Source of the DNA: Streptomyces tsukubensis
Lineage (GTDB): Bacteria > Actinomycetota > Actinomycetes > Streptomycetales > Streptomycetaceae
Length of the DNA stretch: 64,000 nucleotides
Assembly: GCF_003932715.1 (NCBI RefSeq)
Contig: NZ_CP020700.1
Coordinates: forward strand, 5,974,501-6,038,500
Reading direction: 5' to 3'
Below are positions 1 to 64,000 of the stretch, piece after piece. Position 1 is the first letter of the stretch; every line of letters starts with the position of its first letter. Under the pieces are notes generated by a model. That model made no database searches and had not been told where the DNA came from. It worked only from the letters and a program-made list of their open reading frames with translations. The position numbers and the translations under genes were made by a program.

Positions 1-85
1 CGACCCGGCGACGCTGCCGCCGGACACCATCACGAAGAACCGGGAACAGTGGATCCAGAAGTGGTCGTCGACCGTCGTCAAGTGA
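1..85 (+). CDS. thiamine-type ABC transporter substrate-binding protein, C-terminal end (partial)
   Basis: Only the last 27 codons are present, in the frame that ends with TGA at 83-85. The readable tail contains LPPDTITKNREQWIQKW, which resembles the C-terminus of ThiB-like periplasmic binding proteins. The stop overlaps the GTG start of the next gene (GTGA at 82-85), and a fused two-domain permease and an ATPase follow, as in thiBPQ operons. The substrate (thiamine or a related compound, possibly iron) is inferred from this short tail and the context only. Confidence 0.6.
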   Translation, partial: DPATLPPDTITKNREQWIQKWSSTVVK

Positions 86-1833
86 CGGCCGGAGGACCGG
101 CCCGCACGGACCGGGCGGCGGCAGAGAACCGCCGCCCGGTCCGTGCGGTGCGCGCCCTCCGTACCGGGACCGCGGCACGGCTCGCCCTGCTGACCCTGCC
201 CACCGTGTTCTTCGCGGTCTTCTTCGCCTACCCCGTGGCCGCCATCGTCGGCCGCGGGCTGCGCTCCGGCGGCACCTGGCAGTTCGGGCGGATCACCGAG
301 GTCCTCGGCCGGGACGATATCGCCGGGGTCCTCTGGTTCACCACCTGGCAGGCGCTCGCCTCCACCGCGCTGACCCTGCTGATCGCCCTGCCCTGCGCCT
401 ATGTCACCGCCCGCTACGCCTTCCCCGGGAAGAAGCTGCTGCGGGCCGTGGTGACCGTGCCGTTCGTGCTGCCGACGGTCGTCGTCGGCACCGCGTTCCT
501 CGCCCTGCTGGGCCGCGGCGGACTCCTCGACGAGACCTGGGGCATCCGGCTCGACACCACGGTCTGGGCGATCCTGATCGCCCATGTCTTCTTCAACTAC
601 GCCGTCGTCGTCCGTACCGTCGGCGGACTCTGGGCCCAGCTCGACCCCCGCCAGGAAGAGGCCGCCCGGGTCCTGGGCGCCGGACGGTTCACCGCCTGGC
701 GCACGGTGACACTCCCCGCGCTCGCGCCGTCCGTCGCCTCCGCCGCCCTGATGGTCTTCCTGTTCACCTTCACCTCCTTCGGCATCGTGCAGATCCTCGG
801 CGGCCCCGGCTTCGCCACCCTGGAGGTCGAGGTCTACCGGCAGACCGCGCACCTGCTGGACCTGCGCACCGCCGCCGTCCTCACCCTCGTGCAGTTCGCG
901 GCCGTCGGCGCGGTGCTCGCCGTCCACGCCCGGACCGTACGGAAGCGGGAGACCGCCCTGCGGCTGGTCGACCCGCGGCACACCGCGCACCGGCCCCGCG
1001 GCGCCCGCCAGTGGGCCCTGCTGGGCGCCGTGCTCACCACCGTCGCCCTGCTGGTGCTGCTGCCCCTCGGGGTCCTCGTGGAACGCTCCCTGGCCACCCC
1101 CCGCGGCTACAACCTGGACTACTACCGGGCGCTCGGCCGGCTCGACGAGAGCGGCGGCGCCTTCCTCGTCCCCCCGGTGCACGCCGTGGTGAACTCCCTC
1201 CAGTACGCGCTGGCCGCCACCGCGATCGCCGTCGTCATCGGCGGACTCGCCGCCGCGGCCCTCGCCCGGCGCGGCGGCCCGGGCGGCGCCGGACGGCTGC
1301 TGCGGGGCTTCGACGCGCTGCTGATGCTGCCGCTCGGGGTCTCGGCGGTCACCGTCGGCTTCGGCTTCCTGATCACCCTCGACGAACCGCCGCTCGACCT
1401 GCGGGCCTCGTGGATCCTGGTGCCGCTGGCCCAGGCCCTGGTCGGAGTGCCGTTCGTGGTGCGGACCATGCTGCCGGTGCTCCGCGCCGTCGACGGCCGG
1501 CTGCGGGAGGCCGCGGCCGTCCTCGGGGCGTCCCCGCTGCGGGTGTGGCGGGAGGTCGACCTCCCCCTGGTGCGGCGGGCCCTGCTGATCGCCGCGGGCT
1601 TCGCCTTCGCCGTCTCCCTCGGCGAGTTCGGCGCCACCGTGTTCATCGCCCGGCCCGACGAACCGACGCTGCCGGTCGCCGTCGCCCGGCTCCTCGGCCG
1701 GCCCGGCGAACTCAACTACGGGCAGGCGATGGCCCTCAGCACGATCCTGATGGTGGTGTGCGCGGTCGCGCTGCTGTCACTGGAGCGAATCCGCTCCAGG
1801 ACCACCACGACCGCAGCGACCGGGGAGTTCTGA
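82..1833 (+). CDS. ABC transporter permease, fused two-domain (ThiP/FbpB type)
   Basis: This 583-residue inner-membrane permease carries two binding-protein-dependent transport domains in tandem, the layout of ThiP and FbpB. About 12 hydrophobic segments are visible. The two EAA loops that dock the ATPase are near residues 191-211 (EEAARVLGAGRFTAWRTVTLP starts there) and near residue 474 (REAAAVLGASPLRVW). I chose GTG at 82 because it overlaps the upstream stop as GTGA; upstream in-frame GTGs lie inside the binding-protein gene. Its own TGA (1831-1833) overlaps the next ATG. It probably imports thiamine or a similar small solute, but an iron(III) system cannot be excluded. Confidence 0.88.
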   Translation: MTAGGPARTDRAAAENRRPVRAVRALRTGTAARLALLTLPTVFFAVFFAYPVAAIVGRGLRSGGTWQFGRITEVLGRDDIAGVLWFTTWQALASTALTLLIALPCAYVTARYAFPGKKLLRAVVTVPFVLPTVVVGTAFLALLGRGGLLDETWGIRLDTTVWAILIAHVFFNYAVVVRTVGGLWAQLDPRQEEAARVLGAGRFTAWRTVTLPALAPSVASAALMVFLFTFTSFGIVQILGGPGFATLEVEVYRQTAHLLDLRTAAVLTLVQFAAVGAVLAVHARTVRKRETALRLVDPRHTAHRPRGARQWALLGAVLTTVALLVLLPLGVLVERSLATPRGYNLDYYRALGRLDESGGAFLVPPVHAVVNSLQYALAATAIAVVIGGLAAAALARRGGPGGAGRLLRGFDALLMLPLGVSAVTVGFGFLITLDEPPLDLRASWILVPLAQALVGVPFVVRTMLPVLRAVDGRLREAAAVLGASPLRVWREVDLPLVRRALLIAAGFAFAVSLGEFGATVFIARPDEPTLPVAVARLLGRPGELNYGQAMALSTILMVVCAVALLSLERIRSRTTTTAATGEF

Positions 1834-2861
1834 TGCTCGGACTCGACGATGTGACCGTACGGTTCGGGGACCGGGCCGCCCTCGACGCTGTGGACCTCAC
1901 CGTCGCCGCCCACGAGACCGTCTGCGTCCTGGGCCCCAGCGGCAGCGGCAAGTCCACCCTGCTGCGGGTCGTCGCCGGGCTCCGCCGCGCCGACCGCGGC
2001 CGGGTCCTCCTCGGCGGCGAGGACCAGACCGGCGTACCGGTGCACCGCCGCGGCGTCGGCCTGATGTTCCAGGACCACCAGCTGTTCCCCCAGCACGACG
2101 TCGCCGGAAACGTCGCCTTCGGGCTGCGGATGCGCGGCACCAACCGGGCTGCGCAGCAGCGCCGGACCGCCGAACTGCTGGAGCTGGTGGGGCTGCCGGG
2201 CGCCGGGGGACGTACGGTGTCCTCCCTGTCCGGCGGCGAACAGCAGCGGGTGGCACTGGCCAGGGCCCTGGCCCCGGAACCGAAGCTGCTGATGCTCGAC
2301 GAACCCCTCGGCCAACTCGACCGCGGACTGCGGGAGCGGCTCGTCGTCGAACTGCGGGCCCTGTTCGGCAGGCTCGGGACGACGGTCCTCGCGGTCACCC
2401 ACGACCAGGGCGAGGCGTTCGCGCTCGCCGACCGGGTGGTGATCATGCGGGAGGGGCGGATCGCGCAGACCGGGGCACCCCTGGAAGTGTGGCAACGCCC
2501 GGCGGACGCGTTCGTCGCCCGGTTCCTCGGCTTCGACAACATCGTGGACGCGGAGGTCCGCGACGGGACCGCCGACACCGTATGGGGCCGGATACCGCTG
2601 CCCGCCGGGGTGCCGGACGGCGCGTACGAACTGCTGGTCAGGCCCGCCGGGGTACGGCTGACGGATCCCGGTACGGGCCGCGGGCCGCGCTGCACCGTGG
2701 AGTCCCGGACCTTCCGGGGCAGCCATGTCGCCGTGCGGCTGCGCCCGGAGAACGGCCCGGTGCTGGAGGCCGAGACGGGGCCCCGGGACGCCCCGGAGCA
2801 GGGTGCGCGGGTGGGCGTGGAATTCGCCCCGGACGAGATCGTGGTGCTGGGCCGCGACTGA
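1833..2861 (+). CDS. ABC transporter ATP-binding protein (ThiQ/FbpC-like)
   Basis: This 342-residue ATPase energises the preceding permease. Walker A GPSGSGKST lies near residue 34, the signature LSGGEQQR near 131, and Walker B LLMLDEP near 151 with a following QLD D-loop. About 100 residues extend past the nucleotide-binding domain and look like a TOBE-type regulatory domain. That length matches FbpC/PotA-like ATPases better than the ~230-residue enteric ThiQ. The ATG at 1833 overlaps the permease stop (TGATG), which indicates translational coupling. It is the last gene of the operon and converges on the next minus-strand gene. Confidence 0.9.
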   Translation: MLGLDDVTVRFGDRAALDAVDLTVAAHETVCVLGPSGSGKSTLLRVVAGLRRADRGRVLLGGEDQTGVPVHRRGVGLMFQDHQLFPQHDVAGNVAFGLRMRGTNRAAQQRRTAELLELVGLPGAGGRTVSSLSGGEQQRVALARALAPEPKLLMLDEPLGQLDRGLRERLVVELRALFGRLGTTVLAVTHDQGEAFALADRVVIMREGRIAQTGAPLEVWQRPADAFVARFLGFDNIVDAEVRDGTADTVWGRIPLPAGVPDGAYELLVRPAGVRLTDPGTGRGPRCTVESRTFRGSHVAVRLRPENGPVLEAETGPRDAPEQGARVGVEFAPDEIVVLGRD

Positions 2862-2904
2862 CCGGTCGGGGCGGCCACCGCGAAACGGAACGGGAGCCGC
2901 CGCC

Positions 2905-3351
2905 TCAGTGGTCGGCCGCCGGACCGGGGGCACAGGCCGCGGCGACGGCGAGGCTGTCCTCGATGACCCGGAAGCGGACGATCAGCCCGTCCGCGACGGT
3001 GAAGTGCAGGGCGAACGGCGAGGTGAACCGGATGCCCGTGGCCCGGACCGTACCCGCGAGGGTGCCGGTGACGACCGCGTCGGGGCCGGTGACGACGACC
3101 ACGTCGATCCGGGTGCCCGCGGGATCGTTCTCCTGGCCCGCCGCCAGCTCGCGCCAGTGGCCGGCGATATCGGCCCGGGTGGACCGGGGCCGGATCCACG
3201 GCACGGCGGGGTTCGGCGCGATGTACCAGTCGACCTCCGCGGCGTACAGCTCCGCGATGCGCTCGGGTGAGCCCGCCGCGAGCCGGACCAGGAACTCTTC
3301 GACGACGGCGCGGGTGGCCGCGGTGACGGTGTCGGTGTCGGTGTCGGTCAT
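2905..3351 (-). CDS. NTF2-like / SnoaL-like domain protein
   Basis: This 148-residue soluble protein has the size and residue pattern of SnoaL-like NTF2-fold proteins: an N-terminal helix (VVEEFLVRLAAGSPERIAELY), a D-W strand (AEVDWYI), and later beta strands ending in HFTVADGLIVRFRVIEDS. The family includes small enzymes, cyclases and ligand-binding proteins, so no reaction can be assigned. The N-terminus is a run of TD repeats (MTDTDTDTVT). ATG at 3351 is preceded by a GAAGGGAA-like ribosome-binding site. It is monocistronic and converges with the transporter operon. Confidence 0.8.
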   Translation of the reverse strand: MTDTDTDTVTAATRAVVEEFLVRLAAGSPERIAELYAAEVDWYIAPNPAVPWIRPRSTRADIAGHWRELAAGQENDPAGTRIDVVVVTGPDAVVTGTLAGTVRATGIRFTSPFALHFTVADGLIVRFRVIEDSLAVAAACAPGPAADH

Positions 3352-3440
3352 GCTGGTCTTCCCTTCGGGCGGGCCGGACGGCCGGTTCCTGTGGGAAGGA
3401 TCCTGCCGGGCGGCGCGCGGAGGGTCGATTACCTCCGGGG

Positions 3441-4574
3441 TCATCCCTCCAGCGGGACCGCCGCGAGAGCCGCCACCGTCCACGTCAGGGGGGCGAAGAC
3501 GGCCAGCAGCGCCAGGGCCCGCAGCGCCGCGGCGGAGCGCAGGGCCCCGGCCGGGGCGCCGAGGCGGCGCAGTTCGGTACGGGTCGGGGTGCGCAGGGCG
3601 CGGGCCTCGGCCGCGGCGACCAGCAGCGTCGCCGTCGTACAGCCGATGACCAGGGCCGCACCGAGACCGGTGAGCGGGCCGAACGGGCGGGAGCCGCCGC
3701 CGGACAGGGCCACGGCGGCCGCCGCGGCCGATGCGACGGCGCACACCACCCCCAGCGGGCGGCCGATCCGGCGGGCCTCCGCCATCAGGACCCGCCCCGC
3801 GAGCAGGCGTACGGCGCCGGGGCGGGCGGTCTGGAGCAGCCGGCCCGCGGCGTGGGTGAGCGCGGGGCCCGCGACGGCGAGCCCGGCCGCGGTGAGCGCC
3901 CAGCCGGCCAGCATGCCCGCCGGGTCGGAGCCGGCGCCGTCCGCGCCGGAGCGGGCCGCGTAGGTGCCGATCGCCAGACCGGCCGTGGTCAGGGCGCAGC
4001 CCCACGGCAGCCCGCCGGGCGCCGTCTTCGGTACGGGCGGTTCCGCCGGGTCGGGGGTGTCGGCCGAGGCGCGGGCCCGCAGCGCGAGGGCGGCGGCCAC
4101 GGTCGCCGTCAGGGGGAGCAGCGTCAGCAGGGTCAGCGCGGCGGCGAGCGGCAGCGGCCGGTCGGCGGCGAGGAGTTCGGCGCCCGCCCCGTCGAACGGC
4201 AGCCCGGTCAGATCGCCCCGCAGATGGAGGACGAGGAGCAGGGCGACGGTGCTGCCGAGGGTGGCGGCGAGGGCGGTGGAGGAGGCGGCGAGCGCGGCGA
4301 GCCCGGCGGGTCCGAGACCGACGGCGGACAGTCCGGTACGGGGCCGGGTGCCGGGGTCGGTACGGGCCACGGCGACCGCGAAGTGCACCGCGGCGGCCAG
4401 CGGTACCAGGCACCACGAAAGCCGGGGCAGCGCCGCCGGGTCGCCCGGGTGCGCGAGCGCGTACGTCAAGGCGCTGAGCAGGAGGAAGCCGACCCCGGCC
4501 GAGGCTGCGGCGACCAGCAGCCGCCGCAGCAGTGCGAGGGGCCCGGCGCCGCGGGCTAGACGGAGAGCGAGCAC
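3441..4574 (-). CDS. ABC transporter permease (FtsX/MacB-like half protein)
   Basis: This 377-residue membrane protein is rich in Ala and Leu with about eight hydrophobic segments. It probably forms the membrane part of an exporter with the ATPase encoded just upstream. The chosen GTG start at 4574 (VLALRLARGAGP) overlaps the last 19 bases of the ATPase gene, which implies coupled translation. No catalytic motif is visible. The C-terminal half (residues about 240-377) has the alternating hydrophobic and soluble pattern of FtsX-like domains, with TELRRLGAPAGALR before the last membrane segment. The substrate is unknown. Confidence 0.75.
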   Translation of the reverse strand: MLALRLARGAGPLALLRRLLVAAASAGVGFLLLSALTYALAHPGDPAALPRLSWCLVPLAAAVHFAVAVARTDPGTRPRTGLSAVGLGPAGLAALAASSTALAATLGSTVALLLVLHLRGDLTGLPFDGAGAELLAADRPLPLAAALTLLTLLPLTATVAAALALRARASADTPDPAEPPVPKTAPGGLPWGCALTTAGLAIGTYAARSGADGAGSDPAGMLAGWALTAAGLAVAGPALTHAAGRLLQTARPGAVRLLAGRVLMAEARRIGRPLGVVCAVASAAAAAVALSGGGSRPFGPLTGLGAALVIGCTTATLLVAAAEARALRTPTRTELRRLGAPAGALRSAAALRALALLAVFAPLTWTVAALAAVPLEG

Positions 4575-5290
4575 GCGGCCAGGCCTTCCGTGCCGGCGGC
4601 GGCCGGGGTGTCGGCGCGCCGCCCGTCGAGCAGGGTGATCACGCGGTCGGCAACCGCCGTGACCTGCGGGTCGTGGCTGGCGAGCAGGACCGTGATCCGG
4701 TGCGAGCGGGCCGCTGCCAGCACCGTCCGCAGGACCTGTGCCGCATCCGCGCGGTGCAGGGTCGCCGTCGGTTCGTCGGCGAAGAGCACGGCCGGTTCTG
4801 CGACCAGGGCCCGGGCGGTCGCGGTCCGCTGGCGCTGGGTCTGCGTCAGCGCGTGCGGGCGGAGCCGGGCGGCCGCGGCGATGTCGAGCCGCTCCAGCCA
4901 CTCCAGGGCGGCGGCCTTGGCCCGCCGGTGCGGGACGCCGCGCAGCAGCAGCGGCAGGGCCGCGTTCTCCCAGGCGGTCAGCTCGGGGACGAGGGACGGC
5001 TCCGGGCCGATCCAGCCGAAGCGTTCCCGGCGGAGCCGTTCCCGCTGCGGGGCGGGCAGGGTGTGCAGGGGCGTGCCGTTGAACCAGACCTCGCCCCCGG
5101 TGGGGACCGACTGCCCGGACAGACAGCGCAGCAGGGTGGTCTTCCCGGCGCCGCGCGGGCCACCGACCGCGAGGATCTCGCCCTCCCGCACCCCGGCGTC
5201 GATGCCGGTGAGGGCGGGGGAGCCCCGGTGGCTGTGGTGCAGCGAGCGTGCCCACAGGACGTCGCCGTCCGGCGGAGTCGGAGTCTCCAT
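4556..5290 (-). CDS. ABC transporter ATP-binding protein, LolD/MacB-like with degenerate signature
   Basis: This 244-residue protein has Walker A GGPRGAGKTT (residues 43-52) and Walker B AVLFADEPT (167-175) with the switch histidine in LLASHDP. The usual LSGGQ signature is replaced by LTQTQ (148-152), and the D-loop Asp by His (TLH, residue 179). Those changes would alter the ATP sandwich with the partner subunit, so activity may be atypical. ATG at 5290 has GAGGGG seven bases upstream. The downstream permease overlaps its 3' end, so the two probably form one exporter. Confidence 0.82.
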   Translation of the reverse strand: METPTPPDGDVLWARSLHHSHRGSPALTGIDAGVREGEILAVGGPRGAGKTTLLRCLSGQSVPTGGEVWFNGTPLHTLPAPQRERLRRERFGWIGPEPSLVPELTAWENAALPLLLRGVPHRRAKAAALEWLERLDIAAAARLRPHALTQTQRQRTATARALVAEPAVLFADEPTATLHRADAAQVLRTVLAAARSHRITVLLASHDPQVTAVADRVITLLDGRRADTPAAAGTEGLAACSLSV

Positions 5291-5437
5291 GGCGTACCCC
5301 TCGCCTCTGATCGGTTGCGGCGGCCCCGGCCGGCCCGGTTTGCCCCGTACGGGCGGACGAGGCCGTGGGAACGGTCCCCGGCACGCACGCCAGGGAACAA
5401 CCCTTGGGCAGAGGGCCGCGGGGGCCGGGGAACCACA

Positions 5438-5482
5438 CGGCCCGGGTACGCGCCATCCACTCGGATGGGCGTACCCGGGCCG
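5438..5482 (-). terminator. hairpin terminator after the aminotransferase gene
   Basis: A nearly perfect inverted repeat of about 20 bp (arms CGGCCCGGGTACG and CGTACCCGGGCCG extended by GCCATCC/GGATGGG with one bulged base) lies 31 bp past the stop of the minus-strand aminotransferase. There is no T-tract, which is usual for Streptomyces terminators. Confidence 0.75.
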
Positions 5483-5512
5483 TTGTCCGGGCGGCGCGGG
5501 GCCGTCAGGGGA

Positions 5513-6880
5513 TCAGAGCTTGGTCCAGGCCTCGGTGAGGACCGTGCGGAGCACGCCTTCGATCTCGTCGAAGGTGGACTGGTCGGCGATCAGCGGCGGG
5601 GCGAGCTGGATCACCGGGTCGCCGCGGTCGTCGGCCCGGCAGTACAGGCCGTTGTCGAAGAGCGCCTTGGAGAGGAAACCGTAGAGCACGCGCTCCGTCT
5701 CCTCGTCCGTGAAGGTCTCCTTGGTGGCCTTGTCCTTGACCAGTTCGATTCCGTAGAAGAAGCCGTTGCCGCGGACGTCGCCGACGATCGGCAGGTCGTA
5801 CAGCTTCTCCAGGGTGGCCTTGAACGCGCCCTCGTTGTCGAGGACGTGCTGGTTGAGGCCCTCGCGCTCGAAGATGTCGAGGTTGGCGATGCCGACGGCC
5901 GCGGAGACCGGGTGGCCGCCGAAGGTGTAGCCGTGCAGGAAGGTGTTGTCGCCCTTGTAGAACGGCTCGGCGATCTTGTCCGAGACGATGCAGGCGCCGA
6001 TCGGGGAGTAGCCCGAGGTCATGCCCTTGGCGCAGGTGATCATGTCGGGGATGTAGCCGAACTTGTCACAGGCGAAGGTGGTGCCGAGGCGGCCGAAGGC
6101 GCAGATGACCTCGTCGGAGACGAGCAGCACATCGTACTGGTCGCAGATCTCGCGCACCCGCTGGAAGTAGCCGGGCGGCGGCGGGAAGCAGCCGCCGGCG
6201 TTCTGCACCGGCTCCAGGAAGACCGCGGCGACGGTCTCCGGGCCCTCGAAGAGGATCTCCTGCTCGATCTGGTCGGCGGCCCAGCGGCCGAAGGCCTCGG
6301 GGTCGTCGCCGTGGATCGGGGCGCGGTAGATGTTGGTGTTGGGCACCTTGTGCGCGCCGGGGACCAGCGGCTCGAAGGGGGCCTTCAGGGCCGGGAGGCC
6401 GGTGATGGACAGGGCGCCCTGCGGGGTGCCGTGGTAGGCGACCGCGCGCGAGATGACCTTGTACTTGGTGTGCTGGCCCTGCAGCTTCCAGTACTGCTTG
6501 GCCAGCTTCCACGCGGTCTCGACGGCCTCGCCGCCGCCGGTGGTGAAGAAGACCTTGTTGAGGTCGCCGGGTGCCTCGTTCGCCAGCCGCTCGGCCAGTT
6601 CGACGGCCTTGGGGTGGGCGTAGGACCAGACCGGGAAGAAGGCCAGCTCCTGCGCCTGCTTGTAGGCGGTCTCGGCGAGCTCGACCCGGCCGTGTCCGGC
6701 GTTGACCACGAAGAGGCCGGCGAGGCCGTCGATGTAGCGCTTGCCCTGGTCGTCGTAGATGTAGGTGCCCTCACCGCGGACGATGGTGGGGACGGGGGCG
6801 TTCTCGTACGACGACATGCGGGTGAAGTGCATCCACAGGTGGTCGTAGGCGGTCTTGGAGAGGTCGCTGCGGTCGCTCAC
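5513..6880 (-). CDS. class III aminotransferase, probable putrescine/diamine:pyruvate (omega) type
   Basis: This 455-residue PLP enzyme has the class III fold. The Schiff-base lysine is K285 in ITCAKGMTSGYSP, and D256 in LLVSDEV would contact the pyridine nitrogen. The motifs YHGTPQGALS and EPVQNAGG are typical of omega-transaminases. It probably transfers an amino group from a diamine to pyruvate, giving 4-aminobutanal from putrescine. GTG at 6880 lies two bases after the lrp stop, so the two are cotranscribed. A divergent aminobutyraldehyde dehydrogenase would take the product. The substrate is inferred from context; other omega-amines are possible. Confidence 0.9.
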   Translation of the reverse strand: MSDRSDLSKTAYDHLWMHFTRMSSYENAPVPTIVRGEGTYIYDDQGKRYIDGLAGLFVVNAGHGRVELAETAYKQAQELAFFPVWSYAHPKAVELAERLANEAPGDLNKVFFTTGGGEAVETAWKLAKQYWKLQGQHTKYKVISRAVAYHGTPQGALSITGLPALKAPFEPLVPGAHKVPNTNIYRAPIHGDDPEAFGRWAADQIEQEILFEGPETVAAVFLEPVQNAGGCFPPPPGYFQRVREICDQYDVLLVSDEVICAFGRLGTTFACDKFGYIPDMITCAKGMTSGYSPIGACIVSDKIAEPFYKGDNTFLHGYTFGGHPVSAAVGIANLDIFEREGLNQHVLDNEGAFKATLEKLYDLPIVGDVRGNGFFYGIELVKDKATKETFTDEETERVLYGFLSKALFDNGLYCRADDRGDPVIQLAPPLIADQSTFDEIEGVLRTVLTEAWTKL

Positions 6881-6882
6881 GG

Positions 6883-7398
6883 CTATCGGGTTCCCCACAT
6901 GTAGGTCTGCTTCTTGAGCTTGAGGTAGACGAAGCTCTCGGTGGACCGCACACCGGGGAGTGCACGAATCCGCTTGTTGATCACTTCGAGCAGGTGGTCG
7001 TCGTCCTCGCAGACGATCTCCACCATCAGGTCGAAGGAGCCCGCGGTCATCACCACGTACTCGCATTCGGCCATGGCCGTCAGCGCCTCCGCCACGGGAT
7101 CGAGGTCGCCCTCCACCCGGATGCCGACCATCGCCTGGCGGCGGAAGCCCACGGTGAGCGGGTCCGTCACGGCGACGATCTGCATGACGCCCTGGTCGAG
7201 CAGCTTCTGTACGCGCTGGCGCACCGCCGCTTCGGAGAGGCCGACGGCCTTCCCGATCGCGGCATAAGGACGGCGTCCGTCCTCCTGGAGCTGTTCGATG
7301 ATCGCTAGGGACACGGCGTCGATCGCCGGGGACTGGATGTTCCCGGCGGATCCGTTCCTGGAGTCTGCGCTTCGACTGGCCACAGCTTCACAATGCAC
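6883..7398 (-). CDS. Lrp/AsnC family transcriptional regulator
   Basis: This 171-residue regulator has an N-terminal helix-turn-helix (residues about 27-75, including AIGKAVGLSEAAVRQRVQ) and a C-terminal RAM/AsnC ligand domain (about 85-160, with MVEIVCEDDDHLLEVI). GTG at 7398 follows GGAGGAG at a spacing of five bases. The first gene of the lrp-aminotransferase pair, it is divergent from an aldehyde dehydrogenase across a 200 bp gap. By the habit of the family it probably regulates both units and itself in response to an amino acid or amine. That role is inferred. Confidence 0.92.
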   Translation of the reverse strand: MHCEAVASRSADSRNGSAGNIQSPAIDAVSLAIIEQLQEDGRRPYAAIGKAVGLSEAAVRQRVQKLLDQGVMQIVAVTDPLTVGFRRQAMVGIRVEGDLDPVAEALTAMAECEYVVMTAGSFDLMVEIVCEDDDHLLEVINKRIRALPGVRSTESFVYLKLKKQTYMWGTR

Positions 7399-7600
7399 GG
7401 GACTCCTCCGTCACGCAAGCCCTTCACTGATGAAATTCGTTGTTGAGTGACCTCATGAGAACTAAATCCGAAGGTGGTGTGGGTCGGGGCTGTCGAAAGC
7501 GTCACTGGACGGTTTAGGGTGGACTGCACTGGGTGGACCCTCACCCGGGCACGGAAAACAGCCGCCTGACAAGGCCGTCAGATCTGGAGGGGTGGCAACA
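7399..7600. promoter_or_regulatory. divergent promoter region between lrp and aldehyde dehydrogenase
   Basis: This 202 bp gap is less GC-rich than its flanks around 7430-7470 and must hold both promoters. A possible plus-strand -10, TAGGGT (7515-7520), lies 18 bp after a weak -35, TGTCGA (7491-7496). Candidate operator half-sites are the palindrome CTCATGAG (7452-7459) and TGAC-N6-GTCA (7567-7580). The Lrp-family regulator next door is the likely ligand-responsive binder. The promoter elements are weak matches. Confidence 0.4.
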
Positions 7601-9037
7601 GTGACCACCGAGCCGCGTCGACTGCGCAACTACATCAACGGGGAGTTCAGGGACGCCTCCGACGGGCGGACCATCGACGTCGTCAACCCGGCCACCGGCG
7701 AGGTCTACGCGACCTCCCCGCTCTCCGGCCAGGCCGACGTCGACGCCGCCATGGAGGCCGCCGCCGCCGCGTTCCCCGCCTGGCGCGACGCCACCCCCGC
7801 CGAGCGCCAGAAGGTGCTGCTGAAGATCGCGGACGCCTTCGAGGAGCGGGCGGAGGAGCTGATCGCGGTCGAGTCGGAGAACACCGGCAAGCCGCTGGAG
7901 CTCGTCCGTACCGAAGAGATCCCGCCCATGGTCGACCAGATCCGCTTCTTCGCGGGTGCGGCCCGGATGCTGGAGGGCCGCTCGGCCGGCGAGTACATGG
8001 AGGGCATGACCTCCATCATCCGCCGGGAGCCGGTCGGCGTCTGTGCGCAGGTCGCGCCCTGGAACTACCCGATGATGATGGCCGTGTGGAAGTTCGCCCC
8101 GGCGCTCGCCGCCGGTAACACGGTCGTCCTCAAGCCGTCGGACACCACCCCCGCCTCCACCACCCTGATCGCCGAGATCATCGGCGCGATCGTCCCCAAG
8201 GGCGTCTTCAACGTCCTCTGCGGCGACCGGGAGACCGGCCGCGCGATGGTGGAGCACCCGACCCCCGCGATGGCCTCCATCACCGGCTCCGTCCGCGCCG
8301 GAATCCAGGTCGCCGAATCCGCCGCCAAGGACGTCAAGCGCGTCCACCTGGAGCTCGGCGGCAAGGCGCCGGTCGTCGTCTTCGAGGACACCGACATCGC
8401 CAAGGCCGTCGAGGACATCGCCGTCGCCGGCTACTTCAACGCCGGCCAGGACTGCACGGCCGCGACCCGCGTTCTGGTCCAGGAGTCCATCCACGACGAG
8501 TTCGTCGCCGCCCTCGCCGCCGCCGCGGCCGAGACCAAGACCGGCGCCCCGGACGAGGACGTCCTCTACGGCCCGCTGAACAACGCCAACCAGCTGGCGC
8601 AGGTCTCCGGCTTCATCGAGCGGCTGCCCGCGCACGCCAAGGTCGAGGCGGGCGGCCACCGCGTCGGCGACAAGGGCTACTTCTACGCCCCGACCGTGGT
8701 CTCCGGCCTCAAGCAGGACGACGAGATCGTCCAGAACGAGGTCTTCGGCCCGGTCATCACCGTCCAGTCCTTCACCGACGAGGCGCAGGCGCTGGAGTGG
8801 GCCAACGGCGTCGAGTACGCGCTGGCGTCGTCCGTCTGGACCAAGGACCACGGCCGCGCGATGCGGATGTCCAAGGCGCTCGACTTCGGCTGTGTGTGGA
8901 TCAACACCCACATTCCGCTGGTCGCCGAGATGCCGCACGGCGGCTTCAAGAAGTCGGGCTACGGCAAGGACCTGTCGGGCTACGGCTTCGACGACTACAC
9001 GCGCATCAAGCACGTCATGACGTCCCTGGACGCGTAG
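7601..9037 (+). CDS. gamma-aminobutyraldehyde dehydrogenase
   Basis: This 478-residue NAD-dependent aldehyde dehydrogenase has the catalytic Cys at 285 (FNAGQDCTAATR), the general base Glu at 251 (LELGGKAP), and Asn 155 in APWNYP. GQDCTAATR and the C-terminal GFKKSGYGKDLSGYGFDDYT are the form seen in aminobutyraldehyde and betaine-aldehyde dehydrogenases. It should oxidise 4-aminobutanal to GABA. I chose GTG at 7601 over GTG at 7592 because GGAGG (7586-7590) is then 10 bases upstream rather than one. It is divergent from the Lrp-aminotransferase pair that would supply the aldehyde, and a paralog lies at 16515-18020. Confidence 0.92.
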   Translation: MTTEPRRLRNYINGEFRDASDGRTIDVVNPATGEVYATSPLSGQADVDAAMEAAAAAFPAWRDATPAERQKVLLKIADAFEERAEELIAVESENTGKPLELVRTEEIPPMVDQIRFFAGAARMLEGRSAGEYMEGMTSIIRREPVGVCAQVAPWNYPMMMAVWKFAPALAAGNTVVLKPSDTTPASTTLIAEIIGAIVPKGVFNVLCGDRETGRAMVEHPTPAMASITGSVRAGIQVAESAAKDVKRVHLELGGKAPVVVFEDTDIAKAVEDIAVAGYFNAGQDCTAATRVLVQESIHDEFVAALAAAAAETKTGAPDEDVLYGPLNNANQLAQVSGFIERLPAHAKVEAGGHRVGDKGYFYAPTVVSGLKQDDEIVQNEVFGPVITVQSFTDEAQALEWANGVEYALASSVWTKDHGRAMRMSKALDFGCVWINTHIPLVAEMPHGGFKKSGYGKDLSGYGFDDYTRIKHVMTSLDA

Positions 9038-9081
9038 CCGCACGCGCGGGCGCCCGTGCGCGGGTGCGTGCGCCGCGGATC

Positions 9082-9118
9082 CGAGGGGGCGCGGGCCACT
9101 ACGGCCCGCGTCCCCTCG
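9082..9118. terminator. bidirectional hairpin terminator
   Basis: A stem of about 16 bp (CGAGGGGGCGCGGGCC against GGCCCGCGTCCCCTCG, one G-T wobble) closes an ACTAC loop. It lies between the convergent aldehyde dehydrogenase and serine hydrolase genes, so it can serve both strands. Confidence 0.8.
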
Positions 9119-9186
9119 CGGCGTCCACAGCCGGGCGACCGGGCACGGGAACACCCCCGCCCCCGCGTCGGCTGCGGAAGGGTCCG

Positions 9187-10437
9187 TCAGCGGAGCGCCG
9201 CCGGAGGCGGGCAGCCGCCCGGCACCGGCGGCTCCGGAGCACCGAACGCGGCGAAGGCCACACCGTCCGACACCGGATTCCGCCGCGCCGACTTGGCGTC
9301 CGTCGCGTTCACGCTCAGGACCAGCGTCCGCGACAGCTCCCGGTCCGCCGCGACCAGCGTGCCGTAGCCGTACCGGCCGCCCGACTTCCCCCAGACCTCC
9401 CGCCCGCCCAGCCGTACCGCCGACAGGCCCGCGCCGAACACCGCCGGAGCGCAGGTCGTGTGGTCGGGCACCCGGGGCAGCGTGAACATCTCCTCCAGCA
9501 GCGGCCCCCGCACCACCCGGCCCCGGAACAGAGCCACCAGAAACCGCTCCAGATCACCCGTCGTGGAGATCAGATCACCCGCCGCCCAACCGTCCGACGG
9601 ATGCCACAGCGTCACGTCCCGCAGTTCCGCGGCCGCTCCCGGCCCGGTCCGCAGGGTCTGGTAGCCCCGGTTGTGCGGCCCCCGTATCCGGACGTCGTCC
9701 CCGGGCAGATAGGTGTCCCGCAGCCCCAGCGGCCGGATGATCCGCCGGGTGATCTGCCGTTCGTAGCTGTCACCGGTGACCCGTTCGATCAGCAGACCGG
9801 CGACCGTGTACCCCATGTTGTGGTACTTCTGCCGGGTCCCCGGGGCGAACTCGGGCCGCTGCGCCACACCCCGGCGGACCGCCTCCCGCGGATCGCGCGC
9901 CTCGAAGCGGCGCGCATACGCCTCCTCCGGAGTGCCCGGACCCTCCCCGGCGGCGGGAATGCCGTGGGTGTGGTTGAGCAACTGCCGTACCGTCACGGCG
10001 CCGTATCCCGCGGGGATCAGTTCCGGCAGATACGAGCGGACCGGGGCGCCCAGGTCGATCCGGCCCTCCCCGGCCAGCTGGAGGACGGCTGCGGCGACGA
10101 ACACCTTCGTCACCGACCCGGCGCGGAACCGGCCCCCGGGAACGGCGGGCCGGCCGCTCTCCAGATCGCGGACGCCCGCGCTGCCGTGCCAGACCCCGTC
10201 CCGGCCGCCGACGCGGACCAGCGCGGCCGTCGCATGCGGAGCCGGGAGACCACGGAGCGCGGCGGAGAGCGCGGCGCCGTCCGGCGGGGAAGCCCGGCCC
10301 ACCGCCGCCGGAAGACCGGAAGCGGCGGACACGGGCGGCGCCCCCGCCGCACCGCCCGCGACCGCGAGGGCGAGCACACCGGCGAGCACGGTCCGGCGGG
10401 TCGAGGCGCGGCCGGGCCGCGGACGGACGGGATTCAT
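9187..10437 (-). CDS. secreted serine hydrolase (beta-lactamase / D-Ala-D-Ala carboxypeptidase class C fold)
   Basis: This 416-residue exported protein begins with a Tat-like signal (RR at 14-15 in STRRTVLAGV, hydrophobic stretch to about residue 39). The SxxK motif is S108-V-T-K111 and the second motif is Y205-H-N207 (YHNMGY), as in penicillin-binding-protein-like esterases and D,D-carboxypeptidases such as R61. It may act on peptidoglycan peptides or small esters; the family is too broad to say which. ATG at 10437 has AGGAG at a spacing of six. A tandem minisatellite lies directly upstream (10454-10560). Confidence 0.88.
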   Translation of the reverse strand: MNPVRPRPGRASTRRTVLAGVLALAVAGGAAGAPPVSAASGLPAAVGRASPPDGAALSAALRGLPAPHATAALVRVGGRDGVWHGSAGVRDLESGRPAVPGGRFRAGSVTKVFVAAAVLQLAGEGRIDLGAPVRSYLPELIPAGYGAVTVRQLLNHTHGIPAAGEGPGTPEEAYARRFEARDPREAVRRGVAQRPEFAPGTRQKYHNMGYTVAGLLIERVTGDSYERQITRRIIRPLGLRDTYLPGDDVRIRGPHNRGYQTLRTGPGAAAELRDVTLWHPSDGWAAGDLISTTGDLERFLVALFRGRVVRGPLLEEMFTLPRVPDHTTCAPAVFGAGLSAVRLGGREVWGKSGGRYGYGTLVAADRELSRTLVLSVNATDAKSARRNPVSDGVAFAAFGAPEPPVPGGCPPPAALR

Positions 10438-10453
10438 GGTCGACTCCTGGCTT

Positions 10454-10560
10454 CGGGACAAGTCCGGGACAGGTCCAGGACGGGTCCAGGACGGGTTCGA
10501 GACGGGTTGTGGGCAGGTTCGGGACGGGTTCAGGGCAGGTTCGGGACGGGTTCGGGACCG
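10454..10560. repeat. degenerate 10-12 bp minisatellite upstream of serine hydrolase
   Basis: About nine to ten degenerate units related to GGACGGGTTC(G/A) run head to tail, with variants GGACAGGTCCA, GGACGGGTCCA and GGCAGGTTCG. They fill most of the gap between the hydrolase start and the response-regulator stop. Unit lengths vary, so the array is not in one reading frame. It could contain spaced direct-repeat operators or be simple slippage product. Confidence 0.75.
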
Positions 10561-10673
10561 TTCTTCGCGGTCGGAACCATCCTCCTGACCAGGGCGTCCC
10601 TGCGGATCCCCGGAGCGGGGGAGTTACCCGGGGGATCTTCTCGCCCGCGCGGGGGAGACCGTACGAGCCCGGC

Positions 10674-11375
10674 TCACCCGCCCGGGGGAGCCGGCGGCGC
10701 CCCCGCCGCACCGGCCCGCACCAGACCCGTCTCATAGGCGCAGATCACCGCCTGGACGCGGTCCCGCAGCCCCAGCTTCGCCAGCACATTCCCCACATGC
10801 GTCTTCACGGTGTGATCGCTGACCGACAGCTCCCGCGCGATCTCCGCGTTCGACAGCCCGCGGGCCAGCCGGAGCAGTGTCTCCCGCTCCCGGCCGGTCA
10901 GCGCCGCCAGCCGCCGTCCGGCCCCGGCCCCGGCCCCAAGCCCGCCCGGCCCCGGGGTACGCGTATACGCCTCGACCAGACGGCGGGCCACCGAGGGCGC
11001 CAGCAGCGACTCGCCCGCGCTCACCACCCGTACCGCCTGCACCAGATCGTCCCGCCGGACGTCCTTCAGCAGGAAACCGCTCGCACCCGCGTGCAGCGCC
11101 TCGTACACGTACTCGTCCGTATCGAAGGTCGTCAGCATCACGACCCGGCACTCCGTACCCGAGACGATCTCCCGGCAGGCGGCGATCCCGTCCGTGCCCG
11201 GCATCCGGACGTCCAGCAGCGCCACCTCGCCGCCGTGGGCCCGGACCGCCGCCACCGCGGCCGCTCCGTCACCCGCCTCCGCGACCACCTCGATATCCGG
11301 CTGGGCGTCCAGGATCATCGCGAACCCGCTGCGCACCAGCTCCTGGTCGTCGGCGACCACCACCCGGATCGTCAC
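10674..11375 (-). CDS. NarL/LuxR family response regulator
   Basis: This 233-residue protein has a receiver domain with the acidic pocket VVADD at the N-terminus and the phosphoacceptor D55 in ALLDVRMPG. A GerE/LuxR helix-turn-helix occupies about residues 165-228 (LTGRERETLLRLARGLSNAE). A Gly/Pro/Ala linker separates the two domains. GTG at 11375 overlaps the histidine kinase stop by four bases, so the two are translationally coupled partners. The target genes cannot be read from the sequence. Confidence 0.95.
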   Translation of the reverse strand: MTIRVVVADDQELVRSGFAMILDAQPDIEVVAEAGDGAAAVAAVRAHGGEVALLDVRMPGTDGIAACREIVSGTECRVVMLTTFDTDEYVYEALHAGASGFLLKDVRRDDLVQAVRVVSAGESLLAPSVARRLVEAYTRTPGPGGLGAGAGAGRRLAALTGRERETLLRLARGLSNAEIARELSVSDHTVKTHVGNVLAKLGLRDRVQAVICAYETGLVRAGAAGAPPAPPGG

Positions 11376-12553
11376 CCCGGCACCCCTTCCTCCGCGGGGC
11401 GCAGCGGCAGCCGCACCCGTAGCTCGAAACCGCGGCCACCGGGACCGGAGCCGGTGCGGACGCTGCCGCCGTGGGCCGCCGCCCGCTCCCGGATCCCGAT
11501 CAGCCCCTGCCCGCCGCCGCCCGGCGACGGGCCGCGGCCGTCGTCGGTGACCACCACCGTCAGCAGCGGTCCGTCCAGCACCAGCCGGACCACGGCCGAG
11601 CCCGCCCCCGCATGCCGGACCGTGTTCGTCAGGGCCTCCTGCACCACCCGGTACACCGTCGCCCCGACCCCGGCCGGCAGCCCGGCGGCCGCACCGCCGT
11701 CCTCGTACGACACGCGCAGACCGCTCTCCCGCACCCGCGCCACCAGCTCCGGCAGGGCGCCCGCGCCGGGCAGGGGCGCCCGCGGTCCGCCGGGCGGCCC
11801 GTCCCGCAGCACCCCCAGCATGTGCCGCAACTGCACCATCGCGTCCCGCCCCGTCCCGGAGATGGCGTCGAACGCCGCCACGGCACGCTCCGGGGCCGTA
11901 CGGACCGCGACCGGCCCCGCCTCGGCCTGAACGACCATCAGGCTCACCGCATGGGAGAGGACGTCGTGCATCTCCCGGGCGATCCGGGCCCGCTCCCGGG
12001 CGGCCGCCTGCTCCGCCTCGATGCGGTTGGCCCGCTCCAACTGGGCCGCCCGGCCCTCCACCGCCGCCAGATACGCCCGGCGGGTGTCCGCGAACCGGCC
12101 GAAGACGAAGGCCGCGCCCAGGACGAAGAGGGTGAACAGCAACTCCCGGGGATCACCCCCGCGCAGTACCGCCACCGATGCCACCACGGCCGAGGCCGTG
12201 GCGACGGCGGTCACCGAACGGACCCGCGGCGGGCAGAGCGCGGCGACCGTGTAGAAGGCGATCAGCACGGCGTACGGCAAGGGCTGCCCGGGGCCGTCGA
12301 CGGCCGCACCGTACACCGCCCCCACGGCCAGCACCCCGGCCAGCGCCCCGACCGGCCGGCGGCGCCGCCACAGCAGCGGGACCGCCGTCAGCAGGGTGAC
12401 CAGATACGCCGTCCACGTCGCCTCCGGCAGGTGCGGCGCCCGCGGGACGACGAACGGGATCGTCGTCGCCGCCATCACCAGCAGCACCACGCCCGCGTCC
12501 ACCGCCCGGGGGTGGTGCCGGTCGTACCTGCCGAGCCGCCCCGCCCACTCCAC
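11372..12553 (-). CDS. NarL-family sensor histidine kinase
   Basis: This 393-residue membrane kinase has about five N-terminal hydrophobic segments (residues 18-155) and then a short coil. The HisKA_3 dimerisation helix carries the phosphorylated H196 in AREMHDVLSHAVS. The ATPase domain shows the N box near VVQEALTNTVRHA and the G box in DDGRGPSPGGGGQGLIGIRER. There is no large extracytoplasmic domain, so it may sense a membrane-associated or cytoplasmic signal. GTG at 12553 is preceded by GGGGGA. It forms a two-gene operon with the response regulator. Confidence 0.94.
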   Translation of the reverse strand: MEWAGRLGRYDRHHPRAVDAGVVLLVMAATTIPFVVPRAPHLPEATWTAYLVTLLTAVPLLWRRRRPVGALAGVLAVGAVYGAAVDGPGQPLPYAVLIAFYTVAALCPPRVRSVTAVATASAVVASVAVLRGGDPRELLFTLFVLGAAFVFGRFADTRRAYLAAVEGRAAQLERANRIEAEQAAARERARIAREMHDVLSHAVSLMVVQAEAGPVAVRTAPERAVAAFDAISGTGRDAMVQLRHMLGVLRDGPPGGPRAPLPGAGALPELVARVRESGLRVSYEDGGAAAGLPAGVGATVYRVVQEALTNTVRHAGAGSAVVRLVLDGPLLTVVVTDDGRGPSPGGGGQGLIGIRERAAAHGGSVRTGSGPGGRGFELRVRLPLRPAEEGVPG

Positions 12554-12571
12554 CGCTGTCCGTCCCCCGGG

Positions 12572-13402
12572 TCAGGGCTTGCGGCCGACGGCGCCGTACT
12601 GGGCGACCACCGGCGGCAGCGAGCCGTCTGCGGCCGGCCTCGGACGCCAGCGGGAGCAGGACACCAGACCCGGGTCGAGGAGCTCCAGACCGTCGAAGAA
12701 CGACCTGATCTCGGCACCCGTGCGGGCCCTGATCGGCGGGGTCGCGTTCTCGTTCCAGAACGCCATCGCCTCCGCGTTGCCCTCGCCGCCGAGCTCCAGC
12801 GTCGGATGGGTCAGCACGAGATAGCTGCCCGGCGGCACCGCGTCCATCAGGGTCCGCACGACATCGCGCGCCACGTCCGTGTCCAGCACGAAGTTCAGGA
12901 TCCCCAGCATGATCACGGCGATCGGCCGGTCCGGGTCCAGCGTCGGACGCAGCGAACCCACGATGGACCGCGGATCGTGCGCGTCCGCGTCCAGATACTC
13001 CGTACGGCCCTCGGGCGACGAGGTCAGCAGGGCACGGGCGTGCGTCAGCACGATCGGATCGTTGTCGACGTACACGATCCGGGAGTCCGGGGCGATGCCC
13101 TGGGCGACCTCGTGCGTGTTGTTGGCCGTCGGCAGGCCCGTACCGATATCGAGGAACTGGCGGATGCCCGCCTCGGCGGTCAGGAAGGTCACCGCCCGGC
13201 CGAGGAACGCCCGGTCGGCGCGGGCGACCTCGCCGATGCTCGGATACAGGCCGGTGACGTGGTCGCCGACGGCACGGTCGACGGGATAGTTGTCCTTGCC
13301 GCCCAGCCAGTGGTTCCACACCCGGGCGTTGTGCGCCACGTCGGTACGGATCCGCGGGTCGCCGTTGGGGTTCTGCGGGACCTGGGGGCTGTTCGGGCTC
13401 AT
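12572..13402 (-). CDS. SAM-dependent methyltransferase, DUF574 family
   Basis: This 276-residue protein belongs to the actinobacterial S-adenosyl methyltransferase family formerly called DUF574. Near the N-terminus is the family signature VWNHWLGGKDNYPVD (residues 29-42). The SAM-binding motif I is FLDIGTGLPT (83-92), followed by the acidic loop VYVDNDP (110-116). Streptomyces encode dozens of paralogs, and most have no known substrate. ATG at 13402 gives the full family length. It is probably monocistronic. Confidence 0.92.
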   Translation of the reverse strand: MSPNSPQVPQNPNGDPRIRTDVAHNARVWNHWLGGKDNYPVDRAVGDHVTGLYPSIGEVARADRAFLGRAVTFLTAEAGIRQFLDIGTGLPTANNTHEVAQGIAPDSRIVYVDNDPIVLTHARALLTSSPEGRTEYLDADAHDPRSIVGSLRPTLDPDRPIAVIMLGILNFVLDTDVARDVVRTLMDAVPPGSYLVLTHPTLELGGEGNAEAMAFWNENATPPIRARTGAEIRSFFDGLELLDPGLVSCSRWRPRPAADGSLPPVVAQYGAVGRKP

Positions 13403-13522
13403 CGCGCTCCTCGCTGCTGGCTGCCGGTTGCCGGTTGCGGTGCCCGGGGGGCCGTCGAGGGGCCCGGGCCGGTCCTTCTCCTGCGGTCCTGCCGTGCGGT
13501 GCCGGTCCGTACGGTGCTGTGA

Positions 13523-14293
13523 TCATCGCGTACGGCGGCGGTGCGCGGCGCCCGGCGGCGGGGCGTCGAGGACCGACCGCAGCACGGCGACCCGGTTCGT
13601 GGTGATCGAGTCCACGCCCGCCGCGACCAGCGCGCGCATCGTCCGGCGGGTGTCCGCGGTCCACGCCGAGACCAGCAGCCCGTCCGCATGGACCCGGTCC
13701 GTCAGCGCCCGGCTCACCAGACCGAAGCGGTAGTTCAGGGTCCGCGGCCCGAGCGCGTCCAGCAGCACCCGGCGCGGCGGGGCCAGCGAGGTCCAGGTGA
13801 GGGCGATCTCCGCGGCCGGATCCGCCTCCCGTACCGCGAGCATCGTCGCCGGGCCCGCGCAGTAGTACGCCCGGTCCGCCGCACCGCAGACCCGTACGGT
13901 GTCCACCACCGCGCGCACCGCGGCACGGTCGGCACCGGGCAGGTCCAGCATCACCCGGCAGCCGCCGTCCGCCCCGAGCAGCTCCAGCGCCTCGGCCAGC
14001 GACGGCACCCCGCCGCCCGTCAGCTCCGCGACCCGGGCCCTGGTCAGTCCGGCGAGCCGGACGTCGTGCCGCCACAGGCGTTTCAGCGTCGCGTCGTGCA
14101 GCAGCACGGGCACCCCGTCCGAGGTGAGCCGCACATCGACCTCCACCGCCGAAGCGCCGTGCGCCACGGCGGAGCGGAGCGACGCCAGGGTGTTCTCACG
14201 GACGCGGTACGGATCGCCCCGGTGCGCGACGGCGGCCACGGTGCGCCGCCGGGCTCCGTCCGCGGTTCCCGGCGGCCGGGTGCTGGTCGTCAT
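13523..14293 (-). CDS. glycerophosphodiester phosphodiesterase
   Basis: This 256-residue TIM-barrel enzyme hydrolyses glycerophosphodiesters to sn-glycerol-3-phosphate and an alcohol. The family motifs are all present: AHRGD with H24 and R25, ENTLASL (E34), the metal-binding E51 and D53 in VEVDVRL, and the catalytic LLHDATL with H66. No signal peptide is visible, so it should be cytoplasmic. ATG at 14293 lies 19 bp after the stop of the upstream deaminase gene (14313), so the two may be cotranscribed. Confidence 0.92.
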   Translation of the reverse strand: MTTSTRPPGTADGARRRTVAAVAHRGDPYRVRENTLASLRSAVAHGASAVEVDVRLTSDGVPVLLHDATLKRLWRHDVRLAGLTRARVAELTGGGVPSLAEALELLGADGGCRVMLDLPGADRAAVRAVVDTVRVCGAADRAYYCAGPATMLAVREADPAAEIALTWTSLAPPRRVLLDALGPRTLNYRFGLVSRALTDRVHADGLLVSAWTADTRRTMRALVAAGVDSITTNRVAVLRSVLDAPPPGAAHRRRTR

Positions 14294-14312
14294 CGGTTGC
14301 CGCCGACCGGGG

Positions 14313-15347
14313 TCAGGCGCGGGGGGCCGTGAGCCAGGCGGTGGTGTAGGCGTCGATCTCGCCGGCGATCCTGGCCTTGCCCGCCTCGTCCAGGAAGCTC
14401 GCCGTGACCGCGTCCTTCGCCAGCTCCGCGACCCCGCGCTCGTCGAGGCCGAGGAGGCGGGCGGCCACTGTGTACTCGGTGTTGAGGTCCGTACCGAACA
14501 TCGGCGGGTCGTCGCTGTTGACCGTGACCAGCACCCCGGCCTCGGCGAGCTGCCGGATCGGGTGGAGTTCGAGATCGGTGACGGCCCGGGTGGCGATGTT
14601 GGAGGTGGGGCAGACCTCCAGCGGGATGCGGTGCTCGGCGAGATGGGCCACCAGCTCCGGGTCCTGGACCGCGCTGGTGCCGTGGCCGATGCGCTCGGCG
14701 CGCAGCTCGGTGAGGGCGTCCCAGATCGTCTGCGGGCCGGTGGTCTCGCCCGCGTGCGGAACCGAGCGGAGACCGGCCGCGATCGCCCGGTCGAAGTACG
14801 GCTTGAACTGGGGGCGGGGCACCCCGATTTCGGGGCCGCCGAGACCGAAGGAGACCAGCCCCTCGGGCCGCAGGTCGACCGCGAGCCTGGTGGTCACCTC
14901 GGCGGCCTCCAGACCGGCCTCGCCCGGGATGTCGAAGCACCAGCGCAGTACGACCCCCAGCTCGGCCTCGGCGGCCGTCCGGGCGTCCTCGATGGCGGCC
15001 ATGAAGGCCTTCTCGTCGATGCCCCGGCGGACTGAGCTGTAGGGGGTGATCGTCAGCTCGGCGTACCGGATGTTCTGCCGGGCCATGTCCCGGGCGACCT
15101 CGAAGGTCAGCAGCCGGACGTCCTCGGGGGTGCGGATCAGGTCGACGACGGAGAGGTAGACGTCGATGAAGTGCGCGAAGTCGGTGAAGGTGAAGTACTC
15201 GGCGAGGGCCACCGGGTCGGTGGGGACCCGGGAGTCCGGGTGCCGGGCGGAGAGTTCGGCGACGATGCGCGGTGACGCCGAACCCACGTGGTGGACGTGC
15301 AGCTCGGCCTTGGGGAGCCCGGCGATGAACGGGCGCAGATCGGACAT
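14313..15347 (-). CDS. adenosine deaminase family, probable 6-amino-6-deoxyfutalosine deaminase
   Basis: This 344-residue zinc amidohydrolase has the metal-binding HxH (H17, H19 in AELHVHHVGSASP), the catalytic Glu in SVPHAGETTGP, IGHGTSA, and the metal Asp in VNSDDPP. Classical adenosine deaminases read HLDGS after the first motif; this one reads HHVGS. As I recall, that marks the subgroup deaminating 6-amino-6-deoxyfutalosine in the futalosine menaquinone pathway, with a characterised S. coelicolor member (SCO5662). Adenosine deaminase activity remains the alternative. ATG at 15347 has AGGAG upstream. Confidence 0.88.
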   Translation of the reverse strand: MSDLRPFIAGLPKAELHVHHVGSASPRIVAELSARHPDSRVPTDPVALAEYFTFTDFAHFIDVYLSVVDLIRTPEDVRLLTFEVARDMARQNIRYAELTITPYSSVRRGIDEKAFMAAIEDARTAAEAELGVVLRWCFDIPGEAGLEAAEVTTRLAVDLRPEGLVSFGLGGPEIGVPRPQFKPYFDRAIAAGLRSVPHAGETTGPQTIWDALTELRAERIGHGTSAVQDPELVAHLAEHRIPLEVCPTSNIATRAVTDLELHPIRQLAEAGVLVTVNSDDPPMFGTDLNTEYTVAARLLGLDERGVAELAKDAVTASFLDEAGKARIAGEIDAYTTAWLTAPRA

Positions 15348-15678
15348 CGGCGCATCTTCTCCTGTGATCGGCTGATCGGTGGTACGGGCCCCGGCGGGGC
15401 CGGGTTCATCGTAGGCCGAGGGCGGATGCGGGTCGCGTCCGATCGGGGTGATTACGGGGATTTGCCGTCGCAGGCGGGCGGCGGAGGCCGCGGCGCGGGG
15501 CCCGCGGGCCGGGGCGTACGGGCGGCTCCTCCCGGCTCCGGGGCCGCTTCCGGGGCCGCGGCGTCCCGGAAGACGGTGGTCGCCCGTGGGCGTCGGCAGC
15601 AACGGGCCGACCCTCGACCCGCGCCGCCGGGCCCCGGACCCCCGCGGCGTCCCGAAGAAGACCGCCCCCCCACGTACA
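15348..15678. other. gene-free stretch between NADAR and deaminase genes
   Basis: These 331 bp separate two minus-strand genes. The only clear structure is a short perfect hairpin at 15387-15401 (GGCCCC-GGC-GGGGCC) close to the deaminase start. The rest is GC-rich with no recognisable gene. The deaminase promoter should lie in the first 100 bp, but I cannot point to a good -10/-35 pair. Confidence 0.4.
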
Positions 15679-16236
15679 TCAGGCCGTGGGCTGTCGCGCG
15701 CGCAGTTCCTCCCGGGCCTCCATCAGCGCGAATCCGAGCAGATTGAGCCCGCGCCAGCGCAGGGGATCCGCCGCGCGCTCGTCGTCGGCCGTCAGCCCGA
15801 TGCCCCAGATGCGGTCCTTCGGGCTCGCCTCCACCAGCACCCGCTCCCCGGTGCCCAGCAGAAAGGCCCCCAGCCCGGGGTGCTGGGCGAACTTGTGCAC
15901 ATTGCCGGTGCGGACGATCCCCGAACGCTCGCGGCGCCACACGTCCTCGTCGAAACCGCGCACCAGACCGCCGGCCCGCTTCGCCTCCGCGGGATGCGTG
16001 GCGTCCAGCGCCATGCGCTCGGCCTCCGGGTCCCCGAAGAGCCGGGCCTTCGACGCCATCATCCAGTGCTCCGCGGTTGCGTAACGCACCCCGTCGACCA
16101 CGAAGGGTGAGTGCGCCCACTGGCTGAGGCAGCTCGCCGACACCTGTCCGTCGGGGCGCGGGACGGCACCCCAGAAGAACATGTACGTGACCCGCTCACC
16201 GGCTCTGACCTGCGCGATCAGCTTGTCCCTGTCCAT
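15679..16236 (-). CDS. NADAR family protein (YbiA-like N-glycosidase fold)
   Basis: This 185-residue protein has the NADAR signatures YMFFWG near residue 30, AEHWMMASKARLFGD in the middle and KDRIWGIGL near the C-terminus. In the family, YbiA-type members hydrolyse the N-glycosidic bond of the first riboflavin-pathway intermediates, and some members act on ADP-ribosylated nucleic acid. Either is possible here. It stands alone, with no riboflavin genes or toxin-antitoxin partner beside it. ATG at 16236 gives the usual compact length. Confidence 0.85.
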   Translation of the reverse strand: MDRDKLIAQVRAGERVTYMFFWGAVPRPDGQVSASCLSQWAHSPFVVDGVRYATAEHWMMASKARLFGDPEAERMALDATHPAEAKRAGGLVRGFDEDVWRRERSGIVRTGNVHKFAQHPGLGAFLLGTGERVLVEASPKDRIWGIGLTADDERAADPLRWRGLNLLGFALMEAREELRARQPTA

Positions 16237-16514
16237 GCACGCAAGTCTGCCAGCCGCCACGGACATTGCGTAGCGGTATTACGCGCGGGACACGACACAT
16301 GGTCGACCGATTCCGTCGCGTAATCAAAAGGCAACTACGGAATCCCTTGTTGGTGACGTATGGCTCTGTCAGGATCGGCACTCACCTCCCGCTTGTTCAA
16401 CATTCGAGCGGTGATGGAGTGGACAACGGCGGACGGAGCGCGTGCAATTGCACGCCAGCGACATACGACGGTATTCACTCGACGGCATTCGGGCCGGGAC
16501 TTACGGAGAGCGTC
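16237..16514. promoter_or_regulatory. operator-rich promoter region upstream of the dehydrogenase-potDABC-oxidase unit
   Basis: This 278 bp gap is visibly less GC-rich than the genes. It holds three dyads: GCGTA-N8-TACGC (about 16268-16285), GATTCCGT (16309-16316) facing ACGGAATC (16337-16344), and the perfect 16 bp palindrome GCGTGCAATTGCACGC (16440-16455). The region drives the plus-strand operon and must also hold the NADAR promoter. Such dyads are typical repressor sites; the protein that binds is not identifiable here. Confidence 0.55.
16440..16455. promoter_or_regulatory. perfect 16 bp palindromic operator candidate
   Basis: GCGTGCAATTGCACGC reads identically on both strands and lies 60 bp upstream of the dehydrogenase start. 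Its AT-rich centre and GC flanks fit a dimeric helix-turn-helix repressor site. The binder is unknown; a GntR, TetR or Lrp-type regulator would fit. Confidence 0.55.
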
Positions 16515-18020
16515 ATGGGTAACCGATTCCAGGTGCTGGACCGCTTCGCGGACGGCGCGCAGTACATCGGCGGGCAGTGCGGGCCCGGCAGCTCAGGGCG
16601 TACCCAGCGGATCGTCGACCCGGCCAGCGGTGACACCGTCCACCGGTACGAGCTCGCGGGGCCCGCCGACGTCGACGCCGCGGTTGCCGCCGCGAGCGCC
16701 GCGCTGCCGGGCTGGGCGGGCGCGTCCCCCGCAGAGCGCTCCGATGCACTGCACCGCTTCGCCGCCGTCCTCACCGAGCGGGCGGGCGACTTCGCCCGGG
16801 TCGAGTCCCTGCAGTGCGGAAAGCCCATCAAGCTCTGCACCGAGTTCGACGTGCCCGGCACCATCGACAACACGGCGTTCTTCGCGGGCGCCGCCCGTCA
16901 CCTCCAGGGCCAGGCCGCCGGTGAGTACAGCGGTGACCACACCTCGTACGTCCGCCGGGAACCCATCGGGGTCGTCGGTTCGATCGCCCCCTGGAACTAT
17001 CCGCTCCAGATGGCCGCGTGGAAGATCCTCCCGGCGATCGCCGCGGGCAACACCGTGGTGCTCAAGCCCGCCGAGATCACCCCCCTGACCTCGCTGATGT
17101 TCGCCTGGGCCGCGACCGAGGCGGGTATTCCGGCGGGTGTCGTCAATGTGGTCTCCGGGGCCGGCCACGACGCCGGTGAACGTCTCGTCGGCCATCCGGA
17201 CGTCGCCATGGTCTCCTTCACCGGCTCCACCGCCGTCGGCAAGCGGGTGGCCGAGCTCGCCACCTCCTCCGTCAAACGGCTCCACCTCGAACTCGGCGGC
17301 AAGGCCCCCTTCCTCGTCTTCGACGACGCCGACCCCGAGGCGGCGATCCAGGGAGCCGTCGCCGCAGCCCTGATCAACTCCGGCCAGGACTGCACCGCCG
17401 CCACCCGGGTCTATGTCCAGCGCCCGCTGTACGAGCAGCTGCGCGAGGGCATCGCGGACACCATGGCCGGGGTCCGCCTCGGTGACCCCTTCGACCCCGC
17501 GACCGATCTCGGGCCCCTGGTGTCCCACACCCAGCGCGACCGTGTCGCGGGTTTCGTGGACCGTGCCCGGGCCTACGCCACCGTCGTCACCGGCGGCGAG
17601 GCACCCAAGAACGAGGGCGCCTACTATCTGCCGACGCTGATCGCCGACGCGCCCCAGAACAGCGAGATCGTCCAGTCCGAGATCTTCGGCCCGGTGCTGG
17701 CGATCCTGCCCTTCGACTCCGACGACGAGGGCATCGCCCTCGCCAACGACACCCCTTACGGGCTCGCCGCCTCCGCCTGGACCCGCGACGTCTTCCGCGC
17801 GAACCGGGCCACCCGGGACCTCAGGGCGGGCTGCGTCTGGATCAACGACCACATCCCGATCATCAGCGAAATGCCGCACGGCGGCTTCGGCGCCTCCGGC
17901 TTCGGCAAGGACATGTCGTCGTACTCCTTCGAGGAGTACACCCAGGTCAAACACGTCATGTTCGACAACACGGCGGTCGCGGCGAAGGACTGGCACCGCA
18001 CGGTCTTCGGGGACAGATAG
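16515..18020 (+). CDS. gamma-aminobutyraldehyde dehydrogenase (paralog 2)
   Basis: This 501-residue NAD-dependent aldehyde dehydrogenase has catalytic C293 (INSGQDCTAATR), general base E259 (LELGGKAP) and the APWNYP cofactor motif. It closely resembles the enzyme at 7601-9037, including the GFGKDMSSYSFEEYT tail. It should oxidise 4-aminobutanal (or 3-aminopropanal) to the amino acid. ATG at 16515 follows GGAGAG at a spacing of five; upstream in-frame codons run through the regulatory dyads and are not credible. It heads a run continuing into the polyamine transporter and oxidase genes. Confidence 0.92.
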   Translation: MGNRFQVLDRFADGAQYIGGQCGPGSSGRTQRIVDPASGDTVHRYELAGPADVDAAVAAASAALPGWAGASPAERSDALHRFAAVLTERAGDFARVESLQCGKPIKLCTEFDVPGTIDNTAFFAGAARHLQGQAAGEYSGDHTSYVRREPIGVVGSIAPWNYPLQMAAWKILPAIAAGNTVVLKPAEITPLTSLMFAWAATEAGIPAGVVNVVSGAGHDAGERLVGHPDVAMVSFTGSTAVGKRVAELATSSVKRLHLELGGKAPFLVFDDADPEAAIQGAVAAALINSGQDCTAATRVYVQRPLYEQLREGIADTMAGVRLGDPFDPATDLGPLVSHTQRDRVAGFVDRARAYATVVTGGEAPKNEGAYYLPTLIADAPQNSEIVQSEIFGPVLAILPFDSDDEGIALANDTPYGLAASAWTRDVFRANRATRDLRAGCVWINDHIPIISEMPHGGFGASGFGKDMSSYSFEEYTQVKHVMFDNTAVAAKDWHRTVFGDR

Positions 18021-18063
18021 CCGGGTTCCGAGCCCGGCTGACCCATGGGAAAGGGCACAGCGT

Positions 18064-19311
18064 ATGAACCACCACGAGCCCGAGGGCCTGTCCGCCCCTC
18101 AACTGGCGGCGATACGGCGCACGCTCACCAGCGGCCGGGGCGCCCTGACCCGGCGCTCGACGCTCCGGGCACTGGGCGCCGGAGTGCTCACCGCAGGCGG
18201 TGCCGCAGCCCTCGGCGCCTGCGGTATCCCGCCCGCCAAACGGGAGGGCGGGGCGGAGGACACCGACGACCGCTCGGCGAAGGAGAAGACCGTCGTCTTC
18301 TCCAACTGGACCGAGTACATGGACATCGGTGACGACAAGAAGTCCCGGCCCACCCTGGACGCCTTCACCCGCCGCACCGGGATATCGGTCAAGTACACCG
18401 AGGACATCAACGACAACGTCGAGTTCTTCGGCAAGATCCAGCCGCAGCTCGCCGCCGGCCAGTCGGCCGGCCGCGATCTGATCAACGTCACCGACTGGCT
18501 GGCCGCCCGGATGATCCGCCTCGGCTGGGTGCAGAAGCTGGACCCCGCACTGCTGCCGAACGCCTACGCCAACCTGTCCCCGCAGTTCCGCCGCCCCGAC
18601 TGGGACCCGGGCCGGGCCCACTCGTACCCCTGGACCGGTATCTCCACCGTCATCGCCTACAACAACAAGGCGACCGGCGGGAAGAAGGTCGACTCGGTGA
18701 GCCAGCTCCTCGACGACCCCGCACTCAAGGGGCGCGTCGGCTTCCTCACCGAGATGCGCGACACCATCGGCATGACCCTCCTCGACCTCGGCAAGAAGCC
18801 CGGCAGCTTCACCGACGCCGACTTCGACGAGGCCGTCGGACGGCTGCAGAAGGGTGTCGACCGGAAGCAGATCCGGCGCTTCCACGGCAACGACTACACC
18901 GCCGACCTCTCCAAGGGCGATCTCGCCGCCTGCGTCGCCTGGGCCGGTGACGTCATCCAGCTCCAGGCCGACAACCCGGACATCCGGTTCTCCATCCCCG
19001 CGGCCGGCTACATCACCTCCACCGACAATCTGCTGGTCCCGGCGGGCGCCACGCACCGGGCCAACGCCACCCGGCTGATCGACTACTACTACGAACGCCC
19101 CGTGGCCGCCCGGCTCGCCGCCTACATCAACTACGTCTGCCCGGTCGAGGGCGTCGGCGAGGAGCTGGCCAAGATCGACCCGGCGCTGGCCGGGAACACC
19201 CTGATCGTCCCGGACAAGGCCATGGCGGCCAAGTCCCAGGCCTTCCGCTCCCTCAGCAGCGAGGAGGAGAAGGCGTACGAGGAGAAGTTCGCCAAGCTCA
19301 TCGGCGCCTGA
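18064..19311 (+). CDS. potD: polyamine ABC transporter substrate-binding lipoprotein (PotD/PotF-like)
   Basis: This 415-residue lipoprotein has a Tat-type signal (RR at 30-31 in TRRSTLRALGAG) ending in the lipobox LGAC with lipidated C53. The mature part starts with the PotD-like strand VVFSNWTEYMD and later has WTGISTVIAYNNKA and VAWAGDVIQLQ, as in spermidine/putrescine-binding proteins. It captures polyamine at the membrane outer face for the PotABC genes that follow. ATG at 18064 is 43 bp after the dehydrogenase stop. Exact ligand preference (putrescine or spermidine) cannot be read. Confidence 0.92.
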   Translation: MNHHEPEGLSAPQLAAIRRTLTSGRGALTRRSTLRALGAGVLTAGGAAALGACGIPPAKREGGAEDTDDRSAKEKTVVFSNWTEYMDIGDDKKSRPTLDAFTRRTGISVKYTEDINDNVEFFGKIQPQLAAGQSAGRDLINVTDWLAARMIRLGWVQKLDPALLPNAYANLSPQFRRPDWDPGRAHSYPWTGISTVIAYNNKATGGKKVDSVSQLLDDPALKGRVGFLTEMRDTIGMTLLDLGKKPGSFTDADFDEAVGRLQKGVDRKQIRRFHGNDYTADLSKGDLAACVAWAGDVIQLQADNPDIRFSIPAAGYITSTDNLLVPAGATHRANATRLIDYYYERPVAARLAAYINYVCPVEGVGEELAKIDPALAGNTLIVPDKAMAAKSQAFRSLSSEEEKAYEEKFAKLIGA

Positions 19312-19489
19312 CGCACGCCGCCCCGCCCGGGCGCCCCGGCCCCGGGCCTGTGCACCCCGGCCCCGGCGCACCCCGGCCCCGGCCAAAACGGCCCCCGGCT
19401 CCGGCCGACGGCCCCCGAACCGCCGACGGCCCCGGCGAACACCCGGCCCCGCACCACCCGCTCTCCGACGACCCCTGGGACCGCGACCC

Positions 19490-20659
19490 ATGACAGACAC
19501 CACCGACACCACCGGCGGCGACGTCCGCCTGACCGGGATCAGCAAGGCGTACGGCTCCTTCACCGCCGTCCACCCGCTCGACCTCACCGTCCCGAACGGT
19601 TCCTTCTTCGCCCTCCTCGGCGCCTCCGGCTGCGGAAAGACCACCACCCTGCGGATGATCGCCGGACTGGAGGACCCCTCCACCGGCACCATCCGCCTCG
19701 GCGACCGGGACGTCACCGGCCTCCCGCCGCACAAGCGCCCGGTCAACACCGTCTTCCAGAGCTACGCCCTCTTCCCGCATCTGACGATCTTCGAGAACAT
19801 CGCCTTCGGACTCCGCCGCCGCGGGATCCGGTCGGTGAAGAAGCAGGTCGGCGAGATGCTGGAGCTCGTCCAGCTCGGCGATTTCGCCGCCCGGCGCCCG
19901 CACCAGCTCTCCGGCGGCCAGCAGCAGCGCGTCGCCGTCGCCCGGGCACTGATCAACCACCCCCGGGTCCTCCTCCTCGACGAGCCGCTGGGCGCCCTCG
20001 ACCTCAAACTCCGCAGGCAGATGCAGCTGGAGCTCAAACGCATCCAGACCGAGGTCGGGATCACCTTCATCCATGTCACCCACGACCAGGAGGAGGCCAT
20101 GACCATGGCCGACACCGTCGCGGTGATGAACGGCGGCCGGGTCGAACAGCAGGGCGCCCCCGCCGAACTGTACGAACTGCCGCGCACCACCTTCGTCGCC
20201 AACTTCCTCGGCAGCTCCAATCTGATCGAAGCCACCGTCACCTCGACGGCAGGCGGCGAGATCGCCGTCACCGCCGGAGGAACGAAACTGCGGCTGCCCG
20301 CCGACCGCTGCGCCGGTACGCCGGCCGCCGGGGAGAAGCTGCTCGCCGGGGTGCGGCCCGAGAAGATGTCCCTGGTCCACGCCGACGACGCGGCCGGGAT
20401 CGACGCCTCGCGGAATCGTTTCACCGGAACCATCCGGGCAGCCGGGTTCATCGGGGTCTCCACCCAGTACATCGTCGACAGCCCGGCGGGCGGCACCCTG
20501 GAGGTCTACGTCCAGAACCTCGAACACGACACCCGGCTCACCCCCGGCGCCGAGGTCGTCCTGCACTGGAACCCGGCCCACACCTTCGGGCTCGACCCGG
20601 ACCGGGGCACCGACGAGGGCACCCCGCGCACCGTCGAAGCGGCGGAGGCCGCCGGATGA
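19490..20659 (+). CDS. potA: polyamine ABC transporter ATP-binding protein
   Basis: This 389-residue ATPase has Walker A GASGCGKTT (44-52), the signature LSGGQQQRVA, Walker B LLLDEPLGALD and the switch HVTHDQEEA. The C-terminal 130 residues form a TOBE domain as in PotA. It drives polyamine import with PotB and PotC. ATG at 19490 has only a weak GGGA upstream, and a 178 bp C-rich low-complexity gap (19312-19489, tracts of CCCCGGCCCCGG) separates it from potD. Its stop overlaps the potB start (ATGA). Confidence 0.94.
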   Translation: MTDTTDTTGGDVRLTGISKAYGSFTAVHPLDLTVPNGSFFALLGASGCGKTTTLRMIAGLEDPSTGTIRLGDRDVTGLPPHKRPVNTVFQSYALFPHLTIFENIAFGLRRRGIRSVKKQVGEMLELVQLGDFAARRPHQLSGGQQQRVAVARALINHPRVLLLDEPLGALDLKLRRQMQLELKRIQTEVGITFIHVTHDQEEAMTMADTVAVMNGGRVEQQGAPAELYELPRTTFVANFLGSSNLIEATVTSTAGGEIAVTAGGTKLRLPADRCAGTPAAGEKLLAGVRPEKMSLVHADDAAGIDASRNRFTGTIRAAGFIGVSTQYIVDSPAGGTLEVYVQNLEHDTRLTPGAEVVLHWNPAHTFGLDPDRGTDEGTPRTVEAAEAAG

Positions 20660-21606
20660 GCGCCACCACCGCACCCTCCGCGGCCGGGGCGCCCCCGGGA
20701 GACCCCGCCGCGGACCCGGGGCCCGTCGTCCACAAGCCGTCCGTACGCCGCAGGCTCGTCCCGTACTGGCTGCTGCTCCCCGGCATCCTCTGGCTGCTGG
20801 TCTTCTTCGCCCTGCCGCTGGTCTACCAGGCCTCCACCTCCGTCCAGACCGGCTCCCTCGAAGAGGGCTTCCAGGTCACCTGGCACTTCGCGACCTACTG
20901 GGACGCCCTCGGCGAGTACTGGCCGCACTTCGTGCGCTCGGTGCTCTACGCGGGCACCGCCACCCTGCTCTGTCTGCTGCTCGGCTACCCGCTCGCCTAT
21001 CTGATCGCCTTCCGGGCCGGCCGCTGGCGCAATCTGCTGCTGGTCCTCGTCATCGCCCCGTTCTTCACCAGCTTTCTCATCCGCACCCTGGCGTGGAAGA
21101 CGATCCTGGCCGACGGCGGCCCGGTCGTGGACGTCCTCGACACCGTCGGCTTCCTCGCCGTCACCGACTGGCTGGGAATGACCGACGGCTCCCGGGTCCT
21201 CGCCACCCCGCTCGCGGTCGTCACCGGTCTGACGTACAACTTCCTGCCGTTCATGATCCTGCCGCTGTACACCTCCCTGGAGCGGATCGACACCCGGCTC
21301 CACGAGGCCGCCGGGGACCTCTACGCCACCCCCGCCACCACCTTCCGCAAGGTCACCTTCCCGCTGTCCCTGCCGGGCGTGGTCTCCGGAACCCTGCTCA
21401 CCTTCATCCCCGCCAGCGGCGACTACATCAACGCAGAACTGCTCGGCTCCACCGACACCAAAATGGTCGGCAACGTCATCCAGTCGCAGTTCCTGAGAGT
21501 GCTCGACTACCCGACCGCGGCCGCGTTGTCGTTCCTGCTGATGGCCGTCGTGCTCATCATGGTCTCGGTCTACATCAGGCGGGCCGGAACGGAGGACCTG
21601 CTGTGA
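20656..21606 (+). CDS. potB: polyamine ABC transporter permease PotB
   Basis: This 316-residue inner-membrane permease has six predicted segments and the EAA loop HEAAGDLYATPATTFRKVTFP in its second half. An N-terminal Pro/Ala-rich cytoplasmic tail of about 40 residues precedes the first membrane segment (YWLLLPGILWLLVFFALP). The ATG overlaps the potA stop by four bases, and the gene's own TGA overlaps the GTG of potC. It forms the translocation pore with PotC. Confidence 0.94.
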   Translation: MSATTAPSAAGAPPGDPAADPGPVVHKPSVRRRLVPYWLLLPGILWLLVFFALPLVYQASTSVQTGSLEEGFQVTWHFATYWDALGEYWPHFVRSVLYAGTATLLCLLLGYPLAYLIAFRAGRWRNLLLVLVIAPFFTSFLIRTLAWKTILADGGPVVDVLDTVGFLAVTDWLGMTDGSRVLATPLAVVTGLTYNFLPFMILPLYTSLERIDTRLHEAAGDLYATPATTFRKVTFPLSLPGVVSGTLLTFIPASGDYINAELLGSTDTKMVGNVIQSQFLRVLDYPTAAALSFLLMAVVLIMVSVYIRRAGTEDLL

Positions 21607-22433
21607 CGACCCCCCGGAAGACGGGCGGCGGCCCCGGGGCGATCGCCGCCTGGCTGCGGCGGAACGCCGTGGTCCTCGCGGGCCTGGCCACCCTCGCCTA
21701 TCTGATCCTGCCCAATGTCGTCGTGATGGTGTTCTCGTTCAACAAGCCCGCCGGGAAGTTCAACTACTCCTGGCGCGAGTTCTCCACCGACGCCTGGCAG
21801 GACCCGTGCGGCGTGGCCGGTCTCTGCGGTTCGCTCACCCTGTCGCTGCGGATCGCGTTCTTCGCCACCCTCGGCGCCACCGTCCTCGGCACGATGATCG
21901 CCTTCGCCCTGGTGCGCTACCGCTTCCGGGCCCGGGGCGCCGTCAACTCCCTGATCTTCCTGCCGATGGCGATGCCCGAGGTCGTCATGGCCGCGTCCCT
22001 CCTCACCCTCTTCCTCAACCTGGGGGCGGAGCTGGGACCGCTGACCGTCCTGATCGCCCACACCATGTTCGCCCTGAGCTTCGTGGTCGTCGCGGTCAAG
22101 GCCCGGGTGCTGTCGATGGACCCGAGACTGGAGGAGGCCGCCCGCGATCTCTACGCCGGGCCCGTGCAGACCTTCCTCCGGGTGACCCTGCCGATCGCCG
22201 CACCCGGTATCGCGGCGGGCGCCCTGCTGGCCTTCGCGCTCTCCTTCGACGATTTCATCATCACCAACTTCAACTCCGGCAACACCGTCACCTTCCCCAT
22301 GTTCGTCTGGGGATCGGCCCAGCGCGGTACGCCGGTCCAGATCAACGTCATCGGCACGGCCATGTTCGCCATCGCCGTACTGATCGTGGTCGTCGGCCAG
22401 TTCGTCGCCGGCCGACGGCGTAAAACCGTCTGA
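21603..22433 (+). CDS. potC: polyamine ABC transporter permease PotC
   Basis: This 276-residue permease has about six membrane segments. Its EAA loop reads EEAARDLYAGPVQTFLRVTLP, followed by the PotC-typical AFALSFDDFIITNF. The GTG start at 21603 overlaps the potB stop as GTGA. It ends 22 bp before the FAD oxidase gene, which has its own strong AAGGAG site. With PotB and PotA it completes the polyamine importer. Confidence 0.94.
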   Translation: MTTPRKTGGGPGAIAAWLRRNAVVLAGLATLAYLILPNVVVMVFSFNKPAGKFNYSWREFSTDAWQDPCGVAGLCGSLTLSLRIAFFATLGATVLGTMIAFALVRYRFRARGAVNSLIFLPMAMPEVVMAASLLTLFLNLGAELGPLTVLIAHTMFALSFVVVAVKARVLSMDPRLEEAARDLYAGPVQTFLRVTLPIAAPGIAAGALLAFALSFDDFIITNFNSGNTVTFPMFVWGSAQRGTPVQINVIGTAMFAIAVLIVVVGQFVAGRRRKTV

Positions 22434-22455
22434 TGTTCCTTAAGGAGTGGAAACC

Positions 22456-23919
22456 ATGGCCCCTGGTGCCATGACCGCAGCACCCCCGGCCGCCCCCGGC
22501 GACCGTGCCGCCACCGCCCGGGCGGCCCGGTCCCTCGCCGGAGCCCGGCCCGTCTCGTACTGGCTGGACGATCCGGACCGGCCCGCCGCCCTCCCCGCAC
22601 TCAGCGGCGACGAACAGTGCGATCTGCTGGTCGTCGGCGGCGGCTACAGCGGACTGTGGACCGCGCTGATCGCCAAGGAGCGCGACCCGGAGTGGGACGT
22701 CGTCCTCATCGAAGGCCGGGAGACGGGCTGGGCCGCCTCCGGCCGCAACGGCGGCTTCTGCGCCGCCTCCCTCACCCACGGGCTCGGCAACGGCATCGCC
22801 CGCTGGCCCGGCGAGATCCACCGGCTGGAGGAGCTGGGCGCCCGCAACCTCGACGCCATCGAGGAGGCCGTCGGCAGATACGGCATCGACTGCGATTTCG
22901 AACGCACCGGCTCCATCGACGTCGCCACCGAGCCCTACCAGGTCGAGGAGCTGGAGCAGGCGTACGAGGAGGCGCGGCGGCACGGCATCGACGGCCTGGA
23001 ACTGCTGGACGCGGCGGCGGTACGGGCCGAGGTCGACTCTCCGCTCTTCCTCGGCGGACTGCGGGACCGCGACGGTACGGCGATGCTCCACCCGGCGAAA
23101 CTGGCGTGGGGGCTGAAGCGGGCGTGCCTGGAAGCGGGCGTACGGATCTACGAGAACACCCCCGGCCTCCGGCTCGCCCCGGCCCGCTCCGGCCCCCGGA
23201 TGGCGGTCCGCACCCCGTACGGCCGGATCTTCGCCCGGCACATCGCCCTCGGCACCAACGTCTTCCCCTCGCTGGTCAAGCGGGTCCGCCCGTACACCGT
23301 CCCGGTCTACGACTACGCCCTGACCACCGAACCCCTCACCGAGGAGCAGCTCGCCTCCGTCGGCTGGCGCGGCCGCCAGGGGCTCGGTGACACGGCCAAC
23401 CAGTTCCACTACTTCCGGCTCACCGCCGACCACCGGATCCTGTGGGGCGGCTACGACGCGGTGTATCCGTACGGCGGCCGGATCAGCGCCGAGATGGACC
23501 ACCGGCCGGAGACGTACCTCAGACTCGCCGAACACTTCTTCCAGTACTTCCCGCAGCTGGAAGGGGTCCGCTTCAGCCACGCCTGGGGCGGGGCGATCGA
23601 CACCTGCTCGCGCTTCTCCGCGTTCTACGGCACGGCGCACGGCGGGCGGGTGGCGTACGCCGCCGGGTACACGGGCCTCGGGGTCGGGGCCACCCGCTTC
23701 GGGGCGGAGGTGATGCTCGACCTTCTCTCGGGGCGGCGGACCGAGCGGACCGAACTGGAGATGGTGCGCACCAAACCGTTGCCGTTCCCGCCGGAGCCGG
23801 TGGCCTGGGCCGGGATCGGGCTCACCCGATGGTCGCTGGCGCGGGCCGACGCCCGGGGCGGGCGGCGCAACCTCTGGCTGCGGACCATGGACCGGCTCGG
23901 ACTCGGCTTCGACAGCTGA
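22456..23919 (+). CDS. FAD-dependent amine oxidoreductase, PuuB-like (gamma-glutamylputrescine oxidase family)
   Basis: This 487-residue DAO-family flavoprotein has the Rossmann motif VVGGGYSGLWTAL (GGGYSG at 61-66), the flavin-contact GRNGGFC, and a C-terminal GYTGLGVGAT. This architecture is that of PuuB and related amine oxidases, which oxidise (gamma-glutamyl)putrescine to the aldehyde with release of H2O2 and ammonia. I chose ATG 22456 rather than GTG 22447 because AAGGAG (22442-22447) is then eight bases upstream. Its position after potC supports a role in polyamine breakdown. No gamma-glutamylpolyamine synthetase gene is in the window. Confidence 0.9.
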   Translation: MAPGAMTAAPPAAPGDRAATARAARSLAGARPVSYWLDDPDRPAALPALSGDEQCDLLVVGGGYSGLWTALIAKERDPEWDVVLIEGRETGWAASGRNGGFCAASLTHGLGNGIARWPGEIHRLEELGARNLDAIEEAVGRYGIDCDFERTGSIDVATEPYQVEELEQAYEEARRHGIDGLELLDAAAVRAEVDSPLFLGGLRDRDGTAMLHPAKLAWGLKRACLEAGVRIYENTPGLRLAPARSGPRMAVRTPYGRIFARHIALGTNVFPSLVKRVRPYTVPVYDYALTTEPLTEEQLASVGWRGRQGLGDTANQFHYFRLTADHRILWGGYDAVYPYGGRISAEMDHRPETYLRLAEHFFQYFPQLEGVRFSHAWGGAIDTCSRFSAFYGTAHGGRVAYAAGYTGLGVGATRFGAEVMLDLLSGRRTERTELEMVRTKPLPFPPEPVAWAGIGLTRWSLARADARGGRRNLWLRTMDRLGLGFDS

Positions 23920-24070
23920 CGGTACGGCCGCTGCCGAAGCCGGGTCCGAGCCGGGTGACGCAGTTCACTACTGATTGGTAGCCAAAGTCGCGTCATAGCC
24001 GGGGCCCGTCCCCTTCTCCCTCGTGAAACAGCGTCCGACTGGACGACACAGACGAGAGGAAGGCGGCACG

Positions 24071-24589
24071 ATGACCGGATCACGGGACAAAACGGCGGTG
24101 GAGTGGCTGGTGTCGGCGGCACCCGACCCCGACGCCTGCCGACGGGAGTGGGAGCGCAACCCCCTCGGAGTGGCCCTGCTGCCCGCGGGGCGGCGCTGGG
24201 ACGTGCTGATCGTCCCCGGGGAGCTGGGACATCCGGCCCTCGACGTGCTCGTCCGGCTGACGGACCGGCCGGGACCCGTACTCGCCGACTTCGGAGACGT
24301 CCGGATGGGGTTCTTCGTGCCCGCCGGGACCTCGGCGCGCTGGGTCGGCACCGGGATCCGCGGCGCCGGGCGCGGAACGTGGGTCGTCGTCCCCCACCCG
24401 GGACGGGGCACCGGCGGCGGGATGCGCTGGCTGGTGCGGCCGGACGGTTCGGGCGCCCTCAACGATCCGGTACTGCTCGAACTCGCGGTGCACGAGGCGG
24501 CGTCGGCGCTCGCCCGGGACGGGCGGGACGCCGCCGAACGGAAGCCGGGCCGGGTGCCGGGACCGCCGGCGCCGGGGGAAGAGCGGTGA
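24071..24589 (+). CDS. conserved actinobacterial protein of unknown function (primase-polymerase-N-like)
   Basis: I do not assign a function to this 172-residue cytoplasmic protein. The middle part (GVALLPAGRRWDVLIVP, then LADFGDVRMGFFVPAGTSARW) resembles a family common in Streptomyces and sometimes annotated as bifunctional DNA primase/polymerase N-terminal. No metal triad of an active polymerase can be seen in this short form. ATG at 24071 has GAGGAAGG upstream. It stands between the amine oxidase and the chitinase promoter region and ends with a Pro/Gly-rich tail. Confidence 0.7.
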   Translation: MTGSRDKTAVEWLVSAAPDPDACRREWERNPLGVALLPAGRRWDVLIVPGELGHPALDVLVRLTDRPGPVLADFGDVRMGFFVPAGTSARWVGTGIRGAGRGTWVVVPHPGRGTGGGMRWLVRPDGSGALNDPVLLELAVHEAASALARDGRDAAERKPGRVPGPPAPGEER

Positions 24590-24660
24590 GAAGGGGGCGG
24601 GAGGCGGGCCGGGTGGCCGCCCCCGGGGCGCGGGGGCGGTACCGCGTGGGTGCGGCCGCC

Positions 24661-24750
24661 CCGTACCGCTCTCCTTACCGGACGCCGTACCGGACCCCCT
24701 GTCGGACGCCGTACCGGACCCCCTGTCGGACGCCGTACCGGACCCCCTGA
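24661..24750. repeat. 24 bp tandem repeat, about four units
   Basis: Two identical 24 bp units (24685-24708 and 24709-24732; CCGTACCGGACCCCCTGT followed by CGGACG) are flanked by a divergent first unit (24661-24684) and an 18 bp partial fourth (24733-24750). The array lies in the untranslated gap upstream of the chitinase promoter. The unit is eight codons long, but no start or ribosome-binding site suggests translation. Confidence 0.85.
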
Positions 24751-24796
24751 GGACCCCCGGCCGCGGTCCACTTCGGGCCCTTTCGTGCCGGAAGCC

Positions 24797-24830
24797 TTGA
24801 CAAGACTATTGGTCTGGACCAAATTGGCCC
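24797..24830 (+). promoter_or_regulatory. chitinase promoter with DasR-type box (dre)
   Basis: A consensus -35 TTGACA (24797-24802) is followed at 17 bp by a weak -10, CAAATT (24820-24825). Between and overlapping them lies TTGGTCTGGACCAA (24809-24822), one base off a perfect palindrome and close to the DasR-responsive element ACTGGTCTAGACCAGT known upstream of chitin and GlcNAc genes in Streptomyces. Repressor bound here would block the promoter. Regulation by DasR is inferred from the motif. Confidence 0.7.
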
Positions 24831-24869
24831 TCCCTCGCGCTTCCATCCCCCCACTCCTTGGAGGCAGTT

Positions 24870-26726
24870 GTGGTACGCGCACGCGCCGGAACCACCGGGA
24901 GCCGCCGCAGCAGACGCCGGGCCCGCACCAGGCTCGGCAGATTCCTCGCCGCCACCACGGCGGCCGCCCTCACCGTCACCGCCCTGGTCACCTCGGCGAC
25001 CACCGCCCGCGCCGCCGACGCCGAACTCGCCGTCAACGGCGGCTTCGAGGCCGGGCTCAGCAACTGGACCTGTTCCGCGAACACCGGCACCACCGTCACC
25101 GCCCCGGTCCGTACGGGCGCCGCCGCCCTCAAGGCCACCCCCGCGGGCTCCGACAACGCCCGCTGCAGCCAGACCGTCAACGTCCAGCCGGGCTCGCAGT
25201 ACACGCTCAGCGGCTGGGTCCAGGGCGGCTACGTCTACCTGGGCGTCACCGGCACCGGCACCACCGACGTGTCCACCTGGACGCCCGCCGCGGCGAGCTG
25301 GCAGAAGCTCTCCACCACCTTCCGCACCGGCCCGGCGACCACCTCCGTCACCCTCTACACCCACGGCTGGTACGGCACGCCCGCCTACCACGCCGACGAC
25401 ATCTCCCTCTTCGGCCCCTCCGGCGGGCCGGTCACGATCCCCACCGCCCCGACCGGTGTGACCGCCGGATCCCCCGGCTCCACCTCCGTACCCCTGGCCT
25501 GGAACCCCGTCTCCGGAGCCACCGGCTACCACGTCTACCGGGGCGCCGACCGGGTCGCGTCCTCCGCATCGGCCTCCGCCTACGTCAGCGGACTGACGCC
25601 GTCCACCACGTACGACTTCGAGGTCACCGCCGTCAACAGCGCGGGCGAATCCCCGCGGTCGGCAGCCGTACGGGTGACCACCACCAGCGGCGGAGGCGGT
25701 GACGGCGGGCTGCCGCCGCACGCGCTCGTCGGCTATCTGCACACCAGCTTCGCCAACGGCTCCGGCTACACCCGGATGGCCGACGTCCCCGACTCCTGGG
25801 ACGTCATCAACCTCGCCTTCGGCGAACCGACCTCCGTCACCTCCGGCGATATCCGCTTCAGCCTCTGCCCGGTGACCGAGTGCCCGAACGTGGAGTCCGT
25901 CGCCGACTTCAAGACCGCCGTCAAGGCGAAGCAGGCCGCGGGCAAGAAGGTCCTCATCTCCATCGGCGGCCAGAACGGCCAGGTGCAGCTCGGCTCCACC
26001 GCCGCCCGGGACGCCTTCGTCACCTCGGTCTCCCGGATCATCGACGAGTACGGTCTCGACGGCCTCGACATCGACTTCGAGGGCCACTCCCTCTCGCTGA
26101 ACACCGGGGACACCGACTTCCGCGCCCCGACCACCCCCGTGATCGTCAATCTGATCTCGGCGGTCAAGACGCTGAAGGCGAGGTACGGCGCCAAGTTCGT
26201 GCTCACCATGGCGCCGGAGACCTTCTTCGTCCAGCTCGGCTACCAGTTCTACGGCTCGGGACCCTGGGGCGGCCAGGACCCGCGGGCCGGCTCGTATCTG
26301 CCGGTCATCCACGCCCTGCGCGACGACCTCACCCTGCTCCATGTGCAGCACTACAACTCGGGTCCGATCATGGGCCTCGACAACCAGTACCACACGATGG
26401 GCAACGCGGACTTCCACATCGCGATGACGGACATGCTGCTCACCGGCTTCCCGGTGGCGGGGAACACCGCGCGGGTCTTCCCGCCGCTCCGGCCCGAACA
26501 GCTCGCCATCGGCATGCCCGCGTCCACCCAGGCGGGCAACGGACACACCCCGCCCGGCGAGGTCAACAAGGCTCTCGACTGCCTCACCAAGAGGGTCAAC
26601 TGCGGCTCCTACCAGACCCACGGCACCTGGCCCGCGCTGCGCGGACTGATGTCCTGGTCGATCAACTGGGACCGCTTCAACCAGTTCGAGTTCTCCCGGA
26701 ACTTCGACGCCTACCGCTGGAGCTGA
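24870..26726 (+). CDS. secreted GH18 chitinase with N-terminal carbohydrate-binding and FnIII domains
   Basis: This 618-residue secreted enzyme starts with an Arg-rich signal peptide (cleavage after about ARA-47). A CBM-like beta-sandwich follows (about 50-190, AELAVNGGFEAGLSNWTC). Next come a fibronectin III domain (about 195-275), a Gly linker and the GH18 barrel (about 285-618). The catalytic motif DGLDIDFE places the acid Glu at 404. It hydrolyses chitin to oligomers outside the cell. GTG at 24870 has GGAGG at a spacing of five. The promoter carries a DasR-type box. Its 3' end overlaps the convergent PAP2 gene by 16 bp. Confidence 0.95.
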   Translation: MVRARAGTTGSRRSRRRARTRLGRFLAATTAAALTVTALVTSATTARAADAELAVNGGFEAGLSNWTCSANTGTTVTAPVRTGAAALKATPAGSDNARCSQTVNVQPGSQYTLSGWVQGGYVYLGVTGTGTTDVSTWTPAAASWQKLSTTFRTGPATTSVTLYTHGWYGTPAYHADDISLFGPSGGPVTIPTAPTGVTAGSPGSTSVPLAWNPVSGATGYHVYRGADRVASSASASAYVSGLTPSTTYDFEVTAVNSAGESPRSAAVRVTTTSGGGGDGGLPPHALVGYLHTSFANGSGYTRMADVPDSWDVINLAFGEPTSVTSGDIRFSLCPVTECPNVESVADFKTAVKAKQAAGKKVLISIGGQNGQVQLGSTAARDAFVTSVSRIIDEYGLDGLDIDFEGHSLSLNTGDTDFRAPTTPVIVNLISAVKTLKARYGAKFVLTMAPETFFVQLGYQFYGSGPWGGQDPRAGSYLPVIHALRDDLTLLHVQHYNSGPIMGLDNQYHTMGNADFHIAMTDMLLTGFPVAGNTARVFPPLRPEQLAIGMPASTQAGNGHTPPGEVNKALDCLTKRVNCGSYQTHGTWPALRGLMSWSINWDRFNQFEFSRNFDAYRWS

Positions 26727-27433
26727 TCCCCGGGACGCGGCGGGTCAGCCGGTGGACCTGTCGGCGGGCTCGTTGACGGGTTCGTCGGCGGGCTCGTCGG
26801 CGGGAACAGCAGCAGGAGCAGCGCGCCGAACAGGCACCAGCTGCCGATGACGTCCAGCGGCCAGTGATAGCCGCGCAGCACCAGACCGATGCCCGTCGCC
26901 AGGGTCAGCAGCCCGGCGGCGGGCATCGCCGCTGCCCGGGCCGCGGGCGGCAGCGCGGGGCGCAGCAGCAGGGCCGCGGCGCCGAAGGCGACGAGGGCGG
27001 TGGCCGCATGTCCGGAGGGGTAGTAGCCGGTCGCCTCGGTCAGCGGCCCCGGCCGGTCGAGGAGCGCTTTGAGCGGGACGACCAGGGCCGGTACGGCGGC
27101 GATCGCGAGGACCGCGTGCAGCATGGCGTACCCCCGCTCTCGGCGCGGTGTCGTGAGCGCGCGGTTGACGGGGTCCGGGCGCCACGCGGTGTACAGCAGG
27201 GCCGCGGCCAGCACCGGCAGCGCGATCCCGAGACTGCCGAGGTCGGCGAGGAGTTCGGTGACCGGGCGCGGCCCCCGTCCGGCGACGGCCCGGGAGATCC
27301 GCTCGTCCAGCGCGCGCAGCGGTCCGCCCGCCGTGACCTGCCAGGTGACCAGGGCGAAGAGCAGCAGCAGTACGAGGGCGGCGGCGAGCCGCCGGGGCCG
27401 GGAGGCGCCCGGCAGTCCGGGGAAGCGCGGCAC
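26711..27433 (-). CDS. PAP2-family phosphatase (membrane)
   Basis: This is a membrane phosphatase of about 240 residues with the PAP2 motifs in order: KALLDRPGP, YPSGHAATAL and RGYHWPLDVIG (catalytic His in the last two). Five or six hydrophobic segments are visible. It probably dephosphorylates a lipid phosphate such as undecaprenyl pyrophosphate or phosphatidate. The GTG start at 27433 is a guess based on where the membrane domain begins; the frame stays open to ATG 27679. The tail (PPTSPPTNPSTSPPTGPP) is encoded by short tandem repeats. Confidence 0.72.
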   Translation of the reverse strand: MPRFPGLPGASRPRRLAAALVLLLLFALVTWQVTAGGPLRALDERISRAVAGRGPRPVTELLADLGSLGIALPVLAAALLYTAWRPDPVNRALTTPRRERGYAMLHAVLAIAAVPALVVPLKALLDRPGPLTEATGYYPSGHAATALVAFGAAALLLRPALPPAARAAAMPAAGLLTLATGIGLVLRGYHWPLDVIGSWCLFGALLLLLFPPTSPPTNPSTSPPTGPPADPPRPGDQLQR

Positions 27434-27963
27434 ACGCAGCAGACACAGCAGACGCGGAAAGGCCGGCTGCCTCGGAACAGGGGGGGTAGTTCCGAAACAG
27501 CCGGCCGGACCGGGCCGCCGCGCGCCCCGGGGGGTTTGGGGCGAGCGGCCATCCGATCGGTGAGGAGTCCCGGAACCCAGGGCTCCGGTGCCGTGCGCAA
27601 AGGCACGCGAGGAACAGTGCTGGGGATGCGCCGTTCCCGGGTCGCCCGCGGAGAACCGCGGGCGGGGTGTTTCTCTCATCCTGCAGAAACCGTACGGCAG
27701 TGGTCGGACGGGGGACAGGCGGATCGCGATCCCGCCACAGCTTCTTCACAGGCCCTGACGGTTGCGGTCCGCCGGGGCGCGGCCGTGGCGAAGGCCCTGG
27801 CGAGCGGGGCTCGCCAGGGCCTTCAGCCGCTGGTCACGGGGCTGTCCGCCGGACGCCCACGGCACGGGGCCGGGGGCGTCCGGCCCATGACCGGCGGCCG
27901 CTTCGGGGCCGGTGGACCGGGAACCGACAGCCGCTTCGGGGCCGGCGGTCCGGGGCCGTCTGC
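27434..27963. other. gene-free stretch between gabT and PAP2 gene
   Basis: If the PAP2 start is at 27433, about 530 bp carry no gene. It holds the strong gabT terminator at 27791-27823 and a second dyad (GCCGGACGCCC and GGGCGTCCGGC, about 27849-27885). It also holds a direct repeat of about 25 bp containing CGCTTCGGGGCCGG (around 27896-27925 and 27926-27955). The part 27434-27679 could instead be coding if the PAP2 protein begins further upstream. Confidence 0.5.
27791..27823 (-). terminator. strong hairpin terminator of gabT
   Basis: A perfect 15 bp stem (AAGGCCCTGGCGAGC against GCTCGCCAGGGCCTT) closes a GGG loop, 141 bp past the gabT stop. It is flanked by A and T at the stem base, giving a short A/U stretch on either strand. 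Confidence 0.88.
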
Positions 27964-29298
27964 TCAGAGCGCGGCGAACGCCTGCTCCAGAATGTCCAGG
28001 CCCTCGTTGAGCAGGTCCTCGCCGATCACCAGCGGCGGCAGGAAGCGCAGCACGTTCCCGTAGGTGCCGCAGGTCAGCACGAGCAGGCCCTCGGCGTGGC
28101 AGGCCTTGGCGAGCGCCCCGGCCTCGGCCGCGGCCGGCTCCTTGGTGGCGCGGTCCTTGACCAGCTCGATGGCGATCATGGCGCCGCGGCCCCGGATGTC
28201 ACCGATGACGTCGTACTTCTCGGCCATCGCCGCGAGGCGGGCCTTCATGACCTCTTCGATGCGCCGGGCCTTGGCGTTGAGGTCCAGTTCCTTCATCGTC
28301 TCGATGGAGCCGAGCGCGCCGGCGCAGGCGACCGGGTTGCCGCCGTAGGTGCCGCCGAGGCCGCCCGCGTGCGCGGCGTCCATGATCTCGGCGCGGCCCG
28401 TCACGGCGGCCAGCGGCAGACCGCCCGCGATGCCCTTGGCGGTGGTGATCAGGTCCGGGACGATGCCCTCGTCCTCACAGGCGAACCACTGGCCGGTGCG
28501 GCAGAAACCGGACTGGATCTCGTCGGCGACGAACACGATCCCGTTGTCCTTGGCGAACTGCGCGATCGCCGGCAGGAAGCCCTTGGCCGGCTCGATGAAA
28601 CCACCCTCGCCCAGGACCGGCTCGATGATGATCGCGGCGACGTTCTCGGCGCCGATCTGCTTGCTGATCTGGTCGATGGCCTGCGCGGACGCCTCGGCAC
28701 CGGCGTTCTCGGCACCGGTCGGCCAGCGGTAGCCGTAGGCCACCGGCACCCGGTAGACCTCGGGAGCGAACGGGCCGAAGCCCTGCTTGTACGGCATGTT
28801 CTTGGCCGTCAGCGCCATGGTGAGGTTGGTGCGGCCGTGGTAGCCGTGGTCGAAGACGACGACGGCCTGGCGCTTGGTGTAGGAGCGGGCGATCTTCACC
28901 GCGTTCTCGACGGCCTCGGCGCCGGAGTTGAACAGCGCGGACTTCTTCGCGTGGTCACCCGGGGTCAGCTCGGCGAGCGCCTCCGCGACCTCCACATAGC
29001 CCTCGTACGGCGTCACCATGAAACAGGTGTGGGTGAAGTCGGCCAGCTGGGCGGAGGCCCGGCGTACCACGGCCTCGGCGCTGGCGCCGACACTGGTCAC
29101 GGCGATGCCGGAGCCGAAGTCGATCAGCCGGTTCCCGTCGACGTCCTCGATGATGCCGCCACCCGCACGGGCCGTGAACACCGGCAGCACGGAGCCCACA
29201 CCGGCGGCGACCACGGCGGTCCGGCGGGCCTGGAGCTCGACCGACTTCGGGCCGGGGATGGCGGTGACGACGCGGCGCTCCTGCGGAATCGCAGTCAT
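27964..29298 (-). CDS. gabT: 4-aminobutyrate--2-oxoglutarate transaminase
   Basis: This 444-residue class III PLP aminotransferase has the Schiff-base lysine K288 (TTAKGIAGGLPL), D259 in FVADEIQSGFCRTG, and the GabT-typical NSGAEAVENAVKIAR, HGYHGRT and IIEPVLGEGGF. It converts GABA plus 2-oxoglutarate to succinic semialdehyde and glutamate. ATG at 29298 has AGGAG at a spacing of six. It stands alone on the minus strand with its own terminator, divergent from a membrane ATPase gene. In the window it is the enzyme that would receive GABA from the two aminobutyraldehyde dehydrogenases. Confidence 0.95.
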   Translation of the reverse strand: MTAIPQERRVVTAIPGPKSVELQARRTAVVAAGVGSVLPVFTARAGGGIIEDVDGNRLIDFGSGIAVTSVGASAEAVVRRASAQLADFTHTCFMVTPYEGYVEVAEALAELTPGDHAKKSALFNSGAEAVENAVKIARSYTKRQAVVVFDHGYHGRTNLTMALTAKNMPYKQGFGPFAPEVYRVPVAYGYRWPTGAENAGAEASAQAIDQISKQIGAENVAAIIIEPVLGEGGFIEPAKGFLPAIAQFAKDNGIVFVADEIQSGFCRTGQWFACEDEGIVPDLITTAKGIAGGLPLAAVTGRAEIMDAAHAGGLGGTYGGNPVACAGALGSIETMKELDLNAKARRIEEVMKARLAAMAEKYDVIGDIRGRGAMIAIELVKDRATKEPAAAEAGALAKACHAEGLLVLTCGTYGNVLRFLPPLVIGEDLLNEGLDILEQAFAAL

Positions 29299-29682
29299 GA
29301 GGGGCTCCTGGGGGTGCTCGGGAGTGGGGGTGCTCGGCGGTACTGCTCAGCGGTTCTGCCGGCTCGTGCTGAATCGTTCTGATCGGAATCGTTCGGACTC
29401 GTCATGCGCAGGTTAGGGCCGGGGGAGGGGGGTGGGCATGCGCCGTTCGGGAGTGTTGGCGGCGGTCCCCTTGTCCGCGCCGGACATAGCGGCGCCCGGC
29501 GGGACGGCGGGACGGCTGAGGGCTTCCGGTACAGGGACGGACACCCGCGCTTCGGACGTCCCCGGACACGCTCCGGGCGTGCGGCGGGTGTCCGGGTGGG
29601 GCGGATCGGTGAACTCCCCGCCCCGGGGCACTAGATTGGGCCCGCACGGAGGCGGGCCTGGCTGGTCAGGGGGCAGCGGTTC
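29299..29682. promoter_or_regulatory. divergent promoter region gabT / membrane ATPase
   Basis: These 384 bp carry both promoters. A direct repeat GAATCGTTC occurs at 29371-29379 and 29386-29394, 15 bp apart, 75-95 bp upstream of gabT, and may be an operator. A candidate plus-strand promoter is GTGAAC (29609-29614), 17 bp, TAGATT (29632-29637), about 45 bp before the ATPase start. The remainder shows nothing I can name. Confidence 0.4.
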
Positions 29683-32112
29683 ATGGACAGGGATTCCTCG
29701 GGTACCTCGGGTGCTCACGACGCGTACGGAACGCCGGGAGGGTACGGCGCGCACGGAGCGGGTCCACGACCCGCGCCGCTGCCGCCGCCGATGCCCGCGC
29801 AGCCCCCCGCACCCGGCCCTGCGGAGGACCGGGCCCGCCCTGCCGTGCCCCCTCCCGCTGCCCCTGCCGTCCCCGCGGTTCCGGGGCACGCCCCCGTCAC
29901 CCGCCCGGCCGTCGCCGACTGGCTGCGCACCCCCCGCCCCCCGGCGGCCCCCGGCATCTGGCGCCCGGGCCATGTCCCCCGCCCGGACGAGGCCCCCGAC
30001 CTGGTCCCCGGCCGCCAGCTTCTCAGCGGGGCGCTGATCGCGTTCCTGGTGGGGTGGCTGCTGTGGTCGCTGCTGTGGAACGGGTTCCTGGAGGGGTGGT
30101 GGATCTTCATCGACAACTGGTGGCTGCTGCCGTTGAAGTGGCTGACCCCCAATGAATGGACCAGCCCACGGTCCGGGAACTTCGGCGTCTTCGTCGCCCT
30201 GACCAACGTCTACTACGGCATCCTGCTGTGCCTCATCTCCGTCGGTATGGGCCGGGTGGGGAACTGGGCCGAGGTCTGGCGCCGCTACGGAGCACCCCTG
30301 TGGCCTCTGTTCGTCCTCATTCAGAGCGTGTGGTTCGACCTGCGTGACATCGGCGAGGCATTCTCGCCGCCGCGGTCCTGGCCCGTTTATGCGTCCAACG
30401 TTCACTACCTGCTGCTCGCGCTGGCCGTTGTCGCGGTGGTCACCAGGGCCGGGACCTGGCCGGTCGCCCGGCGTCTGCCCCGCCGGGCGGAGGCCGGGCG
30501 ACCGCCGGCCGCCACCGGGCCGGAATCGGACCCCACCACCTGGCCCGAACTCCGCGCCGCCGGTCTCGGTGACGCCGCCGAGAGCCTGGCCCGGGCGGTC
30601 CACGGCGGCACCCTCGGTGATGTCGACTACGCGCGGATCCGCCGCGCCTGGCAGGGGGTGAGCGCCCGTCCCGACCGGCTCGCGGCCTTCACCGGCGCCG
30701 TCCGCGACCACGGCCCCGCCGCCTGCGCACACCCCTCCGGCGTCCGGGACCTCCCGGTCCGCAGCGCCCTGCACGACCTCGCCACCGGGCAGGTGCGGAT
30801 CGGCACGGCGGTCGACAACGAACGCAATCCCTACGCCCGCCGGACCACCGGCGTCGCCCTCGACCCCGCCCTCCTCGGCACCTCCCTGCTCGCCGTCGGC
30901 CCCTCCGGCTCCGGCAAGAGCGTCCGGCTGATGCGGCCGGTCGTCGAGTCGCTCTGTCTGCACGCCCTCGCCAACCGCGCGGCCGTCGTCGCCGTCACCG
31001 CGTACGGCTCCGGGCTCGCCCCGGACGACGCCTTCGACCTGGTGATCGCCGTGGGCCGCCCCGGGGCGACCCACGACCTCGACCTGTACGGCGGCTCCGA
31101 CGACCCCGACGAGGCGGCCCGTACCCTCGCCGAAGCACTCGTGGGCGACCTCGCCGCCACCCTCCCCGGCGGTGACGGCAGGCGGGCCGCGACCGCGCTG
31201 GCCCAGCTGATCGGCCCGTACCGCAGTGTCCACGGCCGCTTCCCGGCCGTCCCGGAGCTCCGGGAGCTGCTGAGCGGCTCACCCGCCGCGTCCGGCGCCC
31301 TGCGCACGGCCCTGGAGGCGCGGGGCGGCCCAGAGGCCGCTGCCCAGCTGCGGGAGCTGGACGCCCGGGAGCGGCAGTCGGCGCGCGCCGACGACATCGG
31401 CGTGCTCCTCGCCGAGCGGATCGCGTTCCTGGACCGGCCCGCGTTCGCCGGTTCCTTCCGTACCGACGGCAGCGGACGCCAGTTCTCGCTGCGCGCCGTC
31501 GAGCATCCGCTGCGGGTCCGGATCGACCTGCCCGAGCGCGGCCACGCCGAAGCGTCCCGGATCGTGGCCCGGCTGGTGCTCGCCCAGTTCACGGAGGCTG
31601 CCCCGGCCCGGTCCGACCGGTCCCTGTTCGCCGCGCTGGTCCTGGACGACGCCGCGTACACCGTCACCGCGGACTCCGTCCGGGCCGTCCAGCGGCTGCG
31701 CTCCGCCAACGCGGGGGTCGTGCTCGCGCTGCGCACCCTGGAGGACGTCCCGGAGCCGCTGCGCGGGCCGCTGCTCGGCGCGGTGGGCTGCCGGATGGCG
31801 TTCTCGGGGCTCGCGCCGTGGGACGGCAACCGGTTCGCCGAGGCCTGGGGCACCGAGTGGGTACAGACCCGGGACGTCACCAACCGGCAGATCATCTCCG
31901 ACGAGCCGCTGACCAAGGCCCTGCACATGATGCGCCGCCTGGTCACCGGGCGGGCGGCGACCGCGGAGGCGGTCACCGTCCGCGAGGTGGAGCGGGCCCG
32001 CTGGTCCGCCTCCGATCTGGCGCACCAGGTTCCCGCCGGGCATGCGGTGCTCTCGCTGACGACGGTCGGGGGCGACCATACGCCGCCGCTGCTGGTGGAT
32101 CTCCGGACCTGA
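29683..32112 (+). CDS. membrane-associated ATP/GTP-binding protein
   Basis: This 809-residue protein has a Pro/Ala-rich N-terminus (to about 105) and two or three membrane segments (about 112-240). The cytoplasmic part has a P-loop GPSGSGKSV near residue 406 and an acidic-hydrophobic strand FAALVLDDAAY that could be Walker B. The layout, a membrane anchor followed by a VirD4/FtsK-like ATPase core, suggests a DNA- or protein-pumping motor, but no relaxase or secretion genes are nearby. Orthologs are, as I recall, conserved in Streptomyces as ATP/GTP-binding proteins of unknown role. ATG at 29683. Confidence 0.8.
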   Translation: MDRDSSGTSGAHDAYGTPGGYGAHGAGPRPAPLPPPMPAQPPAPGPAEDRARPAVPPPAAPAVPAVPGHAPVTRPAVADWLRTPRPPAAPGIWRPGHVPRPDEAPDLVPGRQLLSGALIAFLVGWLLWSLLWNGFLEGWWIFIDNWWLLPLKWLTPNEWTSPRSGNFGVFVALTNVYYGILLCLISVGMGRVGNWAEVWRRYGAPLWPLFVLIQSVWFDLRDIGEAFSPPRSWPVYASNVHYLLLALAVVAVVTRAGTWPVARRLPRRAEAGRPPAATGPESDPTTWPELRAAGLGDAAESLARAVHGGTLGDVDYARIRRAWQGVSARPDRLAAFTGAVRDHGPAACAHPSGVRDLPVRSALHDLATGQVRIGTAVDNERNPYARRTTGVALDPALLGTSLLAVGPSGSGKSVRLMRPVVESLCLHALANRAAVVAVTAYGSGLAPDDAFDLVIAVGRPGATHDLDLYGGSDDPDEAARTLAEALVGDLAATLPGGDGRRAATALAQLIGPYRSVHGRFPAVPELRELLSGSPAASGALRTALEARGGPEAAAQLRELDARERQSARADDIGVLLAERIAFLDRPAFAGSFRTDGSGRQFSLRAVEHPLRVRIDLPERGHAEASRIVARLVLAQFTEAAPARSDRSLFAALVLDDAAYTVTADSVRAVQRLRSANAGVVLALRTLEDVPEPLRGPLLGAVGCRMAFSGLAPWDGNRFAEAWGTEWVQTRDVTNRQIISDEPLTKALHMMRRLVTGRAATAEAVTVREVERARWSASDLAHQVPAGHAVLSLTTVGGDHTPPLLVDLRT

Positions 32113-32312
32113 TCCGCCGCGGCATCACGGCAGGCGGCCCCCGGACGCCGCCTGCCCACCACCGCCCGGTCGACCCGTCCCGGGCTGCCGTACTGCTACG
32201 ACCTGGCAGAATCGGAGCAGGCCGTTCATACGCGACGGCGCAATGCCTGTTGCCTCTCCCGCGCGCCGCCGTATCCCGTCCGGCGCCCCCTCCCCGAAGG
32301 GCCCACGGTCCC

Positions 32313-33932
32313 ATGCCCCTCACGCTCGCCGCGCTGGTCCAGCACTCCGCGCTCAAGCTCACCGTCCGGGCGGGCGAGGACGAGCTGGACCGGGAGGTGC
32401 GGTGGGCGCACGTCAGCGAGCTGGCCGATCCCGTGCCGTATCTGGAGGGCGGGGAGCTGCTGCTCGTCACCGCGATCAGGCTCGACGTGCACGACCCCGA
32501 AGCCATGCGGCGCTATGTCCGCCGGCTGACGGAAGCCGGGGTCGTCGGGCTCGGATTCGCCGTCGGCGTCCACCACGACGCCGTACCGGACGCGCTGCTG
32601 GAAGCGGCGAGGGAAGCGGACTTTCCGCTGCTCGAAGTGCCCCGGAAGACACCGTTCCTCGCCATCGGCAAGGTGGTCTCGGCAGCCATCGCGGCCGATC
32701 AGTACCGTGCGGTGACCGCGGGCTTTGCGGCCCAGCGGGAGCTGACCCGCGCCGCGCTCGCGGGCGGCCCCGGTGCGGTCCTCGCCCGGCTCGCCGGCTA
32801 CGTCGACGGCTGGGCGGCGCTCTACGACACCTCCGGCGCCGTCGTCGCCGCCGCACCCGACTGGGCGGCCCGGCGGGCGGCCCTGCACTCCGCCGACGCC
32901 GAACGGCTCCGGGAGCGGCCCGCGCCCGCCAGCGTCGTCGTCGCCGACACCGGCACCGGGAACGACCGCGTCGAACTCCAGTCCCTGGGCACCGGACGCC
33001 GGGTCCGCGGTGTGCTGGCGGTGGGGACCGGCGCACCCCTCGGTACGGCCGAGCGGTACGCCGTCCATGCCGCCATCGCCCTGCTCACCCTCGCCACCGA
33101 ACGGACCCGCTCCCTCCGGCACGCCGAGCGGCGGATCGGCGCTGCCGTGCTGCGGATGCTGCTGGCCGGGCACCCGGACGACGCCCGCTCGGTCGCCGGA
33201 GACCTGTACGACACCCTCCTCGACGCCCCCTTCCGGGTGCTCGTCGCCGAACCCGCCGACCCCGCGGCGCCGGACGCCGACGAGGTCCTCGGGAATCTGG
33301 CCGAGTCGCTGGAGTCCGCCGCATCGCGGGCGGGCGAGCCCGTCATCGCCGTACGGGAACCGGCCGGCCGGCTGGTGGTGCTGGCCGCCGACGGGGGAGC
33401 GGCCCTGGAGTCCTGCGCTGGTACGCACCCGGACCAGCCCGCGCAGCCCGCGCAGGCCGGGGTATCCCCCGGCGACGGTGGAGAGCCGCCGCTGCACCTC
33501 GGGCTCTCCGCCGCCACCCCGGCCGGTCCGGGCCCCGCCGCCGCGCCCGCCGCCCTCCGCCAGGCCGAACAGGCGCTGTCCGTCGCCCGGCGCCGGGGCC
33601 TGGCCGTCGTCGAACACGGCGAACTGGTCGCGGGCTCCGTCCTGCCCCTCCTCGCGGACGATGCGGTACGGGCCTTCGCCGACGGGCTGCTGCGGCCCCT
33701 GTACGAGCACGATGCCACCGGCCGCGGCGATCTCGTGGCGTCCCTGAGGGCCTGGCTCTCCCGCCACGGACAGTGGGACGCGGCGGCGGCGGACCTCGGA
33801 GTGCACCGCCATACGCTCCGCTACCGGATGCGGCGCGTGGAGGAGATCCTCGGCCGCTCCCTGGACGATCCCGACGTCCGGATGGAGCTCTGGCTCGCCC
33901 TGAAGACAACGGAACCCCCGCCCCGCGCCTGA
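32313..33932 (+). CDS. PucR family transcriptional regulator
   Basis: This 539-residue regulator has an N-terminal PucR domain (residues about 5-125, including RWAHVSELADPVPYLEGGEL) and a central GGDEF-like or variable region. The C-terminal PucR helix-turn-helix is about 480-535 (WDAAAADLGVHRHTLRYRMRR). Members control purine, GABA and amino acid catabolism. A Pro/Gln/Ala-rich insertion lies near residues 372-390. ATG at 32313 gives the complete PucR domain. It sits between gabT and an aldehyde dehydrogenase, so control of GABA or amine breakdown is a reasonable inference. Confidence 0.92.
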   Translation: MPLTLAALVQHSALKLTVRAGEDELDREVRWAHVSELADPVPYLEGGELLLVTAIRLDVHDPEAMRRYVRRLTEAGVVGLGFAVGVHHDAVPDALLEAAREADFPLLEVPRKTPFLAIGKVVSAAIAADQYRAVTAGFAAQRELTRAALAGGPGAVLARLAGYVDGWAALYDTSGAVVAAAPDWAARRAALHSADAERLRERPAPASVVVADTGTGNDRVELQSLGTGRRVRGVLAVGTGAPLGTAERYAVHAAIALLTLATERTRSLRHAERRIGAAVLRMLLAGHPDDARSVAGDLYDTLLDAPFRVLVAEPADPAAPDADEVLGNLAESLESAASRAGEPVIAVREPAGRLVVLAADGGAALESCAGTHPDQPAQPAQAGVSPGDGGEPPLHLGLSAATPAGPGPAAAPAALRQAEQALSVARRRGLAVVEHGELVAGSVLPLLADDAVRAFADGLLRPLYEHDATGRGDLVASLRAWLSRHGQWDAAAADLGVHRHTLRYRMRRVEEILGRSLDDPDVRMELWLALKTTEPPPRA

Positions 33933-34055
33933 CCCGGCCTCCCGGCGCCCCGGTCCCCAACGGCCCTGGTGTACGAAAGCGCCGCGCCGCCCCCTGACCA
34001 GCCCCGCAGCCGCCCCCGCGCCCCAGCCGGTGCCGCATGCCCCTCATCCCCCGGT

Positions 34056-34077
34056 TTCTGCCCGATGACGGGCAGAA
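34056..34077 (+). terminator. perfect hairpin downstream of pucR / upstream of transporter promoter
   Basis: TTCTGCCCG pairs perfectly with CGGGCAGAA around an ATGA loop. It lies 124 bp past the PucR stop and directly before a promoter-like TTGGCA. It is probably the pucR terminator. Confidence 0.6.
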
Positions 34078-34080
34078 CTC

Positions 34081-34110
34081 TTGGCAGCAACACCTGTCAG
34101 TACCTAAAGT
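34081..34110 (+). promoter_or_regulatory. promoter of the EamA transporter gene
   Basis: TTGGCA (34081-34086), 18 bp, TAAAGT (34105-34110) is a good vegetative-type promoter for this genome. It would give a leader of about 100 nt before the ATG at 34221. Confidence 0.55.
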
Positions 34111-34220
34111 CCTCGTCGTTGCTGACGTTCGGTCCGCTCGGGACCGCTCCGTCGCCCTCCCCTCCGTTCCCGGACGCCCGGCCGCCCCGGACGCGTCCGA
34201 GCGCCCCGTGAAGGACCTCG

Positions 34221-35204
34221 ATGACCCGACCCGCCCCCGCCGCGAGCCTGCCCGCCGCCGGTACCGAACCGGCCCTCCCCGCAGGCACCGACTCCACGGG
34301 CACCGCCCCCACCGGACGCCGGATCACCGGCGCCGTCTGGGGCGCCCTCGCCATCGTTTACGTCGTCTGGGGCTCGACCTACCTCGGCATAGCCATCACC
34401 GTCGAGACCCTGCCGCCGTTCCTCTCGGCCGGAGCCCGGTTCGCGCTCGCCGGAGTGCTCCTCGGAGCGATCGTCGCCTGGCGGCAGGGCCCCGCCGCCC
34501 TCAAGGTCACCCGGGCGCAGCTCGGCTCCGCCGTACTCGTCGGACTGCTGCTCCTGCTCGGCGGCAACAGCCTCGTCGTCCTCGCCGAGACCGCCATCCC
34601 CTCCGGGCTCGCCGCGCTCCTCGTCGCCATCGTGCCCGCCTGGGTCGTCGTGCTCCGCCGCGCCTCCGGCGAGCGGCCGGGCGGCCGGGCGTACGCCGGT
34701 GTCGCCATCGGCCTCGCCGGGCTCGCGGTCCTCACCCTGCCCGGACTCAGCGGCGACGTCCGCCTCTGGGGCGTACTGATCGTGATCGCGGCCACCGTGA
34801 GCTGGTCCGTGGGCTCCTTCTTCTCCTCCCGGATACCGATGCCGGGCAACCCCTTCACCGCCAGCGCGTACGAGATGGTCGCGGGCGGCATCGGCTGCGC
34901 CCTGGTGGGGCTCGGCCGCGGCGAGCACGTCGGCTTCTCGGTCGACGAGGTCTCCACCCGTTCCTGGCTGGCCCTCGCCTACCTGGTGCTCTTCGGCTCG
35001 CTGGTGGCGTTCACCGCCTACGCCTGGCTGCTGCACTCCGCGCCGCTGTCGCTGGTCGCCACCTATGCGTACGTCAACCCGGTCGTCGCGGTCTTCCTCG
35101 GCGCCGTGTTCCTCAGTGAGCCCGTCACCTGGCCGATCCTCCTCGGCGGCGGGATCGTGGTCGCCGCGGTCTGTCTGATCGTGAGCACCGAACGCCGCCG
35201 CTGA
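34221..35204 (+). CDS. EamA/DMT family transporter
   Basis: This 327-residue membrane protein has about ten hydrophobic segments arranged as two EamA repeats. The first opens with VYVVWGSTYLGIAITVETLP and the second contains SWSVGSFFSSRIPMP. Family members export amino acids, metabolites or drugs; the substrate here is unknown. A Pro/Ala/Thr-rich cytoplasmic tail of about 35 residues precedes the first segment. It has its own promoter with a leader of about 100 nt. Genes on both sides are monocistronic. Confidence 0.9.
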   Translation: MTRPAPAASLPAAGTEPALPAGTDSTGTAPTGRRITGAVWGALAIVYVVWGSTYLGIAITVETLPPFLSAGARFALAGVLLGAIVAWRQGPAALKVTRAQLGSAVLVGLLLLLGGNSLVVLAETAIPSGLAALLVAIVPAWVVVLRRASGERPGGRAYAGVAIGLAGLAVLTLPGLSGDVRLWGVLIVIAATVSWSVGSFFSSRIPMPGNPFTASAYEMVAGGIGCALVGLGRGEHVGFSVDEVSTRSWLALAYLVLFGSLVAFTAYAWLLHSAPLSLVATYAYVNPVVAVFLGAVFLSEPVTWPILLGGGIVVAAVCLIVSTERRR

Positions 35205-35281
35205 ACCGCGCCCCGGCCCCCGGCCCGGAGATCCCGCCCGGAGCCCCGCGTCGCCCCGTACCTCCATGGCTACACCAAAGC

Positions 35282-35301
35282 GTCGGGTCCCGGGGCCCGA
35301 C
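35282..35301 (+). terminator. hairpin after the EamA gene
   Basis: GTCGGG and CCCGAC flank a palindromic TCCCGGGG centre, 78 bp after the transporter stop. It is a near-perfect 20 bp dyad without a T-tract. Confidence 0.5.
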
Positions 35302-35389
35302 CACTCCACCCCGGACAAACGACCCCGCGGCCTCCCGCACCTACCGTGGGACCGCACACCCCCAACTCCTACCTCGGAAGGGCCGGGAC

Positions 35390-36835
35390 ATGACCTCCAC
35401 CCACGCCTTCTGGCTCGCCGGCCGCCAGGCCACCGGTGAGACCTCGTTCGACGTCACCAACTCGTGGGACGGACGGCTCGTCGGCACGGTCTCCGTACCG
35501 ACCGAGGAGCAGGTCGAGGAGGCCGTCGCCGCCGCCTACGCCGTACGGGACGAATTCGCCGCGACCCCCGCCCATGTCCGGGCCGCCGCCCTCGACCACG
35601 TCTCGCGCCGGCTCGCCGAGCGCACCGAGGAGATCGCGCAGCTCATCTCCGCCGAGAACGGCAAGCCCATCAAGTGGGCCCGCGGCGAGGTCGGCCGCGC
35701 CGTGTCCGTGTTCCGGTTCGCCGCCGAGGAGGCCCGCCGCTTCAACGGCGGCGACGCCCAGCGGCTGGACACCGACGCCGGAGGCACGGGCCGGCTCGCG
35801 CTCACCCGCCGGGTGCCGCGCGGCGTCGTCCTCGGCATCGCGCCGTTCAACTTCCCGCTGAACCTCAGCGCCCACAAGGTCGCCCCGGCCATCGCCGTCG
35901 GCGCGCCGATCATCCTCAAGCCCGCCCCGGCGACCCCGATCTCCTCGCTGGTCCTGGGCGAGCTGCTGGCCGAGACCGACCTCCCGGCCGGTTCCTGGTC
36001 CGTGCTGACCGTCCCCAACGAGCGGATGCCCGCCCTGGTCCAGGACGAGCGGCTGCCCGTGATCTCCTTCACCGGCTCCGGCCCCGTCGGGTACGCGATC
36101 ATGGACTCGGTGCCGCGTAAGCACACCACCCTGGAGCTGGGCGGCAACGGCGCCGCCGTCGTCCTCGCCGACTGGTCATCCGAGGCCGATCTGGACTGGG
36201 CCGCGAGCCGGATCGCGACCTTCTCCAACTACCAGGGCGGCCAGTCCTGCATCTCCGTCCAGCGGGTGATCGCCGACGCCTCCGTCTACGACCGGCTGCT
36301 GCCGAAGATCGTCGCGGCCGTCGAGGCCCAGGTCACCGGCGACCCGTCGGACGCCGCCACCGATGTCGGCCCGCTGGTCAGCGAGGACGCCGCCCGCCGG
36401 GTGGAGTCCTGGGTCGACGAGGCCGTCGCCGCGGGCGCCGCCCTGCTGGCGGGCGGCAAGCGCGACGGCGCCACCTATGCGCCGACCGTGCTCGCCGACG
36501 TCCCGGCCGGGACCACGATCTCCTGCGAGGAGGTCTTCGGCCCGGTGCTCACCGTCACCCGGGTGGACGGCGAGGAAGCCGCCTTCGCGGCCGTCAACGA
36601 CTCCAAGTACGGTCTGCAGGCGGGCGTCTTCACCCACGACGTCCGGACCGCGTTCCGCGCCCACCGCGCCCTGGAGGTCGGCGGCGTGATCGTCGGCGAC
36701 GTACCCTCCTACCGTGCGGACCAGATGCCGTACGGCGGCGCCAAGCAGTCCGGCGTCGGCCGTGAGGGCGTCGCGTACGCCATGGACGACTACACCTACG
36801 AGCGGGTGCTGGTCCTCACGGGCCTGGCCCTCTGA
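35390..36835 (+). CDS. aldehyde dehydrogenase (lactaldehyde/semialdehyde dehydrogenase-like)
   Basis: This 481-residue NAD(P)-dependent aldehyde dehydrogenase has catalytic C287 in YQGGQSCISVQRV, the base Glu in TLELGGNGA and APFNFPLN for cofactor binding. GQSCISVQR is the variant found in lactaldehyde and related dehydrogenases, different from the GQDCTAATR of the two other enzymes in this window. Its neighbourhood suggests succinic semialdehyde oxidation after GabT, but lactaldehyde or other aldehydes fit the motif as well. ATG at 35390 has GGAAGGG upstream. A strong terminator follows. Confidence 0.9.
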   Translation: MTSTHAFWLAGRQATGETSFDVTNSWDGRLVGTVSVPTEEQVEEAVAAAYAVRDEFAATPAHVRAAALDHVSRRLAERTEEIAQLISAENGKPIKWARGEVGRAVSVFRFAAEEARRFNGGDAQRLDTDAGGTGRLALTRRVPRGVVLGIAPFNFPLNLSAHKVAPAIAVGAPIILKPAPATPISSLVLGELLAETDLPAGSWSVLTVPNERMPALVQDERLPVISFTGSGPVGYAIMDSVPRKHTTLELGGNGAAVVLADWSSEADLDWAASRIATFSNYQGGQSCISVQRVIADASVYDRLLPKIVAAVEAQVTGDPSDAATDVGPLVSEDAARRVESWVDEAVAAGAALLAGGKRDGATYAPTVLADVPAGTTISCEEVFGPVLTVTRVDGEEAAFAAVNDSKYGLQAGVFTHDVRTAFRAHRALEVGGVIVGDVPSYRADQMPYGGAKQSGVGREGVAYAMDDYTYERVLVLTGLAL

Positions 36836-36855
36836 GACCCGCTCCCTTCAGGCCC

Positions 36856-36893
36856 GGCGGCCGGAGCCCTGCTGTGCGGGGGCTCCGGCCGCC
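36856..36893 (+). terminator. strong hairpin terminator of the aldehyde dehydrogenase gene
   Basis: A perfect 14 bp stem (GGCGGCCGGAGCCC against GGGCTCCGGCCGCC) with a 10 nt loop lies 20 bp past the stop and is followed by GTGTTT. Confidence 0.88.
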
Positions 36894-37116
36894 GTGTTTC
36901 CGCTGTGTTCTGCGGGTTCCGTCCCCCGCGCGCCGGGACCGCCCGGGAAGCCGTCCCCCGACCGGATCCGGCGGGATGGTGCACCCGCCGGGGATCGGGT
37001 AGGACGAAAGGTGTACGAGGGAGTACGAGGCAGTAGCACCGGCCGGTAGCGAGCCCGCGCCCGCCCGGCCGCACCCGACGACGCCCGCACCACGACACCG
37101 CGGCGAGGTGGACCTC

Positions 37117-39066
37117 ATGACCGCACCACTGGAGAAGGACCGGCCCCCCAGGGTCACCGAGCGGGAGGCCCGGCAGGTCGCCGAGGCCGCCCGCGAACAG
37201 GACTGGCGCAAGCCGAGCTTTGCCAAGGAGCTGTTCCTCGGACGGTTCCGGCTCGACCTGATCCACCCGCACCCCCTCCCCGCGGGCGAGGACGTCCGGC
37301 GCGGCGAGGAGTTCCTCTCCAGACTCCGCGCCTTCTGCGAATCCTCGGTCGACGGCGCGCGGATCGAACGGGAGGACCGGATCCCCGACGAGGTCATCGA
37401 CGGGCTGCGGGAGCTCGGCGCGCTCGGCATGAAGATCGACCCCAAGTACGGGGGCCTCGGCCTCACCCAGGTCTACTACAACAAGGCGCTCGCCCTCGTC
37501 GGCTCCGCCAGCCCCGCGATCGGCGCCCTGCTCTCCGCGCACCAGTCCATCGGCGTACCGCAGCCGCTGAAGCTCTTCGGCACCCAGGAGCAGAAGGACG
37601 CCTTCCTGCCCCGGCTGGCCCGCCACGACATCTCCGCCTTCCTGCTCACCGAGCCGGACGTGGGCTCCGACCCGGCCCGGCTGGCCACCACGGCCCTGCC
37701 GGACGGCGATGCGTACGTCCTCGACGGAGTGAAGCTGTGGACGACCAACGGCGTCGTCGCCGACCTCCTGGTGGTGATGGCCCGGGTGCCGAAGTCGGAC
37801 GACCACCCCGGCGGGATCACCGCCTTCGTCGTCGAGGCGAACAGCGAAGGCATCACCGTCGAGAACCGCAACTCCTTCATGGGGCTGCGCGGTCTGGAGA
37901 ACGGCGTCACCCGCTTCCACCGGGTCCGGGTCCCGGCGGCCAACCGGATCGGTCCCGAAGGGGCGGGCCTGAAGATCGCCCTCACCACCCTCAACACCGG
38001 CCGGCTCTCCTTGCCCGCGATGTGCGTCGGCGCAGGGAAGTGGTGTCTGAAGATCGCCCGCGAATGGTCGGCCGTCCGCGAGCAGTGGGGCCGGCCGGTC
38101 GCCCGCCACGAGGCCGTCGGCGCGAAGATCTCCTTCATCGCCGCCACCACCTTCGCCCTCGAAGCCGTCGTCGACCTCGCCTCCCAGCTGGCCGACGAGG
38201 ACCGCAACGACATCCGTATCGAAGCCGCGCTCGCCAAGCTGTACGGCTCCGAAATGGCCTGCCTGATGGCCGACGAACTGGTCCAGATCCGCGGTGGCCG
38301 GGGCTTCGAGACCGCAGAGTCGCTGGCCGCCCGCGGCGAACGGGCCGTCGCCGCCGAACAGCTCCTGCGCGATCTGCGGATCAACCGCATCTTCGAGGGC
38401 TCCACCGAGATCATGCACCTGCTGATCGCCCGCGAGGCCGTCGACGCCCATCTCAAGGTCGCGGGCGGGCTCATCGACCCGGACACATCCCTGGGCGACA
38501 AGGCGAAGGCGGGCGCCCAGGCGGGGGCGTTCTACGCCCGCTGGCTGCCGCAGCTCGTCACCGGGCCCGGGCGGCTCCCCACCTCGTACCAGGAATTCCA
38601 CCCCGACGGCCATCCCGACCTGGGCACCCATCTGCGGTACGCCGAACGCGCCTCGCGCCGGCTCGCCCGCGCCACCTTCCTCGGCATGGCCCGCTGGCAG
38701 GGCCGGATGGAGACCAAACAGGGCTTCCTCGGCCGGATCGTCGACATCGGCGCCGAGCTGTTCGCGATGAGCGCCGCCTGTGTCCGCGCGGAGCTGCTGC
38801 GCGGCGGCGGGGCCGGCCACGGCCGGGAGGCGTACCAGCTGGCCGACGCGTTCTGCCGGCAGTCCAGGCTGCGGGTGGAGGAGCTGTTCGGACGGCTCTG
38901 GAAGAACACCGACGACATCGACCGCAAGGTTGTCGGCAAGGTGCTGGCCGGTGCGTACACCTGGCTGGAGGAGGGCGTGATCGACCCCAGCGGGGACGCC
39001 CCGTGGATCGCCGACGCCACCCCCGGCCCCTCCCGCCGCGAAAACGTCCACCGCCCGATCCCCTGA
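37117..39066 (+). CDS. acyl-CoA dehydrogenase (long, VLCAD/ACAD9-like)
   Basis: This 649-residue flavoprotein has the acyl-CoA dehydrogenase domains in order. The N-terminal helices contain LGMKIDPKYGGLGL, the beta domain contains FLLTEPDVGSDPAR and KLWTTNGVVADL, and the C-terminal helices end in IFEGSTEIMHLLIAREA, where the catalytic-region Glu lies. A further 200 residues extend past this, as in VLCAD-type enzymes that bind membranes or dimerise. It oxidises long-chain acyl-CoA to the 2-enoyl form. I chose ATG 37117 over GTG 37108 because GAGG (37105-37108) is eight bases upstream. Confidence 0.93.
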   Translation: MTAPLEKDRPPRVTEREARQVAEAAREQDWRKPSFAKELFLGRFRLDLIHPHPLPAGEDVRRGEEFLSRLRAFCESSVDGARIEREDRIPDEVIDGLRELGALGMKIDPKYGGLGLTQVYYNKALALVGSASPAIGALLSAHQSIGVPQPLKLFGTQEQKDAFLPRLARHDISAFLLTEPDVGSDPARLATTALPDGDAYVLDGVKLWTTNGVVADLLVVMARVPKSDDHPGGITAFVVEANSEGITVENRNSFMGLRGLENGVTRFHRVRVPAANRIGPEGAGLKIALTTLNTGRLSLPAMCVGAGKWCLKIAREWSAVREQWGRPVARHEAVGAKISFIAATTFALEAVVDLASQLADEDRNDIRIEAALAKLYGSEMACLMADELVQIRGGRGFETAESLAARGERAVAAEQLLRDLRINRIFEGSTEIMHLLIAREAVDAHLKVAGGLIDPDTSLGDKAKAGAQAGAFYARWLPQLVTGPGRLPTSYQEFHPDGHPDLGTHLRYAERASRRLARATFLGMARWQGRMETKQGFLGRIVDIGAELFAMSAACVRAELLRGGGAGHGREAYQLADAFCRQSRLRVEELFGRLWKNTDDIDRKVVGKVLAGAYTWLEEGVIDPSGDAPWIADATPGPSRRENVHRPIP

Positions 39067-39535
39067 CGTCGGCGTCCGCCGCCCGGCGGGGCACAGCAGA
39101 GGGCCGGGGGCCGATCCGGCCCTCAGCCCTCAGCCCTCAGCCCTCGGCCCTCAGCCCCCGGGGCGGCCGGGTGTCCGGTTCCGGACTGCTCCCGCACACG
39201 AATCCGCGTCCGGCCCCCCGCCGGTACGGGACGCGGATCCCCGCCCGGGCGGCACAGGCAGCCGAACCCGCGCCCTGCGGGTGGGCGTACGGCCCCGGAA
39301 ACCGGTTACCCGGGAAGCCGGCCTTCCGCCCCGGGCGGCCATGAGCGGTAGCCGCGGGTTCCCGACCCATCGCGTCGAACGGGTGCGGTACCGGCCGCAG
39401 GAGGCGCTCTGCACGCGGCTGTACGGCCCCCGGAAACCGGCCTCCGGGGCCGAATCCGCTCGCCCGGCCGCCCCGCCGCGCCGCCGACCGACCCGCGCTG
39501 GTCCCCGTCGGCGGTATTGCGGACACAATGGGGGC
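39067..39535. other. gene-free stretch upstream of dxr with short repeats
   Basis: This 469 bp stretch holds a heptamer array at 39120-39154 and a direct repeat of about 22 bp, GTACGGCCC(C)CGGAAACCGG, at about 39286-39304 and 39422-39441. The dxr promoter should lie near the end; CACAAT (39524-39529) is a possible -10 only six bases before the ATG. I see no gene in it. Confidence 0.5.
39120..39154. repeat. CCCTCAG heptamer tandem repeat (five units)
   Basis: Five head-to-tail 7 bp units CCCTCAG, the fourth with G for A, lie 53 bp after the acyl-CoA dehydrogenase stop. This is a microsatellite-like tract, unusual in Streptomyces intergenic DNA. Confidence 0.9.
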
Positions 39536-40792
39536 ATGAGCGACAGCCCATCCCCCCTCGCCGATCCGCACACCGTCTTCGCGCCCGACCCGGGCACCGG
39601 TCCGCGGGACCTCGTCGTCCTCGGCTCGACCGGCTCCATCGGCACGCAGGCCATCGACCTCGTGCTGCGCAACCCGGACCGGTTCCGGGTGACCGCGCTC
39701 TCCGCGGCGGGCGGCCGGGTCGGTCTCCTCGCCGAGCAGGCCAGGACGCTGCGGGTGGCGGCCGTCGCGGTGGCCCGGGAGGACGCCGTACCGGCCCTGC
39801 GCGAGGCACTGTCCGCCGAATACGGCAGCGAGCCGCAGCCCGAGATCCTCGCCGGGCCCGCCGCCGCCGCCGAACTGGCCGCCACCGACTGCCACACCGT
39901 GCTCAACGGCATCACGGGCTCCATCGGCCTGGCCCCGACGCTCGCCGCGCTGAAGGCCGGGCGCACCCTCGCCCTCGCCAACAAGGAGTCCCTGATCGTC
40001 GGCGGGCCGCTGGTCAAGGAGCTGGCCCGGCCCGGTCAGATCATCCCCGTGGACTCCGAGCACGCCGCGCTCTTCCAGGCGCTGGCCGCCGGCACCCGCG
40101 CCGATGTGCGCAAGCTGGTGGTCACCGCGTCCGGCGGCCCCTTCCGCGGCCGTACCCGCGCGGAGCTCGCCGCCGTCACCCCCGCCGACGCCCTGGCGCA
40201 CCCCACCTGGGCGATGGGCCCGGTGATCACGGTCAACAGCGCCACCCTGGTCAACAAGGGCCTCGAAGTCATCGAGGCACATCTGCTGTACGACATCCCC
40301 TTCGACCGTATCGAGGTCGTCGTCCACCCCCAGTCGTACGTCCACTCCATGGTGGAGTTCAGCGACGGCTCCACCCTCGCCCAGGCCACCCCGCCCGATA
40401 TGCGCGGCCCCATCGCCATCGGCGTCGGCTGGCCCGAGCGGATCCCGGACGCCGCCCCCGCCTTCGACTGGACCAAGGCCTCCACCTGGGAGTTCTTCCC
40501 GCTGGACACCGAGGCCTTCCCCTCCGTCGGACTCGCCCGCCACGTCGGCGAACTCGGCGGTACCGCCCCCGCCGTGTTCAACGCCGCCAACGAGGAGTGC
40601 GTGGACGCGTTCCTCGCCGGAAAGCTGCCGTTCAACGGAATCATGGATACGGTCACGGAGGTCGTCACCGAACACGGGGTGCCCGCGAGGGGAACCCGGC
40701 TGACGGTCGAAGACGTCCTGGAGGCGGAGGACCGGGCCCGCGCCCGGGCCCGGGAACTGGCGGCGAAAGCCACGGCGGAGGCGCGCGCATGA
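39536..40792 (+). CDS. dxr: 1-deoxy-D-xylulose 5-phosphate reductoisomerase
   Basis: This 418-residue enzyme converts DXP to 2-C-methyl-D-erythritol 4-phosphate with NADPH, the second step of the MEP isoprenoid pathway. The NADPH loop [11 protein letters not shown] is near residue 30. The metal and substrate motifs [23 protein letters not shown] and [12 protein letters not shown] follow in order. ATG at 39536 is preceded by GGGGG. Its TGA overlaps the ATG of the protease gene. ispG follows that gene, so two MEP steps are clustered here. Confidence 0.97.
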
Positions 40793-42090
40793 CGATGTTG
40801 TTGACGGTGCTCGGCATCGCGATGTTCGCGATCGGGCTGTTGTTCTCCATCGCCTGGCACGAACTGGGCCATCTGTCGACGGCCAAGCTGTTCGGCATCC
40901 GGGTACCGCAGTACATGGTCGGTTTCGGGCCGACCCTGTGGTCCCGGAAGAAGGGCGAGACGGAGTACGGCATCAAGGCCGTCCCCCTCGGCGGCTACAT
41001 CCGCATGATCGGCATGTTCCCGCCGGGCGCCGACGGACGGGTCGAGGCCCGCTCCACCTCCCCGTGGCGCGGCATGATCGAAGACGCCAGGACCGCCGCG
41101 TACGAGGAACTGGAACCCGGCGACGAGAACCGGCTCTTCTACACGCGCAGGCCGTGGAAGCGCGTGATCGTGATGTTCGCCGGGCCCTTTATGAACCTGG
41201 TGCTCGCCGTCGCGATCTTCCTCGGCGTCTCGATGACCTTCGGCTTCTCCACCCAGACCACCGAGGTCGCCGGGGTGCAGCAGTGCGTGATCTCGCAGAG
41301 CGCCGACCGCGACACCTGCGCCGCGGGCGATCCCGTCTCGCCCGCCCGGGCCGCCGGACTGCAGACCGGCGACAGGATCACCGCGTTCAACGGCACACCG
41401 GTGAAGGACTGGGCCACCCTCTCCGACCGGATCCGCGACACCATCGGCCCGGCCACCATCACCGTCGAGCGCGGCGGACAGGAAGTCGTCCTGAACGCGA
41501 CCCTCCGCGAGAACATGGTGGCCAAGAAGGACTCCGACGGCGAGGTCGTCCCCGGCGAGTACGTACCGGCCGGCTATCTGGGCTTCGCCGCCAAGACCGA
41601 GATCCTCCCGCTCTCCCTGGGCGCCTCCGTCGACCGCATGGGCGACATGCTCCAGAACGGCGTCGAGTCGATCATCGCGCTCCCCGCCAAGGTCCCCGAC
41701 CTGTGGAACGCCGCCTTCGCCGACGCCGAGCGCAAGGACGACTCCCCGGTCGGCGTGGTCGGCGCGGCCCGGATCAGCGGCGAGGTGATGACCCTCGACG
41801 CACCCGCGCAGAACCTCTTCGCGATGTTCCTGATGCTGCTCGCGGGCTTCAACCTCTCCCTCTTCCTCTTCAATATGCTGCCGCTGCTGCCGCTGGACGG
41901 CGGCCATATCGCGGGGGCGCTCTGGGAGTCCGTACGGCGCCGGATCGCCCGGCTCTTCCGGCGGCCCGACCCCGGCCCGTTCGACGTGGCCAAGCTGATG
42001 CCGGTCGCCTATGTCGTCGCGGGCATCTTCATCTGCTTCACCCTGCTGGTTCTGGTCGCCGATATCGTCAATCCGGTCAAAATCACCTGA
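40789..42090 (+). CDS. site-2 protease, RseP/Rip1-like M50 metalloprotease
   Basis: This 433-residue intramembrane zinc protease has HELGH with H24, E25 and H28 in the first membrane segment and the third ligand Asp in LPLDGGH (near 370). A PDZ domain lies between (about 195-250, [19 protein letters not shown]), with a second membrane pair after it. It cleaves membrane-embedded proteins such as anti-sigma factors. The ATG overlaps the dxr stop (ATGA), so it is translated with dxr. The dxr-protease-ispG order is conserved in actinobacteria. Confidence 0.95.
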
Positions 42091-42117
42091 TCGGCGGTTG
42101 ACCTAGGGAAACCGGCT

Positions 42118-42151
42118 ACGGCGGCCGAGCGCACACACGCTCGGCCGCCGT
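42118..42151 (+). terminator. strong hairpin terminator of the dxr operon
   Basis: A perfect 14 bp stem (ACGGCGGCCGAGCG against CGCTCGGCCGCCGT) with a CACACA loop lies 27 bp past the protease stop. Confidence 0.9.
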
Positions 42152-42267
42152 CACCTTCGGGCGGTTCGGGCGCGCGATGTGCTCGCGTCAACCCCGGTGC
42201 CGTAACCTCGATGGCCTGAGCCCGCCGTTCTTCGGGGCCACGTCCACACCATGGGGTAGCACTGCTG

Positions 42268-43425
42268 ATGACCGCGATTTCTCTCGGTATGCCTTCCGTT
42301 CCGACCAAGCTCGCGGACCGCCGCGTGAGCCGGAAGATCCAGGTCGGATCAGTCGCCGTCGGCGGGGACGCGCCCGTCTCGGTCCAGTCCATGACCACCA
42401 CCAGGACCTCCGACATCGGCGCCACCCTCCAGCAGATCGCCGAGCTGACCGCGTCCGGCTGCCAGATCGTCCGGGTCGCCTGTCCGACCCAGGACGACGC
42501 CGACGCCCTCGCCGTGATCGCCCGCAAGTCCCAGATCCCGGTGATCGCCGACATCCACTTCCAGCCGAAGTACGTCTTCGCCGCGATCGACGCCGGCTGC
42601 GCGGCGGTCCGGGTCAACCCCGGCAACATCAAGCAGTTCGACGACCAGGTCAAGGAGATCGCCAAGGCCGCGGGCGAGGCGGGCACCCCGATCCGGATCG
42701 GCGTCAACGCCGGCTCCCTGGACCGCCGTCTGCTCCAGAAGTACGGCAAGGCCACCCCGGAGGCGCTGGTCGAGTCCGCGCTCTGGGAGGCGTCCCTCTT
42801 CGAAGAGCACGGCTTCCGCGACATCAAGATCTCCGTCAAGCACAACGACCCCGTCGTGATGGTCAACGCCTACCGGCAGCTGGCCGCCCAGTGCGACTAC
42901 CCGCTCCACCTCGGCGTCACCGAGGCCGGTCCGGCGTTCCAGGGCACCATCAAGTCCGCGGTGGCGTTCGGCGCGCTCCTCAGCGAGGGCATCGGCGACA
43001 CCATCCGGGTCTCCCTCTCCGCCCCGCCCGCGGAGGAGGTCAAGGTCGGCATCCAGATCCTCGAATCGCTCAATCTGCGCCAGCGGCGTCTGGAGATCGT
43101 CTCCTGCCCCTCCTGCGGCCGCGCCCAGGTCGACGTCTACAAGCTCGCCGACGAGGTCACCGCCGGTCTGGAGGGCATGGAGGTCCCGCTGCGGGTCGCC
43201 GTCATGGGCTGTGTCGTCAACGGCCCGGGCGAGGCGCGCGAGGCCGACCTCGGCGTCGCCTCCGGCAACGGCAAGGGCCAGATCTTCGTCAAGGGCGAGG
43301 TCATCAAGACCGTCCCCGAGTCGAAGATCGTCGAGACCCTGATCGAAGAGGCGATGAAGATCGCGGAGCAGATGGAGAAGGACGGCGTCGCCTCGGGCGA
43401 ACCGACGGTCGCCATCGGCGCCTGA
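42268..43425 (+). CDS. ispG: 4-hydroxy-3-methylbut-2-en-1-yl diphosphate synthase
   Basis: This 385-residue iron-sulfur enzyme reduces MEcPP to HMBPP, the penultimate MEP step. It begins with [12 protein letters not shown] and [10 protein letters not shown], typical of GcpE. The [4Fe-4S] cluster ligands C280 and C283 (SCPSCGR) and C315 (GCVVNGPGE), with the fourth ligand Glu in the same motif, are intact. The TIM-barrel part precedes them. ATG at 42268. It has its own upstream region after the dxr-operon terminator; TAACCT near 42203 may be its -10. Confidence 0.97.
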
Positions 43426-43518
43426 CCCCCTGCGGGGGGAGCATCGCAGGGCCCCGGCCCCTGAGCCCGGGTTTCTCCGCCCGGGAGGCGGCCGCCGTGG
43501 CGGTACCTGCCACGGCGG
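43426..43518 (+). terminator. terminator hairpins after ispG
   Basis: Two hairpins follow the stop: CCCCC-TGC-GGGGG at 43426-43438 and a perfect 10 bp stem CCGCCGTGGC/GCCACGGCGG around GGTACCT at 43492-43518. Confidence 0.7.
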
Positions 43519-43652
43519 TGGCCGTACGCGGCCGGGCCCTCTCACGGGTCTCCCGGGCTCCAGCCGTTCCGAGTCCGGTGCGGCCGGCCCCGGGCACGGC
43601 CGAACGGACCGCCCCGGGCCCGCCGCGCGGCACCGCCGGGCTCGATGCCGCT

Positions 43653-43695
43653 GTTTCCGGGCGCCGCGACCGCCCCTCCGGTACCGCCCGGAAAC
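43653..43695. repeat. inverted repeat hairpin in gene-free block
   Basis: GTTTCCGGGCG (43653-43663) pairs perfectly with CGCCCGGAAAC (43685-43695) across 21 nt. It stands at the start of the repeat-filled block downstream of ispG. Confidence 0.7.
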
Positions 43696-43718
43696 GGCTC
43701 CACGGGGCGGACGCGGAC

Positions 43719-43920
43719 CGGGGCACGGTCGCTTTGCGGCCCCGCGGGGCTCGTGCCGGGACAGCCGGACGGGTCGGAGCCCGGGTCGCCTGGCGGTCGG
43801 CAGCACCCGGCGCCGCCGGTTCGGGGTCGGGGACGCCCCGGGACCGCCCGGACCGCCGTCCGGTGTGGGCTCCACGGAGCGGAGCCCCCCCGGCGGACGC
43901 AACCCCGGGCGCGGGACCGT
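43719..43920. repeat. minisatellite module, short copy
   Basis: About one and a half units of a ~57 bp repeat (43719-43800) are followed by a tail (about 43815-43920) carrying the palindrome CCGGACCGCCGTCCGG (43848-43863) and CACGGAGCGGAGCC. The first 35 bases (43719-43753) recur exactly at 44135-44169, and the tail recurs at about 44340-44460. The whole is a shorter copy of the module at 44049-44460. Confidence 0.8.
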
Positions 43921-44048
43921 CGCGGGATTCCGGAGTCGCCCCGGAGACGGGGTATCCCGGAACCGCAGGGCCCGGGAGCCGGTGTCGCCGGGCTGCTCCG
44001 GCGGCGACCAGGAGCCTTCAGACCCCGGCGCTGGTGCCTCGCCCGCCG

Positions 44049-44460
44049 GGGCTCGGCACCGGGACAGCCGGTCGGCTCGGGGCACGATCGCCTGGCGGCC
44101 TCGCAGGGCTCGGCACCGGGACAGCCGGTCGGGTCGGGGCACGGTCGCTTTGCGGCCCCGCGGGGCTCGGGACGTGGGACAGCCGGTCGGGTCGGGGTAC
44201 GGCCGTCTTGCGGCCTTGCGGGGCTCGGGAGGCGGGACAGCCGGTGGGCTCGGGGCATGGCCGTCTTGCGGCCCCGCAGGGCGCGGCACCGGACAACCGG
44301 ACAGGCCGGAGCTCTGGTCGCCCCGCCGCCCGCAGGGCTCGGCACCGCCGGTTCCGGGTGCCGGGACCGCCCCCCGAAGCGCCCGGACCGCCGTCCGGTG
44401 ACGGCCCACGGAGCGGAGCCACCCCCCCCGGCGGACGCCGACCGGCCCCGAGCACGACCG
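44049..44460. repeat. 57-58 bp minisatellite, about five units, plus tail
   Basis: Units begin at 44049, 44106, 44163, 44221 and 44279, each starting GGGCTCGGCACCGGGACAGC or a variant and ending near TTGCGGCCCCGCA. Spacings are 57, 57, 58, 58 and 56 bp, so the array does not keep a reading frame. The tail after 44340 contains the same palindrome (44383-44398) as the short copy. The 1.2 kb block 43426-44660 has no convincing gene. Confidence 0.88.
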
Positions 44461-44660
44461 GATTCCCCGTGCCGCCGACAACCGGAAACCCGCGGCCGCA
44501 CGGGGCGCGGAGAGCATCCCCGTACCGCCCCCGCCGCCGGAACTCCCGCGTCCCGTACCGCCCGCATCCGCGACCGCGGACCGGTGTTCGTGCGCTCGGC
44601 ACCCGCGGCACCCGGCGGGTACAGTGCGGAGATCAGCAGACCGTACGGTGAGGCCCCTTC

Positions 44661-45506
44661 GTGTTGACGCAGACCACCACCCGGGTCCTCGAACCCAGCG
44701 ACCTCGGCGCCGCGCTCGCCGTGCTGGAGAGCGAGCCCGTGGAGAATGCTTTTGTCACCTCACGGGTCCAGGTCGCCGGGCTCGACCCCTGGCGCCTCGG
44801 CGGCGAGATGTGGGGCTGGTACACCGAAGGACGGCTCCGCTCCCTCTGCTACTCCGGCGCCAACCTCGTCCCCGTCTGCGCCACCCCCGAGGCCGTGCGC
44901 GCCTTCGCCGACCGGGCCCGCCGCACCGGCCGCCGCTGCTCCTCCATCGTCGGCCCGGCCGGGCCGACCGCCCAGCTCTGGCGGCTCCTCGAACCCCACT
45001 GGGGCCCCGCCCGCGATATCCGCGCCCGTCAGCCGCTGATGGTGACCGAGACGACCGCGCCCGATATCGAACCCGATCCGCACGTCCGCCGCATCCGCAA
45101 GGACGAGATGGAGGTGATCATGCCCGCGTGCGTGGCCATGTTCACCGAGGAGGTCGGAGTCTCCCCGATGGCGGGCGACGGCGGCCTCCTCTACCAGGCC
45201 CGGGTCGCCGAGCTCGTCGGCTCCGGCCGCTCCTTCGCCCGCATCGACGGCGGCCGGGTCGTCTTCAAGGCCGAGATCGGCGCGGCCACCACCCAGGCCT
45301 GCCAGATCCAAGGCGTCTGGGTCGACCCCGAGTACCGCGGACGCGGGCTCTCCGAGACCGGGATGGCCGCCGTACTGCGATACGCCCTCGCCGATGTCGC
45401 CCCCGTCGTCAGCCTGTACGTCAACGACTACAACACCCCGGCCAGGGCCGCCTACCGGAGGGTCGGCTTCCGAGAGGTCGGCGCGTTCATGAGCATCCTC
45501 TTCTGA
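44661..45506 (+). CDS. GNAT family N-acetyltransferase with DUF4081-like N-domain
   Basis: This 281-residue protein has a C-terminal GNAT domain with the acetyl-CoA loop [15 protein letters not shown] and a following [21 protein letters not shown]. The N-terminal 130 residues (to about LMVTETTAP) resemble the DUF4081 half found in actinobacterial acetyltransferases. The substrate is unknown. GTG at 44661 lies 12 bases after GGTGAGG; the second codon TTG is an alternative. It sits between the repeat block and a second GNAT gene, upstream of proS, an order I recall as conserved in Streptomyces. Confidence 0.9.
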
Positions 45507-45586
45507 GCCCCGGTCCGGCCCGCTCCCGGCCCTCCCGCGCCACCCGCGGCACGGAAACCGCAGCCCGTCGCACCGGCCCGGGCCAG

Positions 45587-45592
45587 TAGGGT
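45587..45592 (+). promoter_or_regulatory. -10 box TAGGGT placing transcription start on the ATG (possible leaderless gene)
   Basis: TAGGGT ends seven bases before the ATG at 45599 of the second GNAT gene, so the transcript would start at or beside the ATG. No ribosome-binding site is visible. The -35 region is not a clear match. Confidence 0.45.
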
Positions 45593-45598
45593 GCGCGC

Positions 45599-46168
45599 AT
45601 GGCATCCGACCTCGGGGGCGTCCCCCACCTCCCCGCCGCCACCATCGAGCCGGTCGACCTCGCGGCCCGGCTCGACGAGGCCCTGATGGTGCAGGCACTC
45701 GCCTTCGGACTGACCCATGCCGAGGTCGAGGTCCGCCGCCCCATCGTCCAGCGCCATCTGCACCAGCCGGGCGCCCGCGCCCTCGCCGCCCTCACCGACA
45801 CCGGACGGCTCGTCGGCTTCGTGTACGGAATGCCCAACAGCCGCGCCCACTGGTGGTCCACCGTGGTGGAGCCGTACCTCCGCACCACCGGCAGCGAACC
45901 CTGGCTGGACGACTCGTTCGTCATCACCGAACTGCACGTCCACCCCCGCTTTCAGGGGCGGGGCCTGGGGCGCGGTCTGATCACCGCCATCACCGACGGC
46001 GCCGCCCAACCCCGCTCCATCCTGTCCGCCATCGACACCGAATCCCCGGCCCGCGCCCTCTACCGGAGCCTCGGCTACCGGGATCTCGCGCGCCGCGTCC
46101 ACTTCCCGAGCGCACCCCGCCCGTACGCCGTGATGGGCGCCCCGCTGCCGCTGTCGCGCGGCAACTGA
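45599..46168 (+). CDS. GNAT family N-acetyltransferase
   Basis: This 189-residue single-domain acetyltransferase has the acetyl-CoA signature [14 protein letters not shown] and a C-terminal [14 protein letters not shown] strand-helix typical of GNAT. The substrate could be a protein N-terminus, amino acid or small amine. The ATG at 45599 has no ribosome-binding site, and a TAGGGT box is seven bases upstream, which suggests a leaderless mRNA. It precedes proS by 74 bp. Confidence 0.9.
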
Positions 46169-46242
46169 TTTCCGCCTGCCCCCGCCGCCCGGCTAACCTC
46201 CTGCCCATCACCTTCTTCAGGTCGTTCACGCAGGAGATTCCC

Positions 46243-47940
46243 ATGGCAGCCCAGGTCCAGCGCATGTCCCGTCTGATGGTCAAGACACTGCGCGACGACC
46301 CGGCAGACGCGGAGACCCTCAGTCACAAGCTCCTGGTCCGCGCCGGGTACGTCCGGCGCAACGCGGCCGGCATCTGGTCCTGGCTGCCGCTGGGCAAGGC
46401 CGTCCTCGACAACATCACCCGGGTCGTCCGCGAGGAGATGGACGCCGCGGGCGCCCAGGAAGTGTCGCTCCCCGCGCTGCTGCCGAAGGAGCCCTACGAG
46501 GCCAGCGGCCGCTGGGACGAGTACGGCGCCGAGCTGTTCCGGCTCAAGGACCGCAAGGGCGCCGACTACCTCCTCGGCCCCACCCACGAGGAGATCTTCA
46601 CCCTGCTGGTGAAGGACCAGTGCTCGTCCTACAAGGACCTGCCGGTCGTCCTCTACCAGATCCAGACGAAGTACCGCGACGAGGCGCGGCCCCGTTCGGG
46701 CATCCTGCGCAGCCGCGAGTTCCTGATGAAGGACTCGTACTCCTTCGACACCACCGACGAGGGCCTGGCCGAGTCCTACGCGCTCCACCGCGAGGCGTAC
46801 ATCAAGATCTTCCGGCGGCTCGGGCTCGACCACCGCATCGTCTCCGCCGTCTCCGGCGCGATGGGCGGCTCGGCGTCCGAGGAGTTCCTGGCGCCCGCCG
46901 CGGCCGGCGAGGACACCTTCGTGCACTGCACCTCCTGCGACTACGCCGCCAACACGGAAGCCGTCACCTTCACCGTGCCCGCCGCCGAGACGGCGGAGCA
47001 CCCGGCCGTCGAGCGGCTGGACACCCCGGACACCCCCACCATCGAAACCCTCGCGGCCCACCTCGGGGTGCCCGCCTCGGCGACCCTGAAGAACCTCCTC
47101 GTCAAGGTCGACGGCGAGATCGTCGCCGTCGGCGTCCCCGGGGACCGCGAGGTCGACCTCGGCAAGCTCGCCGAGCACCTCGCCCCCGCCGAGGTCGAAC
47201 TGGTCACCGCCGACGACTTCACCGGCCGCCCCGACCTGGTCCGCGGCTACGTCGGCCCCCAGGGCCTCGACAAGGTCCGCTACCTGGCCGACCCGCGCAT
47301 CGCCGCCGGTACGGCGTGGATCACCGGCGCCAACGAGGAGGGCTTCCACGCCCGCAACGTCGTCGCCGGCCGCGACTTCGAGGTCGACGAGTACCTGGAC
47401 GTGGTCGTCGTCGAGGAGGGCGACCCCTGCCCCAAGTGCGGCCACGGCCTCAAGCTGGACCGCGCCATCGAGATCGGCCACATCTTCCAGCTGGGCCGCA
47501 AGTACGCGGACGCCTTCCAGCTCGACGTCCTCGGCCGGAACGGCAAGCCCGAGCGGGTGACGATGGGCTCGTACGGCATCGGGGTCTCCCGTGCCGTCGC
47601 CGCACTCGCCGAGCAGACCGCCGACGAGCAGGGCCTGTGCTGGCCCGCGGAGATCGCCCCCGCGGACGTCCACGTGGTCGCCGCGGGCAAGGCCGCCCAG
47701 ACCGAGTTCGCCCTCGAAGCGGCCGAGCAGCTGGCGGCGGCGGGCCTGCGGGTCCTGGTCGACGAGCGCCCCGGGGTCTCCCCGGGCGTCAAGTTCACCG
47801 ACGCGGAACTGATCGGCGTCCCGAAGATCCTGGTCGCCGGCCGCAGGGTGGCCGAGGGCGTGGTGGAGCTGAAGGACCGCCGCACGGGTGAGCGCGAGGA
47901 GCTCCCGCTGGCGGAGGCGATCGCCCGTCTCTCGTCGTAG
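46243..47940 (+). CDS. proS: prolyl-tRNA synthetase (bacterial type)
   Basis: This 565-residue class II synthetase charges tRNA-Pro. Motif 1 is near [19 protein letters not shown], and motif 2 is [21 protein letters not shown]. The editing INS domain (about 230-390) follows, and motif 3 is GSYGIGVSR. The C-terminal anticodon-binding domain includes [18 protein letters not shown]. Presence of the INS domain marks the bacterial form able to clear mischarged Ala-tRNA. ATG at 46243 has AGGAG at a spacing of six. TAACCT (46194-46199) may be its -10. Confidence 0.97.
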
Positions 47941-47956
47941 CCCCCGGGCCCGGGGG
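47941..47956 (+). terminator. palindromic terminator of proS
   Basis: The 16 bp perfect palindrome CCCCCGGGCCCGGGGG starts at the base after the proS stop codon. Confidence 0.6.
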
Positions 47957-48062
47957 TGGTCGTGCCCCGGGGGTGCGGGCGCGTTGGGCCGCGGGCGCCG
48001 GTGTCCCTGCTCCCGCGGGGTGCGCGCCCTGCCCGGTGCAGGTCTCTTGTGCGGTTGAGTCC

Positions 48063-48654
48063 CGCACTCCGTGGTGTAGGTCACCGGTCCTGCCGGGTTC
48101 GGCTGGGTCGGTGGCCTCCGGGCTCACCTCCTCGCGGCCTGCGATGCACTGCCCTCCGGCAAACCGTGCTTGTCGCAGGTCCACTGCGGGGGCGACCCTG
48201 CACCCCCCTCCCACGTGATCCCGACCTGATCAGCCCGCGAGGTCCCCGGTGATGTCGCGCGTCACCGGGGAGGCGGAACTCTCCTGATCACCGCCCGGGG
48301 AGATATCCCCTTCTCGGGGCACAGGCACCCCCTGATCTGCGGGGACCGCTTGGTGGGTGACCGGGCGGACTCCTTGTCTCCGGGGTCAAGTCGGGTGATC
48401 TCCGGAGGGGGGTGCAGGGTCGCCCCCGCAGCCATGGGCGACAAGACCGGACGCGCTTCGGGGCAGTGCATCGCCCGTGGCGAGGAGGTGAGCCCGGAGG
48501 CCACCGACCCGGCCGCACCCGACAAGACCCCGCGCCTACCCCACGGAGTAACGCAACTCGACCACCGGAGGACCCGCACACCGCAGGGACGGGCAGCCCA
48601 AAAAGGGGCGCGAGGAACTGCGCGACCAGCCCCCACCGGCCCGCAGCCGGAAAA
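48063..48654 (+). repeat. ~0.6 kb structured repeat element, copy 1
   Basis: This noncoding block has two arms of about 150 bp (48066-48220 and 48402-48555) that are imperfect reverse complements. Each carries GGGCTCACCTCCTCG and GGGGGCGACCCTGCACCCCC or their complements. A central loop of about 180 bp contains the conserved core CGCGTCACCGGGGAGG...GGGGCACAGGCACCCC (48258-48331). The right end carries GGGGCGCGAGGAACTGCGCG, a motif I recall as common in Streptomyces intergenic DNA. The same element occurs inverted at 59100-59690. Reading frames across it are not credible genes. Confidence 0.88.
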
Positions 48655-48678
48655 CGCACCGCGCCCTAGCGGGACGCG

Positions 48679-49581
48679 CTACAGCCAGGACGCGAACTCC
48701 AGCAGCGGTTCCGCTTCCCGCGCGCGGTCCGCGCGCATCGCCGCGACCGCCGCCGTCACCGTGCGGAACAGCGTCCAGCCGAGGACCCGGTCCCGGTCCA
48801 GGTCCAGCGAGTCGGCGAGGCGCCCCACCCGGCGGCGGGCCGTCGAGGGGCCCGCGGTGGTGGCGACCAGGTCCTCCGCGCGGTCCCGGGCCAGCCGCGC
48901 CAGGTCGTAGGCCCGTTCCCCGACGAGCGGTGAGGGCCCGACCGCGAGCCACGGGGCCCGGTCACCGGCCAGCACCTTGCCCTGGTGGAAGCAGCCGTGC
49001 AGCAGGAAGGCCTCGGGTTCCCCGGCGGCCAGCAGCTCCTCCCGTACGGCAAGGGCCGCGTCGATCAGGGGCGCCACGGTGTCGCCGGGGTCCGCGGCCC
49101 GCAGACGCTCCGCCGCGGCGGCTGTGCGGTCCGCCACGGACGGGAGGCCGTGCCCGGGAGGCGGCGGGGCCCAGAGCCTGCGCAGGGTGCCCGAGGCCTC
49201 CAGGACGGCTTTGGCTTCGGGCAAGGAGCGTACGGACACTTCGGGGTGGAGCCGTTCCAGCAGCAGACCGGTGGGGCCCGCGTCGCCGAGGAGCCGGACG
49301 GCCCCGGAGCCGTCCCAGGTTTCCAGGGCGGTCCGTTCGTGGCCGGTCGCGGCCGACGGCGGGGCGAGTTTCAGGGCTGCGGGGGTGCCGTCGGGGAGGT
49401 GTACGAGGACGACGAGGCTGCCGCGGCCGCCGGGTGCCACCACCCGCTCGACGACCAGTCCGGTCTGTTCGACCGTGCGGGCGAGCAGCTCCGGCAGCCG
49501 GGTGAGCCAGAGTGCGTCTTCCTGTGTGCTGTCGCCTTCGGCGAGCGCCCGCACCAGACGCCGGGGCGCTTCGAAATCCAT
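48679..49581 (-). CDS. aminoglycoside/hydroxyurea phosphotransferase-like protein, catalytic Asp missing
   Basis: This 300-residue protein resembles the APH(6)/hydroxyurea phosphotransferase family over its full length. The family catalytic motif HGDLHxGN appears as HGCFHQGK (195-202), so the catalytic Asp is Cys197 and the metal Asn is Lys202. The later IDPKGLVGDPAYD motif reads VGPSPLVGERAYD (214-226), losing the DFG-like Asp. The N-lobe Lys71 in AALKLAPP remains. It is probably a pseudokinase or a divergent enzyme. ATG 49581 was preferred; ATG 49602 is possible. It lies beside repeat element copy 1. Confidence 0.85.
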   Translation of the reverse strand: MDFEAPRRLVRALAEGDSTQEDALWLTRLPELLARTVEQTGLVVERVVAPGGRGSLVVLVHLPDGTPAALKLAPPSAATGHERTALETWDGSGAVRLLGDAGPTGLLLERLHPEVSVRSLPEAKAVLEASGTLRRLWAPPPPGHGLPSVADRTAAAAERLRAADPGDTVAPLIDAALAVREELLAAGEPEAFLLHGCFHQGKVLAGDRAPWLAVGPSPLVGERAYDLARLARDRAEDLVATTAGPSTARRRVGRLADSLDLDRDRVLGWTLFRTVTAAVAAMRADRAREAEPLLEFASWL

Positions 49582-49618
49582 GCCTGTGCGACTTCCTCTC
49601 ATGCCCGTGTGGGCACTC

Positions 49619-50074
49619 CTACGCTCCGGCCGGTCGGCCGGTGGCCGCCGAACGCTCGACGAGCCCAGGAAAGGCTACGCCGGTGCCGCTCCAGCGCACG
49701 GACCGCACCGCCGCCTCCCGCAGTGCGGCCGCCGCTTCGGTCCGCAGGGCCCCCTGCGCGGCCCTGACCAGGTCGGAGCAGGCGCCGGCGGTCCGGTCCT
49801 CCAGATGGGCCGCGAGGCGCCCGGCGGCTGCGGCGTCCGGTACGGGGAAGGGCAGGGCGTAGGCAGGTGCGGCGGCCACGGGGGTGCCGCCGAGGTCGCG
49901 GACGGCCCGGATCAGGGCGTCCCGGCGGGCCCGGTGCGCGGTGTGGGCGGCCCGGGCCTCGGGCTGCCGGGCCGTGCCGATGCGGGCGCCGACGACTCCG
50001 TACCCGTACACCGCCGCGTGTTCGGCGGCGAGCGCCGCCTGGACGGCGGCCAGCGGTTCCCGGTCCCTGCTCAT
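49619..50074 (-). CDS. ferritin-like domain protein (DUF4439)
   Basis: This 151-residue protein is almost all helix: AAVQAALAAEHAAVYGYGVVGARIG begins the first, and AAHTAHRARRDALIRAVRDL a second. It matches the DUF4439 ferritin-like family of actinobacteria. The E-H pair in AAEHAAVYG could bind metal, but a full di-iron set is not clear. Its ATG overlaps the stop of the upstream lipoprotein gene by four bases (50071-50074), so the two are cotranslated. Confidence 0.82.
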   Translation of the reverse strand: MSRDREPLAAVQAALAAEHAAVYGYGVVGARIGTARQPEARAAHTAHRARRDALIRAVRDLGGTPVAAAPAYALPFPVPDAAAAGRLAAHLEDRTAGACSDLVRAAQGALRTEAAAALREAAVRSVRWSGTGVAFPGLVERSAATGRPAGA

Positions 50075-50643
50075 CGGCCCTCGCCCCCGGGCGCGGACGC
50101 GGCGGGGCGGGTCAGCAGATAGGCGTTGGCGGCTCCGGCCGCGGCCACCGACGCGAGCAGCCGTGCCAGTTCGGGTCCGGCTCCGGCGAGGGCGGTGGTG
50201 TGGGCGGCGGAGGACCGGCGCTCCGTGGCGGCCAGCTCCGTGAGCGCCGCCGCGGGATCGGGCGGGACCACCGCCGGGGCTCCTCCGGCCCCCGCGGGGG
50301 CGCCGCCGAGGGCGGTGGCGTGCGCGGCGGACGCGGCCCGCAGTGGCGCCAGCCGTCCGGCCAGCGCCGGATGTGCGGCGATCACCGCGTCGTACCGGTC
50401 CCGGAGCGCTCCGCCGGATGCGGCCAACCGTTTCCTCAGGGCCGTGTCCGCCGCCGCCGAGACCTCGGACGAACCCGGCGCGCTTCCGCGTTCACGCGCC
50501 CCCTCGGCACCGTGCGCGCGGTCGCGTCCGCCCGGCTCCGACGGCTCACCCGAGCAGCCCGAGAGCGCCCCTGCCACCACCGCACCTGCTGTCGCGCCCG
50601 TCACTGCGAGCGCTCTTCGTCTCGTCGTTCCCGGGCGCCTCAC
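50071..50643 (-). CDS. lipoprotein with ferritin-like (DUF4439-type) helices
   Basis: This 190-residue protein has an Arg-rich Tat-like signal (TTRRRALAVTGATAGAVVAG) ending in the lipobox LSGC at about residue 29, so it should be anchored at the outer face of the membrane. The rest is Ala-rich helical, with repeated H-A-T-A-L type stretches (SAAHATALGG, SAAHTTALAG). This suggests an internal duplication and the same fold as the cotranslated neighbour. GTG at 50643 follows AGGGAG at six bases. The function is unknown; it is divergent from rimP. Confidence 0.78.
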   Translation of the reverse strand: MRRPGTTRRRALAVTGATAGAVVAGALSGCSGEPSEPGGRDRAHGAEGARERGSAPGSSEVSAAADTALRKRLAASGGALRDRYDAVIAAHPALAGRLAPLRAASAAHATALGGAPAGAGGAPAVVPPDPAAALTELAATERRSSAAHTTALAGAGPELARLLASVAAAGAANAYLLTRPAASAPGGEGR

Positions 50644-50839
50644 GCGTCTCTCCCTTAATCCGTCGGTGGTTCCGTGATGATCATCGCCGCAGGCGAGCGT
50701 ACCCGCGGGTCCCCCTCGGGTGGACGGCAACACCCTTCCGGACCGGATACCCTTTGATCTGACACGCGACCATCCGTGACGGCACCCCGCACGGACGCGA
50801 CGGACCCACAACAGCACACGCGGCCGAGGAGTCACCCGG

Positions 50840-51337
50840 ATGAGCACCACCCAGAGCGAGAGGCTGCGAGCGCTGCTGGATCCGCTCGTCAGCGCCGCCG
50901 GACTGGATCTCGAAGAGATCGAGGTGACCCGGGCGGGCCGTCGCCGTCAGCTGAGAATCGTGGTCGACTCCGACGAGGGCGTCACCCTCGACGCCTGTGC
51001 CGAGCTGAGCCGTGACATCTCCGGCGCGCTCGACGCCTCCGATGTGATGGGCGAGGAGGAGTACACCCTCGAAGTCGGTTCGCCCGGCGCCGACCGCCCG
51101 CTGACCGAGCCGCGCCACTATGTGCGCGCCGCCGGCCGTCTGGTGAAGTTCCGCCTCCACGAGGGCGACGACTTGGTCGCCCGGGTGCTCGCCGTGGACG
51201 AGGACGGGGTGGACGCCGAGGTTCCGGGGGTCAAGGGTCGCAAGCCGACCGCCCGCCGGATCGCCTTCGGCGAGATCGCCGGGGCGCGTGTCGAGATCGA
51301 GTTCAACCGCAAGGACAAGAAGGAAGAGGAGGCGTAG
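50840..51337 (+). CDS. rimP: ribosome maturation factor RimP
   Basis: This 165-residue protein assists 30S subunit assembly. The N-terminal domain includes GLDLEEIEVTRAGRRRQLRIVVDSDEG, the family hallmark, and the region GEEEYTLEVGSPGADRPL is well conserved. The C-terminal SH3-like barrel ends in a Lys/Glu-rich tail. ATG at 50840 has GAGGAG upstream. It is the first gene of the rimP-nusA operon; nusA begins three bases after its stop. Confidence 0.95.
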   Translation: MSTTQSERLRALLDPLVSAAGLDLEEIEVTRAGRRRQLRIVVDSDEGVTLDACAELSRDISGALDASDVMGEEEYTLEVGSPGADRPLTEPRHYVRAAGRLVKFRLHEGDDLVARVLAVDEDGVDAEVPGVKGRKPTARRIAFGEIAGARVEIEFNRKDKKEEEA

Positions 51338-51339
51338 CC

Positions 51340-52353
51340 GTGGACATCGACGTAAAGCTCCTGAAGGGCTTGGCACAGGAGAAGGAGATTCCCTTCGACC
51401 TGCTGGTCGAGGCGATCGAGTCGGCCCTCCTCATCGCGTACCACCGCACCCCGGACAGCCGCCGCCAGGCCCGGGTCGTGCTGAGCCGGGACACCGGCCA
51501 TGTGACCGTCTGGGCGAAGGAGGACCCGGCCGACGTGCCGGAGGGCCAGGAGCCCAAGGACTTCGACGACACCCCGACCGACTTCGGCCGGATCGCCGCG
51601 ACCACGGCCCGCCAGGTCATCCAGCAGCGGCTGCGGGACGCCGAGAACGACGTCACCTTCGGCGAGTACGCCCGCCGGGAGGGCGATATCGTCTCCGGCC
51701 AGGTGCAGCAGGGCAAGGACCCGAAGAACGTCCTGGTCAAGCTGGACGACAAGCTGGAGGCCATCCTGCCGGTGCAGGAGCAGGTCCCCGGCGAGGAGTA
51801 CACCCACGGGCTGCGGCTGCGCACCTATGTCGTCCGGGTGGCCAAGGGTGTGCGCGGTCCGTCCGTCACCCTCTCCCGCACCCACCCGAGCCTGGTGAAG
51901 AAGCTCTTCGCGCTGGAGGTCCCCGAGATCGCGGACGGCAGCGTCGAGATCGCCGCCATCGCCCGCGAGGCCGGCCACCGCACCAAGATCGCGGTCCGCT
52001 CCACCCGGTCCGGGCTGAACGCCAAGGGCGCCTGCATCGGCCCGATGGGCGGCCGGGTCCGCAATGTGATGGCCGAACTGCACGGCGAGAAGATCGACAT
52101 CGTCGACTGGTCGGACGACCCGGCCGAAATGGTGGCGAACGCGCTCTCCCCGGCCCGGGTCAGCAAGGTGGAGGTCGTGGACCTCGGGGCCCGTTCGGCC
52201 CGGGTCACCGTCCCCGACTACCAGCTCTCCCTGGCGATCGGCAAGGAAGGGCAGAACGCCCGGCTCGCCGCGCGCCTCACCGGCTGGCGCATCGACATCC
52301 GCTCGGACACCGAGCAGCCCGCCGATGCCCCCACGGAGCAGAACGGCCGCTGA
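51340..52353 (+). CDS. nusA: transcription termination/antitermination factor NusA
   Basis: This 337-residue protein binds RNA polymerase and nascent RNA. The N-terminal polymerase-binding domain (about 1-105) is followed by S1 (about 115-190, [20 protein letters not shown]) and two KH domains (about 200-335, including [29 protein letters not shown] and [23 protein letters not shown]). It lacks the acidic repeats of E. coli NusA, as is normal in actinobacteria. The GTG start is two bases after the rimP stop. Confidence 0.96.
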
Positions 52354-52537
52354 CCCGCACGACAGGCTCCGTACCCCGGCCCCCCGGGGCTACGGGACTG
52401 CGGGATCACGGTCCGGTGGTCCACCGGCTCCGGCCGGAACGGCACCCCGCGGCCACCCACCGTGGCCGAACGAGACAGATGAGTGTTCGATTTTTGCCCC
52501 AAACGGGTGAGGTCGCTATGGGGAGGTAGACTTAGCC

Positions 52538-52825
52538 GTGTCTGGCCGGACGCATGTCGGCGCATGCCCAGAACGTACGTGTGTGGGCTGCCGCGAGCGG
52601 GCGGCCAAGAGCGACCTTCTGCGCATCGTGAGAATCGGGGACGAGTGCGTCCCCGATGATCGCGGTACGCTGCCCGGCCGGGGTGCGTATGTACACCCCG
52701 CCGTGGTCTGTCTCGACCAGGCGGTCCGCCGCCGGGCGTTTCCCCGGGCCCTCAGGTCCGAGGGCCCGCTCGACACGGCCGCACTCCGTCTGCACGTGCA
52801 GGCGGTGACGGAGCAGGACGAGTAA
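52538..52825 (+). CDS. YlxR family (DUF448) RNA-binding protein
   Basis: This 95-residue protein has the YlxR signature [20 protein letters not shown] near its start and [16 protein letters not shown] in the middle. YlxR proteins lie between nusA and infB in many bacteria and have been linked to RNA binding and to RNase P. GTG at 52538 has GGGGAGG at a spacing of about 11. A 184 bp gap after nusA holds TTTGCC-17 bp-TATGGG as a possible internal promoter. Confidence 0.92.
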
Positions 52826-52889
52826 GAAGAAGTACGGCACGGGACCCCGTGCGGTCAGGTACCTCGCGAGTCGGAAGTAGGTCGAGATT

Positions 52890-52922
52890 GCGATGAGCAC
52901 TCGATGAGTACGCGATGAGTAC
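52890..52922 (+). repeat. 11 bp direct repeats forming overlapping mini-ORFs upstream of infB
   Basis: Three consecutive units GCGATGAGCAC, TCGATGAGTAC and GCGATGAGTAC create ATG codons at 52893, 52904 and 52915. Each mini-ORF (MSTR, MSTR, MSTPMK) ends in a TGA that overlaps the next ATG, except the last, which ends in TAG at 52933-52935. Confidence 0.75.
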
Positions 52923-52939
52923 GCCCATGAAGTAGCGAC

Positions 52940-52960
52940 GGTCCGGCGGTAATCCGGACC
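52940..52960 (+). promoter_or_regulatory. hairpin abutting the infB ribosome-binding site
   Basis: GGTCCGG (52940-52946) pairs perfectly with CCGGACC (52954-52960) around CGGTAAT. The stem ends two bases before AAAGGAG (52963-52969), the infB ribosome-binding site, so its folding could affect initiation. Confidence 0.6.
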
Positions 52961-52973
52961 TCAAAGGAGCGAA

Positions 52974-55900
52974 GTGGCTAAGGTCCGGGTATACGAGCTC
53001 GCCAAGGAGTTCGGTGTGGAGAGCAAGGTCGTCATGGCCAAGCTCCAGGAACTCGGTGAATTCGTCCGTTCGGCGTCCTCGACGATCGAGGCGCCGGTTG
53101 TGCGCAAGTTGACTGATGCGTTGCAGGGGTCCGGCTCCGGTGCCGGCAAGACCGCTGCCAAGCCGGGTGCGCCCCGTAAGGCCGCGCCCACCCCCGCCGC
53201 CCCCCGACCGGGCGGCCCCACCCCCGGCGCGCCCGGTTCGGCCGCGCCCCGTCCCGCTGCCCCCAAGCCCGGCGCCCCGGCCCCCCGGCCGACCGCCGCC
53301 GAGGCCCCCGGCAGCACGTCTTCCCCGGCAGCGCCGGCCGGCCCGCGTCCGGGCCCGAAGCCCGCGTCCCGGCCCGGTCCGGTCACGCCCGTGCCCGCGG
53401 CGGAGTTCTCCGCCCCGGCGCCCGCGCAGCCGGCCGCCCCGTCGGCGCCTGCCGCGCCGTCCGCACCTGCCGGGAACTCCGGTCCCCGGCCCGGTGCCCC
53501 CGGCCCGCGTCCCGGCGCCCGCCCCGGCCAGTCCGGCGGCGGCCAGGGTGCCCCGCGCCCCGGTGGCGAGCGCCCCGCGCGCCCCGCGGCCGGCCAGGGT
53601 GGCCCGCGTCCCGGCGGTAACCGTCCGGCCGGTCCCCGTCCAGGCAACAACCCCTTCACCTCCGGCGGCTCCACCGGCATGGCGCGCCCGCAGGCGCCCC
53701 GTCCCGGCGGCGGCCGTCCCGGTGGTGCTCCGGGCTCCGGTGCCCCGCGTCCGCAGGGCGGCCCCGGCGGCGCCCCGCGCCCGCAGGGCCAGGGTGCTCC
53801 CCGTCCCACGCCCGGCGCGATGCCGCGTCCGCAGGCCCCCCGCCCCGGCGGCGGTCCCGCGGGCAACCGCCCGAACCCGGGCATGATGCCTCAGCGTCCG
53901 GCCGCGGGCCCCCGTCCCGGCGGCGGCCCCGGTGCCCGTCCCGGTGGTGGCGGCGGCGGTCGTCCCGGCGGTCCCGGTGCCCGTCCCGGCGGTGGCGGCG
54001 GCGGCGGCTTCGCCGGCCGTCCCGGCGGCGGTGGCGGCGGCGGTCGTCCCGGTGGCGGCGGCGGCTTCGCCGGTCGTCCCGGTGGCGGTGGCCCCGGTGG
54101 CGGTGGCGGCGGCTTCGGCGGTCGTCCCGGCTTCGGTGGCCGTCCCGGCGGTCCCGGCGGCCGTGGTGGCACGCAGGGCGCCTTCGGCCGTCCCGGCGGA
54201 CCGGCCCGTCGTGGCCGCAAGTCGAAGCGGCAGCGGCGCCAGGAGTACGAGGCCATGCAGGCCCCGTCGGTCGGCGGCGTGATGCTGCCCCGCGGCGGCG
54301 GCGAGACCATTCGCCTGTCGCGCGGTGCATCCCTCACCGACTTCGCGGAGAAGATCAACGCCAACCCGGCGTCCCTGGTCGCGGTCATGATGAACCTCGG
54401 CGAGATGGTCACTGCCACGCAGTCCGTCTCCGACGAGACCCTCCAGCTCCTCGGCGGCGAGATGAACTACACGGTTCAGATCGTCAGCCCGGAGGAGGAG
54501 GACCGCGAGCTCCTGGAGTCCTTCGACATCGAGTTCGGCGAGGACGAGGGCACCGAAGAGGAACTGGTCTCCCGTCCGCCGGTCGTCACGGTCATGGGCC
54601 ACGTCGACCACGGAAAGACCCGACTGCTCGACGCGATCCGCAAGACCAACGTGGTCGCGGGCGAGGCCGGTGGCATCACCCAGCACATCGGTGCCTACCA
54701 GGTCGCGACCGAGGTCAACGGCGAGGACCGCCGGATCACCTTCATCGACACCCCGGGTCACGAGGCGTTCACCGCCATGCGTGCCCGTGGTGCCAAGTCG
54801 ACCGACATCGCGATCCTCGTGGTGGCGGCCAACGACGGTGTGATGCCCCAGACGATCGAAGCGCTCAACCACGCCAAGGCGGCCGACGTGCCGATCGTGG
54901 TCGCGGTGAACAAGATCGACGTCGAGGGCGCGGACCCGACGAAGGTGCGCGGCCAGCTCACCGAGTTCGGTCTGGTGGCCGAGGAGTACGGCGGCGACAC
55001 CATGTTCGTCGACATCTCCGCCAAGCAGGGCCTCCACATCGAGGAGCTGCTGGAGGCCGTCGTCCTCACCGCCGACGCCTCCCTCGACCTGCGCGCCAAC
55101 CCGAACCAGGACGCCCAGGGCATCGCGATCGAGTCCCACCTCGACCGCGGCCGTGGCGCCGTCTCGACGGTCCTGGTCCAGCGCGGAACGCTCCGCATCG
55201 GCGACACCATGGTCGTGGGCGACGCCTACGGCCGGGTGCGGGCCATGCTCGACGACAAGGGCGAGAACGTGGAGGAGGCCGGTCCCTCGACCCCGGTCCT
55301 CGTCCTCGGCCTCACCAACGTCCCGGGCGCCGGCGACAACTTCCTCGTCGTCGACGAGGACCGCACCGCCCGTCAGATCGCGGAGAAGCGCGCCGCTCGC
55401 GAGCGCAACGCCGCGTTCGCCAAGCGGGTGCGCCGCGTCTCCCTTGAGGACCTCGACAAGGTCCTCAAGGCGGGCGAGATCCAGCAGCTCAACCTCATCA
55501 TCAAGGGCGACGCGTCCGGATCGGTGGAGGCCCTCGAATCCTCCCTGCTCCAGCTCGACGTCGGCGAAGAGGTCGACATCCGGGTCCTGCACCGCGGTGT
55601 CGGTGCGGTCACCGAGTCGGACATCGACCTGGCCATGGGCTCCGACGCCATCGTCATCGGCTTCAACGTCCGCGCGGCCGGCCGTGCCTCGCAGATGGCG
55701 GAGCGCGAGGGCGTCGACGTCCGGTACTACTCGGTGATCTACCAGGCCATCGAGGAGATCGAGGCGGCCCTCAAGGGCATGCTGAAGCCGGAGTTCGAAG
55801 AGGTCGAGCTCGGTACGGCGGAGATCCGCGAGGTCTTCCGCTCGTCCAAGCTGGGCAACATCGCGGGTGTCCTCATCCGCTCCGGCGAGGTCAAGCGGAA

Positions 55901-56096
55901 CACCAAGGCCCGTCTCATCCGCGACGGCAAGGTCATCGCGGAGAGCCTCAACATCGAGGGTCTGCGCCGCTTCAAGGACGACGTCACCGAGATCCGCGAA
56001 GGCTTCGAGGGCGGTATCAACCTCGGAAACTTCAACGACATCAAGATCGACGACGTCATCGCGACGTACGAGATGCGCGAGAAGCCGCGCGGCTGA
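52974..56096 (+). CDS. infB: translation initiation factor IF-2
   Basis: This 1040-residue GTPase delivers fMet-tRNA to the 30S subunit. The N-terminal IF2_N motif ([20 protein letters not shown]) is followed by about 370 residues of Pro/Ala then Gly/Arg low complexity (about 55-420). The G domain begins near residue 542 with GHVDHGKT and continues with DTPGHE, NKID and SAK. Domains II to IV follow, including the C-terminal tRNA-binding part. GTG at 52974 has AAAGGAG at a spacing of four or five. Composition shifts sharply in the Gly-rich stretch (53890-54190). Confidence 0.97.
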
Positions 56097-56102
56097 TGCG
56101 CT

Positions 56103-56160
56103 GCAGTCGGCCGGGGCCGGTCGGCGGGAGAAATTTCCGTCGATCGGCCCCGGCCGCTGC
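56103..56160 (+). terminator. long hairpin between infB and ylxP gene
   Basis: GCAG-TCGGCCGGGGCCG (56103 on) pairs with CGGCCCCGGCCG-CTGC (ending 56160), extended inward by GTCG/CGAT, around a GAGAAATTTCC loop. It lies seven bases past the infB stop and may terminate or attenuate readthrough into the rbfA genes. Confidence 0.7.
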
Positions 56161-56237
56161 GTGTACGGTTCCGGTGTCCCTGCCGAACACCGGCAGGAGC
56201 CCTTGAACCCGAACCGGCGGGACATCCGGATAACTCC

Positions 56238-56531
56238 ATGTATGTGGGAACGCTGTCCTTCGATCTGCTCCTCGGCGACGTACGGTCGCTGAAGGAGAAG
56301 CGCTCCGTGGTCCGTCCGATCGTCGCCGAGCTCCACCGCAAGTTCGCGGTGAGCGCGGCGGAGACCGGCGACCAGGACCTCTACCGAAGGGCCGCGATCG
56401 GCCTCGCGGTGGTCTCCGGCGACACCGGACATCTGGCCGACGTACTCGACCGGTGCGAACGCTTCGTCGCCGCCCGGCCGGAAGTGGAACTGCTCTCGGT
56501 TCGACGCAGGCTCCACAGCGACGAAGACTGA
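56238..56531 (+). CDS. YlxP-like DUF503 protein
   Basis: This 97-residue protein has the DUF503 pattern: MYVGTLSFDLLLGDVRSLKEKRSVVRPI at the start and AIGLAVVSGDTGHLADVLDRC later. The family lies between infB and rbfA in Gram-positive bacteria. Its function is unclear; a role in ribosome assembly is assumed from context. ATG at 56238. It begins 141 bp after infB, behind a hairpin. Confidence 0.92.
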   Translation: MYVGTLSFDLLLGDVRSLKEKRSVVRPIVAELHRKFAVSAAETGDQDLYRRAAIGLAVVSGDTGHLADVLDRCERFVAARPEVELLSVRRRLHSDED

Positions 56532-56591
56532 AGTGGAACGCCCACCACGGACATCGTGGCGGGGCACAGCAGGTAAGAAGGAGAAGGACCA

Positions 56592-57089
56592 GTGGCCGAC
56601 AACGCGCGGGCGAAGAAACTGGCGGACCTGATCAGGGAAGTCGTCGCCGAGAAGCTACAGCGCGGTATCAAGGACCCGCGGCTCGGCTCGCACGTGACCA
56701 TCACCGACACCCGGGTCACCGGCGATCTGCGGGAGGCCACGGTCTTCTACACGGTCTACGGCGACGACGAGGACCGGGCCAGCGCCGCAGCCGGGCTCCA
56801 GAGCGCCAAGGGCGTCCTGCGCAGCGCGGTCGGCGCCGCGGCGGGCACCAAGTTCACCCCGACGCTGACCTTCGTCGCGGACGCCCTCCCGGAGAACGCC
56901 AAGACCATCGAGGACCTCCTCGACCAGGCCCGCGCCTCGGACGCCCGGGTCCGCGAGGTCTCCTCGGGAGCCGCGTACGCCGGTGACGCCGATCCGTACC
57001 GCAAGCCCGAAGACGACGCCGACGACGCCGCCGAAGGCGACGACGGCGCCACCGACGGTGACCGCAGCGGGGGCTCCGCGTCCGCATGA
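56592..57089 (+). CDS. rbfA: ribosome-binding factor A
   Basis: This 165-residue KH-fold protein assists late 30S maturation near helix 1 of 16S rRNA. The N-terminal helix RAKKLADLIREVVAEKLQRG and the strand VTITDTRVTGDLREATVFYTVYG are family-typical. An acidic tail of about 35 residues (DDADDAAEGDDGATDGDRSGG) is added at the C-terminus. GTG at 56592 has AAGAAGGAGAAGG upstream. It overlaps truB by four bases (ATGA at 57086). Confidence 0.95.
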   Translation: MADNARAKKLADLIREVVAEKLQRGIKDPRLGSHVTITDTRVTGDLREATVFYTVYGDDEDRASAAAGLQSAKGVLRSAVGAAAGTKFTPTLTFVADALPENAKTIEDLLDQARASDARVREVSSGAAYAGDADPYRKPEDDADDAAEGDDGATDGDRSGGSASA

Positions 57090-57985
57090 CCCAGCGCACC
57101 CCCGCACCCGACGGCCTGGTCATCGTCGACAAGCCGTCGGGCTTCACCTCCCATGACGTCGTAGCCAAAATGCGCGGTATCGCCCGCACCCGCCGGGTCG
57201 GCCACGCAGGCACCCTCGACCCCATGGCGACCGGCGTCCTCGTCCTCGGCATCGAGCGGGCCACCAAGCTCCTCGGCCATCTCGCGCTCACCGAGAAGGA
57301 GTACCTGGGCACGATCCGGCTCGGCCAGAGCACCGTCACGGACGACGCCGAAGGCGAGATCACCGCCTCCGCCGACGCCTCGGGTGTCACCCGCGAGGCG
57401 ATCGGCACCGGAGTCGCCGCCCTCAGCGGCGCGATCATGCAGGTGCCGTCGAAGGTCAGCGCCATCAAGATCGACGGCAAGCGTTCGTACGCCCGCGTCC
57501 GCGGCGGCGAGGACTTCGAAATCCCCGCCCGACCGGTCACCGTCTCCTCCTTCCGGGTCTACGACGTCCGGCCGGAAACCGCCGATGACGGCACCCCCGT
57601 CCTCGACCTCGTGGTCTCCGTCGTCTGCTCCTCCGGCACCTACATCCGGGCCCTCGCCCGCGATCTGGGCGCCGGTCTCGGCGTCGGCGGCCATCTGACC
57701 GCCCTGCGGCGCACCCGCGTCGGCCCCTACGGACTGGACGCGGCCAAGACCCTCGACCAGCTCCAGGAAGAGCTGACCGTGATGCCCGTCGCCGAAGCCG
57801 CCGCCGCGGCTTTCCCCCGCTGGGACCTCGACGCCCGGCGGGCCGGGCTGCTCGTTAACGGGGTACGGCTCGACATGCCCGCCTACGACCGCTCACCCGT
57901 GGCCGCCTTCGGCCCCGACGAACGGTTCGTGGCACTCGTCGAGGAGCAGAAAGGCAAGGCGAAGAGCCTCGCGGTCTTCGTCTGA
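57086..57985 (+). CDS. truB: tRNA pseudouridine(55) synthase
   Basis: This 299-residue enzyme makes pseudouridine at position 55 of tRNA. The catalytic Asp is D45 in GHAGTLDPMATGVLV. Other family motifs are VDKPSGFTSHDVV at the start, KEYLGTIRLG, and PSKVSAIKIDGKRSYARVR. The C-terminal PUA-like part carries FVALVEEQKGKAKSLAVFV. ATG at 57086 overlaps the rbfA stop. It is the last gene before the ribF promoter region. Confidence 0.96.
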   Translation: MTQRTPAPDGLVIVDKPSGFTSHDVVAKMRGIARTRRVGHAGTLDPMATGVLVLGIERATKLLGHLALTEKEYLGTIRLGQSTVTDDAEGEITASADASGVTREAIGTGVAALSGAIMQVPSKVSAIKIDGKRSYARVRGGEDFEIPARPVTVSSFRVYDVRPETADDGTPVLDLVVSVVCSSGTYIRALARDLGAGLGVGGHLTALRRTRVGPYGLDAAKTLDQLQEELTVMPVAEAAAAAFPRWDLDARRAGLLVNGVRLDMPAYDRSPVAAFGPDERFVALVEEQKGKAKSLAVFV

Positions 57986-58091
57986 GGCCCCGAGGGGGCG
58001 GCCGGTGGCGGCCGGGGGGCGTGGGCATGGCAGTCTTAGACCTGCGAATACTGGTCTTGAACAACTGATGGTTCGGCGAGGAGCGGTCACA

Positions 58092-59033
58092 GTGCAGCGC
58101 TGGCGTGGCTTGGAGGACATCCCCCAGGACTGGGGGCGCAGCGTCGTCACCATCGGTTCCTACGACGGTGTCCACCGCGGCCACCAGTTGATCATCGGGC
58201 GGGCGGTGGAGCGGGCCCGAGAGCTGTCCGTCCCCTCCGTCGTGGTCACCTTCGACCCGCACCCCAGCGAGGTCGTCCGCCCCGGCAGCCACCCGCCGCT
58301 CCTCGCGCCCCACCACCGGCGGGCCGAACTGATGGCCGAACTGGGGGTGGACGCCGTCCTCATCCTCCCCTTCACCGCCGAGTTCTCGAAGCTCTCGCCC
58401 GCCGACTTCATCGTCAAGGTCCTCGTCGACAAGCTCCACGCCAGGACCGTCGTGGAAGGCCCCAACTTCCGCTTCGGCCACCGGGCCGCGGGCACCGTGG
58501 ACTACCTTGCCGAACTGGGCGCCACCTACGACTACGACGTCGAGGTCGTCGACCTCTACGTCAGCGGCGAGGCGGGCGGCGGCGAACCCTTCTCCTCCAC
58601 CCTCACCCGCCGGCTCGTCGCCGCGGGCGACGTCGAAGGCGCCCGCGAAATCCTCGGCCGCCCCCACCGCGTGGAGGGCATCGTCGTCCGCGGCGCACAG
58701 CGCGGCCGCGAACTGGGCTTCCCCACGGCCAACCTGGAGACCCTGCCGCACACCGCGATCCCCGCGGACGGCGTGTACGCGGGCTGGCTCACGGCGAACG
58801 GCGAGCGGATGCCGGCGGCGATCTCCGTCGGCACGAACCCGCAGTTCGACGGCGTCGAGCGGACGGTCGAGGGGTACGCGATCGACCGCGTCGACCTCGA
58901 CCTGTACGGGCTGCACGTCGCGATCGACTTCTTCGCGTACGTGCGCGGCCAGGAGAAGTTCGCGTCGGTGGACGAGCTGCTGGTGGCGATGGGCCGCGAC
59001 GTCCAGCAGTGCCGGGAGATTCTGGGCATGTAG
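58092..59033 (+). CDS. ribF: bifunctional riboflavin kinase/FAD synthetase
   Basis: This 313-residue enzyme makes FMN and FAD. The N-terminal FAD synthetase domain has the nucleotidyl transferase motif GSYDGVHRGHQ (22-32; Tyr replaces the common Phe). The C-terminal riboflavin kinase domain (about 185-313) has GRELGFPTANL and PADGVYAGW. I chose GTG 58092 because GAGGAG (58078-58083) is eight bases upstream; earlier in-frame starts are poorly placed. No FMN riboswitch is visible upstream. Repeat element copy 2 lies directly downstream. Confidence 0.96.
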   Translation: MQRWRGLEDIPQDWGRSVVTIGSYDGVHRGHQLIIGRAVERARELSVPSVVVTFDPHPSEVVRPGSHPPLLAPHHRRAELMAELGVDAVLILPFTAEFSKLSPADFIVKVLVDKLHARTVVEGPNFRFGHRAAGTVDYLAELGATYDYDVEVVDLYVSGEAGGGEPFSSTLTRRLVAAGDVEGAREILGRPHRVEGIVVRGAQRGRELGFPTANLETLPHTAIPADGVYAGWLTANGERMPAAISVGTNPQFDGVERTVEGYAIDRVDLDLYGLHVAIDFFAYVRGQEKFASVDELLVAMGRDVQQCREILGM

Positions 59034-59099
59034 CCGGGGCGCCTCCCGCCGCGGGGGGCCTCGGGGTGCGGGGCGCGCCGTTGGTGGTTTCGGTTGCGT

Positions 59100-59690
59100 G
59101 TCCGGCCGCGGGCCGTGGCTGGCTGGTCGCGCAGTTCCTCGCGCCCCTTCATGGTGTCCCCGCCCCTGCGGTGTGCGGGGTCTTTCGCGGTCGGGTCGCG
59201 TTACTCCGTGGTGTAGGCGCGGGGTCTTGTGGGGTGCGGCCGGGTCGTGGGCCTCCGGGCTCACCTCCTCGCCGGCGGCGATGCACCGCTCCACGGGGAG
59301 CCCTGCTTGTCGCCACCGGCTGCGGGGGCGACCCTGCACCCCCCTCCGGAGATCACTCCGACTTGACCCCCGGGACGAGGAGTTTCCTCGGTCACCCACC
59401 ACGGGGTGGAGGGGCTTTCAGGGGTGCCTGTGCCCCGAGAAGGGGAAATCTCCCCGGGCGGTGATCAGGAGAGTTCCCCCTCCCCGGTGACGCGCAACGA
59501 CACCGAGAACCTTGGGCGACTGATCATGCGGGGATCACGTGGGAGGGGGGTGCAGGGTCGCCCCCGCAGCAGGCTGCGAAAAGACCGGACGCGTTTCGGG
59601 GCGGTGCATCGCAGTCTGCGAGGAGGTGAGCCCGGAGGCCACCGACCCACCCGCACCCGGACAAGACCGGCGACCTACACCACGGAGCAA
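59100..59690 (-). repeat. ~0.6 kb structured repeat element, copy 2 (inverted relative to copy 1)
   Basis: Read on the minus strand, this block aligns end to end with 48063-48654: left arm, near-invariant core (59424-59494), right arm and the GGGGCGCGAGGAACTGCGCG end. Its own arms (about 59205-59360 and 59535-59690) are imperfect reverse complements. The two copies differ by scattered substitutions and a more variable inner spacer. The open frames on either strand are shadows that repeat between the copies and lack start signals. Confidence 0.88.
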
Positions 59691-59734
59691 CGGTCACCCA
59701 ATCTTTCAGCCCCGCCGGCGCTTGAGGCGCAGGA

Positions 59735-59819
59735 GCGCCCGCACCTTGCGGGCAACGGCACCCCCGGGGGCCCGGGGGCCCAATGCGCCCGCACCCCGCG
59801 GGCAACGGCACCCCCGGGG
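59735..59819. repeat. 35 bp direct repeat, two copies, between ribF and ABC operon
   Basis: Units at 59735-59769 and 59785-59819 (GCGCCCGCACC, two variable bases, GCGGGCAACGGC, ACCCCCGGGG) differ at two positions. Each contains a small CCGC/GCGG dyad. They lie at the convergent end of ribF and the ABC operon and may act as terminators. A degraded relative is at about 47960-48000, beside element copy 1. Confidence 0.8.
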
Positions 59820-59834
59820 CCGGGGCCCCACCCT

Positions 59835-60800
59835 TCACACAAGGTGGCATGCCACCCCGTCGCCCCGCACCGGAGCCGGCTGCTCCGTCACGCAGCGGGC
59901 CGCCACCCCCGCCTCCTCCGCCGCCCCCGCGGCTCCCGCGGCCAGCGCCGGGCAGCGGGCGTGGAAGCGGCAGCCCGGGGGGATGCGCGCCGGGTCCGGG
60001 GGTTCGCCGGTGAGGACCGCCGGTGGCAGCGGCGACTCCGGGAGGACCGACAGCAGGGCCCGCGTATAGGGGTGGCGCGGTTCGGTGAGGACCGTCTCCA
60101 CCGGGCCCGACTCCACCACCCGCCCCAGGTACATCACGGCCACCCGGTCCGCGATGTTCCAGGCCAGCCCCAGATCGTGCGTGACGATCAGCGCGGAGAG
60201 CCCCGGTTCGGTGCGGAGCCTCAGGAGCAGGGCGAGGATCTCGCCGCGTACCGAGGCGTCGAGGGAGGCCACCGGTTCGTCCGCGACGATCAGCGCCGGT
60301 TCGAGGACGAGCGCGCCCGCGATGACGACCCGCTGCCGCTGTCCGCCGGACAGTTCGTGCGGGTAGCGCAGGAAGAAGCGTTCCGGCGGGCGGAGCCCGG
60401 CGAGGGACAGGGCCCGGGCCACGGCCGCCCGCTCGTCCCCGGGTGCCCGGTGCACCCGCAGGCCCTCGGCGACCGCGTCGTACACCGTGTGCCGGGGGTT
60501 GAGGGAGCCCGTCGGGTCCTGGAGGACCAGTTGGGCGCGGCGCCGGTAGGCCTTGAGGGCCCGGGGCGTGTAGTCGAGCGGCCGGCCGTCGAAGGAGACC
60601 GTGCCCGATGTCGGTCGTACGAGCCCGAGCAGCGCCCGCGCCAGTGTCGTCTTGCCGCAGCCGGACTCCCCGACGAGGGCGACGATCTCGCCCGCGCCGA
60701 CCGTCAGATCGACCCCGTCGACGGCGCGTGCGACGGGCCCTCCGCGCCGCCCGGGAAAGGCGATGTGCAGATCCTCGGCGCTCAGGAGTGCGTGGGTCAC
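59835..60800 (-). CDS. oligopeptide/dipeptide-type ABC transporter ATP-binding protein (DppF-like)
   Basis: This 321-residue ATPase has Walker [10 protein letters not shown], the signature LSGGQRQRV, Walker B LIVADEPVASLD and the C-terminal oligopeptide-transport tail PPGCRFHARCP, whose cysteines are typical of DppF/OppF. GTG at 60800 has no ribosome-binding site; instead it overlaps the stop of a 21-codon leader ORF (GTGA at 60797-60800). That leader arose from a 62 bp tandem duplication. The protein works with the DppD-like ATPase and two permeases encoded upstream. The substrate could be peptides, nickel or opines. Confidence 0.9.
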   Translation of the reverse strand: MTHALLSAEDLHIAFPGRRGGPVARAVDGVDLTVGAGEIVALVGESGCGKTTLARALLGLVRPTSGTVSFDGRPLDYTPRALKAYRRRAQLVLQDPTGSLNPRHTVYDAVAEGLRVHRAPGDERAAVARALSLAGLRPPERFFLRYPHELSGGQRQRVVIAGALVLEPALIVADEPVASLDASVRGEILALLLRLRTEPGLSALIVTHDLGLAWNIADRVAVMYLGRVVESGPVETVLTEPRHPYTRALLSVLPESPLPPAVLTGEPPDPARIPPGCRFHARCPALAAGAAGAAEEAGVAARCVTEQPAPVRGDGVACHLV

Positions 60801-60862
60801 GGGAGGCGGCCTTTCTGGAGGGCCGTGCGGATGCGTACCGCGCTCAGGAGTGCGTGGGTCAC
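60797..60862 (-). CDS. 21-codon coupled leader ORF from a 62 bp tandem duplication
   Basis: GTG at 60862 follows AAAGGAG at seven bases and reads [20 protein letters not shown] plus P, then TGA overlapping the GTG of the ATPase gene. Its first eight codons duplicate that gene's start (VTHALLSA), and its last codons resemble the end of the upstream gene (ALEKGAPL versus ALQKGRLP). GTG 60862 itself overlaps the upstream stop. It is out of frame with the ATPase (62 bp offset). It was probably the original start before the duplication. Confidence 0.7.
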   Translation of the reverse strand: MTHALLSAVRIRTALQKGRLP

Positions 60863-61893
60863 AAGGGGGCTCCTTTCTCCAGGGCCGCGCCGCGATCCGC
60901 CGCGCCGCGATCCGTCGCGCCCCGTTCCCCGGGAGCCGTAACGACACACGCCACCCGGTGCCCGCCACCACCGGCGAGCACCGGCTCCCCGTCGGCGCAC
61001 GCCTTCACTGCCGCCGCGCATCGCGGCCGGAACGTGCAGCCGCCGGGCAGTGCGGCCGGATCGGGCGGGTCCCCGGGCAGTCCGCGTGGCGCCAGCCGGG
61101 ACGCGGGGTCCCCGACCCGCGGGAACGCCGCGGCCAGCGCCCGCCCGTAGGGGTGGCGGGCCGCGGTGTGGACCGCCCGCGCCGGGCCGTCCTCGACGAT
61201 CCGGCCCGCGTACATCACCGCGAGCCGGTCGCACGTGTCGCCGAGCACCGCAAGATCGTGACTGATCATCATCAGCCCGATGCGCTGCTCGGCGACGAGC
61301 TGTCCGATCAGCCGCAGGATCTGCGCCTGGATCATGACGTCCAGCGCGGTCGTCGGTTCGTCGGCGATGATCAGCTGTGGATCGCAGGCGAGCGCCATGG
61401 CGATCATCACGCGCTGCCGCTGTCCGCCGGAGAGCTCGTGCGGATAGGACCGGGCCCGGTCGGTGGGCAGCCCCACCTGCCGCAGCAGGGTCGCGACCCG
61501 CTCCCGGGCCTCGGCCTGCGTCATCCGCCGGTGCAGCAGCAGGGGTTCGGCGATCTGGTCACCGATGCGGTGGACCGCGTTGAGGGAGTGCATCGCGCCC
61601 TGGAAGACCAGGGACGCCCCGGCCCAGCGGACGGCCCGGAGCCGCCCCCAGCGCATCGTGAGGACGTCCTCCCCGTCGAAGAGGACCCGTCCCTCGACCG
61701 TCGCCGCCGGGGGCAGCAGTCTCAGCAGTGCCAGGGCCAGGGTCGACTTCCCGCAGCCGGACTCCCCGGCGATACCGAGCTTCTGGCCCGCCGCCAGGTC
61801 GAGGTCGACGCCCCGGACGGCCGGGACTGCCGTGTCCCCGGAGCCGTACGTCACGTGCAGATCCCGCACCCGGAGCAGGGGACCGTCCGTCAT
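60859..61893 (-). CDS. oligopeptide/dipeptide-type ABC transporter ATP-binding protein (DppD-like)
   Basis: This 344-residue ATPase has Walker [10 protein letters not shown], the signature LSGGQRQRV, Walker [13 protein letters not shown] and the oligopeptide-transport C-terminus with [12 protein letters not shown]. The tail carries short repeated stretches ([17 protein letters not shown]) encoded by a tandem DNA repeat. Its ATG overlaps the permease stop (ATGA), and its TGA overlaps the GTG of the leader ORF. It belongs to one operon with the permeases and the second ATPase. Confidence 0.92.
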
Positions 61894-62777
61894 GAGCCCG
61901 CCCCCAGCTTCGGGTTGAGTACGGCTTCGACCGCACGGCCGCACAGGGTGAACGCGAGGGCGACGGCCGCGATCGCCAGCCCGGGCGGGGCCAGGTACCA
62001 CCAGTGCCCGGCGGAGACGGCGCCCGCTTCCCGGGCGTCCTGGAGCATGCCGCCCCAGGACACCACCGTCGGATCGCCGAGGCCGAGGAAGGCGAGCGTG
62101 GCCTCGGTGAGGATGGCCGTGGAGATGCCGAGCGTGGTCTGCGCGAGGACCAGCGGCATCACATTGGGCAGCACATGGCGGCCCATCACATGCCGGTGGC
62201 CGCCGCCGAGCGCCCGGGCCCGTTCGATGTAGGGCCGGGATTCGACCGCGATGGTCTGCGCCCGTACCAGCCGGGCCGTCGTCGGCCAGCTCGTCACCCC
62301 GATCGCGATCACGACCGTCCACGCGCTGCGCGACATCACCGTCGCCAGCACGATCGCCAGCACCAGTGTCGGCATCACGAGGAACCAGTCGGTGATCCGC
62401 ATCAGAACGCCCGAGAGGCGGCCGCCGTAATGCCCGGCGACGACCCCGACGAGGGTGCCGATCGCCACCGAGAGGGCCGCCGCCAGCAGACCGACCGTCA
62501 GCGAGATCCGCGCCCCCCACACCAGCAGCCCCAGCAGGGACCGCCCGAACTGGTCCGTACCGAGGGGGAACTCGGCGCTCGGCGCCTCCAGCGGGCCGCC
62601 CGGCGCCCTGGTGACGCTCTGCACGTCGTCGCCCGTGAGGAGAGGCGCGGCCAGCGCCGTCAGGGCGATGAGGGCCAGCGCGGCGAGACCGGCGAGCCCG
62701 GCCCGGTGGGCGCGGTACGCCCGCCAGAAGCGGGCGGCGGACGCCCGGCGGCGGGCTCGTGCCAGGGAGGGGCTCAT
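61890..62777 (-). CDS. ABC transporter permease (DppC-like)
   Basis: This 295-residue inner-membrane permease has the DppC N-terminal cytoplasmic and first membrane segment (AHRAGLAGLAALALIALTAL), the periplasmic FPLGTDQFGRSLLGLLVWGA typical of the family, and the EAA loop ERARALGGGHRHVMGRHVLP. Five to six membrane segments are visible. The ATG overlaps the DppB-like stop (ATGA), and its own stop overlaps the next ATG. Confidence 0.94.
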   Translation of the reverse strand: MSPSLARARRRASAARFWRAYRAHRAGLAGLAALALIALTALAAPLLTGDDVQSVTRAPGGPLEAPSAEFPLGTDQFGRSLLGLLVWGARISLTVGLLAAALSVAIGTLVGVVAGHYGGRLSGVLMRITDWFLVMPTLVLAIVLATVMSRSAWTVVIAIGVTSWPTTARLVRAQTIAVESRPYIERARALGGGHRHVMGRHVLPNVMPLVLAQTTLGISTAILTEATLAFLGLGDPTVVSWGGMLQDAREAGAVSAGHWWYLAPPGLAIAAVALAFTLCGRAVEAVLNPKLGAGS

Positions 62778-63853
62778 CGGGCCACCCGGGGGTCCAGAAA
62801 CGGATGGAGCAGATCGGCCAGCAGGTTCATCAGGATCATCGCCCCCGCGAACACCACGAACAGGCCCTGCACCAGCGGCAGGTCCGGCACGCTCAGCGCC
62901 TGGTAGAACAGCCCGCCGAGCCCGGGCCACGAGAACACCGTCTCGACCAGGATCGACCCGGCCGCCACATGGCCCAGATTGATGAAGACCATGGTGACCG
63001 TCGGCAGCAGCGCGTTCGGTACGGCGTGCCGCCGCCGGACGGCCGCGTCCCGCAGCCCCTTCGCCCGGGCCGTCGTCAGATAGTCCCCGCCCATCTCGTC
63101 CAGCAGCGACGACCGCATGACCAGCAGGGTCTGGGCGTATCCGACGGCGACGAGGGTCAGCACCGGCAGGACCATATGGTGGGCGACGTCGAGGACGTAC
63201 GCGAAACCACTGGTCCCGCCGGATTCCATGCCACCGCTCGGGAACAGGCCGGGGACCGGACCCGCGCCCACCGAGAAGACGGTGATCAGCAGCAGCCCCA
63301 GCCAGAACGACGGCACCGACCACAGCGTCAGCGCCACCCCGGTGTTGAGCCGGTCCCCGAGGCCGCCGTGCCGCCAGGCCGAACGGGTGCCCAGCCAGAG
63401 CCCGAGCGCGGAGTACAGCACCACGGCGACCCCGGTGAGCAGCAGCGTCGCGGGCAGCTTCGCCGCGATCAGCTCCCCGACGGGCGCCCGGAACTGGTAC
63501 GAGGTCCCCAGATCGCCGGTCAGCGCGCCCGTGCAGTACTCGGTGAACTGCCGCCACAGCGGTTCGTCGAGACCGAACTGCCGCCGCAGGGCCGCCAGCT
63601 GTTCCGCCGAGGTCGGTGCGCCGTGCGTCATGGCCTTCACCGGGTCGCCGGGCACGATCCGGAACAGGAAGAAGCCGGTCACCAGCACGGCGAGCAGGGA
63701 GACGGCCGCCGCGCCCAGCTTCCCCGCCAGATAAGGCAGATACGCCCGGGCGCGGATCCGTAGCCGTGCCCCGCGTGCCTCATGGGTCCGGGCGCCCGTC
63801 TCCAGGGCGGCCGCGGGCGTCGTCGCCGAGGGGGAGGTCGAAGGCGAGGTCAT
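62774..63853 (-). CDS. ABC transporter permease (DppB-like)
   Basis: This 359-residue permease has the DppB pattern: the first membrane segment with LVTGFFLFRIVPGDPV, then RRQFGLDEPLWRQF and GDLGTSYQF, and the EAA loop TARAKGLRDAAVRRRHAVP. An extra N-terminal Ser/Thr/Ala-rich cytoplasmic tail of about 40 residues is present. Its ATG at 63853 lies three bases after the stop of the partial gene at the window edge. It is cotranslated with the DppC-like gene. Confidence 0.94.
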   Translation of the reverse strand: MTSPSTSPSATTPAAALETGARTHEARGARLRIRARAYLPYLAGKLGAAAVSLLAVLVTGFFLFRIVPGDPVKAMTHGAPTSAEQLAALRRQFGLDEPLWRQFTEYCTGALTGDLGTSYQFRAPVGELIAAKLPATLLLTGVAVVLYSALGLWLGTRSAWRHGGLGDRLNTGVALTLWSVPSFWLGLLLITVFSVGAGPVPGLFPSGGMESGGTSGFAYVLDVAHHMVLPVLTLVAVGYAQTLLVMRSSLLDEMGGDYLTTARAKGLRDAAVRRRHAVPNALLPTVTMVFINLGHVAAGSILVETVFSWPGLGGLFYQALSVPDLPLVQGLFVVFAGAMILMNLLADLLHPFLDPRVAR

Positions 63854-63856
63854 GGG

Positions 63857-64000
63857 CTACTCACGGTCTTCCACGGTCGCGCGGCGCCGCATCACGACCA
63901 GTACGCCCAGCACCACCGCGGGCACCAGGGCCGCACCGAGGCCGAGCAGCAGCCCCCGGGCGGCGCCGTCGTCCGGGCCGCCGTCACCGGCCCCGGCGGC
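63857..64000 (-). CDS. C-terminal end of a membrane-anchored protein, probably the ABC substrate-binding protein (partial)
   Basis: Only the last 47 codons are in the window. They encode an acidic Gly linker (GDGGPDDGAA), one hydrophobic segment (RGLLLGLGAALVPAVVLGVLVVM) and a short basic tail RRRATVEDRE. Its position, three bases upstream of the DppB-like gene, is where the substrate-binding protein gene would be. Some Streptomyces binding proteins carry such a C-terminal anchor, but the identity is inferred. Confidence 0.6.
   Translation of the reverse strand, partial: AAGAGDGGPDDGAARGLLLGLGAALVPAVVLGVLVVMRRRATVEDRE

Follow-up and report, generated by a model that had tools for sequence, protein, structure and literature searches.

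The window, the whole 64,000-nt stretch of the Streptomyces tsukubensis genome analysed here, carries two blocks in opposite orientation on either side of the nusA–infB–ribF genes (Table 1). The gene beyond copy 1 encodes a kinase-like protein whose translation (48682–49581) scores 207 bits against APH_6_hur (cut-off 27). The original prediction held that the two blocks align end to end, and this is borne out: BLASTN of copy 1 against the reverse complement of copy 2 gives 495 of 593 identical positions (83%) with 14 gap positions (E 2e-177), the longest exact stretches common to both being 39 nt. The same pair has the top score among the matches listed in the self-alignment of the window, where it extends to 47942–48651 and 59101–59825 at 80%. 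The statement that no transposase lies nearby fits a scan of nine enclosed genes other than infB, the right-hand ABC gene, proS, and ribF; one scanned frame (50071–50385) has no Pfam match.

Table 1. Features of the two blocks and the genes beside them (window positions)
Feature	Position	Strand	Remarks
proS, 3′ end toward copy 1	46243–47940	+	
Copy 1: hairpin doublet and tail repeat, flanked by proS and the APH(6)-like kinase gene	48063–48654	+	
Hairpin arm A, copy 1	48104–48215	+	model R3 81.5 bits; 28/30 model pairs formed
Spacer between hairpin 3′ ends, copy 1	48216–48399	.	184 nt
Hairpin arm B, copy 1, opposite strand	48400–48511	-	model R3 77.0 bits; 27/30 pairs
Tail repeat of copy 1, GGGGCGCGAGGAACTGCGCGACCAGCC type, dispersed on its own too	48596–48654	+	
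APH(6)/hydroxyurea-kinase-like gene, 3′ end toward copy 1	48679–49581	-	
ribF, 3′ end toward copy 2	58092–59033	+	
Copy 2: hairpin doublet and tail repeat, in the gap between ribF and the dipeptide-type ABC ATPase gene	59100–59690	-	
Tail repeat of copy 2	59101–59149	-	
Hairpin arm B, copy 2, opposite strand	59241–59351	+	model R3 72.8 bits; 26/30 pairs
Spacer of copy 2	59352–59537	.	186 nt
Hairpin arm A, copy 2	59538–59649	-	model R3 88.0 bits; 28/30 pairs
Oligopeptide/dipeptide ABC ATPase gene, 3′ end toward copy 2	59835–60800	-	

Each block consists of two imperfect hairpins of about 112 nt that face each other 3′ to 3′ and a tail of about 50 nt that is dispersed separately. In copy 1 the palindrome arms (48066–48154 and 48461–48549) are 84% complementary, and positions 48040–48660, folded as DNA, fall 21.8 standard deviations below 20 dinucleotide shuffles. 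The unit of about 112 nt is built from an outer stem, a helix of two near-invariant half-sites, an inner stem, and a variable apex. In S. tsukubensis the half-sites are centred around CCTCCGGGCTCACCTCCTCG and CTGCGGGGGCGACCCTGCAC, and a half-site may resemble the 3′ end of 16S rRNA. Units are found singly or as inverted doublets whose 3′ ends face each other across a spacer of genome-typical length (183–186 nt in 8 of 11 S. tsukubensis doublets). This palindromic nature of the blocks had been missed in the first reading of the sequence.

The two blocks are members of a non-coding, hairpin-forming intergenic repeat with about twenty copies. Genome comparison, a check named in the original prediction, found 33 hairpin arms at 21 loci in S. 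tsukubensis (12 doublets and 9 singles), all of them extragenic, with none inside a called gene. These copies rule out a unique pair around nusA–infB and, together with hairpin relatives in other Streptomyces, support the earlier suggestion of a dispersed nonautonomous element, whose mobility we infer. The abundance of further copies had also gone unnoticed at first.

Of 392 Streptomyces genomes, 3 contain the exact pattern of two half-sites (with 30, 34, and 22 matches; none for a reversed-pattern control), and covariance model R2 recovers the hairpin in 29. Covariance models also place it in one genome of another genus of the family to which Streptomyces belongs, and a class-wide draw was positive in 4 of 369 genomes, Streptomyces only. 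For models R1–R3, many genomes were screened under strict filtering and 9 to 12 candidates were scored in each; copy numbers elsewhere are thus lower bounds, and the E-values are rough. Judged by eye, the half-sites vary between genomes and agree among the few copies seen in each.

The family is apparently undescribed. Rfam has no family matching the element; a “che1” RNA motif is mentioned for Streptomyces in the accessible part of the literature, a name that does not occur among Rfam matches at the element. Literature searches, including five short motif strings, show no description of the repeat among the records listed, in a body of text that mostly excludes subscription journals. Phage sequences gave no match to the element, and the plasmid matches listed (8 of 11 records) involve the tail repeat only. 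Two viral contigs each hold one half-site 19-mer, at which model R3 reports E 0.68 in one contig and nothing in the other.

The original prediction also proposed that the inverted pair could invert the essential block that it encloses, and gene order gives no support for an inversion switch around nusA. With proS outside the enclosed segment and ribF inside it, the two genes are co-oriented in S. tsukubensis and in all 25 relatives having both on one contig; in one of these (G012) they lie 2.6 Mb apart, which leaves 24 informative relatives. Only G006 among those relatives has the element at both sites, so the remainder merely show that the present order is the ordinary one. The 83% identity of the blocks and their short exact stretches likewise lend the proposal nothing. 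Repeats of this kind are liable to be misread as local inversion switches.

Across several Streptomyces species the folded shape of the family is preserved, whereas its sequence is for the most part not conserved. When rows are fitted to the structure, alignment A3 (129 distinct rows) has 92.7% standard pairs versus 80.4% when shuffled and 39.5–63.3% when slid. The corresponding values for A4, the most diverse alignment (98 rows, four of them weak rows representing the opposite strand of a hairpin already present), are 90.4% versus 71.1% and 40.0–60.5%. Double-sided change is found at 25 of 30 model pairs in A4 (covariation 0.445 versus 0.130), and the score for further pair types was matched by 11 of 500 shuffles for A3 and 16 of 500 for A4. 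Because the double-sided changes tie the two half-sites together, an alternative fold into three small, independent hairpins was dropped.

A fold this strong raises the main rival explanation, a functional RNA element located at the 3′ ends of genes, in which a hairpin transcribed where one or both convergent genes end would serve as a terminator, exonuclease barrier, or processing site read through the invariant half-sites. We regard it as unlikely. Two G-U pairs speak for it, one present in all 129 rows of A3 and the other in 127, and both frequent in A4 (78 and 93 of 98 rows), but at variable pairs on the half-site strand A-C exceeds G-U (134 versus 34 in A3, 90 versus 45 in A4). A tRNA control of 18 calls gave 23 G-U and no A-C with a finder that is itself biased to G-U. 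Since A-C on the half-site strand is G-U on the other, an RNA from the opposite strand would be compatible with these counts.

The position of the copies relative to genes bears on the same question. Divergent gaps are rare among them and convergent ones frequent: the 66 element gaps of a first set, in which orthologous sites of different species were entered separately, comprise 29 convergent, 33 co-directional, and 4 divergent gaps. The 68 element-free gaps of at least 250 bp comprise 6, 32, and 30 (Fisher tests of gap orientation, element versus element-free, p 3.5e-6 and 2.6e-7), and a wider control of all 242 element-free gaps of at least 40 nt comprises 25, 139, and 78. Doublets face 3′ to 3′ in 25 of 25 cases in the first set and 21 of 23 in a second. 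A location beyond gene ends favors the RNA element, as does the description, in the available part of PMC4681348, of abundant short transcripts found at palindromes in S. coelicolor; many of these lie in 3′ UTRs, and they are probably decay intermediates. Of the singles between co-directional genes, 15 of 18 in the first set have the sense orientation relative to the upstream gene, but the second set shows no such bias (7 of 17; both sets together 22 of 35, p 0.175), so an mRNA-sense orientation rule is not claimed. No T-run, the U-run by which an intrinsic terminator is recognized, appears in the consensus of the 3′ flanks of 178 members.

The element is missing from most of the orthologous gaps tested, which also counts against the RNA element: a copy is present at the proS site in 2 of 30 genomes and at the ribF site in 4 of 30. 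No orthologous gaps similar enough for alignment were found. Several sites are common to the G006 clade and S. noursei, and copies are therefore often inherited. Copies are closer to others in their own genome than to a same-site copy in a distant species. At the proS site, the S. tsukubensis arms have identities of 0.66 and 0.62 with the CB03234 arm of that site and mean identities of 0.63 and 0.61 with CB03234 arms elsewhere, versus 0.88 and 0.84 with other S. tsukubensis arms. Gene conversion, which the original prediction raised, would fit such likeness. Singles and doublet arms, the doublets combining two arm types, have likeness values of 0.887 versus 0.863 in S. tsukubensis, 0.864 versus 0.793 in CB03234, and 0.788 versus 0.844 in S. 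noursei.

Likeness within genomes and compensation with few G-U intermediates could also come from inert repeats whose palindromes persist through gene conversion and template-switch (quasi-palindrome) correction while the fold is unselected. This is very improbable, as the subtypes retain the half-sites and certain mismatches, which correction alone would erase. We consider it improbable, too, that the copies are chromosome-structure sites, cruciform or protein-bound DNA palindromes kept alike by their fit to one binding protein. In S. tsukubensis all 21 loci fall within the 1.25–6.82 Mb stretch of the 7.96-Mb contig (a post hoc probability of 5e-4 under uniform placement), and half-sites that are genome-specific yet uniform among the few copies seen in each genome would suit such a role. 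However, core location is also expected of old inherited repeats, the family is present in a minority of the genus, and no replichore rule was seen in G234 among the matches listed, counted by eye.

On balance, we lean toward reading the blocks as two copies of a dispersed, REPIN-like, non-coding hairpin element without a RAYT, forming one lineage-specific population of a Streptomyces family. Units would spread and be homogenised inside a genome, as is supposed for REPINs, by way of a trans-acting factor that recognizes the folded strand, and would persist where no promoter is broken. No RAYT/IS200-type partner was found in S. tsukubensis, where PF01797 (Y1_Tnp) has no match; G006 has none either, and the profile matches 3 of 21 genomes and, among controls, 5 of 14. 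One wide doublet (L147), considered as a candidate autonomous copy, contains tandem repeats and no called gene. More tentatively, and with considerable doubt, the family may represent a RAYT-free class of long REPIN-like elements, in which a folded DNA unit in 3′-to-3′ doublets is spread and homogenised per lineage by a putative factor reading two invariant half-helices, half-sites and factor changing together between species. A host function could alternatively be the cause of the conserved half-sites. The fold can be measured, the carrier species are known, and the sites can be compared, so the family allows direct tests of RAYT-free palindrome spread and likeness and of whether convergent gene gaps carry a working element.

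Among known systems, the element shares with Rfam RNA families a conserved single-strand fold with a covarying helix; it differs in matching none of them and in not favoring G-U over A-C on the half-site strand. Bacterial MITEs are short, non-coding, multicopy elements with inverted-repeat ends. The Streptomyces element is likewise short, non-coding, and multicopy, with inverted arms that correspond to terminal inverted repeats, but single arms are common and no transposase partner was found. The Ype, Efa, and Bor families are, in the available part of PMC1590033, stem-loop repeats near gene 3′ ends, a likeness in placement; they come from other taxa, whereas the Streptomyces fold is common to many species, with compensatory change. 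REPIN/REP sequences, according to the accessible parts of PMC3116915 and PMC3733652, are dispersed extragenic palindromes forming inverted doublets with a spacer, with genome-specific subtypes, RAYT transposases, units of 20–40 bp, and single REPs less alike than doublet arms. The Streptomyces unit is much longer and has no Y1_Tnp match in S. tsukubensis or G006, its doublet arms are more alike than singles in only one of three genomes, and its flanks differ from the GTAG or CGTC tag that REPs bear at the hairpin base: of 178 members, none has GTAG and 5 have CGTC in the 12 nt preceding the hairpin, and 35 have CGTC in the 12 nt that follow. Like REPINs, it is a dispersed, extragenic, many-copy palindrome with genome-specific subtypes, mostly in convergent or co-directional gaps, and it forms inverted doublets with a spacer at 12 of the 21 loci.

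The two inverted blocks, which enclose a 10.4-kb segment with proS outside and ribF inside, align end to end as the original prediction described, at 83% identity across their full length, and each is itself an imperfect palindrome. The unit is a hairpin of ~112 nt, here called an arm, found either alone or as a doublet of two arms in inverted order. A suspected dispersal of the blocks was borne out by searching the genome (8.02 Mb, 3 contigs, the window being C1:5974501-6038500) with the first block. Nine places match most of its length, additional matches have a longer middle or one arm only, and a one-arm query recovers the same loci. By alignment, S. tsukubensis holds 33 arms at 21 loci (12 two-arm and 9 one-arm), all within 1.25-6.82 Mb on the 7.96 Mb contig.

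The last ~50 nt of the block are a repeat distinct from the hairpin, with 36 separate genomic matches, 11 adjoining hairpin loci and 25 dispersed independently away from them. These tail repeats are several times paired, ~100-120 nt apart; many relatives carry them, as do Streptomyces plasmids. The whole-block query matched 22 of 61 genomes, its own included (nine candidates scored per genome); among the matches listed, relatives other than Streptomyces sp. CB03234 match the tail repeat.

Coordinates of the hairpin blocks and other repeats (window positions unless stated)
Feature	Position	Strand	Remark
First block	48063-48654	+	
Second block	59100-59690	-	
Arm with GGCTCACCTCCT inside a half-site	48104-48215		also in other arms; presumably resembles the 16S rRNA 3' end
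Tail repeat, GGGGCGCGAGGAACTGCGCGACCAGCC type	48596-48654, 59101-59149		further genomic places
Intergenic motifs, e.g. CTCAAGCGCCGGCGGGGCTGAAA and GCCCGCGGGGTGCGGGC	e.g. 59690-59830		recur beside many S. tsukubensis hairpins (arm flanks)
Streptomyces sRNA Scr5676	27552-27681	-	Rfam match, 95.8 bits
Block of direct repeats	43719-44438		self-alignment
Direct repeat, 1.3 kb	7680-9019 / 16612-17960		65%; self-alignment
Tandem repeats at locus L147 (genome G255)	617-1500 of L147		no called gene; between two facing hairpins

Each arm carries two ~20-nt half-sites that are near-invariant across the S. tsukubensis genome and identical in the compared CB03234 arms, while most of the remaining arm sequence differs. 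The exact half-site pattern occurs in 3 of 392 Streptomyces genomes (30 hits in S. tsukubensis, 34 in CB03234 and 22 in G234), the reversed control pattern in none. In the GTDB set, from which records close to the window may be missing, it marks 48 stretches in six named genomes, all Streptomyces. Covariance models extend the family further, at a threshold of E 0.001 that the weakest carrier genomes lie near: a first model built from the 33 arms matches 13 of the 392 genomes, and R2, rebuilt from 150 aligned matches (129 distinct), matches 29. R2 also matches 21 of 293 genomes in an order-wide draw, one of them (G579, best E 4.4e-7) in another genus of the same taxonomic family. A third model matches 4 of 369 genomes in a class-wide draw of 131 genera, all Streptomyces.

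All 25 doublets in the first set are oriented 3' to 3', as are 20 of 23 in the second, plus L145 by cmsearch; the exceptions are a direct repeat (L222) and a locus of three units (L143). Spacer length is typical of the genome, at 183-186 nt in 8 of 11 S. tsukubensis doublets, 26-92 in eight from CB03234 and 102-145 in eight from S. noursei. Gene calls came from a simple codon-usage script and may be wrong in individual cases. On these calls, the 66 element-bearing gaps of the first set comprise 29 convergent, 33 co-directional and 4 divergent, against 6, 32 and 30 among 68 element-free gaps of at least 250 bp at the same loci. The 51 element-bearing gaps in other genomes divide into 15, 33 and 3. 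Single arms between co-directional genes lie in sense in 15/18 cases in the first set but in 7/17 in the second; because the excess was not repeated, no orientation rule is claimed.

The fold is conserved. In an alignment of 129 distinct rows (A3), 92.7% of cells pair, against 80.4% with the 3' letters shuffled and 39.5-63.3% when slid, and in 98 more diverse rows (A4) the values are 90.4%, 71.1% and 40.0-60.5%; double-sided changes fall at 21/30 and 25/30 pairs, respectively, all counts leaning toward the hairpin structure to which the rows were fitted. Double-sided change of the half-site helix is also evident in raw sequences, e.g., G255 and G356. In A3, two G-U pairs on the half-site strand vary little or not at all. 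Elsewhere on that strand A-C exceeds G-U (134 vs 34 in A3, 90 vs 45 in A4), with 95 of the 134 A3 cells at two neighbouring columns, whose removal leaves the two about even (39 vs 31). An A-C pair reads as G-U on the opposite strand. Taken together, these pairs agree better with a DNA-level structure, or with both strands, than with a single RNA of the half-site strand, without proving it.

Occupancy was compared in S. tsukubensis and 29 relatives, of which 15 carry the family at some site and 14 gave no model match. The gap at proS holds an element in S. tsukubensis and CB03234; the other 28 genomes have no R2 match there at E 1, and their gap measures 19-489 nt (≤155 nt in 21 genomes). The ribF gap is occupied in these two genomes, G234 and G275, the other 26 having gaps of ≤284 nt (24 of them ≤134). 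CB03234, G234 and G275 form a clade separate from S. tsukubensis in a proS + ribF tree, so two separate lineages share the window sites, through independent gain or loss elsewhere. Several sites are common to this clade and S. noursei (radA-disA, mutT-pstS and others). At proS, similarity between S. tsukubensis and CB03234 arms (0.66 and 0.62) is on a par with that of arms from unrelated sites (means 0.63 and 0.61); S. tsukubensis arms among themselves are 0.88 and 0.84 alike. Same-site arms in the clade and S. noursei are 0.70-0.90 alike, at least 0.84 in 19 of 29 comparisons, against means of 0.67-0.84 with the partner genome's other sites, and some arms of the same genome are closer still. 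This fits inheritance overlaid by spread or homogenisation within genomes.

Inversion of the enclosed segment, raised as a possible consequence of the repeats, found no support. Both genes lie on one contig in 25 of the 29 relatives; in all 25, proS and ribF are co-oriented as in S. tsukubensis, and there is no sign of a fixed inversion; in G012 the genes lie 2.6 Mb apart. Only S. tsukubensis and CB03234 have elements at both sites.

Rfam has no match at the element, and the family appears undescribed as far as literature and Rfam searches show. The closest known kind is the REPIN, an inverted doublet of REP elements forming hairpins (PMC3116915). REPs are described as concentrated in gaps whose flanking genes are convergent or co-directional, and GT-pair frequency is taken there as a sign of transcription (PMC3733652), a sign that is mixed in the Streptomyces hairpin. 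The GTAG/CGTC tag that defines REPINs is absent before the hairpin, and their defining transposase, RAYT (Y1_Tnp, PF01797), has no match in the S. tsukubensis genome. Because these two defining features fail, the element is not classed as a REPIN, yet it may work like one.
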